From positions 806,001-870,000 of the forward strand of contig JAJIRX010000570.1 of assembly GCA_023853785.1 (NCBI GenBank): 64,000 nucleotides of DNA. The letters run 5' to 3'. The position numbers and the translations under genes are program-made. Source of the stretch: Psilocybe azurescens. Its lineage: Eukaryota; Basidiomycota; Agaricomycetes; Agaricales; Agrocybaceae. A model generated the notes under the pieces. The model worked only from the letters and a program-made list of their open reading frames with translations. It searched no databases and was not told the DNA's origin. Shown piece by piece: positions 1 to 64,000 of this stretch. Within the stretch, counting starts at the first letter, position 1, and every line of letters begins with the position of its first letter.

Positions 1-243
1 AGCAGAGATATCGGAGATGCAGTCACTCCCCACTCAACCCGAATTACCCGAACCATCACGTTTTACTCACATCCTCAAGCTCGATTAGTTGTACTTACGC
101 ATGTTTCTCCAAGTAAGCAGCAGCTGCAGGCGCTGATACTGTGCTATCTCCAACATGGGCCCAACGTCAAGTATTTTTTGAAGTCAGAAGGAGGCCAAAA
201 GGAGGCAGTAGATGTCTGGGAAAGTGATCAATTGATGGTCAAG
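1..243 (+). CDS. Partial exon of an unrecognised spliced gene
   Basis: The first frame is open from base 1 to a stop at 334-336. It encodes a mixed hydrophobic/charged stretch including VVLTHVSPSKQQLQAL and VKYFLKSEGGQKEAVDVW. A good fungal 5' splice site (GTAAGC) follows at 244. An acceptor at about 314 would join an exon ending in a stop near 380 without breaking the frame, so this may be the 3' end of a gene entering from the left. The composition looks like protein rather than transposon, but I do not recognise the family. The start lies outside the window and the exon limits are inferred from splice signals only. Confidence 0.45.
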
Positions 244-380
244 GTAAGCACCCGCATATTTTGTATCAGCATATGCATGCTTGAAGTATGTCTAGAAGTA
301 ACGGCAGGCTGCAGACTGGCCTTTGCTATCTCTTAAACCAGAAACCGTTCTGTATCGATCATCGGGAGTCAGGGTGTTAA

Positions 381-919
381 GAAAGGAACAATTTTGTACA
401 CGTGTTTTCCTGCGCCGAAGGCAGAACTACACAACCGTGAGAGTTTTTCCCCTTCAACCGACACAGAAGAGGGAGCACTAAGCACGGTCCTGGTTATCTT
501 CTCTAATATACGTCAATACATGTATATAAGCCATTGATCACCTCCCAAAGTATCGACATTACATATCTATGTCGTCAGGCGATCGTTATCGTACGTCCTT
601 CCATCCTACCCTATGGCACTACAATGCAGGAAACTCTTTCGTTCATTATCGTCATTTACTTAGTTCGGCATGTTCTCGCTGTTACTCCGTAAACGCGTAC
701 CTCGATTCTCTCTTCTCTCTTCTTAAGTCGTTCCTATTATCTGATTCGTGATATAGCTGTACATAGGAGGAGTGATCGGGGCGTTTATATTCGGAGTCAT
801 CATCGAGGCGTCTCCCTCCCCATCCCACGTTATCCCATCACTTAAATTCTCCCTCACCCTCTCTCCTCCTCCCCCCTGCAAGCCCATACTGTGCCAATGT
901 ATTCAACCAGCGCGCCTAG
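381..919. other. Gene-poor spacer
   Basis: No convincing gene is seen. There are short ORFs on both strands with no recognisable motif, a TATATAAG at about 523-530, and a pyrimidine-rich tract around 820-880. It may include introns or a promoter of the relic that follows. Confidence 0.4.
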
Positions 920-1080
920 TTCTCCTCGGACCTCAGCACGATCGAGCAGACAACGACCCGGAACGTAATCACGCTCGAGTTCACGCGTTGTGCTGACCAT
1001 TGGGGTGTTTGCAATTGGGGTCGAGTTGGCCAAGGCGTATATGGTCAAGCATTGGAGGAACTTGGTATTTTTGTTGGTGG
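920..1080 (+). pseudogene. Relic exon resembling a fungal Nha1-type Na+/H+ antiporter
   Basis: One frame reads NVITLEFT and, after a shift near 984, the next reads RVVLTIGVFAIGVELAKAYM followed by VKHWRNLVFLLV. This order matches, from memory of the family, the second/third membrane helices of fungal plasma-membrane Na+/H+ antiporters, where a TLE-x-TRVVL segment precedes GVFAxGVELPKxYMxKHW. The usual downstream PVMT-GW helix is missing: a hydrophilic low-complexity region starts right after LLV. A frameshift, lost helices and no clear start make this a decayed fragment. A database alignment would be decisive. Similarity by chance is unlikely over about 45 residues but not excluded. Confidence 0.5.
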
Positions 1081-2089
1081 GTACATAGTGTGCCGAGGAC
1101 GTGGAGGCGGTGGGATACGATGACGAACACAAGTGGGAGGGGGGGGGAGGAGGGAGCCGGAGTGAGCGACGCAAGCAAGGAGGATGACGCGGGCGGAGGA
1201 CGTGGTTGTGAATCGGGACAGGGACGACGTGGGCGCCGGTGTGGGAGGGGACATGGCGTGGATGTGGGGAGCGGGCTGGGGTCGGTGGAGCGGGAGAAGT
1301 CGGCGGGGAGTGGGAGCGGGGGCGGGACGATCGCTAACGACGACGAGGAGAATGAAAAACAGGAGCAGGGGAACTTGGCGGAGTCGGGCATGAGCGGGGA
1401 TACCCGCGTCGCTGGCGGTCCTGGCGGTCCTGTGCCTATCTTGGGAAGAGGGGAGGGCGGAGAAGGCGATTCACTGCATGTCGGGTTCGTGGACAGTCCG
1501 GGGCCTGCTACGTGCATTGGCACGCCGGACGGCACACGGCCTGCTACACCCGCCCCTGCGGCATCTGATGCTGATTGTGTCGGACTGGGTTTGGGAGGAT
1601 TAGGCCTTTCTGCGGGCGACGATCAAAATCAACAGCACAGACCGCACACGCACACGCACACGCACCCGTCGTTCTTCAGACATCACACCAGGCATCCCGA
1701 GCAAAAGCGGAATCAGACAGGGACTATGCGCCAGATAGCGGGCATATCCCTGCGGGTGGCGAGGGTGGCGGTGGGAATGGGTATGAGCATGGGCATACGA
1801 TCGCGGAGTGGATTGAGGGTAATCAAAGTGTTATTGAGACGGGTATGGGTAGGCGCGGTGGCGCCGAAAATGTATCAAAAAATGGAGCAGTAGATGAAGA
1901 GCAAAAAGAGAGGGAGAGGGAGAGGGAGTTGTTGAGTAAAGCGAAGCAGCCAGCAAAAGACAGAGAGAGGGAGGGAGGGAGAACGCAGATGTTGCGGCGG
2001 ATGAGGTGGTTGTTGTGGGAGAAGGAGAAGACGACTCGGATGCCTGGGCGTCGCATGTGGGCCCGTCATCTTTAATTTCGCCCAGTGCA
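1081..2089 (+). pseudogene. Degraded hydrophilic host gene, 5' part (interrupted by LINE)
   Basis: High-GC, Gly/Ser/Glu-rich coding-like DNA with open frames that hand over at about 1600 and 2000 (for example DDEENEKQEQGNLAESG, then HGHTIAEWIEGNQSVIETG, then EVVVVGEGEDDSDAWASHV). The last frame runs into the LINE target site at 2074-2089 and resumes in the same frame after the LINE at 7662, so the LINE interrupted one transcription unit. The region may be the cytoplasmic tail of the antiporter relic just upstream or a separate gene. It contains a (CA)n run at 1646-1668 and a purine-rich tract at 1900-1980. I do not recognise a domain. Confidence 0.45.
2074..2089 (+). repeat. LINE target-site duplication, left copy
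   Basis: AATTTCGCCCAGTGCA here is repeated exactly at 7646-7661, directly after the poly(A) tail. The first two A residues are ambiguous with the tail, giving 14-16 bp. A duplication of this size is typical of target-primed reverse transcription and fixes the LINE limits. Confidence 0.93.
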
Positions 2090-2454
2090 TTGGAATTCCA
2101 TATTTCTCTAGGACCAACCATAGATAGTCATGGGTTATTTTATCATAAGCTTTTTCCTGGTCAAGGGCCACTATTAGACCATTTGTTCCAGTTGCCTTTG
2201 CATATTCTAGAACCACTTCAATTAAACGGGTTTGGTCAGTTATCTGCCTTCCTTTCACAAAGCCAGCTTGGCTTTCATGTAACACCTCAGTTGCTACATC
2301 TCCAAGTTTGGATGCTAGAATTTTGGTAATAAGTTTGTAGTCTGTATTCAGAATAGTGAGAGGCCTGTAATTAGCCATCTCATCTCTGTCTTTTTTCTTA
2401 TAAAGAGGACACAGCCAGCCTTCAGCAAAGCTTGTGAGTTCTGACACCCCATGA
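2090..2454 (-). pseudogene. LINE reverse transcriptase, inverted N-terminal segment
   Basis: On the minus strand this piece encodes the RT fingers/palm start: LYKKKDRDEMANYRPLTIL (the NYRPISLL-type motif), then ESQAGFVKGRQITDQTRL, then VALDQEKAYDKITHDYLWLV (RT motif A with catalytic Asp) and EKYGIP. These are standard landmarks of non-LTR reverse transcriptases. The endonuclease and the upstream ORF are absent because of 5' truncation. The reading frame ends in host DNA at the TSD. Confidence 0.92.
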
Positions 2455-2473
2455 TCTTCAATATCATTGAAGA

Positions 2474-3845
2474 CAGCTAATTTAATTCAAACACTGTACT
2501 CTAGAGCTGAAACACATGCTATGGTCAATGGGCATCAAGGCCATGGATATATAGTGAACCGTGGAGTTCGTCAAGGTGACCCAATGTCCTGCCTTTTGTT
2601 TGACTTAGCAATAGAGCCATTGGCATCTCTAATGCGTCAATCTCCTAAACTAAAAGGGCTCAAAATCCCTGGGCTGAAAGAAAAACTGATCGTTAACCTC
2701 TTTGCAGATGACACAACAGTGTTTCTAAATAATGCAGATAGGTTTGAAGATCTCCAGGCCATACTTGATAAATGGTGTACAGCCTCAACTGCACGCTTCA
2801 ACATTGGAAAAACAGAAATCATCCCTCTGGGAAGTGATGAGTATAGAACACAAGTGATTGATACTCGGAAAACAAATGAAGAAGCTCTGCCTATTCCAGC
2901 TAACCTACATATTGCTTTTGGATGGTGAGGCAACCCGAATATTAGGGGCCTGGCTAGGAAATAATGTTAATGTTTCCCAGGTATGGAGCCCAGTTCTGGA
3001 AAAAATAGATCAAAGATTAGAACAATGGGAGGGCAGTTTCCCTACACTTGAGGGCAGATGACTTATTGTCCAAATGATGGCTGGTGGCATCTCACAGTAC
3101 CTCACTCAGGCACAATGCATGCCTCAAGATATTGAAGAAAGGTTAATGAAGAAAATTCGTAGAATTTATGTGGGGGGACAAGACAATGTCTCCAGTCAAT
3201 GAAGACACTCTCTTTGCACCTCTTGAAGTGGGAGGCAGAAAACTACTAGATATAGCAGCTAGAAATGAAGCCATTGAGCTCATGAGGCTGAAAACATACC
3301 TTGGACTAGGCAAAAGAGACCACTTTGGGCCTTTGTGACTGATGCCCTGCTGGCACATGGGGTGCCCCAATCTGAACACTTGGCAAAGGCAGCAAGATTA
3401 AATGTATTCCTGCAAAAATGGAAACCATACTCTGGCATAAAATGTCCTCGGAGTGTTCAGAGGCTATTGACAACAGCTAAAAAACACTGTCTGCAAATAG
3501 AAGGACTGGAAATACCAGATGACATCCTCAAACAAATGCCAGCATGGCACCACAGAGAAGCTGGCTCATCTCTCGCGCAGACTTGCCTTTACTAAGTATG
3601 GCAAATGCCTCATCAACAAACACAAAGCCCTGACTATAGGAGACATTATGGAAGTTGCATGTGTAGCTGATGACCCTGACCATGAAGAACATGTCCAGTG
3701 CCAGTGTGTGGGATGTAGCAAAGCAGGAGGGGACATGTGGTGTGATCGCCCCTACAAATGTATTAAAATGGCAAAACAAGTCATGAACTCAATTCACCCA
3801 AAATGGAAACCAATAAAGAATAGAAAATTTCGGAAACAACCCTAG
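2474..3845 (+). pseudogene. LINE reverse transcriptase, C-terminal half
   Basis: Continues the enzyme begun on the other strand: NRGVRQGDPMSCLLFDLAIE (motif B), FADDTTVFLN (catalytic F/Y-x-DD), then a thumb-like region with GAWLGNNVNVSQVW and WEGSFPTLEGR. The frame shifts at about 2860, 3062 and 3520, and an in-frame stop follows EGR at 3060, so the product is dead. Strand, order and spacing agree with Tad/I-type elements, where RT is followed by RNase H and a Cys-rich tail. Confidence 0.88.
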
Positions 3846-3874
3846 ATTTAAATGTTATACCTAGCTGCAATGTA

Positions 3875-4378
3875 GTGGAAGTAGATGCAGATCTACCACA
3901 CATGAATCACCTGGCAGATGTCTTTCGGGTATTCACAAAGCCAGGCAAACGAGCCACACTGCGGCCAAAGTATGATAGGAGTGGTTCAGATATTGTCCCA
4001 GAGCCTACTCACACTGCCCACATTGGGAGCTTTACCCAAACAGAGGGAGAATCCACAATTGGTGGAGCTGGACTGATATTTGAGGTGCTGGAAAGGAAAT
4101 CTAGACTGCTAGAAGCAATACGTGTACCAAAAGTGGTTTGTAAACACCCTGATGGGGCAGACCTATCAGCAGTTAAACTAGCACTCAATCTAACACCCAA
4201 CAAGGCCCATCTCACCCTCAGCACTACATCACGCAGAGCATTCAATGCAGTTACCAGAGATGTACCTGTCAATGAAGATAGTGGATACCTTGATATACCA
4301 AATTCAAAACTATTAAAATCAATCACAGCTGCTGTGAGGGAGAAGGCAAGGGAAAACAGTAATCACACTGGTATCTAG
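3875..4378 (+). pseudogene. LINE RNase H-like region
   Basis: About 167 residues downstream of RT. The stretch TAHIGSFTQTEGESTIGGAGLIFE resembles the first strand of a retroelement RNase H (usually DGS followed by a Gly-Ala-Gly turn), and further on it has KLALNLTPN and LTLSTTSRRAFNAVT. The catalytic first Asp seems replaced (IGS rather than DGS), consistent with decay. The position between RT and the C-terminal zinc motif matches fungal Tad-like elements. This is assigned by position and partial motif only. Confidence 0.6.
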
Positions 4379-4445
4379 AAGTGATCCACACTGCCTAGAA
4401 GCAAGTCAAGCAGCTGAGGAGGCATCTACCCTCAATACTCAGACT

Positions 4446-5402
4446 GTGGTCTCAACAAATATTCGATGCACATTTGAACTTACAGGGGCAAGACTGGCCT
4501 CACTAACCCAGGCAAGAGCATATAAACAAGTCCGAGCTAAGAAACAGCAGGATTACCAGCCCAGACGCTGTACTGAACTTCGAATGTCCCAAGTCCAACT
4601 TGAAGCTAAAGACATACTGGGTATCAACATGCAACCAGCAGAAGTCTGGTTCTCAATTCGTAGCAAGGACTTGGCAAGAAACACCAGGTACTTCCTATGG
4701 ATGACATTACATGATGCATACATGATTGGATCAAATTGGCTAAGGCCTGGCTTTGCAGCAGAATACCAATCAAGAAGTGAATGCACTGTATGCCATGTCC
4801 TAGAAACTATGGAACATATCCTCTTTGAATGCTTAACACCAGGCAGAGACACTGTTTGGCAAGCAGCAGAGGAACTATGGAACCTACGCACCCAAGAGCC
4901 TGAGAATGAATGGCCAAAACCATCACTGGGCAGTGTGATAGGTGCTGGAAAAGCTGTGTTTAAAACAGAATGGTGGAAAAGCCCAACATGGCTGAGTCGC
5001 ATGTACAGCATACTAATGGCAGAATCAGCCCAACTGATATGGAAATTACGATGTGACCGAGTAATCAACCGTGAAGGCTATCCAATAACTGAAATTGAAG
5101 CACGAAATAAATTTGTGGCTACCATGAACTTGCGCTTACAGATGGACATTGGAATGTGCCATCCACGGTACCTTAAGAAAGCACTAAGCTCTAGCCTAGT
5201 TCTGGAAACATGGAGAGGTACTCTATTAAATGAGAAATCCTTGCCTTGGGACTGGACCAAGAATGGAAGGGGAGTTTTAGTGGGTATTGAGGTTTGCAAG
5301 GATGATGGAAGAGGAAGGGACAAGAGCCTGAGCCCGATCCACATCAGAACGAGCCACCATAACCATAGCGGACTTACTCTGAGCCCCACACTTAGTGCCT
5401 AA
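4446..5402 (+). CDS. LINE ORF2 C-terminal domain with Cys/His motif (open 318-codon remnant)
   Basis: The longest intact stretch of the LINE. It contains RSECTVCHVLETMEHILFEC, a C-x2-C-x(6)-H-x4-C type motif common at the C-terminus of RNase H-bearing fungal LINE ORF2 proteins, preceded by WFSIRSKDLARNTRYFLWMTLH and followed by a Trp-rich segment and QLIWKLRCDRVI. The latter resembles the C-terminal sequences often annotated in these elements. It is the tail of the ORF2 polyprotein, not an independent gene. The stop at 5400-5402 lies just before the 3' UTR and the Tc1 insertion at 5427. Confidence 0.8.
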   Translation: MVSTNIRCTFELTGARLASLTQARAYKQVRAKKQQDYQPRRCTELRMSQVQLEAKDILGINMQPAEVWFSIRSKDLARNTRYFLWMTLHDAYMIGSNWLRPGFAAEYQSRSECTVCHVLETMEHILFECLTPGRDTVWQAAEELWNLRTQEPENEWPKPSLGSVIGAGKAVFKTEWWKSPTWLSRMYSILMAESAQLIWKLRCDRVINREGYPITEIEARNKFVATMNLRLQMDIGMCHPRYLKKALSSSLVLETWRGTLLNEKSLPWDWTKNGRGVLVGIEVCKDDGRGRDKSLSPIHIRTSHHNHSGLTLSPTLSA

Positions 5403-5689
5403 AAGCATTTCTCCTCGGTGACCATATAGTGACTCAAAAAACTGTCCGGATGTTTTTGAAATTGAACTTAAACTGACTATAATGACATGTAATCTTAATG
5501 AAATTATATGATTTAAAATGTACTAGAAAGCCTTGGATCACAGCTTTCAGGAGATATAACATATGTTCGTATTTGTTTGGTTCATATATTATTATTAAAT
5601 ACTTTATAAAAATAACACATCCGGACAGTTTCTTTGCGGCCCGTTGGAATATGGGTATCTATATAAACTAGCACTTTGTGTGACCCCAC

Positions 5690-6632
5690 TTTGCTTTCAA
5701 AACATCTAAAACTCTTCTAGACATACTATTGATTGATTTCACATAGTCTTCCTTGGGTATTTCCTCTCATTTCTCCAGTATTCTGCCCTACAACTCCTGG
5801 ATACCCTTTGGAGCATTTTTGTATTCTGCAAAGCACATTTTGAGAATATGCCACAAATTTTTGATTGAATTGAGATCTAGTTATTATGCTGGTCAGTCCA
5901 CAAGCTCTATTTTATGGTCTTTAAGCCATTTCTGAGCCTTTTGGATGTGTGCTTGAGGTCATTATCTTGTTAAAAGATGAAATTATCCTGATTAAGGTTG
6001 TAATACTCCAGAGTTTGGAAGACATAGTCATCCAAAATGCTTACATAGAGTTCTCCATACATCTTGCCTTCTATCCTGCACATGTAGCCAACACCACTTG
6101 TTGTTATACAACTCCAAATCATCATATGTCCTTCTCCAAATTTGATGGTTTTCTACATGCTGAGTTTGGAGAGGAGAACCAACCTTTTTCCTCACCTACT
6201 GCCTTACAACTGACCCAATTCTATTGATATTGGTCTTATCTGCAAACATAACATGTTTTCAGACTTTTTATGTTCAGTTTTCATACTTCTGGACAAATTT
6301 CAAGCAAGCCTTTGTATTGTTCTTAGGGAGGAATGGCTTTTTGATCTTGACTTGTGCTACAAGATCCTTTTTTTGAGGGAATTTTGAATGGTTTAGATGG
6401 AGATAGATGTGTTAGTGATATTGGGAAGCTGGCAGCAGAGTTGTGTGGAAGTACCAGCCTTTCCAGTGGAGACAAGTCAAACTAGGTGGCAGTAGTCATG
6501 GGGAGTGAGCTTAGAAAAATGGTCTTCATGATTGTTTTTCATCAATAACTCTATCCCAAAACATATCACCCAAATATTTGACTTCAAAACACCTAGTTTG
6601 ACATCAGTTTTGCAAATAGAATCACCGTTTTC
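5690..6632 (-). pseudogene. Tc1-like DDE transposase relic
   Basis: Read on the minus strand, with several frameshifts and stops, the region shows family landmarks in the right order: KPFLPKNNTKACLKFVQKY, FADKTNINRIGS (first catalytic Asp context), then QDNDLKHTSK (second Asp, usually QQDNDPKHTSK), a decayed W-x-AQSPDLNPIENLW segment read as WTDQHNN and ISIQSKICGIFSK, and a C-terminal stretch with NTKMLQRV and RSCRAEYWRNERKYP. It would have cut and pasted the element at TA sites. The N-terminal part lies beyond the solo LTR (7108-7292). Confidence 0.85.
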
Positions 6633-7102
6633 TGTTAGAAATAGACAATAATGCACAAATCAGTAGCTATACTGATGAGTAACAATAGAGTCAAATCTCA
6701 AATGCGCAACAATGACAAGTATGAGTGAAAATAGTAAATTGCTTCTGTAGACTCCAAATCTTGTTCTAGTGTCTTTGTTTCCTCAGACATAGTAGGAATA
6801 CTGGTCTTTTACATGGCTAAGTGTCTAAAAATGGCGAGGGCGTGACTATAGGTGTCCACAATATTGCGTCAAAACACCAAACCTATAATTACGTGACAAA
6901 TTATATATCACCGGAACCGTCTCAACGAGGGGATTCCGGATCAGTGATCAGAATTTGAATAACCTTACTCTACAAAAAGTTATTAACAGAACAGTGTGCA
7001 AAAACACCGAAAGAGCGAATTCTAACTAAGTGTCCATTTGTACAAGTCCAAATATCAAGTGTAGAACATTAGAAACAAAGTGTTTAATCACAAAAACTAA
7101 CA
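6633..7102 (+). mobile_element. Solo LTR-like element (470 bp) inside the Tc1
   Basis: Starts TGTTAG and ends CTAACA, and is flanked by a perfect 5-bp TSD TTTTC (6628-6632 and 7103-7107). A second copy in reverse orientation lies at 22854-23323. Length, TG...CA ends and 5-bp TSD fit a solo LTR left by LTR-LTR recombination, but no internal region of this family is present, so the parent retroelement is unknown and the strand is arbitrary. Confidence 0.85.
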
Positions 7103-7518
7103 TTTTCTGGCATAAAGATGATGTTAGAGTATAATTTAAAAGAGAGAGAATACATGACTGTGTAGTAGAGAATAATTGGCTATAAACTTGGGGGAATGTA
7201 AAGTTTCAGTCTTTGTTATATACTTCCAACATGTTTTCATTCATTTGATATTTTTTTACATGTTTACAATAACAAAAAACCTTACTGTGTTAATTCCAAC
7301 GGGCTGCAAAGAAACTGTCCGGATGTGTTATTTTAATAAAGTATTTAATAATAATAGATGAACCAAACAGATACAAACATATGCTATATCTCCTGAAAGC
7401 TGTGATCCAGGGCTCTCCAGTACATTTTAAATCATGTAATTTCATTAGGATTACATGACATTATAGTCAATTTAAGTTCAATTTCAAAAACATCCAGACA
7501 GTTTTTTGAGTCACTGTA

Positions 7519-7647
7519 TCTAGGTTTGATGATGATACTAACTGCCAAGGTGAGAACCCTTGGAAACAATAAGCGGACTGCAAGGTGACAACTATGTTGC
7601 CGCCAAACAGTTGTAAATGCTCCACCAAAAAAAAAAAAAAAAAAAAA
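7519..7647 (+). other. LINE 3' UTR remainder and poly(A) tail
   Basis: About 108 bp of LINE 3' end followed by an uninterrupted A run from 7627, then the right TSD. No canonical polyadenylation hexamer is obvious directly upstream. Confidence 0.8.
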
Positions 7648-7661
7648 TTTCGCCCAGTGCA

Positions 7662-8249
7662 GGTGTAGTGTCTGGATCTGGATCGAAGACGATGCCGCAC
7701 ATGACAAGCCCAACGAGCCGCGCCAAGAGTGCGCATGTTCACGCTTCGTCGGGAACCCCAGCATCCCAAGACGGCTGGGGTCGCGTGGCCAGGGACTTTG
7801 GATTCGTCGGGCGTCTCTTGTGTCGAATTCGAGTGCCACAGCTTCAGTTGCAGCGGGAGCTTCGCCGAGATACGATGCGTCGCTGGGCCAGCGCAATCAG
7901 CGGCTGGAGAACATCCGCACTACATCGACGATGACGTGGTTGGCGGGGCACGAGGGATAGCTCTCCATCACGCGAATGTGCCGTTCATCGACTATGCCGC
8001 CCAGAGCAGGCCTGGGAGCAGTGGGAGCCTGACTGCTGCTCCACAGCTGGCGCCCGGCGGATAGCTTGATTGGAGGAGGGGGAGAAGATGATGGGGATGA
8101 GGGGACTGATGAGGAGAGGAAGGGCAGGAGCAGGAGTAAGAGGAGGTTTAGGAAGAAGGGCGGGAGTGTGGGTGGCGCTGGAGCGGGAGATGATGTCATA
8201 CAATCTCTCTCTGGGAGCGATGGCAGCAAAACTGGTATCTGATCCCTGT
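7662..8249 (+). pseudogene. Degraded host gene, 3' part (continues 1081-2089)
   Basis: GC-rich coding-like DNA resuming the frame broken by the LINE: SKTMPHMTSPTSRAKSAHVH, then LLCRIRVPQLQLQREL and, after a frame change, AWEQWEPDCCSTAG. A diverged inverted copy exists at about 62530-63000, whose minus strand reads CRIRVPVVQLQWELC and AWEQQEPGCCSTSD, so the RIRVP and AWEQ-EP-CC blocks mark a conserved protein family of unknown function. A purine-rich tract follows at about 8068-8165. The copy is cut at 8249 by FB1. Confidence 0.55.
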
Positions 8250-8593
8250 CACATAGGGCAGCTACATTGTAGCGAGTGACATGGGCCGTAGAACACACAC
8301 AATGTATCTGTGTGACACAGGGCCAATGAATTCTATGGAAGCTGCATACATTTTAGGGTGGTGGGAATTAATTACAAATGCTGTGGGACTGCCTGCATGA
8401 GCCTACAGTTAGCATACCACGGACTGGGTTCGGCCCCGAGATGGCTGGTCAAATACCCAATGCCGATGTAGCAGTTCATGCAAATTCAACTGTTCAATGA
8501 CTCAAAATACAGTATATTTTCATAATTGAATGGAATTTAATGATTGGAAAAATGGTACAGCTGTGTAATGTTAATTTATGCTTAGCAGTTGTA
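8250..8593 (+). repeat. FB1 left terminal inverted repeat (non-satellite part)
   Basis: Matches the reverse complement of 18265-18607 with only scattered substitutions and a few 1-bp indels. It includes the outer 39 bp with no mismatch seen. Confidence 0.9.
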
Positions 8594-10868
8594 TCAGCTC
8601 GGGCCCGATGTGGCCGATTAAATGAACTGGTGCCGATGATGCAATGCAGACAAATCTGACCATTTATTCAGTCAGAATACTGAATATTTCTATAACTGAA
8701 GCAAATCAAATAATGGAAATAATTGTACAGAAGTGCAGTATACATTTAGTTTATTCTCGGCAGCTGCATTAGCTCGGGCCCAATGTGGCCGATTAAATGA
8801 ACCGGTGCCGATGATGCAGTGCAGACAAAACTGACCATTTATTCAGTCGGAACACTGAATATTTCTATAACTGAAGCAAATCAAATAATGGGAATAATTG
8901 TACAGAAGTGCAGTATACATTTAATTAATACTCGGCAGTTGCATCAGCTCGGGCCCGATGTGGCCAATGAAATAAACCAGTGCCATTGATGCAACGCAGA
9001 GAAAACTGACTACTTATTCAATCGGAATACTGAATATTTCTATAACTGAAGCAAATTAAAAAATGGGAAAAGCTGTACAGAAGTGCAGTATACATTTAGT
9101 TTATACTCGGCAGTTGCATCAGCTCGGGCCCGACATGGCCGACAAAATGAACCGGTGCCGATGATGCAGTGCAGACAAAACTGACCATTTATTCAGTCGG
9201 AATACAGAATATTTCTACAACAGAAGGCAATTAAATGATGGGAATAATTGTACAGCAGTGCAGTATACATTTAATTAATACTTGGCAGTTGCATCAGCTC
9301 GGGCCCGATGTGGCCGATTAAATGAACCGGTGCCCATGCTGCAATGCAGACAAAACTGACCATTTATTCAGTCAGAATACTGAATATTTCTATAACTGAA
9401 GGATATTAAATAATGGGAATAATTGTATAGCAGTGCAGTGTAAATTTTGTTTATACTCGGCAGTTCCATCAACTCGGGCCTGACATGGCCGATTAAATGA
9501 ACCGGTGTCGATGATGCAGTGCAGACAAAACTGACCATTTATTCAGTCGGAATACTGAATATTTCTATAACTGAAGGAAATCAAATAATGGAAATAATTG
9601 TACAGCAGTGCAGTATACATTTAATCAATACTCGGCAGTTGCATCAGCTTGGGCCCGATGTGGCAGATTGAATAAACCGGTGCCAATGATGCAATGCAGA
9701 CAAAACTGACCATTTATTCAGTCGGAATTCTGAATATTTCTATAACTGAAGCAAATCAAATAATGGGAATAATTGTGCAGCAGTGCAGTATACATTTAAT
9801 TAATACTCGGCGGTTGCATCAGCTCGGGCCCGATGTGGCTGATTAAATAAACTGGTGCCGATGATGCAATGCAGACAAAACTGACTACTTATTCAGTCGG
9901 AATACTGAATATTTCTATACCTGAAGCAAATTAGAAAATGGGAGTAGCTGTACAGAAGTGCAGTATACATTTAGTTTATACTCAGCAGTTGCATCAGGTC
10001 GGGCCTGACATGGCCGATTAAATAAACCGGTGCCGATGATGTAGTGCAGACAAAACTGACCATTTATTCAGTCGGTATACTGAATGTTTCTATAACTGAA
10101 GGAAATCAAATAATGGGAATAATTGTACAGCAGTGCAGTATACATTTAATTAATACTTGGCGGTTGCATCAGCTCGGGCTTGATGTGGCCGATTAAATGA
10201 ACCAGTGCCGATGATGCAGTGCAGACAAAACTGACCATTTATTCAGTCGGAATACTGAATATTTCTATAACTGAAGAAAATTAAATAATGGGAATCATTG
10301 TACAGCCAGTATACATTTAATTAATACTCGGCAGTTGCATCAGCTCGAGCCTGATGTGGCCAATGATATAAACCGGTGCCGATGATGCAATGCAGACAAA
10401 ACTGACTACTTATTCAGTCAGAATATTGAATATTTCTACAACTGAAGCAAACTAAAAATGGGAATAGCTGTACAGAAGTGCAGTATACATTTAGTTTATA
10501 CTCAGCAGTCGCATCAACTTGGGCCTGTTGTGGCCGATCAAATGAACCGGTGCAAATGATGCAGTGCAAACAAAACTGACCATTTATTCAGTCAGAATAC
10601 AGAATATTTCTATAACTGAAGGAATTTAAGTAATGGAAATAATTGTACAACAGTGTAGTATACATATAATTTACACTTGGTAGTTGATTCAGCTTGGGCT
10701 TGATGTGGCAAAATAGATAACTAGGTGCTGATGATGCGGTGTGAGCAAAGCTGACTATTCAATCAGTCAAGTACCAAATTTATGCATGTTAAACAGCACA
10801 AAAAATACACAGCAGTCCGGTATATTGTTAATGTATGCTCTGGCCCAACTTGACCAATTAAATACATT
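8594..10868 (+). repeat. 175-bp tandem repeat array, left arm of FB1
   Basis: The landmark CTCGGGCCCGATGTGGCC recurs with ggg at 8601, 8776, 8951, 9126, 9301, 9476, 9651, 9826, 10001, 10176, 10347, 10521 and 10696. The period is exactly 175 bp for the first nine intervals, then 171, 174 and 175. Units share a TTATTCAGTCGGAATACTGA palindrome-like segment and a TAATTAATAC tract. No ORF of note. Period and homogeneity indicate a satellite maintained by unequal exchange or gene conversion. Confidence 0.95.
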
Positions 10869-11303
10869 TGTTACGACAAGTCTTTTTTCTTTTTCTTTTC
10901 TCTTTTCTTTTCTTTTCTTTTCCTTTTCTTTGTCATCGTCCATATCATTGATACATCATTGTACGCTCTGATGAACTCTGCTTTCCATCATTCTACGAAA
11001 CTCCATCATATCTCTGATGGACTTTCACTTCTATTCTTATATACATCTGTTGATGAACATTCAGACTCGTTTCAACTTACTGTTTCCACTATTCTTATAT
11101 ACATCTGCTGATGAACATTCAAACTCGTTTCAACTAGCTGTACAATTCATAGTATTTAAACTAGGAGGGATCCACTGTATTCTTTAGCTAGTTCTTGAGA
11201 ATCTACTCTGCTTTACTTGCTCTACCTGAACTTGAACTTGTTCTTGTACATGATTGGTGGTTAGATTACGCACACTGCGTGACTCTAACTTGAAATCATA
11301 ACA
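10869..11303 (+). mobile_element. Solo LTR of the Gypsy1 family in FB1
   Basis: Starts TGTTACGACAAG and ends CATAACA, with 5-bp TSD ACATT (10864-10868 and 11304-11308). It is clearly homologous to the Gypsy1 LTRs at 52417 and 58995: same pyrimidine tract, same ATACATCTGCTGATGAACA repeats, and the conserved start motif AGCTAGTTCTT at 11186-11196. It formed by LTR-LTR recombination after a full Gypsy1-type insertion. Confidence 0.93.
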
Positions 11304-11308
11304 ACATT

Positions 11309-12559
11309 GGCCCCAATGTAGAATTGTACAGTAGTACAGTATAGTATTAATTTATGCTTGTCAGTCACATCAGCTCGGGCCCAACTTGGCCAATTAACAA
11401 ACTCAGTGCCAGTCAAAGTATTAAATATATGTATAACTAGATTCAATTAAACAACACAAAAATACAAAGTAATGCAGTATAGTGTTAAAATATGCTTGGC
11501 AGTTGTATTAGCTCAGGCCCAATATATTTGCATAACTGGATTGAATTAAACAGCACAAAATATACACACCAGTACAATATTAATTTAATTTGATCAATTC
11601 AACAGCAGCACAGTTTAGTGTTGATCTGTACTCCGAAATTGCCTAAGCTTAAAACCAATCTCACTGAATAAATAGGTTGTTCCATTGCATCTGTGTAAGT
11701 AAACCCATGACCACATATTGTTCAGTTCAAAGTAAATACTCACTGATCATGGCCATTACACAGTCTGCAAGCTGTATTGCATTAAAGTGGACATTTGCTA
11801 CAACAAAGGATATCTATTCAATGCATATATTATTCCAAATACCTTGTGCACTAAACATCCTATTGAATATAATGTTATCTGCAATCATTGAAAAGACAAT
11901 CTTCCCCTACTTTAAATGGACTGGTAATGTTATTAATGAAAGTGTTGTTGTGGAGACAATTTGCAGTAAACAAGTCATCTAGCCAAAGCTGATGCAACTG
12001 CAGATCCCATGTTAACCCTATACTGATCTTCTGTCTACTTGTAAAACTGTTCAATTCAATCCATTCATGTCAATATTTCATATGTAAGTTGGTCAATCTG
12101 TCAGCTTTACCTGTTTTGGAAATGTCAGATCCAAAGATTGTGTAACTGCAGAGTAAAATATCAACTATACATTGAAATTCAGTCTATTTATTTGGCAGCA
12201 TAATTCACTATTGCATCAGGACTAACCTATTCAATCTGACATGTTCGGGCTGAGCTTGTGCAACTGCCAAGCACAAATCAATACACTACTACACTGTTGT
12301 ACTATTTTCCAAATCATTAAATTCCATTCAGTTACAAAAATGTTCAATATTGTGAGTTAATAAATGGTTGGCTTTGCATGAACTGATACATTGGCACCAG
12401 CTTAATTGATCACCCAAATTGGACCAAACTGATGTCACTGCCAACAAAAAAATAACAGTACTGCATTGCGGTACTATTGTTCCAGTCATTAAATTCCACA
12501 TACATAATTACGCAAATATACTGTATTTTGAATCATTGAATGGTTTGTTTTCCATGTAC
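11309..12559. other. FB1 arm remnants and unique centre
   Basis: Degenerate 175-bp units persist to about 11640 (plus orientation) and reappear inverted from about 12000. The 11650-12000 core is AT-rich and unique; it holds one 101-codon ORF (11677-11982) with no recognisable motif. No gene is supported. Confidence 0.6.
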
Positions 12560-12989
12560 TGCTATATCTGGGCCAGATTATTGAATCGGCCATGTCGGGC
12601 CCAAGCTGATGCAACTGCCGAGTATAAACTAAATGTATACTGCACTTCTGTACAGCTATTCATATTTTTAATTTGCTTCAGGTATAGAAATATTCAGTAT
12701 TCTGACTGAATAAATGGTCAGTTTTGTCTGCACTACATCATTGGCACCAGTTCATTTAATCGGCCATGTCAGGCCCGAGCTGATGCAACTGCCGAGTATT
12801 AATTAAATGTATACTGCACTTCTGTACAATTATTCCCATTTTTAATTTGCTTCAGTTATAGAAATATTCAGTATTCTGACTGAATAAATGGTCTGTTTTG
12901 TCTGCACTGCATTATTGGCACCGGTTTATTTAATCGGCCATGTTGGGCCTGAGCTGATGCAACTGCCGGTATCAATTATATGTATACTG
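12560..12989 (-). repeat. FB1 right-arm 175-bp repeats, first block
   Basis: Inverted copies of the left-arm unit (GGCCATGTCGGGCCCAAGCTGATGC-type landmarks near 12595, 12765 and 12940). The array is interrupted at 12989 by the Copia element and resumes at 18118. Confidence 0.9.
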
Positions 12990-13242
12990 TGTTGGACATT
13001 TATCTTATCGCGCACGAACACGCATTAGTTAATCATTTATTACATAATCGTAGACACGAACTCACTTTCTTTTCATCTGCACAACTCAGTCCAATAATAT
13101 TAGACTGAGTTGTGAGTAATTAATATACCTCTCATTATATTATTACTTACCATTCCGTAGTCATTCCATCTAGGTATTTAGATACATTACAGTCCAATAA
13201 TATTAGACTGAGTTTCATTCCATCTAGTCACTACGTTCTACA
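12990..13242 (+). repeat. Copia 5' LTR
   Basis: 253 bp, TG...CA ends. Contains two copies of CAGTCCAATAATATTAGACTG, a near-perfect hairpin. Against the 3' LTR the differences include three CpG-to-CpA changes (near 13010, 13050 and 13235). Confidence 0.95.
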
Positions 13243-13254
13243 GGTTATGGGCCC
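13243..13254 (+). promoter_or_regulatory. Copia primer binding site (half tRNA-iMet type)
   Basis: GGTTATGGGCCC begins immediately after the LTR. As in Drosophila copia, it is complementary to the anticodon stem-loop of initiator tRNA-Met rather than to its 3' end. The ATG inside it (13247) is also the first Met of the Gag frame. Confidence 0.8.
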
Positions 13255-14825
13255 CAAGGACGCTAACATTAATATGTCCTCATCAAATAACCTTAAAGTG
13301 CTCAACCTACCGAAGCTACAGGACGACGGATCCAATTGGGTTACTTACAAGGCCCGGATTGTCAACAATCTCACGTCAAAAGGACTCGCACGACATCTTA
13401 ATGGAAATGTGAGGAAACCGGACGAACTCAGAGAGGATGAGGGTAAATGGTTCCTAGGGGATTCGAAAACCTCATTAACTGAATCACAACTCGACGAACA
13501 TGAAAGCAAGATCGATGCATATGAACAAAAACAGGCACAGGTCCGGGAGGCCATCTATGAAACAGTCAGCAAGTCAGCATTCCCTCGAAATCAAGGGAGA
13601 AGCAACTGCAGCTGCAATGTGGAGGAAACTCACCACCATGCATGAGAAAAGGGGCACCATGACATACACCGATACCCTTGCAAAGCTGGCCAGTTCACGA
13701 TATGTCGAAGGCTCAAATATGCGAACACATATCAGTGGCATGCTTGAACTACGCGAGAAACTTGCTGACATGGGAAATGCACTCAACGACGGGCTATTTT
13801 CAGCATACCTCAAGACTTCCTTATCCCCAGATTATCGCCCTCTTCTCACGTCTTTAAATGCCTCATCTAAAGCATCCGGAAACATTCTCTCAATCCACGA
13901 TCTCATCAATTTCATATATGAGGAAGCGGACAACAAAGAGGCTGAAAAGAATGTTGATGAAGCAAAGGAGAATGCGGCCCTTGCTGCCTCACATCGAGAT
14001 GCAAAGGGAAAGGGATCTCAGGGTGGAAAGAATGCCGGAAAAGCAAAGTCAAAGAAGAAATGTACCAATTGCTCAAAAAATGGCCATGAGAAAAGTGACT
14101 GCTACGCCGAAGGAGGAGGAAAAGCAGACCAAGCACCAGAATGGTGGAAGAAGCAAGTCGCAAAGGGGAAAGCAAAAACAGCTAACACAGCTGCAGAAGA
14201 TAATGATGATGCTTCATTTCTTGTTGAAATTGACAATGTGGCATTTTCAGCCATACTCTCAGATGAACATCTCATTGACCCTGATTATGACATTTCATTC
14301 CTCAATGATTCTTCATGCACCACCCGAAATGATGAAGCTCTCGTCGTAACCTCCGATTTTCGTGACATGGATGAAGCACACAACGTTTCAGGCATCCAGA
14401 AGCATGGTATCATTATCGACTGTGGTGCTAGCAGGCATTTTACACCTGACCGTGACCAGCTTATCAATTTCACAGACATTGAGCCCTCACCAATCCGAGC
14501 AGCAGACGGACGTACTTTTAATGCACTCGGAAAAGGCGACATGAAGATCCACCTTCCCATGGGCAATGGAAAGAGTCCAACCCCAGTCACCCTCCGCAAC
14601 GTCTACTACTCACCTGTCATGTCATTCACACTTATCTCAATTTCTACCATGACCCGAAGCGGCTATTCCACACTCATGGAGAATCAAACGTGCACCATCC
14701 GAAAACCCAAATCTGCAGGCCACCATATCATCGGTGTCATACCTGTCATCCGAGGTCTCTACCGGTATCTGAGCATACCACCACACCTAAGCCACCACTA
14801 TACGCCAATTCCACAAACACCATGA
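13247..14825 (+). pseudogene. Copia Gag and protease
   Basis: Starts at the ATG in the primer site (MGPKDANINMSSSNN) and shifts frame at about 13570. The Gag core (UBN2-like) shows MWRKLTTMHEKRG and LREKLADMG. A CCHC zinc knuckle CTNCSKNGHEKSDC lies at 14061-14102. The protease active site reads IIIDCGASRHFTPD at about 14409, with Cys where DSGAS/DTGAS is usual. The frame ends early at 14823-14825, after which the polyprotein continues in another frame. It would package the RNA and cleave the polyprotein. Confidence 0.9.
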
Positions 14826-16096
14826 TCACAATTAGCCAACTACACCGACTCATGGGTCATATCAATCACGACAACCTCAGGGACATGGTAAAAAATGGCC
14901 ACGTCACGGGCATCAACCTGGATCTCACCTCAAAGCCTGAGTACTGTGACATTTGTGTACAAGCCAAGGCCGAACACAAACCTTTCCCAAAGGAGAGTTC
15001 AGATGAAGCCAAGAAATATGGTGATAAGTGCACAAGCTGACGTGTAGGGGTCCAGCAAGAGTTAAATTTCTCGGTGGTGCAAAGTACTATAGCACATTCA
15101 AGGACAAGGCCTCCAGGGAAACACAGATCTACTTCCAGAAGGAGAAGGGCGAAACACTCAACTCTTACATGAAGTATGAAGCCTGGGCCAAGGCACATCG
15201 TAACGTGAACGTCATCAAGATTTTTGGGTCTGACCGAGGAGGGAATATACATCAAATGAATTCTCCGAGCACCTTGCTAAGAAAGGCACAGTTCGCCACC
15301 TTACCGTACATGATTCACCTCAAAGCAACGGCACCTCAGAACGCATAAACCGCACCATCCTGAACCTTGCACGAGCCATGATTATAGCATCTGGACTCAA
15401 AGCATACTTATGGGCAGAAGCAGTTCGTCACGCAGTTTGGTTAGGCAACCGCACGCCAACACGAGCACTCTCCGAGGGGGTTACACCACATGAGAAGGCA
15501 ACAGGCAAGACACCCGACCTATCAAATCTTATCGAGTGGGGAGAAAAGTCTGGGTTAAAATAAAAGATCCAAAAGACGGAAAACTCGGACCACGCGCCGT
15601 GGAAGCTCATTTCGTCGGATACGACGACGAATCAAAGGGATATAGAATCTTCTGGAAACAACGGCCAAAGGTTACAATCGAACGCGACGTTTATTTCAAT
15701 AAAAACGACGCACTTTTGCCAGAGATAGCTCACTCTGAGGGGGGAGAATGACAAGCTTGAGATCAAGGCCGACCATAGCGAGCATATCTCCGTCGATTCC
15801 AAACCAATCGCCACAACAAAGACACCGACAGAAGGCCCTGACACACAGCAATCCAACGAGCCTACGAACGTATCAAACGTGTCAAAAGCGCCCGAGAACG
15901 ATTCGACTCAATCCGCACCATTTTTGCCACCCCAAAATCAACATCATCACCCATCCTGACATATCCGCACGAAAACTCGACCAATTCGGATAGTTCCAAC
16001 GACGGAGAGGAGCACAGTAACCGCCCAAAACGCTCCAGACCAGCAGCCGGGTTCTACAGCTCGAAGAACCAGACGAAAATCGGCGAAAACGCGGGC
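14821..16096 (+). pseudogene. Copia pre-integrase and integrase, multiply frameshifted
   Basis: QLHRLMGHINHDNLRDMV followed by CDICVQAK is the HHCC-type GAG-pre-integrase module (14836-14978). The core then shows FGSDRGG (second catalytic Asp, at about 15224), with NRTILNLARAM and WAEAVRHAVWLGNRTPTRA of the core C-terminus, and VWVKIKDPKDGKLGPRAVEA of the Copia-specific C-terminal part. A TGG-to-TAG change next to the first catalytic Asp region (about 15045) and at least four frameshifts destroy it. 15750-16096 is the Pro/Asn/Ser-rich linker to RT. Confidence 0.88.
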
Positions 16097-17813
16097 ATGC
16101 TTGCTCATATGCAGGAAGTAGAGGATGACGCATCCACTGAGGACTTTCTTACTGCACAGGTGCTCGAGTCACTTGTGGAAGATGCTCTAGCCGCAGGGGG
16201 AGACGACGCGCCCACCGCTGACGAGGCATTGCGAGGAGATGAGAGGACGGAGTGGGAAAAAGCGATGAAGGAAGAACTTGACCAAATTGACAGGTTCCAA
16301 ACGTTTGACATAATCGAGGCCCCAAGTAACGTCAACATCATCGATGGCCGCTGGACACTACGCCGAAAGCGAAGGCCGACTGGCAAGGTCATTCGCCACA
16401 AAGCTCGCTACGTGGTTCGAGGATTCAAACAAAATTACGGGGTTGATTATGAGGAGACATTTGCTCCAACCATCCGACCACCTACTCTTTGTGCCGTATT
16501 TTCCGTCACAGCTCACACGGGTGCCACCATAGTACAAGCAGACGCCAAGAATGCATACCTACATGGGACAAATGACCTGAACGAGATTATCTACATGCGA
16601 CTCTCACAACATTATCTTAGATTCTGAGATATTCCCCCAAATCTCACACATCTCGATCCATCACAGCTCGTATGCAGACTTTGGCGACCCCTCTCACGGC
16701 AGCAAACAAGGAGCATATCGATTTTATCAGTTCATGAGTGAAACCCTCAATAAACTAGGTCTTACCGTTAGCAAATCCAATGATGCATTATTTTATAGGT
16801 TCAACAAGGATGGTACCTACATCATCGTCGGAGCTGCAACAGATGACTTCACCATTGTTGGAGACTGTGACGCCACCACAGATGCATTTTTGGATGCCCT
16901 GGAGAAGCATGTCGAGCTAGTACGTCTAGGGCCAATAAACTGGCTTCTTGGCACATCCGTTGAGCGAGATTTCGACAAGCACACCATCAAGTTAGGCCAA
17001 GAAGCATTTATCGACCAAATAGCAACAAAATTTGGTCAGCAAAATGCACGCCCTGTTACGATGCCACTGCCACCAAATATCGACCTCTCTCACATGGTCT
17101 ACAGCACATCTCACCACAACTGGCAACTCCGGCCGAAAAGACAAGATACAGAGAAATGATCGGCTCACTCATGTACCTGCGCACTATGACACGTCCCGAT
17201 ATTGATTTCGCTGTTGCTACATTGTCTCAACACCTTGAAAATCCATCCAAAACACACCTCGACGCAGCCAGACGCCGTCATACGATATCTCAAAACCACA
17301 AAGCATATGCGACTGGTGCTCGGTGGCGAGAATTTCAATTTATCTGCTTATTCCGATGCCGATTGGGCATCCCAATTACATCGCCACTCTATTTCTGGAT
17401 TCGGTTTCTTTGTCGGCAATGGCTGCATCTCCTGGAGCTCAAAGAAGCAGCCTATCGTCACCCTTTCCAGCACAGAATCTGAATATGTGGCACTCACACA
17501 TGCCACGAAGGATGTCATCTGGATCCGACGACTTATATCCAAATTCGCACCAATTTTATCCACCAACAATTACTCCGATCCGACAACACTCTTTTGCAAT
17601 AACCAGAGCGCAATATGTCTATCCAAAGACTCCACATTCCACGCTTGCACCAAACACATTGACGTTCATTTCCACTTCATTCGCCAAACCATTTCCCAAC
17701 AACACATTGTTGCAGAATATATCCCAACCAACAACATGATAGCCGACATATTCACGAAGTCGCTCGCACGTCACAAATTCGAAAAATTTTGTACTTTATT
17801 AGGTATCTACTAG
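16097..17813 (+). pseudogene. Copia reverse transcriptase and RNase H
   Basis: The RT begins with EWEKAMKEELDQIDRFQTF, then RHKARYVVRGFKQNYGVDYEETFAPTIR, QADAKNAYLHGTNDLNE (motif A region) and, after a frame break at 16626-16733, a decayed YVDD box read as GAATDDFTIVGD. RNase H shows SLMYLRTMTRPDIDFAV, SDADWASQLHRHSISGFGF, CISWSSKKQPIVTLSSTESEYVAL and the terminal DIFTKSLARHKFEKF. The RNase H part is open from 17202 to 17813 and ends 51 bp before the 3' LTR. Confidence 0.92.
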
Positions 17814-17851
17814 GTATACACTCATTATTATTTTCAAATATCCGCGTTCAG

Positions 17852-17864
17852 CTCGAGGGGGGAG
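17852..17864 (+). promoter_or_regulatory. Copia polypurine tract
   Basis: CGAGGGGGGAG directly abuts the TGTTGG start of the 3' LTR, the expected place for plus-strand priming. Confidence 0.85.
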
Positions 17865-18117
17865 TGTTGGACATTTATCTTATCACGCACGAACACGCAT
17901 TAGTTAATCACTTATTACATAATCATAGACACGAACTCACTTTTCTTTTGTTTGCACAACTCAGTCCAATAATATTAGACTGAGTTGTGAGTAATTAACA
18001 TACCTCTCATTATATTATTACTTACCATTCCGTAGTCATTCCATCTAGGTATTTAGATACATTACAGTCCAATAATATTAGACTGAGTTTCATTCCATCT
18101 AGTCACTACATTCTACA
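17865..18117 (+). repeat. Copia 3' LTR
   Basis: 253 bp and about 97% identical to the 5' LTR by eye. It is followed by the TSD TACTG and then by FB1 satellite. Confidence 0.95.
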
Positions 18118-18607
18118 TACTGCACTTCTGTACAGCTACTCCCATTTTCTAATTTGCTTCAGTTATAGAAATATTCAGTATTCCAACTGAATAAGTAGTC
18201 AGTTTTGTCTGCATTGCATCATCGGCACCAGTTCATTTAATCGGCCACATCGGGCCCGAGCTGATACAACTGCTAAGCATAAATTAACATTACACAGCTG
18301 TACCATTTTTCCAATCATTAAATTCCATGTAATTATGCAAATATACTGTATTTTGAGTCATTGAACAGTTGAATTTGCATGAACTGCTACATCGGCATCA
18401 GGTATTTGACCAGCCATCTCGGGCCGAACCCAGTCCGTGGTGTGCTAACTATAGGCTCACGCATGCAGTCCCACAGCATTTGTAATTAATTCCCACTACC
18501 CTAAAATGTATGCAGCTTCCATAGAATTCATTGGCCCCATGTCACACAGATACATTGTGTGTGTTCTACGGCCCATGTCACTCGCTACAATGTAGCTGCC
18601 CTATGTG
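18118..18607 (-). repeat. FB1 right arm: last satellite unit and right TIR
   Basis: Continues the inverted 175-bp array broken by Copia. From about 18265 it matches the left TIR in reverse complement to the element end at 18607. Confidence 0.9.
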
Positions 18608-19333
18608 TCCCTGTTTATCTTGTTCTCTTTGTCTTGCCTTTCTCGCTCTCTTTCTCACTTTTGTTAAACAATTAGCTGATATCGGTATTTACGTGATTTC
18701 TTCTTATCCCGTCTGCTTTTATTTTCAATTCCCTTCTACTGTTTATAGCCTCTGATTTCGGATTATACTTAATCAACTCCCATCATTGTCCATAGTTCTC
18801 TTTCTTATTCTCTACATGATATCTCCTTTTCCATTTTTCATTCTTTCTCTTGTTTTCTTCATGTTCATCGCCCGTAGTTCCATAGTACAAGCACATAGTA
18901 TGTTCCGTGATGACCTTTTCTATGCTCTGTTTCTTATACTCCATTTTTCTTTATGTCTGCTTCATGCACATGCACAATGTACTATAGACATCACTATCAT
19001 TCACAACATTTTGTGTGTCCTCGTCTCGATTTTTGCTTTAAATTTCTTCCTCGCTTCTACCATTTTCGCCTCCCAGTCTACATTTCTCTTCCATCAATTG
19101 CATGTAATGAGTGATTCTACATGCTTCCACTCGATTGTAAGGTTTTAAATATGAGTAAATTTGCATGACTTGAAATTACAATGAGTGTGAAAAATAAGTA
19201 CAGAAGGCGAAATATAGTTCTAGTAAGATTGTCCCTAAACAATTTTCCCACAGATTATTGTCAACGCGATTGATCGAACATCCTCCAACAACAACATTGT
19301 AATCCATCCACATAGAATCTCTGGCTCAGAAAC
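18608..19333. other. Spacer right of FB1
   Basis: Pyrimidine-rich DNA beginning with the FB1 TSD. An ORF at 18786-19148 is strongly hydrophobic because of T-rich codons and lacks any motif; I do not accept it as a gene. Confidence 0.45.
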
Positions 19334-19789
19334 TCAGTAGTCAATGTCCGTAGCAAGAGGTCTAACAAGGCAAGTCATATCAATCATATATTCATTTGTG
19401 AATTCTTGAGAGAACACTTACGGTAACTTGCGATGTCGATGTGGCCGTTGGTGGATGGCCGACCGTGTTGCAGCAGGCAGCGACAAAGAGGATGGCAATG
19501 ATGAAAGGCCACGTCGACTGTGATTATTGCCGCAGAAGTATGGCTTGTCTGTATCTGGAGGTACGAAATCTTCATCGTGTATTGCATATCCGTCAATGCT
19601 TGTTTCCTCAGGTGCTAGCATTGCTCTCATCTCCTGCCACCGTGTGGGATCCCGTGTTGGACTCGCATCTCCCATGCGCCTCTCACATTCCATGCTTCTT
19701 CCTTGTCCTGATGTTTGACCGGCGGTGGACATTGCTCTCGTTGGTTTGGAGCTATGTCTCAGAAAATAGGAGCTGTCCCATTGATCCAT
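19334..19789 (-). CDS. Hypothetical two-exon gene
   Basis: Start ATG at 19789-19787 in a CACCATGG context. Exon 1 19789-19422 encodes MDQWDSSYFLRHSSKPTRAM through RPHRHRKLP, the donor GTAAGTG starts at 19421, the acceptor TTAG precedes 19361, and exon 2 adds PLATDIDY and a stop at 19334. A further 5'-UTR intron (donor GTAAGTT at about 19852, acceptor about 19796) is likely, since the upstream frame is closed. The product is about 132 residues, Ser/Arg-rich and hydrophilic, with an acidic centre (IDGYAIHDEDFVPPDTDKP). No domain recognised. Intron lengths (57-60 nt) are typically fungal. It could be the remnant of a longer gene. Confidence 0.5.
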
Positions 19790-19861
19790 GGTGCTGTTAA
19801 TCAAAACCCATTAATCAACCAGACGAGAGGCGAAGATATAACAACTTACCTCCAACTATTG

Positions 19862-20238
19862 GGGCATGAGCGATGAATATCATTACGCTCTACGATCATA
19901 CTAAGATCGGAGCAGCATCCTCTTTGATCCTCCTAGTGGTTGGATATAGAGTTTTGGTTTATTTTCGCCTCTCTCCTAGGGGCGACAATATGGGTTGGTG
20001 TTCTCTCGACAATGATTTATTGTCCGCTCATGATGATCCACAAGGGTCAACTTGTGGTTAATCCTGTGCATCTCAATCATTGAGTCCTGTGTGGATGGTT
20101 CACTGTGCTGGTGTGATGGAGATGTGATCGTTGAGTGGGATAGTGTTCCTCTGCCGCAAAGGGCTCAGAGAGTCTAGATATACCAGCATTTACAACTGGC
20201 CACAGCTCCTAATCAGTCAATAGGCTCTGATCAGGCAT
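19862..20238. other. Intergenic stretch between two minus-strand genes
   Basis: Probably promoter or 5' UTR of the 19.3-19.8 kb gene and 3' flank of the next. No independent ORF with support. Confidence 0.4.
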
Positions 20239-21239
20239 TTATATGGGGCTGATGGATTCTATGAAAAGCGGTGGTGTGTGGTACAAGGTCGAAGGCAATG
20301 GGTCCTGCAATGTTTCCATCATGACCGCATTCCCGCACTCTGTCAATAATTGGTGTAGGTTCTCTATATCTACCGAAGCCTCTGCAGGTTGTGTCAATCA
20401 CTTATTAGTGTAATCAGTTACTGGAAATTTGGAATAGGACTTACGTTCAAGCCTAGCTGCAGCTGACTCCACACCCTCTGAATCTCTAATCACCCATTGC
20501 TGGAAGTTATCCACATTTGACACAGCTGAGGTAGAAATCTGTGCTAGATGCATCCGTGGATGTTGGGTATGTGGGGTGGACGACAATCTCTGTACCGGTG
20601 TTCCTATCGTTTGCAGACTGTCAGGTTCTCCAAAATACTGCACTAATGCCCTTTCTGCGTCTGCAAGTTGTGTCAATCATTTTTGGTCGCTGGAAAAGCG
20701 TAATGAGATTTACTGTTGACTATAGCACTGGCTGCCTGGGCGTCCTCCGAGTGGTCGATCACCCATTGCAGAAAGCTTTCCACATCATGTATATCTCCTT
20801 GGAACACTACAGTTTCTGATATATTTGTGGACATTTGAGGTGTGGTCGACATGAGTGGCACAAAGATGGCGATGATTGACATGAGATGGGAGATGGTTGA
20901 GTGGAGGAAAAGGTGATAGATTTCTTTATAATACCAAAGGAAAGACTTTGAGTGTGCATAACTCCATGCCTGATCTTCTATACATTGTTCTGATGGATTA
21001 TGATTTGCTCTTGTCATTGTTTTCACATCGTATTCCCTGTTGGAGGTGTTCATCATTGAACACATTTTCCTGTTTAGGCAAGGCCTAGGTCTACACCCTG
21101 CTCGCACGGTAACATCATTTATTTTTCCACTGACCATCACGTCGAATTTTTTGGAAGTCACTGAGGCCTCAAGGGCCGGCCGTGATGCGAAGGCCGTATT
21201 TGGCATCTTTCTTCCGGTTTTTAGCCTTGTTTTAAACAA
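20239..21239 (-). CDS. Hypothetical three-exon gene with repeated exon module
   Basis: Exon 1 21239-20714, exon 2 20660-20445, exon 3 20381-20239, joined in frame by introns of 53 and 63 nt with GTAAAT/GTAAGT donors and TGATTGACAC branch-like sequences. The exon 1 end (VESFLQWVIDHSEDAQAASA) and exon 2 end (VDNFQQWVIRDSEGVESAAA) are clearly paralogous; exon 3 begins with a third, weaker copy (VDIENLHQLLTE). Two similar introns follow equivalent positions, suggesting tandem duplication of an exon-intron unit. Exon 1 may contain a signal-anchor-like segment (ISHLMSIIAIFVPLM) or an undetected intron. Function unknown. The start is the first Met of the open frame and is uncertain. Confidence 0.55.
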
Positions 21240-21413
21240 ACCACGTCTTTCTCAAATGTGTCCTGGATGCAGTGGACATATAACGACAATAATCCATCAA
21301 AACTTGAATCCCGAACATTCCGGTATTAAATGCTCCATACCATCCAGCTTTTGACTATCAACACAACACAAAGAAAGCATAGATTGCGTGTGCATCAGCA
21401 AAAAATAAATTGT

Positions 21414-21690
21414 TGCAGTAGTGCTACTGGGGCCCAGTAGCTCTGATAGAAAAATGGAAGGTACCCCCTGCAGTAGCACTGGTAGCCACATGTGGCAGTG
21501 CAGTAGCTCCAGTAGCTGTCACACATGACTATAGAGCTGCTGTAGCAGCCACTAGTAATTACATATATGCTGCAGATGGCTACCTAGCTGTCACCAGAGG
21601 TTACATATCTGTGGCACATAGCTATGTATCACTTAGTAAACACAGAGTTGGCTACTCAGCTACTGTAGCACTATCACAGCCTCATTATTT
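21414..21690. mobile_element. Element V1: subterminal-repeat DNA element fragment
   Basis: Dense inverted and direct copies of GTAGC/GCTAC and CAGTAG/CTACTGG motifs starting TTGCAGTAGTGCTACTGG, homologous in style to V2 at 60669-62280. The right end is unclear and no TSD was found. Probably the end of a non-autonomous DNA element. Confidence 0.5.
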
Positions 21691-21780
21691 TGTGATTATT
21701 TCAATTCATTTTCAGTAGCAATCAGACAGGATGTCAACCATAAAAACATAAAATTTCACAGAATATAATATAGACTACTC

Positions 21781-22853
21781 CTATGCATTCAGCTCTTCAG
21801 TCTCTTCTTCACTTCCTATTTGCTCTTCTTCACTATCAGTTTTACCAGTTCTACCCTTATACTCATCTTGCATCTTTTTCTGTCTTGTTGAGAAAATTCA
21901 ACTGTTGGAGTAACAGTGTTAACAACCCCAGAATGACGGCTGTAACTTAGTTAATATTAATACAAATGCATACAGTTAATATTACTTACAATCCTTTTTC
22001 CAGAATTTACGGCATACCCCATCAACATAGTCTGCTTTCACAGCCCTCCAGTTCTTCACAACTTGGCGGTATTGAAAATGCCTGTCCTCTATAAGTTTTG
22101 ATGCCATCGCAACCTTACGATATTCACCAGTGGACCATTCTTCAAGACAGAAGTCAACCTAAAAGTCATTAAGTACACAGCTATCTCAGATAAAACTGAA
22201 AAAGGCCTCACAACGGTCAACACAGCAGCAACAGTCTCCAGCGGAAGAGGGTTAAAGTAGCACTCATAAATAATGCCAGGTGAGATTTTGGAATCAAACC
22301 AACAAGCTTTGATAACGTCGGTAATAATCTGGGCTTCACAGATGCCCAGTTTATTGTCAGCATCCTACAATGATGATCAGACAAATTACAATGGTGTAAG
22401 TCAAAAGAACACCCACCTTATAATGGAATGACTTCTCTGTCTTCAGCTTTGTGAACAAAGTGCGATTGTGAGATATGACATGAACCTTTGTCTCTCTTAT
22501 GAAACCAAAAGTGCTAGCAACAAGACCATGCGTAACAGATAAAAGCCGACTACGAATGCGCGAGTCCCATGAGTGTATCTAATACTTGCATTAACAAATG
22601 ATTTATAAGGTGAGTAAAGTGCTTACCACATGGGAGACCATGTCAATCAAGGCATAGTTCTCTTGGCGCCACCAAGCAGACATTCTTCCAGCATGTTATA
22701 GCCCACTCAAATTCCTGACCAGTACCAGGCAAAAAATCTGCTGTTGAAACTAGAGCTTCAAACTCACCACAAGCTCATATGATAATGGCACAAGCAACTG
22801 CCTCATAATCACCGGCCTTTGGCTTCTTACCCAGCTCAACACCATGGCGTAGG
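21781..22853 (-). pseudogene. DUF6532-like fungal protein, 5'-truncated five-exon gene
   Basis: Exons on the minus strand: about 22853-22627, 22578-22417, 22364-22212, 22158-21990 and a last exon ending at 21816 or 21781. Donors GTAAGC, GTGGGT, GTGAGG, GTAAGT; introns 48-53 nt. Coding landmarks: GVELGKKPKAGDYEAVAC, ENYALIDMVSHV, HGLVASTFGFIRETK, ACWFDSKISPGIIYECYFNP, VDFCLEEWSTGEYRKVAM and VDGVCRKFWKKD. The FNPLPLETVAAVLT-EFCLEEWSTG pattern matches, from memory, the DUF6532 proteins common in Agaricomycetes. Exon 1 has an in-frame stop and a frame change, and the 5' end is replaced by the LTR at 22854. The missing N-terminus may be the fragment at 36933-37519. Confidence 0.65.
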
Positions 22854-23323
22854 TGTTAGTTTTTGTGATTAAACACTTTGTTTCTAATGTTCTACACTTG
22901 ATATTTGGACTTGTACAAATGGACACTTAGTTAGAATTCGCTCTTTTCGGTGTTTTTGCACACTGTTCTGTTAATAACTTTTTGTAGAGTAAGGTTATTC
23001 AAATTCTGATCACTGATCCGGAATCCCCTCGTTGAGACGGTTCCGGTGATATATAATTTGTCACGTAATTATAGGTTTGGTGTTTTGACGCAATATTGTG
23101 GACACCTATAGTCACGCCTCGCCATTTTTAGACACTTAGCCATGTAAAAGACCAGTATTCCTACTATGTCTGAGGAAACAAAGACACTAGAACAAGATTT
23201 GGAGTCTACAGAAGCAATTTACTATTTTCACTCATACTTGTCATTGTTGCGCATTTGAGATTTGACTCTATTGTTACTCATCAGTATAGCTACTGATTTG
23301 TGCATTATTGTCTATTTCTAACA
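22854..23323 (-). mobile_element. Solo LTR-like element, second copy
   Basis: Reverse-orientation copy of the 470-bp element at 6633-7102, with the same TGTTAG...CTAACA ends and very few differences. The flanks GTAGG and GTAAC do not form a TSD, so one flank has been replaced; the right side joins the 847-bp LTR of the Gypsy3 family directly. Confidence 0.82.
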
Positions 23324-24170
23324 GTAACTTCCTTGCATTCCAAGTGATACTAATACATGGTTTATATACCAGAGAACATAGAAAAATATTTAAAAGAGAT
23401 CAAGTGTCCAAACTATACTAATCATTCTGTAGAACGACACCCAGTAGTCCCATCTGTCAACTACATACAATAGATTGAAGGCTGACGGAGTTTAGGAGTG
23501 AAAAATAGAAGGATGAGTAAGTAAGTAACATAGGATGAGTAAGAAGTATAAGCAGGATTATGAAAAGCGAAGTGAGATGAGTAAGAAAGAAGCGAAGCTG
23601 AGTAAGCACAATAAGCAAGAATGACAAAAGGAAGGAAGGATCAATCATATGAAAGTGTCAGACAATAGAAAAGGAGCCAAAATAGCGAACAAGTACCATG
23701 CTAATGAATAGAACCAGTCTATTCATGGCACAGCTCAGTCATCCATTACCAAGACTGCTGAGTGAGACAAAGATTTGCTGCATATGTGGAATCCAGTTAA
23801 GGACCAAATAGTTGTAGATAACCAAATGCTGATGACGATAGTGATATATGATGCAGTGCAGTGCTGTGCATACTAGGATGGATAAGAATGATGTCCAAGA
23901 ATAAGCTGCATATAGCCTTGAGGTTCAAAATAGATAGACGATTGAATCACTGATAGGGAATGTAGCTGATCAAATAGTTGAAGTGGAGATTGAAAGTTGT
24001 AATGGAGATTGAAGTGGACTGTGAATGGGCTTCAACGTTGAATATTGAGGGATGTGCTTCAGATAAAAATGCGAAATAATAACCCTGGCTTCTGCATGCA
24101 ATGGGGAGTCGAGACAGATGCTCTAAGCTTATAGATAAATCTCATATCCAATCAAAATTGGTGTATGACA
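23324..24170 (-). mobile_element. Solo LTR of the Gypsy3 family
   Basis: About 847 bp, nearly identical to 47633-48480 and partly to 49390-49844. In the minus sense it starts TGTCATACACC and ends GGAAGTTAC. It is identified as an LTR because the third copy directly abuts the 3' end of Gypsy3 coding DNA. It is packed between another LTR and a truncated Gypsy2 LTR end with no intact TSD, indicating deletions. Confidence 0.8.
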
Positions 24171-24565
24171 GCATGGATAAAGCCGACAGTCAAGTAGTCA
24201 AGAACAGCGAGTTCCAAGCGGTATTGAGTAAGAGGGGATTAGATTCTCAAGAACTAGCTAAGAAATAATAGCAGTGTCTACTGGCTATTTAAGTGTTTTT
24301 GAGTATCTACAATTATAGTACGATATGAGTCCAAGTATGAGTCAAAGCATAGGATGAGTCGTAACGGTGCTGTCGATGTGAGTCAGAATGTGAGTCAGAA
24401 CGGAAGTGAGTCATAACAGTATTGATGATGTGAGTCAGAGTAGAATGAGTCAAATATGCGATCACATGATATTGTCCATCATGTGATAAGAAGGTTTTTA
24501 TATACAAAAATGAAATGCAAAGAAAAAGAAAAGAGAAAAGGCAAAGAAATAATGTGTCCGTAACA
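24171..24565 (-). repeat. Gypsy2 3' LTR (truncated)
   Basis: Minus-sense start TGTTACGGACACATTATTTC at 24565. It shares AGCTAGTTCTT (near 24249-24259, reverse) with the 5' LTR and contains a tandem GTGAGTCAGAATGTGAGTC-type region that is about 30 bp longer than in the 5' LTR. It ends at 24171 against the Gypsy3-family LTR. Confidence 0.9.
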
Positions 24566-24580
24566 TTACCCCCTTCTAAG
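24566..24580 (-). promoter_or_regulatory. Gypsy2 polypurine tract
   Basis: Minus-strand AGAAGGGGGTAA directly precedes the TGTTACGG LTR start; Gypsy1 has ACGGGGTAA at the same place. Confidence 0.75.
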
Positions 24581-24606
24581 GTTTGACTGTCCCAGTCAAA
24601 TTGTCT

Positions 24607-25352
24607 TCAATATTTGTAGGGTTCCCCTGTGTTGTTTGCGATGCCAATGTCATCCATGGGGTCGTCATAATCAAACTGATCGCTTCCATGAGCAATGTCG
24701 TCACACTTGAAAGGACAGTGTCTTGCTGTATGTCCAGGTCCTTGTCGGTGGCAATAGTTGCAGGTGAACTTGGGGCAATGTTGTTGCATATGTCCCAGCT
24801 TTCTACATATGAAGCATGTAACATCCGATCGATGTTGATTCCCAGCACTCAACTGTCTGAAGTGAGTTGGGTGATGAGAAGGCGTGCCGGTCTGATCATT
24901 TATGTTAAAAGGTCGGGGTGGATCAACGTTGGCAAGTCGTTCTGCAGGGACATCTGCATCTTTGAAGTGGGTTATATCTGGGATGATAATAGGAGGGAAG
25001 ATGAATCGGGGTTTCTTTACTGTACAATGTTTGATGAGTATGTGTTCGATGGCTCATTTGAATCCTTTTTGTTGAAGGCGTTTGAGGGTATCGCTGGTGG
25101 CCTTGTGATGGACTCGGACTCTTGCATGTTTGACTGCAATGTCCACCTTGATGATTCATATTTTGCTGGCTAAATAGTTGAAGAATTTGAGTTCTCGTTT
25201 GACAAAAGGGGGACAAAGGGCTTCAACGTCGTATCGGTTTTTGGCATTTTCAAGATTTTGAGAAGTTTGTAGACAGAAAGAGTATTAAAAAGCTGAGACA
25301 ATGTAGTAGTAGGTTGGGCAGCAGAGGAGGCATGAGCAGTGGAATGAGACAT
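24607..25352 (-). pseudogene. Gypsy2 ORF4: post-chromodomain protein with two zinc knuckles
   Basis: Begins MSHSTAHASSAAQPTTTL at 25352 and, after frame breaks, ends in an 81-codon open stretch with CFICRKLGHMQQHC (CX2CX4HX4C) and CNYCHRQGPGHTARHC (CX2CX6HX4C), an acidic tail (DYDDPMDDIG) and a terminal NTGEPYKY. The Gypsy1 equivalent starts MSFINTPAASSSSTPAN, keeps both knuckle spacings and ends NTTGEPYGN. The gene lies between ORF3 and the 3' LTR, where env-like or extra ORFs occur in some retroelements. It is distinct from the Gag knuckle at about 35545. The conserved double knuckle suggests RNA or DNA binding; the real role is unknown. Confidence 0.7.
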
Positions 25353-25375
25353 TGTCGAGTATCAATATTTGTTGC

Positions 25376-25690
25376 CTAGAAGTGTAGTGACTTAACCTTT
25401 CTTATAGCCTTTGTCGCCAGTCTGGGTTTAAGTTTTTCCTTGAGTTGAGAAATCTGCAGTTGATACTCTAGATTCTGGTCATGCACTATTGCTGCGCATC
25501 TTGCCTTGAGTTCATTGCGTGCTTGTTTCTCCACTTCTAGAGACATTATGAACACTATTTTGAGCTCTTCAAGCATTCATTGTTGATCTTCTTGGGATTT
25601 TGGTATTTTTATCGTGAGGAAAATAGATTCGTGGATATGTTGGGGAAAAAGAGTGGACTTGACGTGTTTGATCGAGAAAAAGGAGAGCAT
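25376..25690 (-). pseudogene. Gypsy2 ORF3: small coiled-coil-like protein
   Basis: Starts MLSFFSIKHVKSTLF at 25690, 38 bp after the chromodomain stop (25729-25731). A TGA interrupts it before MLEELKIVF; the rest is Leu/Lys/Glu-rich (EKQARNELKARC, LQISQLKEKLKPRLA) and ends KAIRKVKSLHF. The Gypsy1 counterpart ends IAKVVKKAKSFYL and has a matching VEELEML / VERELYQRL pattern. A heptad-like Leu spacing suggests a coiled coil. About 100 residues; function unknown. Confidence 0.65.
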
Positions 25691-25728
25691 GTCAATTGAT
25701 TATTGAGTGAGGGAAGATGGTTGTCTTT

Positions 25729-26899
25729 TTACAGCTTGTGATGTGTTCGGTAAGTCCGTAAAATTTTGTTACCAGTTTCTTCAAAGACCAAAGCAGGTTC
25801 CCATGTTGCTTTGGTGATCAGATAGTCTTTCCATTTGACGTAGTATTGGTATTCTCTTCCTCTTTTTCGATGTTTGAGAATCGTCTCTATTTCCCAATGT
25901 TCTTCTTTGTTTAATATCTCTGGTGGCGGTCAAATGAAATTGGGTCCATGTGTTTCGGTTTCATGATATGGATTAAGAAGTGTTGCATGGAATATGTTGT
26001 GAATGAGCCATCTTTTGGGGAGTTCCAGCCGATAAGTTAGGGGTCCTAAGACTTCTTTGATCTTGAAGGGTCCTTCTCGTTTTGGTGCCATTTTCTTGTG
26101 ATAATTTGTTTGTAAATTTGTTGCTTCTAGCCAAACCTTTTGTCCTTGGGTGAACAGTGTGAAATTTGAGTTTTTCCTTTCAGCCATCCTTGTATGGGCT
26201 AGTTCGTGGGCTGCTAGGGCTTCTTCTCAATCTTTTGGAGGAACTTCAGTCTTTCTTCTACCAAAGGGAATTTGGTGTGTTCAAATGCGGTGGGAATTGC
26301 AATAGGGAAATATCCGAGAATCAATTTGAACAGTGTTCTCTGTCTGTCTGCATGTCTTTTGGTTATTGTGGGTGAATTCAAGGGTTCCGAGTCGTTTGTG
26401 CCAGTCTTCCAGGTGAGATGAGCAGTATATGGATAGATAAGCTTTAATTTCTTGGTTGTATCATTCTGTTGTTCTGTCCGTTTGAGGGTGATAAGCAGTT
26501 GAAAATTTTGATTTTACTCTAAGGAGTTTCATTAACTCTTTGAATGATTCAGCGGCAAATCTGGGGTCTCGATCTGATGTGAGACTGTCTGGTAGCCCAA
26601 ACCTTTTGTAGAGATTGTCCAGTAAGAGTTTGCCAGTCTTTTGGCATCCAGTCCTTTCATTCGGCATGGAATAAGGATGAGTCCTTTTGTGTTCCCGTGA
26701 TTGGTGATGCTTAGAATCATGTCAAATTCAACTTCTCCTTTTTGTCCAGGATTGGTGGAAGGTCTGTAAGGAAATCCATAGCGCTGTCTGCAAAGGATCA
26801 GGCTGACTTTGGTCCAGGTATCGGTATGAATGATGGATTAGAGGGATGTTGATTTATCTTGAATTGTTGGCAGGTGGCATATCCTTTTATGTATTGTTT
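25729..26899 (-). pseudogene. Gypsy2 integrase C-terminal two thirds and chromodomain
   Basis: From W leftwards: VKQYIKGYATCQQFKIN (end of the HHCC finger), IPCRMKGLDAKR, RFGLPDSLTSDRDPRF (second catalytic Asp), STAYHPQTDRTTE (catalytic Glu region), QKVWLEATNLQTNYHKKMAPK with GPFKIKEVLGPLTYRLELP (GPY/F module), HATLLNPYHETETHGPNF, and a C-terminal chromodomain EEHWEIETILKHRKRGREY followed by YYVKWKDYLITKATWEP. The chromodomain normally directs integration to marked chromatin. Several stops are present. Confidence 0.9.
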
Positions 26900-27067
26900 C
26901 ACATGGGACAGTGATCAAATGATGTACCATACGGAATTTGAATTATTTATGATCTAACGTGTCACACGGCCTGAAAGAGACTCACTGAAAAGCCAATTAT
27001 CTTGTGCTTGTCACGGTGTCAAGTGAGGGCCTAAAATTCTCATGTGAGGTACAGTGTCAAGTGGGCC

Positions 27068-28274
27068 GAGGTCTTTACACTCCCCACAGGTACCGATCGG
27101 AACCGGTCGGAATCTGACTGGTTCCGACCAGAATTTTATTTGGCAGTGTCCCTGCCAAATTAGCAGGAAAATGTCCAAATTTTTCTGACCGGATTCTGAT
27201 CAGAACCACCGGTTCCGACCGGTTCCACTGTTAACAAGTCCGACCAAAATCTGATCGGAATCCGACCAGAATCCAACTGGAATCCAAGTGGAATTCATCA
27301 AATTTGAAACCCAATTAGACCCAATTCCGAGTGGAATCCGAGTGGTACTAAGCAGAACTATATTATGTCAGCATACTATTTACAGCTCAGCAAGTAATAA
27401 CACAAAAAGTATACATAGATCTCAACAGTTTGTGACAAATTTGGTATTGTTAGAATTGTAAAATTGAGGAGAATATGTTTATGTAATAGTTATATAAAAT
27501 TAAAAATTTTCTGGTAAAGAAATACCTATTTTTCATATAAATCTGTGCTTATATAATCTAAATTTCTTGAATAAAATTAATCTTTGTATTCCATTAATTT
27601 CTATTATTGCAAAACTATTAATATATAGCTAACAGAGTGCTATTTTGTTGCAAAAAGTAGTTTACAATATCCATATATATGAAAATTTAAAGTATTTTGT
27701 ATATTGAACATGCTGACATAATATTCAGATGATGGTGTAATTACAGGTGCATTGCCCTCAATTTTCTGATCATTTTGACATATAATATGCAGGTATAGCT
27801 TCAGAGGAAGTGCCTGAATATATTATTGGGTGTTGTAAATAATGGTATATAATTCATAAAATGTTGATAAAACCACAAGCAATAATAGTGTAGTTGGTAA
27901 TGTGTGTATAGAATTAATATATATAAAGCTGTTGGTTCAATTCCTGTTGAGTGTATTTTATAATTTCGCATTTATTACAAATATCATGTGACCTAAATGG
28001 ATTACTTGAGAGCTTATGTAAGAAATATTACATAATACTGACTAAGCATACAATATCATGTGATTTCAATACATTATTTATAAGCCTATATAAGCAATTA
28101 TTATGTAATGCTGACTAAACATTGTATTATACACTGATCAAGTACATGATGAGAAATTCCAACCGGTTCTGAGTGGGTCCAAGTGGATTCCGATCGGATT
28201 CCAACTGGTTCTGATCGGTTCCAACTGGGTCCAAGCAGTTCTGACCGGTACCTGTGGGGCACTGTAAAGTACTG
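27068..28274. mobile_element. Element Z: small DNA element with 8-bp TSD
   Basis: Starts GAGGTCTTTACACTCCCCAC and ends GTGGGGCACTGTAAAGTACTG; TSD AGTGGGCC at 27060-27067 and 28275-28282. The same W site in the opposite arm (about 32715-32725) is uninterrupted and carries one copy of this octamer, a built-in empty site. About 250 bp at each end are filled with palindromic CCGACCGG / GGTTCCGACC / GGAATCC motifs; the middle is AT-rich and non-coding. A tRNA-like A/B-box pair lies at 27886-27944. It is non-autonomous, with TSD length as in hAT- or KDZ-type elements. Confidence 0.9.
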
Positions 28275-28529
28275 AGTGGGCCCATCCCTGATACACCAAA
28301 CACTGGCCCTGTGGGAAATTTTTTGATTTCGGCAGCTGGTTTGCAGCAAATTTGGCACTGGCTACTGCCATTCTAATGACCATTCCATGGGATATTTTCA
28401 TCCCTATTTTGATACTTTTACCATGGTTGGTTTACTAATTTAGATTCAATTGTAGGGAAAATTGGGGAAGAAATAGAGCCAGAAGTCCACTCCAATTTAT
28501 CCAGTTTCCTGGCTTCATGGACACTGCAA

Positions 28530-29940
28530 TTAAGCATTGAAGTACAGAATGGCCTCCTTTTGCAGAATTTTAAATTACATTCAATACATATTTTATATGC
28601 AGCTCTATTCTTTCAAGAATAAATGTTCATTCAAAAATGTGGTAAATATGTAGTAAAATAGATAAGAAATTTATGTGGTTTACAAGCTATACGGCATCCG
28701 CCACCAGCCATTGAAGCACAGAATGGCCTCCGCTTTTGCAGAATTTTAAATTGCATTCAATACATATTTTTCATGCAACTCTATTCTTTCAAGAATAAAT
28801 GTTCATTCAAAAATGCAGTAAATAGGTAGTAAAATAGGTATGGAATTCATTTGTTTCACTAGATGTACGGCCTCTGCCACAAGCCATTGAATCACAGTAC
28901 AGCTGCCGCTTCTGCAGAATTTTTAAATACATTCAACACATATTTTATATGCAGCTCCAATCTGTCTAGAATAAATGTTCATTCAAAATTTCAGTAAATA
29001 GGTAGTAATAAAGGCATTGAATTTATCTGTTTCCTAGCTGTATGACCTCTGCTATCAGCCATTGAAGCACAGTATGGCCTCCGCTTCTGCAGAAATTTTA
29101 AATACAAACAACACATATTTTGTATGCAGCTCCAATCTGTCTAGAATAAATGTTCATTCAAAGTGCAGTAAATAAGTAGTAAAATAGGTATGGAATTCAT
29201 CTGTTTTAATAGCTGTACCGGCTTCCACTATCAGCCATTGGAGTACAGAATGGCCTCTGCTTCTGCAGAATTTTTAAATACATTCAACACATATTTCGTA
29301 TGTAGCTCCAATCTGTCTAGAATAAATGTTCAGTCAAAATGCGGTAAATAGGTAGTAAAATAGATAGAAAATTTATGTAGTTTCCAAGCTATACGGCCTC
29401 TGCACCAGCCATTGAAGCACAGAATGGCCTCCGCTTCTGCATAATTTTTAAATACATTCAACACATATTTTATATGCAGCTCCAATCTGTCTAGAATAAA
29501 TGTTCATTCAAAATTTCAGTAAATAGGTAGTAATAAAGGCATTGAATTTATCTGTTTCCCTAGCTGTATGACCTCTGCTCTCAGCCATTGAAGCACAGTA
29601 TGGCCTCCGCTTCTGCAGAAATTTTAAATACAAACAATACATATTTGTATGCAGCTCCAATCTGTCTAGAATAAATGTTCATTTAAAAATGTGGTAAATA
29701 AGTAATAAACGGCCTCCGCCACCAGCCATTGAAGAAAAGTATGGCCTCTGCTTCTGCAGGCTTTTCAATTGCATTTAAAACATATATGTATCATATGCAA
29801 CTTCATTGTTTCGTAAGTGAATGTGCATGTTAAAAATACAGTGTACAAGTTACAAAATAAATACACACTCTATGCAGTTTCTTAGATGTGTGGACTCTGC
29901 CATCATGCATTGAAGGGCAGTACAGCCTCCGCTTTCAGCT
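28530..29940 (+). repeat. About 175-bp tandem repeats, left arm of W
   Basis: The landmark AATAAATGTTCATTC recurs with gttc at 28625, 28801, 28977, 29152, 29328, 29502 and 29677, giving intervals of 176, 176, 175, 176, 174 and 175. Units share GCATGGCCTCCGCTTCTGC-like and CAATCTGTCTAGAATAAATG segments. Not related in sequence to the FB1 array. Confidence 0.93.
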
Positions 29941-31209
29941 GAATTCTTAATTACATTCAATCAATATTACCAATCTTTGTAAATTGATACAAAATGTTAC
30001 CTCATCGGTGGCCAGATCAGTCACTTTGTTTGTATTCCTAGTATGATCAACAGAGGTGGCCTCCGCTTGAATGTCAAAAACTTATACTCTCCTACCCCAT
30101 TGGCCTCTAGGTGCCATTGGAGACCTTAAATCAATCTTGGAACATATCCTGTTGAACTAATGGTCTTCTTTACATTGTACAGGCACTTAATCATATCTTT
30201 TGTTGAGGTGTATCATCATCATAAAGTTCAGGTGTTGCATATCCATTTATTGGCTGTACGGATAAGCTAGATAAAAACATCATTAGAAAGCTCCAGATAC
30301 TTCAATTCTTAAGCATCTTTTTACAGACAATTCCAAGGATGGTAAAGATATTTATTGTCATAATATGGTAGCCCGTGGTGATTTCGGGCTCTCTGTGAAA
30401 CATATAATCAAGATTCCTAAGTTATTACAGCTCATATAGTTCCATAACTGTGAAGGCATAATCAGCAAGCACTCCAGAGTAAATTCTAATGAAATATTTA
30501 GATGTAAGAAGTTGTTTGCAAAATTGGTTTGAAAGTTGCTATAATGTGGTGTTATGAACCATTGCAAACCTTGGTTGACCTATGGCCCAAAGGTGCTTTT
30601 TAACATTTGGCCTAAACAGTTATTTCAAGTCAAATATATCAAAGAATATATTATTCTGTCACTATCTATCTAGGTTGTGAAGTCATAGAGTACCCTCAAG
30701 AAGCATAACATTCTCTTTACAACTCTCAAGTTGAGCTTGAGTCAGTGTGCCGCACTTTGCCAATTTAGGCAATAACAAGTATATGAATACAATATAATAA
30801 TTTTCTATCAGCTCTGATCTACACACTACAAAAATCTTCAGAAATATGCTGCCACAGGTTGTACGGTCTCAGAATAATTCTAATTTCAGAAGACTTGAAG
30901 ATAAAAATGAAGTGCAATCAAAGGTTTGACCATGTATTTGGTATTGTACAGTATTAATTAAGATTAGATTGACACCTTGCCATTAAAAAAGACTGGTGGT
31001 CAATGTCAGAGAAAAACGGGACAGCAGAGATTATATAAGAGCTGTTTACAATAAAATATATAAGTCTATACATGTGTTTCTCTAAGTGGGCAGAAAAATG
31101 GCAGCCAAGGGATGATACTGTATGTGGCTCTCTTCAGTCTACAACTCAAATCTTCTGTCCATGGAAAGATTGCATAGATTTTTGAATCAATGGTAATTGA
31201 AAATTATGC
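29941..31209. other. Unique centre of W
   Basis: AT-rich, about 1.27 kb, without a supported gene on either strand. Short ORFs only (for example 30567-30358 minus). It separates the two inverted satellite arms and would be the loop of a foldback structure. Confidence 0.6.
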
Positions 31210-32470
31210 AAAAGTGGAGGCCATTCTGTGCTTCAATGAATGATGGTGGAAGCCATACAGCTAGCAAATCAGATAGATTCTATACCTATTTTATTACTTA
31301 TTTACCACATTTTTAAATGAACATTTATTCTAGACAGATTGGAGCTGCATACAAATATGTATTGTTTGTATTTAAAATTTCTGCAGAAGCGGAGGCCATA
31401 CTGTGCTTCAATGGCTGAGAGCAGAGGTCATACAGCTAGGGAAACAGATAAATTCAATGCCTTTATTACTACCTATTTACTGAAATTTTGAATGAACATT
31501 TATTCTAGACAGATTGGAGCTGCATATAAAATATGTGTTGAATGTATTTAAAAATTATGCAGAAGCGGAGGCCATTCTGTGCTTCAATGGCTGGTGCAGA
31601 GGCCGTATAGCTTGGAAACTACATAAATTTTCTATCTATTTTACTACCTATTTACCGCATTTTTGACTGAACATTTATTCTAGACAGATTGGAGCTACAT
31701 ACGAAATATGTGTTGAATGTATTTAAAAATTCTGCAGAAGCAGAGGCCATTCTGTACTCCAATGGCTGATAGTGGAAGCCGTACAGCTATTAAAACAGAT
31801 GAATTCCATACCTATTTTACTACTTATTTACTGCACTTTTGAATGAACATTTATTCTAGACAGATTGGAGCTGCATACAAAATATGTGTTGTTTGTATTT
31901 AAAATTTCTGCAGAAGCGGAGGCCATACTGTGCTTCAATGGCTGATAGCAGAGGTCATACAGCTAGGGAAACAGATAAATTCAATGCCTTTATTACTACC
32001 TATTTACTGAAATTTTGAATGAACATTTATTCTAGACAGATTGGAGCTGCATATAAAATATGTGTTGAATGTATTTAAAATTCTGCAGAAGCGGCAGCTG
32101 TACTGTGATTCAATGGCTTGTGGCAGAGGCCGTACATCTAGTGAAACAAATGAATTCCATACCTATTTTACTACCTATTTACTGCATTTTTGAATGAACA
32201 TTTATTCTTGAAAGAATAGAGTTGCATGAAAAATATGTATTGAATGCAATTTAAAATTCTGCAAAAGCGGAGGCCATTCTGTGCTTCAATGGCTGGTGGC
32301 GGATGCCGTATAGCTTGTAAACCACATAAATTTCTTATCTATTTTACTACATATTTACCACATTTTTGAATGAACATTTATTCTTGAAAGAATAGAGCTG
32401 CATATAAAATATGTATTGAATGTAATTTAAAATTCTGCAAAAGGAGGCCATTCTGTACTTCAATGCTTAA
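31210..32470 (-). repeat. About 175-bp tandem repeats, right arm of W
   Basis: Inverted copies of the left-arm units, in matching order: variant by variant, the right arm mirrors the left (for example the shared TTATTACTACCTATTTACTG variants). The variants therefore arose before or together with the palindrome, or have been homogenised across arms. Confidence 0.9.
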
Positions 32471-32895
32471 TTGCAGTGTCCATGAAGCCAGGAAACTGGA
32501 TAAATTGGAGTGGACTTCTGGCTCTATTTCTTCCCCCAATTTTCCCTACAATTGAATCTAAATTAGTAAACCAACCATGGTAAAAGTATCAAAATAGGGA
32601 TGAAAATATCCCATGGAATGGTCATTAGAATGGCAGTAGCCAGTGCCAAATTTGCTGCAAACCAGCTGCCGAAATCAAAAATTTCCCCACAGGGCCAGTG
32701 TTTGGTGTATCAGGGATGGGCCCACTTGACACTGTACCTCACATGAGAATTTTAGGCCCTCACTTGACACCGTGACAAGCACAAGATAATTGACTTTTCA
32801 GTGAGTCTCTTTCAGGCTGTGTGACACGTTAGATCATAAATAATTCAAATTCTGTATGGTACATCATTTGATCACTGTCCCATGTGGTATTGTTT

Positions 32896-34861
32896 GACAA
32901 ATGAGCATAATCCTGGCCACCAGTAGTGTTGTTTTATTGAGTTGAATGTCTCCAGTTCTCCAGGGTGTCCAGCTGAGATAGGGTCATGATACGATTTGAC
33001 TATGTTCTTCCATAAGATTTGATCTTTTGAGATATAGGCTCGTCCGTGGTAGTATAAGATAGTTTTTCCGTTCACATTTTCTGTCTTCCATTCTTTGAGG
33101 TTGTGTCGTGCATTTGGCGGTCCTCCTTCTAATAGGGTTTTCGTTGCTTCTGCTGTGTTGTGGTCCAGCTTGTTTGCACTGGCAATCCTTTCCTGTAACT
33201 CAGCGTCAATTAAGTTGATGAAAAGTTTTTCTGGGAGTAGGGTGATGTTTTTATTGTCGTGGTCTTCTTCTGAGGTAAAATTGGGGTGTCTTGAAAGGGT
33301 ATCAGATTGAATCATTCTGTTTCCGGGTAGATGTACCAATTTCAGGTTGAATTCTGAGACGTACAGGGACCAGTGCACCTGTCATCAGTTCAGATTTTGG
33401 GCTGATCTGAAATATGTCAAATTCTTGTGATCTGAATATACTATGGTCATGTGTTCTGATCCCTGGATGTAATGTCTCCATTCCTGTAATGCTCAGATTA
33501 TTCCCAATAATTCCCTGTCATAGATTTCGTAATTTATTTTGGTTGGGGAAAATGTCCTTGATATAAATGCACATGGGTGTCTTTCACCATTTCCATCTAG
33601 TTGGGTAAGGACTGCTCCAGAGGCATATTTTGAAGCATCAGATTCGATTTGAAATGGTTTAGCAGGGTCAGGCATCAAGAGTACAGGTTCTTCTGTGAAT
33701 CATTTCTTTAGTTTGTCAAAGGCAGCTTGAGTTGTGTCATTCCATAGAAAACCTTTGTCTTTCTTCAGGAGTTCATTCAGAGGTCGAGCTACCTCAGAGA
33801 ATTTCCAAATGAACTTTCAGTAAAAGTTTCCAAAGCCTAGAAATGATCAGACTTGTTTGAGAGTAGTAGGCGCTGGCCAGTCTTGAATTCCTTTGAGTTT
33901 CGTTGGGTCCATGGAGATTTTTCCTGCTTCGACAATCATTCCAAGATATTCCACCTTCTCTTGAGCAAATGAGCATTTTTCCGGTTTGAGATAAAGATTG
34001 TTTTCTGAGAGTCGTTGTAGAATCATTTTGGTGTATTTTTCCAGTTCCTCTCAATCTTTGCAAAGATTAAAATGTCGTCCATATAGATGATTATGAAGCA
34101 TTGTGATATCATATCTTTGAAGATCGAGTCCATCATGGATTGGAAGGTTGCCAGGGAGTTACACATGCCAAAGAACATTACAGTTGGTTCGAAAAGTCCT
34201 CAGTTGGTTTTAAATGCTCTTTCCATTGGTCACCATCTTTTATCCAGATGTTGTTGTAGCCCCATTGGATGTCTAGTTTAGTGAAGAATTTTGTGCCTTT
34301 CAATTTGTCCATAAGTTCCGTAATCCATGGTAATGGGTAAGCATTTTTGATCATCCAGTTGTTCAGATACCTGTAGTCTTGGCAAGGTCTAAGCTTCCCA
34401 TCTTTCTTTGATACAAAGAAGAAGGGAGACGCCATAGATGATTCCGAGGGTCGAATGTATCCTTTGTCCAGTTGTTCCTTTGTCCAGTTGTTCCTTTGTC
34501 CAGTTGTCCTGTTCTGTTTGTTCTGCCGGTGTGATATTATATGCCTTGAATTTTTTGGTATAAATCCTTCTTTTAACTTGATTTTATGGTCCCATGGTCT
34601 TGGTTCCGGGAATTGGTCTGCCGCTTGTTTATCGAAAAGGTCCATATATGATTGATATTCTGGAGGAATGATTTCTTGGAGAGGTTTTGTCGGTTTCTCT
34701 AGTTCATATTGTTGGGCTAGTGTTTGCAAGGTAGTGATTTTGGTGTTAAGCCAGGTTTCTTTTATTTTGACTTTGTTCGCATCCCCGATATATCGGATGA
34801 TTAACGACTCGAATTCCTCCAATGGGTGGGTAGTCTTGATTGTTGACATTTGTTTGTCCAT
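32896..34861 (-). pseudogene. Gypsy2 reverse transcriptase, RNase H and integrase finger
   Basis: RT from 34861: EYQSYMDLFDKQAADQFPEP, HKIKLKEGF, ASPFFFVSKKDGKLRPCQDYRYLN, TKFFTKLDIQWGYNN (motif A, Asp present) and, after frame changes, IYMDDILI at about 34085-34060 (catalytic Y-x-DD). RNase [21 protein letters not shown] with [25 protein letters not shown], then LVHLPGNRMIQSDTLSRHP. Integrase finger start: SAGHPGELETFNSIKQHYWWPGL, cut by W at FVKQY. A 17-bp unit is tandemly triplicated at about 34462-34508, adding RNNWTKEQL-type residues absent from Gypsy1. Confidence 0.92.
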
Positions 34862-36283
34862 TTCCTCTTCAATGGTAGTCTGATTTATCGTAGGTCCTTG
34901 ACATGGTTTCCAAGTTATTTGCCTGTTCTGCCAGTTGATTCATGGATTCTTTTCCTGTAGCCAAGGGAAGCCTAGAATAATTTTCTGTTTCCTTAGTCCA
35001 GAGACCAGTAATTGTTCCCGATGGTTCCGATTTCCAACCTTTAGGTCCAGGTCTACGAATGATGAGATGGTTCCTTTTTGTTTGGGTCCCGTCTACATTA
35101 TAAACTCGGATCAGTTTTTCCAAGGGTTGGGTTCTGAGTCCAAGTTTTGTGCATAGTTCTGGTCAATGAATTTCCCTCCTGCTCCTGAATCTAAGAGCGC
35201 AGAGGTTTCAACGATTTGTGAGCCATTCTGTTTCTTTGCAGGGAATGAAACTGGTAGAAGCATAGTTTTATTCTCGATTGTTGCTGTAAGTACAGATTGT
35301 ATCTTCAGATAAGGAGAGACAGACGTCGTCCTGTTTCTCCACTTTAAAAATCCTTTTCTTCTTTCTCTTCAAATCTCATTTTGACCATGAGGTCTGCGAG
35401 TTTGTCCTTTTTGTCCTTGTTTAAGTTCCTGATGTGACTATGTAACTCCTTTGGGGTCCATTTCTTGCTAGGTTGTCCTTGGGTCTTGTTCTGGTTTGTT
35501 GGTCCTTTCTGTGGGCATTCCCTGGATAGGTGTCCTCATTGTTTGCACCTGAAACAGGCACCTTTCCTGATTAATTTGGCTCATTCTTCAGCTGTTATGG
35601 CGCTTACATCCATCCTGTTTGGGTCATAGTTCCTGTTGTTCCTTGTAAAGTTGTTCCATCATGGGATCCTTCTGCGTTCTTCTGGTTCTTCTCTAAAGGT
35701 TTTTGCTAGTCTGTAGTTGGTGTTGAAGATGCTTACCTTTTTGTACCATCCCTGGATTGTCCTTGGGAGATCTTCAGAATACATGATCTTGTCAGCGAAG
35801 TTGGGGTGTGATGCACTTTTGGAATAATCCTATGAGATGAGTGTGGTCTGATTCCGATTCTGTTCCTAGATTGGCCTATCCTACCAACAACTTGAATTTG
35901 TTGATGATATCTTCCACCCTTTTGTTGGACTTTTGCCTAATCCGCTTTATGTTGTTCATGGCTGATCTGGTTTCGTCTACTGGAGTGAATGCATCGTGGA
36001 ATTTTTTGAGAAATGTTCCAAGGGTGTCCCATTTGAGGGTTTGGTTGGGAGTGGTTCCTCTCATCCTCAAGGTCAAGTATTGTTCTTTCCATAGTTTTGC
36101 TCCTCCTTCCATGCAAAATGATAAGATGAAGGCAATTTTCTTCTTGTCTGTGTTGTAGACATCGTTGTTTATGTCCATGTAGAGGTAGCAGTCTTGTATG
36201 AAAGACTTGGATTTTGTTCTATCTCCATCAAATACAGCAGGTTTGTTGATCTTGATTTCTTTCTTTCCGTTTGTTTCAACCAT
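34862..36283 (-). pseudogene. Gypsy2 Gag and protease
   Basis: Gag starts MVETNGKKEIKINKPAVFDG at 36283 and includes FILSFCMEGGAKLWKEQYL and FLKKFHDAFTPVDETRSA, matching Gypsy1 Gag in order. The Gag zinc knuckle at about 35570-35530 reads ACFRCKQ, a stop, then GHLSREC. The protease site LLDSGAGGKFIDQNYAQNL lies at about 35195-35140, followed by KLIRVYNVDGTQTKRNHL. Frames change at least four times. The DSGAGGKFIDQ motif is identical in Gypsy1. Confidence 0.88.
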
Positions 36284-36536
36284 TTCTGTGTTGTGTTGTT
36301 CTTCCTGATCTATCGCCAGTGTTAATAATAGGTCAAATAATGAGTTTGATAGGTCTTCATTGCCTAGGTTGATATCTTCAGAGCTTTGTCTGGACAGGTT
36401 CAGTGTTTGCCAATTTTGTGTCAGGGTTTCTTCTTCTGAGCTATCGGTAGCGGGAACTCTGCTTTTTGGTGGTGCCGTGTTTTGTTTTTGGTTTCAGAGG
36501 TCTCGTCTGCTGGAAAGCAGGCAAGACTTGTAGATG

Positions 36537-36547
36537 AGCTAGTTCTT
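36537..36547 (-). promoter_or_regulatory. Gypsy2 self-priming binding site
   Basis: Minus-sense AAGAACTAGCT lies 1 nt after the 5' LTR end. It is the exact complement of AGCTAGTTCTT at 36665-36655 inside the same LTR. This is the arrangement of Tf1/sushi-type self-primed elements, where the RNA 5' end folds back to prime reverse transcription; no tRNA match is needed. Confidence 0.8.
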
Positions 36548-36548
36548 T

Positions 36549-36932
36549 TGTTACGACTTCAAGCTTATATTCACGTGCATGGATAAAGCTAACAGTCAAG
36601 TAGTCAAGAACAGCGAGTTCCAAGCGGTATTGAGTAAGAGGGGATTAGATTCTCAAGAACTAGCTAAGGAATAATAGCAGTGTCTACTGGCTATTTAAGT
36701 GTTTTTGAGTATCTACAATTATAGTACGATATGAGTCCAAGTATGAGTCAAAGCATAGGATGAGTCGTGAACGGTGCCATCGATGTGAGTCAGAATGTGA
36801 GTCAGAGTAGAATGAGTCAAATATACGATCACATGATATTGTCCATCATGTGATAAGAAGGTTTTATATACAAAAATGAAATGCAAAAGAAAAAGAAAAG
36901 GGAAAAGGCAAAGAAATAATGTGTCCGTAACA
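36549..36932 (-). repeat. Gypsy2 5' LTR
   Basis: 384 bp, minus-sense TGTTACGGACAC to GTCGTAACA. A TTAAATAG TATA-like box lies about 35 nt upstream of the AGCTAGTTCTT motif, supporting that motif as the RNA start. Confidence 0.88.
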
Positions 36933-37519
36933 CCGTCCTGGATGAAATTGATAAATAACTAAAAATAATAAAATAGAAAATATTCTTATGGAGTAAGATG
37001 TCCTGCTGCTTTTTAGCTGTAGCCTTGGCAGGTTTTCCACTAGATTTTCTAATAATAAGAATGTATTTGAGTACACAGCTATGTTAATTTAGAAAACAAA
37101 AGAAGTAGGAAAATACATCGATTAGGCCATACCGGCAGACCTCTACAGGTCATGACATATAGAGACACCCATAGACATGAGATCATAATCCATGCATTTA
37201 CCAGTTGAAAAATACTTACACATTCCCCTTTTTGCTGCATGTTTCCTGTCAACAAATTTATTTTAGCAGCAAATTCAGCAATATTTTATTTTTCTTACTT
37301 GTTTTGCTTGACTGGCTTGCCCTTGATACCAACAGATTCACCTTCACCAATCTCACTATCAGTCTCCTCTTCTTCATCCCCAACAGCAACCTTCTTGACA
37401 GATGGTGCAGCAGAGGCATCAACAGCAGATGCAGCCCTGGCCCGCTTTCTGGTGCTTCTATGAGTCTTGGGAGGGGAGTTAGGGACAGTAGCAGTGTTCT
37501 TGGAAGCTTTGGGAGCCAT
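36933..37519 (-). pseudogene. N-terminal exons of a host gene cut by Gypsy2
   Basis: Exon 1 37519-37299 starts MAPKASKNTATVPNSPPKTH and encodes a basic then acidic, disordered N-terminus (RSTRKRARAASAV, DEEEETDSEIGEGE). The donor GTAAGA starts at 37298, a 53-nt intron follows, and exon 2 is 37245-37220 (26 nt; KHAAKRGM) with donor GTAAGT. A later exon-like stretch at about 37050-36975 reads SSGKPAKATAKKQQD. The gene stops at the Gypsy2 LTR. Basic/acidic N-termini of this kind precede DUF6532 domains, so this may be the missing 5' half of the gene at 21781-22853. That is an inference from strand, order and style. Confidence 0.55.
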
Positions 37520-37534
37520 AGTAAGGAAGCTAGG

Positions 37535-37777
37535 TCACTAGGATGAGCTTAGATGGTGGTGGATGAAGGAAGAGATAACAGATCATGCAACTTGTCAAGT
37601 TGGGCAGACATTACATAAGCCTTTTCTCACCGGAAACTGCTGTTCTCAAAAATATTCTAAGTCCAATCTGATGGAAATTTCTGTTTTATGCTAACCCAGA
37701 CATTCTGAGAGCTTGAAAATAGTAGATAAAAAAGCTAACTACGACATGTATGTATAGGAAAGTAACTACACTACGAA
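37535..37777. other. Upstream flank of the truncated gene
   Basis: Non-coding; would contain the promoter of the minus-strand gene starting at 37519. No clear TATA-type element was picked out. Confidence 0.35.
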
Positions 37778-38460
37778 ATTGGACAAGGTGGGTGTGAAAC
37801 AGAGGGCAACAGCACTACATAAGGGGACAGGGTGGATGTAGTATACAAAACAGAAGGCAATGGCACTACATAAGGGGACAGAGTGGGTGTAGTATGCAAA
37901 ACGGAAGGCAATGGCACTATGAAATGGGACAGAACGGGTGGGACATGCAAAACAGAGGGCAATGGCACTGTCAAAGGGCATGGGGTGGCAGCTGCATGCA
38001 AAATGGGGGCAGGTGACAATCCGAAGGGGGATGGGATGGGTATTGCATGTGAAACGGAGGGTGACAGCAGTCCAAAGGGGATGGGGTGGGTGCTGTATGC
38101 GAAATGGAGGCGACAGCTGTCTGAGAGGGCACGGGATGCTGTTGCATGTGAAACAGGAGGGGGGGGGTGACGATCCGAAGGGGAAGGGACCGGTGTTGTA
38201 TGCAAAAAGAGGGTAATTAATGGCTGTCTGAGAGGGCATGGTGCACTGTTGCATGTGAAACAGAGGGGGGGGGGGGGTGAAAATCCGAAGGGGAAAGGGA
38301 CAGGTGTAGCATGCAAAACAGAGGGCAACGGCCATCCAAAGGGGGACAGGGTGGGTATCACACACCAAACGGAGCACAACAGCACTGCAAAAGGAGGGTC
38401 AGTGAATGTTGAATGTAAAGAGGAGGAGAGGGGGCTCACAGGCAGTGCTGGCTCAACTTA
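37778..38460. repeat. 51-bp minisatellite array
   Basis: About 13 tandem units around a GGGGACAGGGTGG-GTAT-CAAAACAGAGGGCAATGGCACT theme; the first intervals are exactly 51 bp, later units vary and include G runs at 38159-38168 and 38265-38277. Because 51 is a multiple of three, both strands show long repetitive ORFs (for example 17-residue repeats around CFACPTRSVPFHSAIAF on the minus strand). I treat these as by-products. Confidence 0.8.
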
Positions 38461-38599
38461 GCAGGGTATGAGAGCCCAAAAGTGTGGGTGCTGGGTGCTG
38501 TTGGTGAATCGGCAGGCGATGGGCATTTGAACGCATGGGGCGCTGGGGCGCCGCTCACGTATTGGTGGGTGTTGCAAGCCCCATGCAGGTCCACTGGGG
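38461..38599 (+). pseudogene. Gypsy3 Gag fragment left of Y1
   Basis: Short open segment (WVLGAVGESAGDGHLNAW) ending at the Y1 target site. The sequence resumes after Y1 at 40525 with coding DNA of Gypsy3, so this is tentatively its upstream part. Weak evidence. Confidence 0.35.
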
Positions 38600-38934
38600 G
38601 AGTACTTTACAGTGCCCCCATATTCTGTTGGACTCCAATGAACTTTCACCAGACCCAGCCAATTCCAATGGACAGTCCATTGGACTTGACAAAATTCCGC
38701 TACCAGTCCGGTCAGAGTCTGGCCAAATTCTGGTCAAAGTCCGGTCAAGTCACTTCAAGACAGAAAACAGGTGGACAGGCTGGACTGTCCAGTCCGTTGG
38801 ACTTCTGTTGGACTTCCACTGGACTTCCACTGGACTCTCAGCACTTAATTAGACCAGATCCAAGAGTGCTCTGTCCAGTGGAGTCCAGTGGAGTCCAGTG
38901 GACTGTCACTGGTTTAATTGCAGACTTGGGAGGG

Positions 38935-39004
38935 GAGTTAGGGACAGTCGCGAGTGTTCTTGGAAGCTTTGGGAGCCATATTAAGGAAGCTAGGTCACTA
39001 GGAT
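38935..39004 (-). repeat. Captured 70-bp fragment of the 37519 gene
   Basis: Matches 37465-37534 with about four differences and covers the start codon region (GGAGCCAT in plus orientation) plus about 17 bp of upstream DNA. It lies between two blocks of Y1 subterminal repeats, so it is element cargo and not flanking DNA. Confidence 0.85.
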
Positions 39005-40071
39005 AATACTTCAATCTTATCTTTAATTCATGTAACAATGTAATATAATATATTGAAAACTATATACTACATTATTATCTGACTTTGTGAATTTCACTAA
39101 GTCCAACTTTAATTTCACATGGAATGGAATGGAATTCAGTTGGATTCCAACTGGAATGTATTACTTAAAGTAGATTCGTATAATAGTATAATATAATATA
39201 TTTAAAACTATGTACTACATTATTATCTACAATTTTATCTACAAGCAAGGTACATTATCATTAAAGATAATAATAAAAATAAGAAAGCGAGACAGAAAAA
39301 AGAAAAAAAGCAAAAAAAGAATCAAAAAAATAGGGGGAGGATAGACATGTCGGTCATAGCTGCACTGTACACATTGTTGTTGTTGTTGTTGTGCTGTTGT
39401 TGTGGCCTTCGTACATGTCTGCGGTGTCTGTCATACCTGTTGTCGTTGTTGCCCTTGTTGTCTGTGTCATTGCCCCCGCTGTCTGTGTCGTTGCCCCACT
39501 GTGCTTGTGCTTGTCCCCCTGTCCGTGCTTGTGCTTGCCCCCGCTGTCCGTGTCCTTGCTCCCACCATGCTCGTTGTTGTCCTGGCTGTCCATGTTGTCG
39601 CCCCTGGCCATGCTCGTTGTTGCTCTGGCCGTGCTCGACATTGTTGCCCTTGCCGTCTGTGTGCACGACGTTGTTGCTCTCGCTGTCCACGTGTTCACCC
39701 TGGTTGTGCTTGTCCACATGCTTGTCATGGCCTGCCTTGCCCTGGTCCTCGTGGTTGTGGTCGCAGTCATCCACATCCTGGTCCTGGTCCTTGCGCTGGC
39801 CATCCTCGTCCACGTCCTGGTCCTTGCCACATCTGTCCTGGTCTTTGTTGTCCTCATCCTCTGTCACGTCAGGTTGGCTTTTGCCTGGCTCTGACCAACA
39901 AGGAGGTGGTGGTGGTGGAAGGAAAAAGGGTTGGGGTCGGAATCAACAATGGACCGACATGGCATCAACATGTCACACGTATGTTGTTGTTTGGCCCGTG
40001 CCAAGCAGTGCCGAGAATTTTGGCTGCATCAGTATGTATTTAACTAATTTTTTATTTTCCATAAGCCTTTG

Positions 40072-40149
40072 TGGCTCAGTTGGTTTATCCTGCTTGCGTT
40101 CAGCGTTCTCTGATGCCCAAGTTCAATTCTCGTTTGTGTTTTTTTTTTT
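40072..40149 (+). promoter_or_regulatory. tRNA-like Pol III promoter unit in Y1
   Basis: A box TGGCTCAGTTGG (40072-40083) is a perfect match to TRGYNNARNNGG. The B box AGTTCAATTCT (40120-40130) is close to GGTTCRANTCC, with normal spacing of 36 bp. A T run at 40138-40149 would terminate Pol III. The cloverleaf is not convincing, so it is a tRNA-derived relic or SINE-like head rather than a working tRNA gene. Confidence 0.55.
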
Positions 40150-40532
40150 CTATACTAGTATAAATTATAATAAAAGGACAGTAAAGACCTCAAACAACCC
40201 TCTGCTTGCTGTCCGTTAGACTTCCATTGGAATTCTGTTGGACTTGTCCACCAGAATTCCAATGGTCATGTCCAGTGGGATTCCGATGGACTTCCATTGG
40301 ACTTCCGTTGGTTCTGTCCGGTCATTTCCAGTGGACTTTGACTGCTGGTTTGGCATTATTCCAGTGGACAGTCCATTGGACTTGTAGTCCGGTCGAACAT
40401 TCACTGGAATCTCACCGGAAATTTTCAGCAGTCCTAGACCAGAAAAATTGTCATTCTGAATATAGAAAGTCTGACGGAGTCTGACCAGAGTCTGACCAAA
40501 AATGGGGGACCATGTAAAGACCTCCGCTGGGG

Positions 40533-41300
40533 GGAAAACCTACTGGGTTATTCATTAGCACCCAACTTGTTTCAACAGCCTGTCACTGTCAAAGAAACTC
40601 CATCTGTCAAACAACCTATTGCACCACCTGTCAATAATCCTATTGTTCTGGCGTTACCCCAGACTTCTAGACCCCACATTTCCTTTGACCCTTCTGACGA
40701 TGATCAAATCATGGAAGACACTACTATTAAACCCAACAAGGATAAATCACCTGCCAAGCCACATGTTTCTGCCCAAAAGCGGATTGCCGAAGTTTCACAT
40801 AGAGTTGACCCTATGGCCATAGCTCAGTGTTGCATTAATTGGTCTGCAGATGTCACGCTCGGCAAACTCATGGGTGTCTCCAAAGATATCAAGAACTGTA
40901 TTGGGTCTCTAATCAAGGCAAAACTATTTCTGTGGAAGAATTCCACTCCAAATTTGCTTCTTACGATCCCAATATCAATATCTATATGGCCTTTACAAAT
41001 ATCAAACCTGAATTACCGCCTGACACTGTTTATTTTGGACACCTTCTCTGGGCACATGCACCTCTTATTTGGATCATCATGACCTGCAATGGCAAGCTTC
41101 TGGAAGGCCTCTTTGATTCAGGTTCTACACAGAATATTATCAGCAAATGTGTGTGGAAAGAAGTTGCAAATCCATGGTGGCCAATCTAGGATGTTTGGCT
41201 TTGTTGAACAGATCCCATTGAATGTAGGAAGTGTCCAAACTTGGGCTAATTGTTTTGTATCTGATAGGGTTAAATCTGATGTTCTGGTTGGATGACCCTG
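40533..41300 (+). pseudogene. Gypsy3 Gag end and aspartic protease
   Basis: KETPSVKQPIAPPVNNPIVL and SFDPSDDDQIMEDTTIKP form a disordered Gag C-terminus, followed by NWSADVTLGKLMGVSKDI, a motif seen just upstream of the retropepsin in many fungal Gypsy polyproteins. The protease shows LEGLFDSGSTQNIISKCVW (catalytic DSGS at about 41120), and the frame is lost around 41189-41300. Gypsy3 lacks the DSGAGGKF variant of Gypsy1/2, so it is a separate lineage. Confidence 0.75.
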
Positions 41301-43386
41301 GACCCGTGACAACTTTGTTGATGTTTTGGAGCAACCTGAAGGGACATTCTTATCCATTTATGACCCAGGAGACAAAACTCATGTTTGCAAATTCCTTGCC
41401 CTCCCTGACTCTCATCCAAACTCTATGGCATTTATCACAGAAGAAACCCCTCCCACCTTGTTTCTCGCCACTTATGGCATTAATGTTTTTAATGAGCACT
41501 CTGACCTTGAAGAAGGGGAAATTCCTGAAGACCTCAATTTGGAAGACAGCAAAGAACTTGACAATTTACAATATCCAGAAGAGACCCCCAGTCTGCCCAA
41601 CCATCTATTCTTCTCACACATTCTAATCCTGTCCATGACTCATCCCATGACTCATCCCCTGATGTTCCCATGACCTCTGACTCAGACAATGCCACTGACT
41701 TCTATGACTCACATGACTCACTCGCAGTTCCTTCACATGATTCACACAATATGTCATCCCCACCAGATTCAGGGGAATCCCATGATGCTTTGTAGAACAA
41801 TGAAACAGCCCAAGAAGGAAATGATGTCAATCCCTGGATGCGCACCCCAATTGAACATGATTGGCCAGGACTCACAGAAGCTGATTGTGGATGGAGATTG
41901 CCCTGGCCAGAACCTATGTATGTCCGCACACATGATGATACTGAATACTCAGCTGAAGATTGCAACTTGGAGCCAACCGAACAACAACAAGATGAAGAAG
42001 ACTTGGACGAGCCTCCTCCCTTACAATCCCCAAATGGATATATTAATCACCAAACAACATTCTATTCCCCTAACGCCTCACATTACCGCCACAGGACTTG
42101 ACAACGGTCACCGTTTTGAAGACTGGACTCTCAGGGACACCACTCGACGAGCCTGCATCAATGAAACCTATACATTCGAACAAGGGCAGCTTTTGTGCAT
42201 TTTATTTATGGTAACACGGACAACTCTCCTGCTTCATATAACACTAGTCCTGCTCCCCCCTGAAATCATTTGCGCTCTTTCAGACCCAACATCCCCCCCT
42301 CATTACCACTTCCATTGAGGAACCAATGGGTCAAAGATTCTCAATGCCTACAGCCTCTGCTCCCTCCCCCTCCTATCTTGATTTCCGTCACAACTCAAAT
42401 GACGACCACTGCCGATTCCGCCAACACAATTAGTCTGGACACTTCCAAAAACAACCAGCAGATAGAAGAGTTGGGTGTGCATCATTCAATCAATTTGCCT
42501 ACTATCACAGAGGAATTCTTGCTCTTATGCACTCCAAGTCCAAGACAGTCCTACTTCCCCACCAGTTCCCTCAACAATGTGGATCGACAGATCAGGAATG
42601 CTGTGCCTTTGCCTTTAGCACATGCTCTCCCCTCTAGGGATGACATCAACATCTTGGACGTTATGGAGGTTGTTCATGTCCTTCTTCTTAATCTGGGCCA
42701 TGTTGAAGAAGATTTCTTGGTGACAGCTGTTTTGAACAACTGCGGAGAATTGCTTCATCCTCAGGACAATAATAGTGATATGGAATCTCCAGGTTCTCAC
42801 ACAGAAGAGCTTATTCTTGACACTAGCAATGTGGATTCTCCAGCAGATCCAGACAACTCAGAGGACAACTCTTACCATGGAATGGGTGTGTATTGACTGC
42901 ATTGGTTAGTTAATTGTTTTTACATATTGTTCTTTTTGGTTTACATCACGGACACTTATGTACATTATTCTCTCGACTGAAATGTCATTAAACTAACATT
43001 TTTTATTCTCCATGTTTTTTCTTAACGTTCCCTTTGTATATATACTTGGTTTCATTGACCAAAATATTGCTAAACTAATGTTTATTTATTCATCAACTTC
43101 TTTTTTATTTCATTGCTGTTTCATTTTCATTCTGACTCTCTACTCTTCTCGCTCATTTATCTCATTGCTTGCATTGTCCAGTTTCTTTTGAGTCTTTTGT
43201 TTTTCACTTCCAAATTCTGTTTCCTTCTCCATCTGTCTGATCTTTTTTTCTCTTCCGTTTCTCCCCCTCTGCAGTTCAAGTCCATCAATTGCTCAACTCC
43301 ATGGAAGAGAATTGCTATCCCTCTTGTCTCAATCCACTTTTGCTATTGGATCAGAATTATATTGGTCGCATCCTTCAGCTCAATGA
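41301..43386 (+). pseudogene. Gypsy3 protease-RT spacer
   Basis: About 2.1 kb of acidic, Ser/Pro-rich coding-like DNA in several frames (LEEGEIPEDLNLEDSKELD, DEEDLDEPPPLQSPNG, HPQDNNSDMESPGSHTEE). Repeated ATGACTCA motifs occur at 41636-41725. A T-rich stretch at 42900-43260 is non-coding. Long disordered spacers at this position occur in some basidiomycete Gypsy elements. No domain recognised. Confidence 0.5.
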
Positions 43387-44362
43387 ATGTTCCTTAGCCT
43401 TTCACCAATCGGAACGTGGCACATTTTCCAAAGACTATTTTCCCCTTATGTTATACCTGTCGAAGATCATGAACCATGGGTCGTTCGCAATGTTTCTATT
43501 CCTCCAAGCCTTCAAGAAGACATCACAAAGCTCTTATGTGAAAAAGTCACAGCCGGTGTGTACAAACCAAGTCAAGCTCCTTATCGATCACCTATTTTCT
43601 GGGTCAAGAAGAAAGCAACTGGTGCTATCCGTCTTGTCCATGACCTTCAACTCCTCAACTCTATTTCTTATTGTGATACTGGTGTACCTCCTGTTCTTAA
43701 TGACTTTGTTGTTCCTTTTGCTGGTCATTCCATCTACATGGTCTTTGACTTATATTGGGGATATGACACAGTTAAAATTCATCCAGACAGCCGTGATCTT
43801 ACCACCTTCCAGTCACCTATTGGTCCATTACAACTCACCTCTATGCCCATGGGATATACCAATGCAGTTGCTGAATTTCAAGCCTGTACCACCTTCATTC
43901 TACACGATGAAATTCCTTATGTTGCCAACGTCTTCATTGATGATGTACCTATCAAAGGTCCCTCTACGCAGTACCTGGATGCCTCAGGAAATCCAGAAAC
44001 CATTCCAGAAAATCCAGGGATCCAACACTTTGTCTGGGAACATGCTCAGGACGTTCACTGAATCATGCATCATATGGGATGTGCCGGAGCCACATTTTCT
44101 GGGTCTAAAACTCAGCTCGCTCAGCCTGAAGTACTTATTCTTGGACAAAATGTACACCAGAAGGTCACCTGCCTGACAATTCCAAAGTTGAGAAGATCAT
44201 CAATTGGCCTAGACCCAAGAATATTTGTGATGTCCATGCTTTTCTAGGACTTTGCAGAACAGTCCATGTTTGGATCAAAATTATTCCACACTCATCCAAC
44301 CTCTCACTGAACTCTATCGCAAGGACGAACCTTTTATTTGGACTGATATCTGAGAACTTGCC
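43387..44362 (+). pseudogene. Gypsy3 reverse transcriptase
   Basis: TAGVYKPSQAPYRSPIFWVK, then GAIRLVHDLQLLNSI, IYMVFDLYWGYDTVKIHP (motif A), TSMPMGYTNAVAEFQ (motif B; PxGxxNA) and VFIDDVPIKGP (motif C as FIDD). A 224-codon frame is open from 43387 to 44061; an in-frame TGA after VH and a shift at about 44190 precede the thumb (HAFLGLCRTVHVW) and the end of the connection region (YRKDEPFIW). It is cut at 44370 by Y2. The RNase H and integrase that should follow lie inverted at 49845-51868. Confidence 0.9.
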
Positions 44363-44370
44363 TTCCTAAC
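44363..44370 (+). repeat. TSD half-site TTCCTAAC left of Y2
   Basis: Its partner is GTTAGGAA (reverse complement) at 51869-51876, beside Y4. The two flank the broken RT/RNase H junction of Gypsy3, showing that a single Y insertion once separated them before an inversion. Confidence 0.8.
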
Positions 44371-46475
44371 GAGGGTCTTTCCTTTCCCCACACAATCCAT
44401 ATGGACTCCAGTGGACTCCACTGGACTCTCTGTCCAGCCAAACTGGCTGACAGATTGTCCAGTCCACTGGACTGGAACTGGACTGCAGTCCACTGGAGTC
44501 CACTGGACTCGCACTGGACTCCTGCCAAATTTTCAGTCCAGTCTCAGTCCAGTGGATTATGAGTCCAGTCAAGTCCACTGGAGTCCACTGGAGTCCACTG
44601 GACTGGGGCTTAAATATTCACTGAACAACAACAAATAATATATTTATTAGCACAGTCCAGTGGAGTCCAGTGGAGTCCAGTTGAATCCACTGGAGTCCAC
44701 TGGATGCAATAATTAACACAATATCCAAAGTATGATCATTAGTTATTTATATTAATTGCAAAAATAAAAGACTAAAATCAATTGAAATAAACTCTATGAA
44801 ATAACAATTAAATGAAACAATAGTTAAATACACTTGGGAGCAAAGTCTCCCTATGGATACAATTTTGTATTTTGTTCAGTCCACGGGGTCAAATTTCACA
44901 AGCACATGTGACGCGCACACGTGCCCGGCATCGGCCGATCGGCACGACAACCATCAAATGAACGACCCCAACCTTTCTTCCGACTACCACCACCACCACC
45001 TCGTCGGTCGGAGCCAGGCGACAGCCAACCCAACGCGACAGAGGTTGACGACCAAGGACAAGGACAAGGACGCTGGATGGTGGCTGCGATAGGGACGAGG
45101 ACGAGGACGTGGACATGGATGCGACAGCGACAAGGGACGAGAGACGCCGGACGCGACAGGGACGGGGACGACAGGGACGAGGGACGCTGGATGCGGATGG
45201 CAGCTGCAACAGGGACGAGGACGGATGCAGACGGCAGGGACGAGGACGTGGACATGGACACGACAGGGATGAGGGACGAGGGCGAGGACGAGGGACGAGG
45301 ACGTGGACGTGGACGTGGACGTGGACGTGGACGCGACAGGGACAAGGACAAGGACGTGGACACAACAGCAACAGCGACAAGGACAAGGATGGACGCGGAC
45401 GGCAGCGACAAGGACAAGGACAAGGACGCAGACGCAGACAACGGCTGCGACAAGGACAAGGACAAGGACAAGGACAAGGACAAGGACAAGGACAAGGACA
45501 AGGACAAGGACAAGGACAAGGACAAGGACAAGGACAAGGACAAGGACAAGGACAAGGACAAGGACAAGGACGCCGGACAAGGACGCAAACGAAGACAACG
45601 GCTGCGACAATGACGAGGACGCGGACGGTGGCTGCAACAGCGACGAGGACGGACGAGGACGAGGACACGACAGGGACAAGGACGAGGACATGACGGGGAC
45701 AAGGACGAGGACACGACAGGGACAAGGACAAGGACACGACAGGGACAAGGACAAGGACACGACAGGGACAAGGACAAGGACACGACAGGGACAAGGACAA
45801 GGACACGACAGGGACAAGGACAAGGACACGACAGGGACAAGGACAAGGACACGACAGGGACAAGGACAAGGACACGACAGGGACAAGGACGGACGGGGAT
45901 GGCAGGGATGAGGACGAGGACGAGGATGCGGACGCAGACGGCGGCCGCGACAGGGACAAGGACAGACGCGGACAGCAGGGACAAGGACAAGGACAAGGAC
46001 AAGGACACGGACGGCGGCTGCGACAGCGACAAGGACGGGTACGGCGGCTGCGACAGCGACAGATACAGATGCGGTACCGATGACCCGACGGACGACCCGA
46101 TGGACAACACGTACGATGGTAAAGTACTGCTCCTGCTCCCCCTTTTTATTTTTTATTTTATTATCTTTTTCTTCCTTTTGTCTTGGCCCTCGCATGTAGA
46201 TATGTAGTAATGGATTAAATAGTTATTAATATACTTTATTCCACTAATCTGAATTTATGTTAAGATTGAATTTATTTACTGTGTCAAGTCCAGTGGACTC
46301 CAGTGGACTACAGTTATTTTAGTCCATATTCAATGTATAGTATAAGATCTACTAAAGTGCAGTGGAATCCACTGGAGTCCACTGGACTCTGTTTACCTTT
46401 TACACTCAGTATATAGGCAAGTCCAGTGGAGTTCACTGGAGTCCATATGGACTGTGTGGGGATGGTAAAGTACTG
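44371..46475. mobile_element. Element Y2 with GTCCA-type subterminal repeats and GAC minisatellites
   Basis: Left end GAGGGTCTTTCCTTTCCCCAC, right end GTGGGGATGGTAAAGTACTG, next to ATCCATATGGACTCC / GTCCATATGGAC inverted motifs. Subterminal CCACTGGA / TCCAGTGG palindromes fill 44400-44720 and 46285-46450. The centre (44915-46110) is (GGACAA/GGACGA) repeat. The left flank carries a TSD half-site whose partner is beside Y4, so Y2 and Y4 are probably recombinant with each other. Confidence 0.85.
45040..45900. repeat. GGACAA hexamer and 23-bp minisatellites
   Basis: A pure GACAAG tandem of about 21 copies lies at about 45445-45570. At 45712-45893 about eight copies of a 23-bp unit (CACGACAGGGACAAGGACAAGGA with starts at 45735, 45758, 45781 and 45804) follow. 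No unit contains a stop in any frame, so ORFs of 200-400 codons appear on both strands (Lys-Asp, Gly-Gln, Thr-Arg, Ser-Leu and Pro-Cys repeats). None is accepted as a gene. Confidence 0.9.
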
Positions 46476-46800
46476 CATTTTACTGCTAATTTGGCAGGGA
46501 CACTGCCAAATAAAATTCGGTCGAACCGGTCGGATTCCAACCGGTTCGGATCGGTACCTGTGGGGAGTGTAAAGACCTCAAAACTATATACTACATGATT
46601 ATATACAGGTAAAAATAAAATAAAAACATAATAAAAAAGAAACAAAAAAAGAAAAAGAAAGAAAGAATGGAAAAAGGGGCAGAGGGTATATTGGTGGTGT
46701 TGTCGCCTGTGTTATCGACGCCGTGGTTGGCTGTACCCGTCATTGTATGTGTCGATGTTGTTGTCGGTGTTGTCCATACATGTTGTGGTACGTTGAACTA
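46476..46800. mobile_element. Fragments of Z-type and Y1-type elements
   Basis: 46476-46579 is the reverse complement of the Z left end (GGTACCTGTGGGGAGTGTAAAGACCTC), with Y2 inserted into it. 46580-46800 resembles Y1 interior (AAAACTATATACTACATTATT and the purine-rich run before the GTC-rich region). Both are truncated. Confidence 0.65.
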
Positions 46801-47632
46801 TGTAGTGTGTGATTTGATATATAAATCGAAAACCAAAACACAAACCAGAGAGGAATGGTCTAGACTAGATAAGATGACTCTCTCCCTGTTGAGTTAAAGT
46901 GAGGGCTTGCTTGGCCACTAGTTTGTGAAGATATATGTGGTCTGAGGAGGGCAGGGACATATGAAGGAGGAGGAATGGATGAGGGAATATAAAATGCCCT
47001 TGAGTATTTACTGGGAGGAAGCAACCTGACTTGATTGGGGTAGAACGGTGTGAATGAGGTGTGATGACTGTGGAGGGGCCAAATGACTAGATAATTTGCA
47101 GGGATTGATACGGGGGCAGGAGTGAGAATGTAGTCTTGATCCTAGTGCGCTTCAATCGAGTCTACAGCGTCTGCAAAGCTAGAAGTAAAGCCTGCTGATG
47201 GAGTAATGGCTTGAGCGGCCTGGAGTGATAGATGGTGAAGGATTGTGCGATATTCTTGAACCAAAAATCAAACAGAGCAGTGAAGTGAATGGGGATGACT
47301 AGGGCGATGGATGAAGATGACAACAAGACCAAGATTGCTGAATAAAATATTCTGGACCAACTGAAGCGATGGGGAGTTGAGGATCTTGATGTAGAGGAAG
47401 AATGAAGGGTCTGGAGGATGATAGGATCGAAATGAACTGGACAAATTGCTCTGGGATGTGAGAGCGTGGGTGGTTGGATAGGCTGGTCTACCCTCTGATG
47501 AACGTCTTGAATAACTGGAGTGATTGTTGAATTTTGTGCTGAATATTGATAGAGATTGATTGAATGCATGCTTGGAGTGCTGGACTGAGTACTTGATGAC
47601 TTGAAATCTTTGCTGTGAAGAAAGTTGGGGCT
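46801..47632 (-). pseudogene. Gypsy3-family 5' internal region (Gag leader)
   Basis: Minus-strand DNA next to the LTR, with an ORF of 163 codons (47653-47162, SVQHSKHAFNQ-type and FILLSSSSIALVIP segments) that begins inside the LTR. No domain is recognised; it is assigned to Gypsy3 only by adjacency to the LTR. It could be the 5' part of a second copy. Confidence 0.4.
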
Positions 47633-48480
47633 TGTAACTTCCTTGCATTCCAAGCGATACTAATACATGGTTTATATACCAGAGAACATAGAAAAATATT
47701 TAAAAGAGATCAAGTGTCCAAACTATACTAATCATTCTGTAGAACGACACCCAGTAGTCCCATCTGTCAACTACATACAATAGATTGAAGGCTGACGGAG
47801 TTTAGGAGTGAAAAATAGAAGGATGAGTAAGTAAGTAACATAGGATGAGTAAGAAGTATAAGCAGGATTATGAAAAGCGAAGTGAGATGAGTAAGAAAGA
47901 AGCGAAGCTGAGTAAGTACAATAAGCAAGAATGACAAAAGGAAGGAAGGATCAATCATATGAAAGTGTCAGACAATAGAAAAGGAGCCAAAATAGCGAAC
48001 AAGTACCATGCTAATGAATAGAACCAGTCTATTCATGGCACAGCTCAGTCATCCATTACCAAGACTGCTGAGTGAGACAAAGATTTGCTACATATGTGGA
48101 ATCCAGTTAAGGACCAAATAGTTGTAGATGACCAAATGCTGATGACAATGGTGATATATGATGCTGTGCAGTGCTGTGCATACTAGGATATATAGGAATG
48201 ATGTCCAGAAATGAGCTGCGTATAGCCTTGAGGTTCAAAATAGATAGACGATTGAATCATTGATAGGGAATGTAACTGATCAAATGGTTGAAGTGGAGAT
48301 TGAAAGTTAGAATGGAGATTGAAGTGGACTGTGAATGGACTTCAACGTTGAATATTGAGGGATGTGCTTCAGATAAAAGTGCAAAATAATAACCCTGACT
48401 TCTGCATGCAATGGGGAGTCAAGACAGATGCTCTAAGCTTATAGATAAATCTCATATCCAATCAAAATTGGTGTATGACA
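47633..48480 (-). repeat. Gypsy3-family LTR, complete
   Basis: 848 bp; minus-sense TGTCATACACC to GGAAGTTACA, nearly identical to 23324-24170. Plus-strand text shows GGATGAGTAAGTAAG-type short repeats. It directly abuts Y3 at 48481. Confidence 0.85.
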
Positions 48481-49389
48481 ACGCGTGCCCGGCATCGGCC
48501 GATCAGCACGACAACCATCAAATGAACGACCCCAACCTTTCTTCCGACTACCACCACCACCACCTTGTTGATCGGAGCCAGGCGACAGCCAACCCGACGC
48601 AACAGAGGTTGACGACCGAGGACAAGGACAAGGACAAGGACAAGGACGTGGACACGGATGGCGGCCGCAACAGGGACGAGCATGACAGGGACGAGGATGA
48701 GGACGAGAACGCGGACACAGACAACGGCTGCAACAACGGCGAGAACGGGGACAGTGGCTGTGACAGTGACAGCGACGAGGACGGATGCGGACGACAGCGA
48801 CAAGGATGTGGATGCGGATGCGGACGGTGGCTGCAACAGGGACGAGGACGGATGGGGACAACAGGGACGGGGACGAGGATGCAGATGCAGACGGCGGCTG
48901 CAACAGCGATGAGGACAGACGGGGACGATGGCTGCGACAACGACGAGGACGGGGACGGCGGCTGCAACAGCGACAGATACCGATGTGGTACCGGCGACCC
49001 GACGGATGACACGTACAATGGTAAAGTACTGCTCCTGCCCCCCCTTTTTTATTTTTTATTTTATTCGCTTTTTCTTCGTTTTGTCTTGGCCCTCGCATGT
49101 AGATATGTAGTAATGTATTAAATAGTTATTAATATACTCTATTCCACTAATCTGAATTTATGTTAAGATTGAATTTATTTACTGTATCAAGTCCACTGGA
49201 GTCCAGTGGACTGCAGTTATCTTAGTCCATATTCACTGTATAGTATAAGATCTACTAAAGTGCAGTGGAATCCACTGGAGTCCACTGGACTCTGTTTACC
49301 TTTTACACTCAGTATATAGGCAAGTCCAGTGGAGTCCAGTGGAGTCCAGTGGAGTCCATATGGACTGTGTGGGGGATGGTAAAGTACTG
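48481..49389. mobile_element. Element Y3, left-truncated
   Basis: Starts inside the Y family at the CGTGCCCGGCATCGGCCGAT block (equivalent to 44918 in Y2), continues through the shared ACCACCACCACC block and a GACGAGGACGG minisatellite, an internal GGTAAAGTACTGC motif (49020), CCACTGGA subterminal repeats and the complete right end GTGTGGGGGATGGTAAAGTACTG. Its left half is missing at the junction with the LTR. Confidence 0.82.
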
Positions 49390-49844
49390 GTCTATTCATG
49401 GCACAGCTCAGTCATCCATTACCAAGACTGCTGAGTGAGACAAAGATTTGCTGCATATGTGGAATCCAGTTAAGGACCAAATAGTTGTAGATGACCAAAT
49501 GCTGATGACAATGGTGATATATGATGCTGTGCAGTGCTGTGCATACTAGGATATATAGGAATGATGTCCAGAAATGAGCTGCGATATAGCCTTGAGGTTT
49601 GAAATAGATAGACGATTGAATCACTGATAGGGAATGTAGTTGATCAAATGGTTGAAGTGGAGATTGAAAGTTGTAATGGAGATTGAAGTGGACTGTGAAT
49701 GGACTTCAACGTTGAATATTGAGGGATGTGCTTCAGATAAAAGTGCAAAATAATAACCCTGACTTCTGCATGCAATGGGGAGTCAAGACAGATGCTCTAA
49801 GCTTATAGATAAATCTCATATCCAATCAAAATTGGTGTATGACA
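49390..49844 (-). repeat. Gypsy3 3' LTR, first 455 bp
   Basis: Directly follows the Gypsy3 coding region in minus sense (TTTTGGGTGGA then TGTCATACACC). It matches the start of the LTRs at 48480 and 24170 and is broken at 49390 by Y3. Confidence 0.88.
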
Positions 49845-51868
49845 TCCACCCAAAACTTGAGAAAAGAACCATCCTCAGTTGATAGGCAACATGCAGAAAT
49901 GAGGAAGAGGTTACTTTAGGTCTGGGACAAGCATTTACTGATTGTCATCCAAGATATTGTCTATATCTTCATTGTTGTCCTGAGTGTATTCAAGATTTTC
50001 CACTATATTGTCCAGTTCAGCTCTAGGAATGACTGATCCATCTCAAGGGAAGTAGCATAGAAGTTGGAATGCAGCAACACCTTGAACCTTTGGAGTACCA
50101 TCAAGTTCCATTAGCACATAAGAGCCACCACGAGTTTGTCGAATAACCTCATAAGGACCAAGATATCTGGGCTTGTGTTTGTGATTCATCTCTTTCTTGA
50201 CACAAGTGTTGCAGACAAGAACTAGAGTTCTGGGCTGAAATGCTGTCTGATGAATACAATGTGCAAAGTGTTGTTCAAATATGGCCTTTGATTGCAGACA
50301 GGATTGTCGCAGGACTTCAGCAATATTAGCTAGGTCTTCATCGTGCTTCATAAGTTGTCGGATTTGTTGGGCCAGCAAATCTTCAGACGTCATTCCACTA
50401 GTGAAGCCATCAACTAGAAAGGTCGCTTTCATAAAGTCAAAGGGAAGAACAGGATGAAGGCCATGCATGACGTGAGAAAGGGGAATGTCCAGTAGATCAT
50501 CAAGTGATACATTTATTGGCAAAGATAGTACGATGAACGTACAGTGGCCAGTCTTGAGTTCGGTCTCCACAGGCTTTGAGGATAGATTCCCTGAAGTCAA
50601 TGTCCTTGTTTGACTGATCCATTGGCTTTGGAATTGTAAGGCAAGATGTGAACATGAGGGATGCCATACTTCTCCATGAGATATGTAAAAGCTCCAGTGA
50701 CTTCAGATCTGTTATCTGTTCGAACTTGTCCTATGGCTCCGTAGCGACATATAATCTCTTCCCAGAAAAAGTTAGCCATCTCTTTAGACTTGATGGTCTT
50801 GAGAGCGCATCCTTCTGGCGCATGTGATAGATCATCTTGTGCTATAACCATGTATTGGAATTTACCAGATCTAGGCATGAAGAGAACATTGACATTGATG
50901 ATGGTGAAGATGGATGGTGTGTCTGAAATGGAAATGGGGACTTTGGACTTCTTGGTTGATTGAACTTGACATTGGTGGCAGGTGGCAAGGTGATGTTTAA
51001 TATCATGGAACATGAAAGGCCAGTAAAAGCAAAGACATATAACTCCAAAGACTCCATATAGACCACAATGACCTAGTTCTTCATGCGCTTGAGTTAACAC
51101 TAGAAGGCGTTTGTTGGCATCAAGGATGACTCAGAGTGGGGAGTGTCCAAATTGTCGTTTATACATGAGGTTGTCCTTGAGATAAAATTGAGAGGCACAT
51201 GTGAGGAATCATCTTTGAGCTTGGATGGTGTTGAAAGTAGGCATAATTTGGTCTTGAAGGAATTGATAAATTTTGTGAAGGCTTTCGTCTTGATGATTTG
51301 CAGTTGAAATAAATGTAGGAAGTGAGGAAGGATGATAAGAAGGAAGTGAAGTGGGACGTCTAAAGAAAACAGGAAAAAGGGCATAGGTGGTTAAGAGAGC
51401 AATATCGTCAAGCCAATCATCTTCTTTTTATGGCTTATTGAGTTCATCTTCAGTAGGCTCTTGTCGGGAAAGACCGTCCGGTCCACGATGACTTCCTGCT
51501 TTGACATGAATGACAGTAAAGTCGAAGAGTAAAATTCCTTGGATCCAGCGGTTAATAGAAGTGTTAGGTTGAAGGTCAGGTTTTTAAGCATGCCTTTGAT
51601 GTATTTGGCATCTACTTCAACATGAAGATTCTTGACTCCAATAAGATGCAAACGGTAGTGATGTAGTGCACGGAAAAGACCATAGAGCTCCAACTTGGGT
51701 TGACTATAACAAGCTTCTCAGGGATTCATGGGTATGGAACCATAGTGAGCATGATGACAATGTCCAGAGGGGGCAATTTGAGAAGTGTCGACGGAAAGGA
51801 TAACTGGGAGTTCAGAAGTATAATCAATGGAACGGAGGATAGAGGGATCAATAACAATTTCTTTGAGT
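49845..51868 (-). pseudogene. Gypsy3 RNase H and integrase (inverted relative to its RT)
   Basis: From right to left: LKEIVIDPSILRSIDYTSEL and VILSVDTSQIA (RNase H start), LYGLFRALHHYRLHLIG and VEVDAKYIKGML (RNase H core), AHEELGHCGLYGVFGVICL with CHQCQVQSTKKSK (integrase HHCC finger), VIAQDDLSHAPEG (first catalytic Asp region), QVRTDNRSEVTGAF (second Asp), HVHILPYNSKANGSVKQGH (catalytic Glu missing at the usual H-N-S-x-x-N-G-x-x-E place), and KPRYLGPYEVIRQTRGGSYVL (GPY/F module). There is no chromodomain before the 3' LTR. Confidence 0.9.
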
Positions 51869-52416
51869 GTTAGGAACAGTACTTTACCATCCCCCACACA
51901 GTCCATATGGACTCCACTGCACTTTAGTAGATCTTATACTATACAGTGAATATGGACTAAGATAACTGCAGTCCACTGGACTCCAGTGGACTTGATACAG
52001 TAAATAAATTCAATCTTAACATAAATTCAGATTAGTGGAATACAGTATATTAATAACTATTTAATACATTACTATCTACCTGCCAGGGCCAAGACAAAAG
52101 GAAGAAAAAAAGCGAATAAAAATAAAAAATAAAAAAGGGGGGGCAGGAGCAGTACTTTACCATTGTATGTGTTGTCCGTCGGGTTGTTGGTATGTGTTCT
52201 ACCCTTTGTTGTAGTCTTTGCAGCTGTCGTCTGTGTCGTCTTTGCAGCTGCTGTCTGCATCGTCTTTGCCCTTGTCATCGCTGTCGCAGCCGCCGTCCTT
52301 GTACCCGTTGGTACCTGTCGCCGTTGTTCACGTCCCCATCGCCATTGCAGCCTCACAGCTGCCATCCTTGCCATCCTTGTACCTGTCGCCCTTGCCCTCA
52401 TTGCTGTCGCAGCTGT

Positions 52417-52856
52417 TGTTATGACTTACGACAAGTCTTTTTCTTTTCTTTTCTTTTCCTTTTTCTTTTCTTGTCCATCATATCTCTGATGGACATTTCA
52501 CTCTATCTTTTATGATACATCTTTTGATGAACGTTTGATCTGTTTCCTTTATTCTTATATACATCTGCTGATGAACATTTGGTCTTGTTTCACTTCTATC
52601 TTTTATGATACATCCTTTGATGAACGCTTGATCTGTTTCCTCTATTCTTATATACATCTGCTGATGAACACTTAGTCTCGTTTCAACTTGCTGTACAGTT
52701 CATAGTATTTATACCAGGGAGGATCTACTGTATTCTTTAGCTAGTTCTTGAGAATCCAACCTGCTTAACCTATTCAACTTGAACTTGAACTTGTTCTTGT
52801 AAACGATTGGTGGTTAGATTACGCACACTGCGTGATTCTAACTTGAGATCGTAACA
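52417..52856 (+). repeat. Gypsy1 5' LTR
   Basis: 440 bp, TGTTATGAC to GATCGTAACA. U3 holds a TTTTC-rich pyrimidine tract and an about 92-bp tandem duplication (CTTCTATCTTTTATGATACATC ... GATGAACA), which might duplicate regulatory sites. Confidence 0.95.
52706..52749 (+). promoter_or_regulatory. Gypsy1 TATA box and predicted transcript start
   Basis: TATTTATA at 52706-52713 lies about 26-33 bp before AGCTAGTTCTT (52739-52749), the motif complementary to the PBS. In self-priming elements this motif is the very 5' end of the RNA, so both clues point to a start at 52739. Confidence 0.7.
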
Positions 52857-52857
52857 A

Positions 52858-52868
52858 AAGAACTAGCT
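52858..52868 (+). promoter_or_regulatory. Gypsy1 self-priming binding site
   Basis: AAGAACTAGCT, 1 nt after the 5' LTR, is the exact reverse complement of 52739-52749. Same sequence, spacing and partner as in Gypsy2. Confidence 0.85.
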
Positions 52869-53109
52869 TCTCACTCTACCATACTGCTTCGTCCACAAGC
52901 AGTATCGGGAGCCCGAACCAGACACCACGACACCTCTGACGCTGAACCTTTCCGCAAACTACAACACCGACGACAGTGGTGAACGAACGCCTACATCAGA
53001 CGTTCAGCCCACTACCCGAACCCCAGGACTATCGTCAGGAGAAGAATACTTCACTGATGCCTCTGAACCCTCTGAAACCTCTGAAACCTCTGAACCAAAA
53101 AAAACACAA

Positions 53110-54045
53110 ATGGTTGACCAACAAATGACGATCGACACCCTGAAGACAAGGGAACTCTCTCTTAGCAAACCTACGCCCTTCAATGGTGAACGGTTTAAAA
53201 GCAAGAAATTCCTTCAAGAATGTATCCTCTATATGGGGATCAACAAGGACCTCTACGACACCGAACCGAAACAGATTGCGTTCATCCTCTCTTACATGCA
53301 AGAAGGGAACACAGTCGTTTGGAAACAACAATTCATCCAAAACAAACTGAACCTCGACACAGGGGACATTGACTTACCGACATACAAGGAATTTATCAAC
53401 AAATTCCAGAAGGCATTCAAGCCAGAAGAAGAAGACATCGATGCGTTAGACAAATTAAAAACGCTTCGACAAATGAACCTGACTGCCGAACAATTAGTAA
53501 CCAAGTTCAAACTACTGGTTGGAGAAGCGGGATGTCTAACGACTCTGACACTGCCAATGAACTCTTGATTGAAATGTTCAAGACAGTGCTAAACCCGGCG
53601 CTAGTGCAGAAGATTATCCAGTCCGAGAAGAGGCCCACCAAAATCGAAGAATGGTACGACAAAGCCATGTCTTTCAATAGGAGCTATCGACTTGCTATGT
53701 CAATAAGAGGCCCGTCTCAATCAAACGCGCGATTCATCCCCAGATCCGGCGCCAAAAAGGGACCCCTTCACAATGGATGTCGATGTCATGACCACCGAAG
53801 AATGAACAAGCCTTATGAAAAAGGGGGCTTGTTTCAGATGCAAACAACCAGGACATCTCGCTGTAGATTGTCCTCAGAAGAAGAAAAACAATCCTTTCAT
53901 CTTGAAGAAGGAATTACCAAAGAAGAAATGGACAGCAAAGGACCTTCATGCCCATATCCGGGAGTTGAACATGGAGGAGAGAGAGGAACTGGCGAGCTTG
54001 GCAATGGGAGACCAGGAGGAGGACACCAATACTGAGGATTTTTAA
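53110..54045 (+). pseudogene. Gypsy1 Gag
   Basis: MVDQQMTIDTLKTRELSLSK starts the longest frame; FNGERFKSKKFLQECILYMG, IAFILSYMQEGNTVVWKQQF and FINKFQKAFKPEEEDIDALD form the capsid region and align with Gypsy2 Gag. Frames change at about 53530 and 53800. The nucleocapsid has one CCHC knuckle CFRCKQPGHLAVDC, followed by a basic stretch and KDLHAHIRELNMEEREEL, ending at 54045. An upstream Ser/Glu/Pro-rich stretch (52990-53100) with a repeated TCTGAAACC may belong to the same ORF. The role is particle assembly and RNA packaging. Confidence 0.88.
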
Positions 54046-54184
54046 AATGGAGAACCGAATCGACGTCGGTCTCTCCACAATTAGGCATCTATTCTGTATT
54101 TATGGCTATGCTCGAGAATAAATCTATGCATTTACCGATTTCTTTCTCTGCCATAAAAACGGAAAGCCACAAATCGTCGAAACC

Positions 54185-55584
54185 TCGGGTCTAGTAGACT
54201 CTGGAGCTGGTGGAAAATTCATTGACCAAAACTACGGCTAGGAAACTAGGACTTGAACAAAAGACCTTGAAGAGAAACCTCACGGTATACAACGTGGACG
54301 GAACCCTCAACAAGAAAGGAACAATCTCTACCTTTGTAGAACTCAATCTTACCATCGGGAATAGAACAAACAAGGAAATTCTATTTGTCTCTGGACTAGG
54401 ACGACAAAAGATTATTCTAGGTCTACCTTGGCTTCAAAAACGAAACCCCAACATCGATTGGGAAACTGGAAAAGTCAAATGGAGGGTTTCCAAATCTATC
54501 CGCACTACCACTATGGAAGAAAAACTGGAAGAAACTGAACCAATAACGAACACCACGGACGCCTACCGAAGACTTCAACGCTTTGGTAATAGATTTTATC
54601 AAAGCAAAAGACTCCGAAGAAATGGACCAGGCATGGATCAGCGAAAACTACGGGCTTCACAAACTCTGGCAATGGAACACGAAAACAGAACACCCGCTAA
54701 ACCACTGGAAGAACTTATTCCCCCGGACCTCCACGACTACCTTGGACTTTTCGACAAAAAGGCAGTAGATCGATTTCCCATTTCAAGACCTTGGGACCAC
54801 AAAATCGAATTAAAGCCTGGATTCAAACCAAAACCATGCAAAGTCTACAGTCTCACCCCAGAAGAACAAATCGAACAGGACAAATTTCTTAAAGAAATGT
54901 TGGACAAAGGATACATCGTCAAATCGGAATCGGACATCGCATTGCCTTTTTTTCTTTGTAGCCAAGAAAGACGGAAAACTGCGACCTTGTCAAGACTATC
55001 GATATCTAAACGAATGGACAATAAAGAATGCCTACCCTTTACAACGGATCCCTGATCTACTGGACAAACTTAAAGGAGCAAAATTCTTTACCAAGTTAGA
55101 CATTAGACAAGGATACAATAATGTCCACATTCAAAAGGAAGATCAACAGAAAGCCGCCTTCAAAACAAATCGAGGACTCTTTGAACCCACGGTTATGTTC
55201 TTCGGATTATGCAATTCCCTGGCCACTTTTCAATCCATGATGGATTTGCTGTTTGAAGGCGAAATATCTGGAGGGTTCGTGATTATCTACGTGGACGACA
55301 TCCTAATCTTTGCTGAAAATCAAGAAGATTTGGCAAAATACAAACAGATTGTCCTACAAAGACTAAAGGATAACGACCTGTACCTCAAGCCAGAGAAATG
55401 CGTCTTCAGACAACGAAAAGTCAAATACCTGGGAATGATAATCGAAGAAGGAAAAATCTCCATGGACCAATCGAAACTTAAAGGAATCCGAGACTGGCCT
55501 GCGCCTACCACAGTCAAGCAAGTCAGAGGATTCCTGGGATTTGAAATTTCTACCGAAAATTCATCAGGAAGTTCTCTACAGTAG
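54185..55584 (+). pseudogene. Gypsy1 protease and reverse transcriptase
   Basis: The protease site DSGAGGKFIDQNY at 54196-54234 ends in a TAG one frame away from the continuation (TARKLGLEQKTLKRN, VYNVDGTLNKKGTIS, IILGLPWLQKRNPNIDWETG). RT: LHDYLGLFDKKAVDRFP, HKIELKPGFKPKPCKVY, a frameshift in the T7 run at 54945-54951 (which breaks the FFVAKKDGKLRP motif), then AKFFTKLDIRQGYNN (motif A), FFGLCNSLATFQSMMD (motif B) and IIYVDDILIFAEN (motif C, catalytic Asp pair intact). The last 129-codon frame ends at 55584 with another shift. Confidence 0.93.
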
Positions 55585-55592
55585 CGCAACCC

Positions 55593-57683
55593 TTGAACGA
55601 TCTCCTAAAGAAGGACAAGAAATTTGAATGGATGGACGCAGCTCAACGAGTGTTTGATGAACTGAAACAACAATTCACGGAAGAACCGGTTCTCTCAATG
55701 CCAGACCTGAGCAAACCATTTCAGATCGAATGCGACGCCTCTAAATATGCATCTGCAGCCATTCTGACTCAACTTGATGGAAATGGTGAAAGACACCCAT
55801 GCGCATTTATTTCGAAAACCTTTTCCGCGAACAGAAAGGAACTACGAAATCTACGATTGAGAACTTCTGGCAATTGTATGGGCATTACAGGAATGGAGAC
55901 ACTACATTCAAGGATCCGAACACACGATGATCATTCATTCTGACCACAAGAACCTGACCTACTTCAGAAGCCCGAGAAATCTGAACAGACGGCAAGCTCG
56001 ATGGTCATTATTCCTATCTGAATTCAATCTGAAACTAATCCACATGCCCGGAATGAAAATGATTCAATATGACACTTTATCAAGAAGACCAGATTTTATT
56101 CCAGACGAAGACCACAATAATGAAGATGTGACTCTACTACCGGAGGAACTCTTCGTCAATCTAATCGACACCGAACTACAACAGAAAATCATTGATTCAG
56201 AAGAATTCGACACAGATATTGCGGAAATCCTGAAAGCTCTACTGCAAGGAGGACCACCAAACTTATGAACCGACCTCGACGACTGGAGAACGGAGGAATT
56301 CAACGGGAAAAACATCATTTTTATAAAGACAAAACATATATACCGAAGAACCAAAACCTCCACGCCAACAAGTGGTAAAATCCCTCCACAATCTACCATT
56401 GGCAGGACACCCCGGAGAACTTGAAACCTACAATGCAGTAAAAGCACATTACTGGTGGCCAGGGCTACGATCCTTCGTAAAACAATACATCAAAGGCTGC
56501 GGAATCTGTCAACAATTCAAAATTAACAGAAACCCTTCTCATCCATCTTTCATGCCAATCGCCGGACCAACTTCTATGCGACCATTTGCAAACTGTTCAA
56601 TGGACTTTCTAACTGATTTACCACCGGTTAAGAACAGTGCAGGACAGATCTTAGACGCGATCATGGTCGTGGTAGACCATGGGCTTACTAAGGGGGTGAT
56701 TTTAATACCTTGCCGAAAGAAAGGGGAAACCAGGAGAGGCACTTGACGTAGAAGGAGCAGCTCAACTCTTACTCGACAACCTCTTCAAACAATTTGGACT
56801 CCCAGATAGCATCATCTCAGACCGAGATCCCCTATTCACCGCAAAAGTCTTTCAAGAACTCATGAAACTCTTGGGAATCAAGTCCAAATTAACCACGGCT
56901 TATCATCCAATAGGAGACGGAACCACTGAACGATTCAACCAAGAAATAGAAGCCTACCTATCCATCTATTGTTCGTCACACCCAAACGACTGGAACAAGT
57001 CAATTGGAACATTGGAATTCACTCACAACAACAGGAAACACTCCGAAAGAGCCAAAACCCCATTCGAACTTACCTTAGGTTCATCTCCATTGGCCATTCC
57101 ACTTGCATTCGAGAACACCAAAGCCCCATCAGTGGAAGAAAAGGTCAAACACCTTCTAAAAGATCGAGAAGAAGCGTTAGCCACCCACGAACTTGCAAGA
57201 CAAAGAATAGCCGAACAACAAAAATCGACCTTCAAACCGTTCAAGAAAGGAGCGAAAGTTTGGCTAGACTCTCGCAACATCTCCACTAGGTACCATTCAA
57301 AGATGAAACTGAAACGAGAGGGCCTGTTCACGATCACAGAAGTCTTGGGACCTCTCACATACAAACTCGAAATACCCAAGATATGGAAGATCCACGACGT
57401 CTTCCACGCCACTCTACTCATGCCATACAAAGAGACAGAAACATACGGACTGAACTTCCCTAGACCACCACCCGAGATCAAAAATCAGGAAGAACACTGG
57501 GAAGTCAAAACTATTTTGAATCACAGAAAGACTGGACAAAAACCCAAGAAAGGAAAGCGAAAATATCAATACCTCGTCAAATGGACCGGATTCCCTATCT
57601 CAGAAGCAACGTGGGAAAAAGATGACGTGTTCGACGACGACAGCGAGATTCTTCAAGAGTACCACCAATTACACAAACTCTGA
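55593..57683 (+). pseudogene. Gypsy1 RNase H, integrase and chromodomain
   Basis: RNase [57 protein letters not shown]. Integrase: AGHPGELETYNAVKAHYWWP plus CGICQQFK (HHCC), NCSMDFLTDLPPV (first Asp), LPDSIISDRDPLF (second Asp), TAYHPIGDGTTERFNQEIE (catalytic Glu). The final 273-codon frame (56862-57683) is intact and runs through the GPY/F-like module (KLKREGLFTITEVLGPLTYK) into a chromodomain: EEHWEVKTILNHRKTGQ, YQYLVKWTGFPISEATWE. Frameshifts lie at about 55840, 56260-56370 and 56735. Confidence 0.94.
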
Positions 57684-57701
57684 TTCATCCCTACCATCCT
57701 G

Positions 57702-58027
57702 ATGCCTCACTTTCTCCAACGCATCGCCTCTTCCTTCACTCGAAACTCTGAAACAAACCAACTCGAAACTCCCATCTTTGATACCCCTTTGACTGATCAG
57801 ACTGTAGAAGAGCTTGAGATGCTGCAAAAGAAATTCTCATCAAATACAACAAAACGATCGATCAGAAAGAGACGGCAAACCAGAACTATTGCCCGGCTGC
57901 TGCTAAACTTGCCCACCACCAAGCCAGATCTCTACGCCTCAAACTAAATCAAGTTGAACGAGAGCTCTATCAACGCCTTCCACTAATTGCCAAGGTAGTT
58001 AAAAAGGCCAAGTCGTTCTATCTCTAA
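57702..58027 (+). pseudogene. Gypsy1 ORF3: small coiled-coil-like protein
   Basis: Starts MPHFLQRIASSFTRNSET 18 bp after the pol stop. One frameshift at about 57825 divides it; the downstream frame reads IKYNKTIDQKETANQNY, then SLRLKLNQVERELYQRL and ends VVKKAKSFYL. Length about 108 residues. It aligns with Gypsy2 ORF3 in position, length, Leu/Lys/Glu pattern and terminal KVKSLHF/KAKSFYL. A post-pol coiled-coil protein is not a standard chromovirus component. Function unknown; an assembly or nucleic-acid chaperone role is only a guess. Confidence 0.7.
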
Positions 58028-58058
58028 ACCATACCCCCAACTACCCAAACAACGCAAC

Positions 58059-58932
58059 ATGTCTTTTATCAATACTCCTGCCGCTTCTTCCTCTTCTACC
58101 CCTGCCAACTCATGCCCGTGAGGCAAACTACCTGCCGTACCTCGCTATGCTCAAACACTGTCAACCTTCAAAGCCCTAGACCTCTTCACCCGATGACGAG
58201 ACGGCTCAGAAAATCTGCTCGTACTTTGAAGACCCAGACACTATTCTTGCCATCGATGAACTGGCAAAGGTCTCCAGAGCCCACCAACAAGAAGAACGAG
58301 AAATCCGTCTTGCCAGGCTCTGATCTCGTACTCGAAAAACAATGGCAACTGTTCTGCTGGATCAACTTCAATCGTGGGGACTAGAAAGAGAACTTTACGA
58401 CGTGTTGAGAAAACATCATCGCGAATCACCCACAACGTGAAAACCGTCCGTATTTCCTCTCACTAGTCACCCTCTTCAGAACACCGTCCCTTCTTGTCCT
58501 CTTCCTGCCCACCCTCCTGCCTATCGTCGAGCAGTACGATTTTCACCAGTCATTGACAATTCACCACAGATTTTGCCTCCTGCCTCCACTCCCTCAAGAT
58601 CTCCCATCCCTACGCCTCCACCTCAACGATCTCCAAAGAAAACGATTTGCCAATGAAGCTCGTCCAACACTTCGTCAACTACAACAAATCGCTCAACAAG
58701 CACAACGTCGGTCACCTGCTACCAATGCGGAGAGCCTGGGCACATTCGCCCCAAATGCCCCAAGTTCAAATGCATCTACTGTTACCGATATGCACCTGGA
58801 CATTCTTTCCGAGACTGTAGCTATAACCCCGAGAACGAGCAACACATTGACCCCTATTATGGAGGAGTTGACAAGGATCTTCTCGACAATGCTGGAATCG
58901 TGAACACCACAGGCGAACCATACGGAAACTAA
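58059..58932 (+). pseudogene. Gypsy1 ORF4: protein with two zinc knuckles
   Basis: Starts MSFINTPAASSSSTPAN, has an acidic/charged middle (ICSYFEDPDTILAIDEL, HQQEEREIRLARL, WGLERELYDVLRKHH), a Pro/Ser-rich linker (SPIPTPPPQRSPKK), then CYQCGEPGHIRPKC (CX2CX4HX4C, from 58717) and CIYCYRYAPGHSFRDC (CX2CX6HX4C, from about 58771), ending GIVNTTGEPYGN at 58932, 62 bp before the 3' LTR. Frame breaks occur at about 58110, 58322, 58437 and 58653. The knuckle spacings and the GEPY end are shared with Gypsy2 ORF4, which argues for past selection on the protein. Confidence 0.72.
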
Positions 58933-58994
58933 CGAGCTCGAAGAAATAATGGACTTCACTCCTTCTGAGGCATAAGGAGTGTAGTACGGGGTAA

Positions 58995-59414
58995 TGTTAC
59001 AACTTACGACAAGTCTTTTTTCTTTTCTTGTCCATCATATCTCTGATGGACATTTCACTTCTATCTTTTATGATACATCTTTTGATGAACGTTTGATCTG
59101 TTTCCTTTATTCTTATATACATCTGCTGATGAACATTTGGTCTTGTTTCACTTCTATCTTTTATGATACATCCTTTGATGAACGCTTGATCTGTTTCCTC
59201 TATTCTTATATACATCTGCTGATGAACACTTAGTCTCGTTTCAACTTGCTGTACAGTTCATAGTATTTATACCAGGGAGGATCTACTGTATTCTTTAGCT
59301 AGTTCTTGAGAATCCAACCTGCTTAACCTATTCAACTTGAACTTGAACTTGTTCTTGTAAACGATTGGTGGTTAGATTACGCACACTGTGTGATTCTAAC
59401 TTGAGATCGTAACA
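58995..59414 (+). repeat. Gypsy1 3' LTR
   Basis: 420 bp, TGTTACAAC to GATCGTAACA. It lacks 21 bp of the U3 pyrimidine tract compared with the 5' LTR and is otherwise nearly identical. Confidence 0.95.
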
Positions 59415-59419
59415 GCTGT

Positions 59420-60660
59420 CGTCTCCATTCTCATTGTTGTCGCCTTTTTACACATTGTCTGTGTTGTTGTTGTACCCATTGCTGTCGTCCGCATCGTTGT
59501 CATTGTCATAGCCACTGTTGTTGTACGTGTCTGTACCTGTTGCTGTCGCAGCCGCTGTACCCGTCCTCATCATTGTTGCAGCCACCGTCCCCATCCTCAT
59601 TGTTGTCACAGCTGCCGTCCCCATCCTTGTCATTGTTGCAGCTGTTGGCCCCGTCCCTGTCCTCATCCTCGTCCCCGTTGTACCTGTCGCTGTTGCAGCC
59701 GCTGTCCCTGTCCTCATGGCTGTTGCAGCCACTGTCCCTGTCCTCGTGGCTGTTGCAGCCGTCGTCCCCATCCCGGTCCCTGTCCTTGTTGCCATCTTCT
59801 GTCCTCGCTGTCCTCGTACCCGTCTGTACCCATTGCTGTCATCCTCATCGCCATCGCTGCCGCTGTCCTCATCCTTGTTGTAGCCACCCTCACCCTTGCC
59901 CTCGTCCTTGTCTGGGTCGTCCTCACCTATGTCCGGGTTCTCGCCTACATCCTTGTCCGGGTCCTTGTTGTCACGTTCACAGTCGTCCTCGTCTGGGTCC
60001 TCGTTGTTGCTGTTGTTGGCGTGGCCATCGCAGTTGTTGTCATCCTCTGTCACGTCGGGTTGGCTGTCACCTGGCTCCGACCGATGAGGTGGTGGTGGTG
60101 GTAGTTGGAAGAAAGGGTGGGGTCTGATGGACGTATTCATTTGATTGTTGTTGTTCCGATCAGCCGATGCCAGGCATGCGTGTGCATCACATGTGCCTGT
60201 GAAATTTCACCCCGCAGACTGAACAAAATACAAAAATGTATCCATAGGGAGGCTTTGCTCACATTGTTTCATTTAATTGTTATTTCATAGAGTTTATTTC
60301 CATTGATTTTACTCCTTTATTTTTTACAATTAATATTAATAACTAATGATCATACTTCAGATATTGTGTTAATTATTGCATCCAGTGGACTCCAGTGGAT
60401 TCAACTGGACTGTGCTAATAAATATAGTATTTGTTGTTGTTCAGTGAATATTTAAGCCCCAGTCCAGTGGACTCCAGTGGACTCCAGTGGACTTGACTGG
60501 ACTCATAATCCACTGGGCTGAGACTGGGCTGAAAATTTGGCAGGAGTCCAGTGCAAGTCCAGTTCCAGTCCAGTGGACTAGACAATCTGTCAGCCAGTTT
60601 GGCTGGACAGAAAGTCCACTGGAGTCCACTGGAGTCCATATGGATTGTGTGGGGAAAGGA
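59420..60660. repeat. Y4 right half: GTC/GAC minisatellite, PPPPP block and subterminal repeats
   Basis: 59420-60060 is a GTCCTC/GTTGCAGCC-type minisatellite. 60070-60120 codes in one minus frame for FFQLPPPPPHRSEPGDSQ, nearly the same as FFRLPPPPPRRSEPGDSQ in Y2, and in another frame for a His run. 60370-60640 is rich in TCCAGTGGA palindromes. The 230-codon minus ORF (60140-59448) is therefore probably repeat-derived. Confidence 0.7.
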
Positions 60661-60668
60661 AAGACCTC

Positions 60669-62280
60669 GCAGTAGTGCTATGTAGCCCCAGTAGAACTGG
60701 TAGCTGGATTGCATGTCCCCCTTTGCTGTAGCACCTGGTAGTCACATGTGACAGCTACTGTAGGCCCAGTAGCACCAGTAGATTCTGTGTGTGACTACAT
60801 AGCCCCAGTAACTGTCATATGTCACTATATAGCTTTGGTAGCCATCACATATAACTACTAAAATACTGTGGGTGGCTACATATCTGCCACTTATGTCTAT
60901 ATATATCTGCAGTATTTACACTGTCCCACAGATACTGGTCATTACTTCCTAGTTTTATCAGAAATTTTCCAAGTTGGTCCCAATTGAAATCTAGTCAGAA
61001 TTGCTCAGAATATACATACTCAGTTCACAAGAGAATGCTAATACATTAAAGTCACATGATAAAATACACTCAACAGGAATTGAACCAACAGCTTTACACA
61101 TAATAATTCCACACATGCTCTACCAAATGCACCATCACTGCTTGTGCTATCCACCACATTTAATGAATTATATACCCTTATTTTCAACACCAATAATATA
61201 TCCTGGCACTTCCTCTCAAGCTATACCCACATATTATATGTCAAAATAATCAGAAAATTGAGGGCAATGTGTCTGCAATTAAATCATCATGTGAATATTA
61301 GATCAGTATATTTTCTGCTTGGTACATGTGGGGTAGTGTAAAACCTTCTTCAAACTGGCCAATAATTTATCATGGTTATATCTTATAGTTTGTAACTAAC
61401 TTTTTTTTCAGACCAACCTTCTTAGATGTGCCTTAAATCATGGTTCTCTCTGCCTGCTGTGTAGGCCTTTATGGGCAATGGCTGCTCATGAATTGGGTGG
61501 ACTGAGAACAGTGAAGAATGGTTTATAAAGCATATTGAGTATATTTGCAGAGGTCTTTCCAACCTCTGACAGCAGAGGGGTGGAAATCAAAGCTTTCAGT
61601 TAACCCTTTCTACAGAAGTTGAAGAAAAATGTGTTCAACAAGGCAGAGGAGTTCATTATCTGTCAATTTTGTACACAGGATGCTGCCTTCTATTCTTGTT
61701 GACTGGGCCTGTGCATGTCATATGAGGACTTTCACTTGACAATGATTCAATATCATTATACTTGTTTTAGTCTCACCCTATTGTACCACAGTATGTATAT
61801 ACATTTCCATCATGACTCCAATCTTTTTTACATTGTATCTATAACTTTTCAAAGCCATATATTTCTTGCTCTTGTTTCTTATTAAATTGTGTGTGTCATG
61901 TGTGAAATTTTGGTTGAACTATTCTTTGAGGTAGGTATGAATAATTTGAAATAAGATTAAGTAAGATTTAATTGAAAGTAAGAAACTATCACTATGTAAC
62001 CCTACTAAGCTGAAATTGTTTATTGCATAATCTATGTAGCCTATACAACACTCATGTGGAAATACTGTGTATTGGTAGCATAGACTATGAGTTATATAGG
62101 GTTGGTAGCATTGACTAGAGTCTACATAGAGCTACAGGAGCTATGTAGCTCTGAGTGTGAGCTACTGAGTACTTAGTGGACCTGTGCAAGAGCTACTGGG
62201 CTCTATGTAGATGTGCATCAGGACTACTGAGTGCTACTGGAGCTACTGGAGCTACTGCAAAGGCCAATTTCTACCAGTGC
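60669..62280. mobile_element. Element V2 with CTACTGG-type subterminal repeats and a Z-like insert
   Basis: The left part (60669-60930) and right part (62090-62275) are filled with GTAGCTCCAGTAG / CTACTGGAGCTAC motifs. The right end is GGAGCTACTGCAAAGG, the left is cut by Y4. 60960-61345 is a reverse-oriented Z relative, with the end GGTACATGTGGGGTAGTGTAAAACC and an interior about 75-80% similar to 27720-27990, including the tRNA-like B box GGTTCAATTCC (reverse, 61076-61086). 61346-62090 is AT-rich and without a gene. Confidence 0.6.
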
Positions 62281-62529
62281 TATATAGCTTAAGTGACATT
62301 CTACTGGGCATTTTTTCTTTTTCCTGATGTGATTGACAAGTAAATCCAATGTTTATTGATTACAATCATCTACTTGTCGTCCATCATTCGGTAACCTATG
62401 CTGCAAGTTTGTACTTCCAGAATATACCATTTAGCGTTTTCCCCTGACCGCCATTTCTGGAGCCTACATCTTTCTAATTCTTGCTATTCTCTTCCAATGC
62501 ATGCCTTACAAAAACAAGCCACCCCGGTA
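62281..62529. other. Spacer right of V2
   Basis: No feature recognised. Confidence 0.35.
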
Positions 62530-63010
62530 GACAACAATGTACCACCCACACTCCTGCCTTTCTTCCTAAACATCCTTTGTCCCCCTCAGGCCTTCCTCCC
62601 CATTATCCTCTTCCCCTCTTCCAATGAAAATATCTACCAGAGCCAGCTGCAGGTGCGACGTCTGATGTGGAGCAGCAGCCAGGCTCCTGCTGCTCCCAGG
62701 CAGGCCCTGCATGACATGATAGATGAACCATAAGTTGCGCGATGGTGAGCTCTCCCTCATGCCTGGCGCCCGACTGTGTCGTCGTGCAGATGTTGTCCAG
62801 CATTCGATTGCATGGCGCAGGGTACGTGTAATATCTTGGCAACAAAGCTCCCACTGCAACTGAACCACCGGCACTCGAATTCGACATGAGAGACACAAAA
62901 AATTGGAAATCACTGGGAGTGCAACCCCAGGGGCAAAGGGAAATAGCCATTGCAGGGGCGTGCAAGATGGGCGTGCGGGCGTGCTTATTCCGGTCTCCAT
63001 ATATCGTGTA
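62530..63010 (-). pseudogene. Inverted paralogue of the 7662-8249 host gene
   Basis: The minus strand aligns with 7790-8180: CRIRVPVVQLQWELC, then WTTSARRHSRAPGMRE and, in another frame, ELTIAQLMVHLSCHAGPAWEQQEPGCCS, followed by a purine-rich 3' part (GAAGAGGGGAAGAGGATAATG). Frameshifts separate the conserved blocks, as in the left copy. The shared blocks define a fungal family of unknown function. The upstream piece CPWGCTPSDFQFFVSL has no counterpart on the left. Confidence 0.6.
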
Positions 63011-63320
63011 CTGGTGCATTTAAAAGACCTTTGGGGGTGTAACCATGGTTCCTTAGTCGTAATTATCTTGCTAGCAATGAGTAGTCACGCGAGTGAATGT
63101 TTTTTTAATCAAGTTGGCTGTATAGAGTGACAGAGTAACACGTGACATTTACCTTGTAATATGTTTGACCCATGTTTAACCTACTAAACAACCTGCAGGA
63201 TACCCTTTGCACATTTAAATGTAATGAACCACTGCTTAATATATATATATAAGACTATCTAAATACAAATATAGATTAATTTTCTTATTTTACTGAGGTC
63301 AAAACAAGGTAAGTACCGAA
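63011..63320. other. Spacer with possible promoter
   Basis: AT-rich, with (TA)n at 63239-63250. No ORF accepted. It may be upstream DNA of the spliced gene that follows. Confidence 0.35.
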
Positions 63321-63330
63321 GGGAGAACAT

Positions 63331-63953
63331 GAGTCGCAATAAGCCATCGATATCGTCTAATCAAGGTAAAAACTCTGAGTAAACAGGCACTTAACGACTT
63401 GGTAAATATTATTGTAAGTATACTAACCTTTATATAGCCATATCACCTTTAAATATCACCTACACACAAGTGTGACATATGCACACCCCAGTGCACGCCC
63501 CAGCATGCCCCACACGCCCCAGTGCACGCCCCACTCACGCCCCCCATGCAGTGCATGCCCCATTTGCAATCCCCATGCACGCCCCCGGCATGCCCCTACA
63601 CGCCCTTCCACGTCCTGCACGCCTCGCCTCTCGGCAGCAACATCTATGCCGCCAAAACCTTTCACAATGCTTATGATGCTTTCCAGACTCTTGGAATGCG
63701 CAGTCTGTATGTCAAGTTGGTAAGCTTTCATGATCTCATTCTTGTGTATATTATAATGACAGACCGTATATCTATATTTATCAGGATTGAAGTCCCAGTT
63801 GACTGGCATACATTCTATACATATAATACAATCTTACCGATCTCCTGGATGTCATTTTGTCTGTCAGTTCAGCTTCCGGTGCAAAGCTCACATACCTGTA
63901 GTCTATATGATGCTCAGTTTCATCACTGGCAAACTTGTCCGTCGGTCGGTTGA
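63331..63953 (+). CDS. Unrecognised spliced gene fragment
   Basis: A possible first exon starts at ATG 63331 (MSRNKPSISSNQG) before a GTAAAAAC donor at about 63366. A likely internal exon follows the CGGCAG at 63634: NIYAAKTFHNAYDAFQTLGM then RSLYVKL, with donor GTAAGC at 63720 and acceptor ACAG near 63763, continuing DRISIFIRIEVPVDWHTFYT. Between them lies a CCCCAGTGCACG minisatellite (63485-63610) that is probably intronic. Family not recognised. Confidence 0.35.
63485..63612. repeat. CACGCCCC minisatellite
   Basis: Irregular tandem of CCCCAGTGCACGC / CCCATGCACGC units, about 12-15 bp, giving His/Pro/Ala-rich ORFs in all frames. Confidence 0.75.
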
Positions 63954-64000
63954 ATGAGAATTAAAGAAATGAGTCAGATTGTATGGGAGATACGACGAAA

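What the first reader, a model, noticed from the sequence alone, without database searches (positions are those of the whole stretch)
57702..58932. Two conserved extra genes after the chromodomain in two diverged chromoviruses
Gypsy1 (57702-58932) and Gypsy2 (minus, 25690-24607) both carry ORF3 and ORF4 between the pol stop and the 3' LTR. ORF3: about 100 residues, Leu/Lys/Glu-rich, with corresponding ends (KKAKSFYL and RKVKSLHF). ORF4: MS-Thr/Ala/Ser start, charged middle, then one CX2CX4HX4C and one unusual CX2CX6HX4C knuckle, and a shared GEPY end. DNA similarity between the two elements is low, so keeping knuckle spacing and termini suggests protein-level selection. Standard chromoviruses end at the chromodomain; a second, double-knuckle nucleic-acid-binding protein besides Gag would be an unusual accessory module.
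Basis: partly seen in the sequence, partly recalled or inferred. Interest (0 to 1): 0.88.

Follow-up and report, generated by a model that had tools for sequence, protein, structure and literature searches.

The report
Two extra genes in mushroom retrotransposons
A group of virus-like jumping genes in a Psilocybe mushroom carries two extra protein genes after its usual set, one of them a second zinc-knuckle protein likely to bind RNA or DNA; both were kept by natural selection, yet the zinc-knuckle gene is missing from many copies, some of them recent.

Summary
[quoted passage not shown] ORF3: 104-108 aa, predicted as one long helix. ORF4: about 294 aa with a helical domain, P/S/T-rich basic linker, CX2CX4HX4C and CX2CX6HX4C knuckles and a GEPY tail. 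Copies in the same 70-Mb genome and annotated Psilocybe cyanescens proteins show real genes. Frame-0 dN/dS is 0.36-0.39 for ORF3 (both families) and for the two ORF4 domains (Gypsy1 family), 0.7-1.3 in shifted frames; integrase has 0.18-0.28. ORF3, the ORF4 helical domain and the knuckles are homologous between families. A third chromovirus family (integrase 31-39% identical) has ORF3 but no detected ORF4. ORF4 is expendable in cis: an ORF4-deleted form has at least 40 copies, 18 of them 95-100% identical to the query, and a Gypsy2 subfamily has it frameshifted and drifting. Three protein searches found relatives only in P. cyanescens. Likely role: trans-acting RNA-binding cofactors (inferred). 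Weak point: within Gypsy2 the knuckle frame is not demonstrably constrained.

The parts
52418..52856 (+). Gypsy1 5' LTR (TG...CA), preceded by GCTGT at 52413-52417
   Evidence: blastn of the two ends: 99.25% over 401 bases (2 mismatches, 1 gap opening); start and TSD read by eye
52857..52867 (+). Primer-binding site AAAGAACTAGC next to the 5' LTR, complementary to GCTAGTTCTT in the LTRs (52740, 59298): self-priming type
   Evidence: Gypsy2 has the same arrangement; function inferred
53110..54045 (+). Gypsy1 gag, broken: Ty3 capsid domain and one CCHC knuckle
   Evidence: Pfam PF19259 5.2e-10 and PF00098 2.2e-07
54210..57683 (+). Gypsy1 pol, in pieces: protease-like, RT, RNase H, integrase, chromodomain
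   Evidence: Pfam PF00078 6.2e-17, PF17919 1.4e-21, PF17921 6.8e-17, PF00385 4e-12; PF13975 only 0.009 (below its cut-off)
57702..58027 (+). Gypsy1 ORF3 (broken copy; two frames)
   Evidence: relatives
58059..58932 (+). Gypsy1 ORF4 (broken copy; 4 stops, two frames): helical domain, P/S/T linker, CX2CX4HX4C + CX2CX6HX4C, GEPY tail
   Evidence: unbroken annotated relative P0006
58995..59414 (+). Gypsy1 3' LTR, followed by GCTGT at 59415-59419
25376..25690 (-). Gypsy2 ORF3 (104 codons, one stop)
24607..25352 (-). Gypsy2 ORF4 (broken N half; knuckle half open)
25732..26532 (-). Gypsy2 integrase C-terminal part and chromodomain, broken
   Evidence: 56% identical to Gypsy1 integrase, 4 stops inside; PF24626 1.1e-14 on 25930-26184; chromodomain hit C480:831762-831896
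24171..24565 (-). Gypsy2 3' LTR (approximate; its far end appears cut off at about 24171); the 5' copy ends at about 36549
   Evidence: blastn 96% and 97% in two pieces against 36577-36932; ends read by eye

Best explanation
ORF3 and ORF4 are genuine accessory genes of a Psilocybe chromovirus lineage. ORF3 is a small basic protein, predicted as one long helix (coiled-coil type) with a basic C-terminal tail. ORF4 resembles a reduced Gag without a capsid domain: an N-terminal helical domain, probably for self-association, is joined by a flexible basic linker to two zinc knuckles and an acidic tail. Most likely ORF4 binds the element's RNA (or its cDNA) as an auxiliary nucleocapsid or RNA chaperone in export, packaging or reverse transcription, and ORF3 is an oligomeric adaptor in the same particle or transport step. 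The products probably act in trans, so copies without ORF4 can spread where other copies supply it. Shown: the genes exist, are homologous between families and were under protein-level selection; copies without ORF4 have multiplied. Inferred: RNA binding, self-association, trans action and the life-cycle step.
For: Codon-level constraint with 95% intervals over codons (30 Gypsy1-family and 35 Gypsy2-family loci): ORF4 residues 1-130 w 0.39 (0.31-0.48), residues 216-294 w 0.36 (0.27-0.48), ORF3 Gypsy1 family 0.36 (0.25-0.48), ORF3 Gypsy2 family 0.37 (0.28-0.50); shifted frames 0.71-1.32; integrase 0.28 and 0.18. With CpG columns removed the four values become 0.24, 0.34, 0.26 and 0.31. Column test, non-CpG: whole ORF4 p=2.7e-4, ORF3 p=0.011 and 0.0055. 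Metal-ligand positions in the Gypsy1 family plus L073: 27/27, 28/28, 28/28, 27/28, 27/28, 28/28, 22/24, 21/23 kept when mapped on the Gypsy2-type reference; 29/31, 28/30, 27/28, 25/28, 25/28, 26/28, 24/28, 23/27 when mapped on P0006. Homology between families: ORF3 hhalign E 7.3e-5, score 30.2 against at most 16.3 in 40 column-shuffled controls; ORF4 N domain E 7.9e-7, score 42.0 against at most 18.5 in 40 controls; knuckle region 42% identity, E 3e-22. ORF3 in a third family with integrase 31-39% identical. AlphaFold2: ORF4 residues 31-120 block-mean pLDDT 84-97, helices 36-122, linker disordered; ORF3 one helix 33-103. Linker pI 12, tail pI 4.1, no transmembrane-like stretch. Copies lacking ORF4.
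Against: No transcript, peptide or binding data. Within Gypsy2 the knuckle region is not demonstrably constrained in the knuckle frame (w 0.69, interval 0.46-1.01; column test p=0.34), and between the two Gypsy2 groups the overlapping +1 frame is the lower one (0.41 against 0.71; CpG-free 0.34 against 0.98). In Gypsy2 the helical domain and the knuckles share a frame in only 3 of 10 and 4 of 24 loci. In the ORF4-deleted copies the ORF3 column test is flat (p=0.69); only the comparison between the two deleted groups gives w 0.53. Pooled pairs are not independent, and counting methods are crude. No PDB match to the ORF4 model reached E 0.001. Trans action is inferred only from the spread of copies lacking ORF4; simple dispensability would look the same.
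Confidence: 0.6

Rival explanations
1. ORF4 is an RNA-export or splicing-control factor (Rev-like, comparable in role to Cer1 CERV) rather than a particle component, and ORF3 is its nuclear partner.
For: CERV of Cer1 shows that an LTR retrotransposon can need an accessory protein for genomic-RNA export (abstract of PMC10309623). MDG1-group sORF1, a ~110-aa protein, is subnuclear (section of PMC11952523). Basic linker and basic ORF3.
Against: No splice acceptor was recognised by eye ahead of ORF3 or ORF4 (no splice-site program was run). In Gypsy1 and Gypsy2 the ORF3 start follows the pol stop by 18 and 38 bases and the ORF4 start follows the ORF3 stop by 31 and 23 bases; in family 3 the pol-ORF3 gap is about 140 bases. 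No localisation data.
Confidence: 0.2
2. ORF4 acts against the host or against competitors: a decoy, silencing inhibitor or Gag inhibitor that uses its knuckles to bind RNA or Gag.
For: ORF4 is lost or drifting in some multiplying subfamilies, as expected if it is not part of the core machinery. A 59-60 aa in-frame remnant with the original start and a G(E/K)PY end is seen in 9 of 27 deleted copies.
Against: The knuckle ligands stayed conserved in the Gypsy1 family and across Gypsy1/Gypsy2; nothing ties it to silencing.
Confidence: 0.13
3. The post-pol region is an env-like gene: ORF3/ORF4 mediate membrane passage or cell-to-cell transfer.
For: Same position as env and plant env-like genes (PMC7264820).
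Against: No hydrophobic stretch: maximum 19-residue Kyte-Doolittle mean 0.48 in ORF4 and 0.43 in ORF3; no Pfam env or fusogen match in the 8 proteins scanned.
Confidence: 0.03
4. The ORFs are chance or decayed fragments of an older element without function.
For: Both window copies are broken.
Against: Frame-specific constraint in two families, unbroken proteins annotated in P. cyanescens, significant homology between families.
Confidence: 0.04

Closest known systems
Sense additional ORFs between pol and 3' LTR (aORF-3S, env-like) in plant LTR retrotransposons
   Same: Same place and strand; in many families present in all or most copies (PMC7264820, parts 1 and 2 of 3 read)
   Different: Those described there have certain similarities to ENV, some with transmembrane domains; ORF3/ORF4 have no such stretch and ORF4 has two zinc knuckles
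brtn of Boty / BcGypsy1 in Botrytis cinerea
   Same: Extra gene of a fungal Gypsy element (passages of PMC8365987; PMC7264820)
   Different: brtn is antisense; ORF3/ORF4 are sense. No sequence comparison was made
'add. ORF' of unknown function in a figure of fungal Gypsy elements, Novikova et al. 2010 (PMC2864245; author name recalled)
   Same: Fungal Gypsy elements with an extra ORF of unknown function (figure legend and section 5)
   Different: The text read does not say which element, size or domain; the figure is not held, so identity with ORF3 or ORF4 cannot be excluded
Bdelloid rotifer ORF3 genes of LTR retrotransposons (PMC5408684)
   Same: Third genes besides gag and pol, shared across lineages (abstract)
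   Different: Those named are env-like, GDSL esterase/lipase or DEDDy exonuclease; the proteins scanned here match none in Pfam
Cer1 CERV and Drosophila MDG1 sORF1
   Same: Accessory proteins of LTR retrotransposons (PMC10309623 abstract; PMC11952523 abstract and one section)
   Different: CERV is made from a spliced mRNA; sORF1 lies upstream of gag; the parts read mention no zinc knuckles in them
Retroviral nucleocapsid (two CCHC knuckles)
   Same: Two knuckles in a basic context; HIV nucleocapsid is the top but non-significant Foldseek match (E 0.56) and a phmmer match (E 0.0012)
   Different: Second knuckle is CX2CX6HX4C; the gene is separate from gag, which has its own knuckle

Membership tests
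Chromovirus (Ty3/Gypsy with chromodomain) | Gag with Ty3-type capsid | tested here: met
   PF19259 5.2e-10 on 53110-53565
Chromovirus (Ty3/Gypsy with chromodomain) | pol order RT - RNase H - integrase | tested here: met
   PF00078, PF17919/PF17917, PF17921 in that order on the + strand; protease only weak (PF13975 E 0.009, below cut-off)
Chromovirus (Ty3/Gypsy with chromodomain) | chromodomain at the integrase C terminus | tested here: met
   PF00385 4e-12 on 56862-57680; Gypsy2 chromodomain C480:831762-831896
Chromovirus (Ty3/Gypsy with chromodomain) | LTRs TG...CA with 5-bp target duplication | tested here: met
   Gypsy1 only
Chromovirus (Ty3/Gypsy with chromodomain) | RT places it in a named fungal chromovirus clade (MarY1, Laccy, Tcn etc.) | not tested
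   no fungal reference RT set at hand; clade names from PMC2864245
env-like aORF | transmembrane or signal-like hydrophobic segment | tested here: not met
   max 19-residue hydropathy 0.48 (ORF4, P0006) and 0.43 (ORF3, P0047)
Antisense aORF-3R (brtn, Grande gene23, Retand) | antisense to gag-pol | tested here: not met
   ORF3/ORF4 are on the gag-pol strand in both elements
Nucleocapsid-like RNA-binding protein | two conserved CCHC knuckles | tested here: met
   ligands conserved in the Gypsy1 family under two mappings; PF00098 above cut-off in P0006 and P0007, below it in P0001, P0003 and P0005. Within Gypsy2 the region is not demonstrably constrained
Nucleocapsid-like RNA-binding protein | binds and chaperones nucleic acid | not testable with these tools
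   needs biochemistry
Rotifer-type enzymatic ORF3 | GDSL esterase or DEDDy exonuclease domain | tested here: not met
   no such Pfam match in the 8 proteins scanned

The most novel reading that the evidence does not exclude
The chromoviruses carry a second, diffusible nucleocapsid system: ORF4 is a capsid-less mini-Gag that self-associates through its helical domain and coats element RNA, with ORF3 as its coiled-coil assembly partner. Because it works in trans, ORF4-less descendants exploit it and have multiplied recently.
Probability: 0.3. Interest if true: 0.8.

Novelty: new variant of a known kind. Interest (0 to 1): 0.62.

Why it matters
Gag and Pol products are considered sufficient for LTR-retrotransposon transposition (PMC7264820). 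A selected pair of extra genes, one a second zinc-knuckle protein beside Gag, would show that fungal chromoviruses can add non-enzymatic cofactors of their own. The natural series in one genome (ORF4 whole, frameshifted or deleted; ORF3 with or without ORF4) is a ready comparison for asking which gene is needed in cis and which can be shared.

Tried and rejected
Env-like role: rejected for lack of any hydrophobic stretch. Read-through or a fixed frameshift from pol into ORF3: rejected as a shared mechanism, because ORF3 is in the pol frame 18 bases after the stop in Gypsy1 but in another frame 38 bases after it in Gypsy2 (read by hand). The ORF4 deletion as a removed intron: rejected by reading the junction by eye (no GT-AG ends, a short shared GA; from the sequences and peptides, not a tool result). 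Sequencing error as the sole cause of broken frames: unlikely for the ORF4 and integrase stops, which are mostly CGA to TGA (39 in ORF4 and 28 in integrase of the Gypsy1 family; not so in ORF3); it remains possible for homopolymer indels in Gypsy2 ORF4.

An overlapping +1 frame through the knuckle region is about as open as the knuckle frame (20 of 26 Gypsy1-family copies without a stop against 18 of 26; 13 of 25 against 7 of 25 in Gypsy2). In Gypsy2 it has the lower pooled dN/dS (0.50 against 0.69; 0.41 against 0.71 between the two Gypsy2 groups), but codon-position columns do not differ significantly (p=0.34); left open. ORF3-ORF4 profile match at 100% probability: an artefact, since P0005 and P0009 hold both genes. 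Match of ORF4 to CPSF4 (E 6.5e-6): covers the S/T/P linker and one knuckle, taken as composition plus knuckle. Fold search of the ORF4 model in PDB: 59 matches at E up to 10, none at E 0.001 or less. The ORF3 model (a single helix) was not searched.

Rows dropped before counting: stop codons, codons without a contiguous aligned neighbour, and pairs with fewer than 60, 15 or 5 usable codons. L073 was left out of the Gypsy1 set; L067 and L069 out of the Gypsy2 set there; L071 out of the sister set.

Full report
What is there. The window lies in an unnamed 70.4-Mb assembly (937 contigs). The host is very probably Psilocybe cyanescens or a close relative: the 27 protein matches to an ORF4 query are all named from P. 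cyanescens, the best 96% identical over the whole query. Gypsy1 spans 52418-59414: LTRs TG...CA, 99.25% identical over 401 aligned bases, with GCTGT on both sides. It has a Ty3-type capsid domain, a Gag knuckle, RT, RNase H, integrase and a chromodomain, so it is a chromovirus. Gypsy2 on the minus strand has an integrase 56% identical to that of Gypsy1. After the pol stop both carry two sense genes.

State of the window copies. Both are broken. Gypsy1 ORF3 lies in two frames; Gypsy1 ORF4 has 4 stops and lies in two frames. Gypsy2 ORF3 has 1 stop; its ORF4 has 2 stops and a frame change in the N half and an open knuckle half. With LTRs 99% identical but several lesions in the genes, the Gypsy1 copy was probably copied with help from other elements (inference).

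Relatives in the genome. A DNA search with the Gypsy1 post-pol region gave 46 matches (40 of 119 candidates scored, 80-100% identity); Gypsy2 gave 69 matches (40 of 110 scored). A protein search with ORF3 of the Gypsy2 type gave 137 matches (150 of 183 candidates scored); 35 of the 137 cover residues 1-104 with no stop, the query's own copy included. In 9 of 31 Gypsy1-family loci (30 plus L073) at least 273 of the 294 ORF4 residues fall in one matched stretch of a single frame, most of them with one or more stops. In 20 of 31 the helical domain and the knuckles share a frame; in Gypsy2 only 3 of 10 and 4 of 24 do. Stops in ORF4 and integrase are mostly CGA to TGA, as expected from CpG decay; those in ORF3 are not.

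Relatives in databases. Three searches of 5.8 billion proteins found only proteins named from P. cyanescens: 27, 38 (only the 8000 candidates sharing most words were scored) and 29 matches, overlapping in part. They include ORF3 proteins of 108 aa (Gypsy1 type: P0044-P0047, P0049, P0050) and 104 aa (Gypsy2 type: P0048, P0051, P0054) and an ORF4 of 294 aa (P0006); these are annotated gene models, so introns cannot be excluded. Adjacent locus numbers, for instance CVT25_007706 and CVT25_007707, both on contigs of 2805 bases, suggest that ORF3 and ORF4 are neighbours there too. Unannotated or very distant relatives would be missed.

Selection. I compared codons between copies by counting (NG86), using each copy's own matched pieces and leaving stops out. 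Pooled frame-0 values with 95% intervals over codons (30 Gypsy1-family loci, 35 Gypsy2-family loci): ORF4 residues 1-130, 0.39 (0.31-0.48); linker 131-215, 0.67 (0.56-0.79); residues 216-294, 0.36 (0.27-0.48); ORF3 Gypsy1 family, 0.36 (0.25-0.48); ORF3 Gypsy2 family, 0.37 (0.28-0.50); ORF4 helical domain in Gypsy2, 0.56 (0.43-0.72). Integrase controls: 0.28 (0.24-0.34) and 0.18 (0.13-0.27). Shifted frames of these same segments: 0.71-1.32. Dropping every column in which any copy has a CG gives 0.24, 0.66, 0.34, 0.26, 0.31 and 0.45. A cruder test on shared variable non-CpG columns by codon position gives p=2.7e-4 for whole ORF4 (residues 1-130 0.00095, linker 0.7, residues 216-294 0.012), 0.011 and 0.0055 for ORF3, 0.0044 for the ORF4 helical domain in Gypsy2, and 5.3e-8 and 3e-8 for integrase. 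Against: the knuckle region within Gypsy2 has w 0.69 (0.46-1.01), its +1 frame 0.50, and p=0.34. Pooled pairs share history, so the intervals are too narrow.

Homology between families. ORF3: hhalign E 7.3e-5, score 30.2, best of 40 column-shuffled controls 16.3. ORF4 helical domain: E 7.9e-7, score 42.0, best of 40 controls 18.5. Knuckle region: 42% identity over 92 columns, E 3e-22; pooled Gypsy1-Gypsy2 dN/dS in frame 0 is 0.27 with saturated dS, against 1.08 and 1.07 in shifted frames (CpG-free 0.43 against 1.33 and 1.07). The eight metal ligands in the Gypsy1 family are kept in 21-28 of 23-28 loci per position on one mapping and 23-29 of 27-31 on another; on the second, ligand positions have a mean commonest-residue share of 0.91 against 0.79 at 39 other positions of the region.

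A third family. The chromodomain search led to seven other chromodomain loci. One (L101) is a Gypsy2 relative with ORF3 and ORF4. Six (L096-L100, L102) belong to a family with integrase 31-39% identical to Gypsy1 and Gypsy2. In five of the six, ORF3 matches at E 6e-9 to 1e-6 (for that small set); the sixth, L102, has the matching start by eye and a match to the family-3 ORF3 at E 3.3e-5 genome-wide (C884). Recognisable are the start MPHLFSIK(R/H)IKS(T/M)FF in five of the six loci and, where the frame can be read, the end KAIRKAKSLHF or a close variant. The genome-wide ORF3 search finds this family independently (C503, C603, C348, C807, C431: E 6.8e-9 to 9.2e-6), 270-370 bases after chromodomain hits. 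No ORF4 query matched these six below E 1, and in four of them a purine-rich GGTRATGT element follows ORF3 within about 100 bases. So ORF3 is the wider gene, and ORF4 was gained, or lost, separately.

Copies without ORF4. Of 15 loci taken by integrase divergence, seven lack ORF4 between about residues 46 and 279. A search with that form gave 40 matches, all at or near full length (40 of 131 candidates scored); 18 are 95-100% identical (the query included) and 22 are 89-90%. This list, like those for the whole form, is capped, so I cannot say which form is commoner. In the 27 deleted loci examined ORF3 is still there (87-107 of 107 residues matched) while ORF4 matches at most 62 of 294; 20 of the 27 were chosen with a query that included ORF3, so only the other seven are free of that bias. 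Six of the eight integrase matches that are at least 80% identical, reach from residue 1 to 253 or beyond and have no stop belong to deleted copies. ORF3 constraint there is mixed: w 0.80 and 0.76 within the two groups, 0.53 between them, column test p=0.69. In 9 of 27 an in-frame remnant of 59-60 aa keeps the old start and a G(E/K)PY end; its first 45 residues have w 0.38 within the deleted set but a column test of p=0.06. Separately, a Gypsy2 sister subfamily has a net 64-base loss between the two ORF4 domains (my reading); in 23 sister loci the helical domain has dN/dS 0.90 (0.69-1.20), while ORF3 has 0.62 (0.43-0.97) and integrase 0.19 (0.13-0.30).

Structure. AlphaFold2 gives ORF4 (17 sequences) mean pLDDT 63: helices 36-43, 46-53, 59-105 and 108-122, block means 84-97 for residues 31-120, a disordered linker, and 65-77 for the knuckles. 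No PDB match reached E 0.001; the best is HIV nucleocapsid at 0.56. ORF3 (16 sequences) is one helix, residues 33-103, mean pLDDT 78. Pfam finds zf-CCHC in ORF4 (above cut-off in two of the five ORF4 proteins with knuckles scanned) and nothing above cut-off in ORF3.

Interpretation. A helical domain, basic flexible linker, two knuckles and an acidic tail make ORF4 look like a Gag without capsid; the element's Gag already has one knuckle. The simplest role is an auxiliary nucleocapsid or RNA chaperone, with ORF3 as a coiled-coil partner. That copies without ORF4 multiplied means it is not needed in cis; supply in trans is my preferred reason, but it may simply be dispensable. The export-factor role known for Cer1 CERV (abstract) is the main rival.

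What is known. Extra ORFs after pol are a known kind (PMC7264820, two of three parts read; PMC5408684 abstract). Fungal cases seen here are the antisense brtn of Boty and an 'add. ORF' of unknown function in a figure legend. In the eight paper searches that were answered, from listings and abstract starts and the papers opened, I saw no description of a chromovirus with a double-knuckle gene after the chromodomain; most subscription papers are not in that library. Hence: new variant of a known kind.

Noticed in passing
52857-52867 (Gypsy1) and 36538-36548 (Gypsy2, minus): The primer-binding site of both elements (AAAGAACTAGC right after the LTR) is complementary to GCTAGTTCTT inside the LTR, in Gypsy1 about 35 bases after a TATA-like stretch: self-priming as recalled for Tf1/sushi-type elements.
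   Followed up: partly
58550-58970 and relatives: A +1 frame overlapping the knuckle part of ORF4 is open in many copies and is used as a predicted C-terminus (FTPSEA end) in P. cyanescens gene models such as P0011, P0013 and P0027; in Gypsy2 its pooled dN/dS is lower than that of the knuckle frame.
   Followed up: partly
G000 copies, e.g. L062, L068, L076-L087: A group of elements 95-100% identical to the query lacks most of ORF4; similar breakpoints occur on two different sequence backgrounds, which suggests recombination or a repeated deletion between short repeats.
   Followed up: partly
8435-10780, 12290-12970, 17860-18607, 28264-29749, 31196-32737: Families of roughly 175-base tandem repeats, some as long inverted copies (28264-28467 against 32534-32737, 97%; 28455-28926 against 32074-32545, 99%).
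   Followed up: no
24171-36932: Gypsy2 is interrupted: its integrase end lies at 25732-26532 and an integrase zinc-binding part at 32872-33375, with repeats and other sequence between.
   Followed up: no
10949-11248: A stretch 65% identical (without gaps) to part of the Gypsy1 LTR, holding the same GCTAGTTCTT motif at 11187.
   Followed up: no
23324-24170, 47634-48480, 49383-49844: Repeats of 200-300 bases each, 94-99% identical in two or three places of the window (D10, D12, D14).
   Followed up: no
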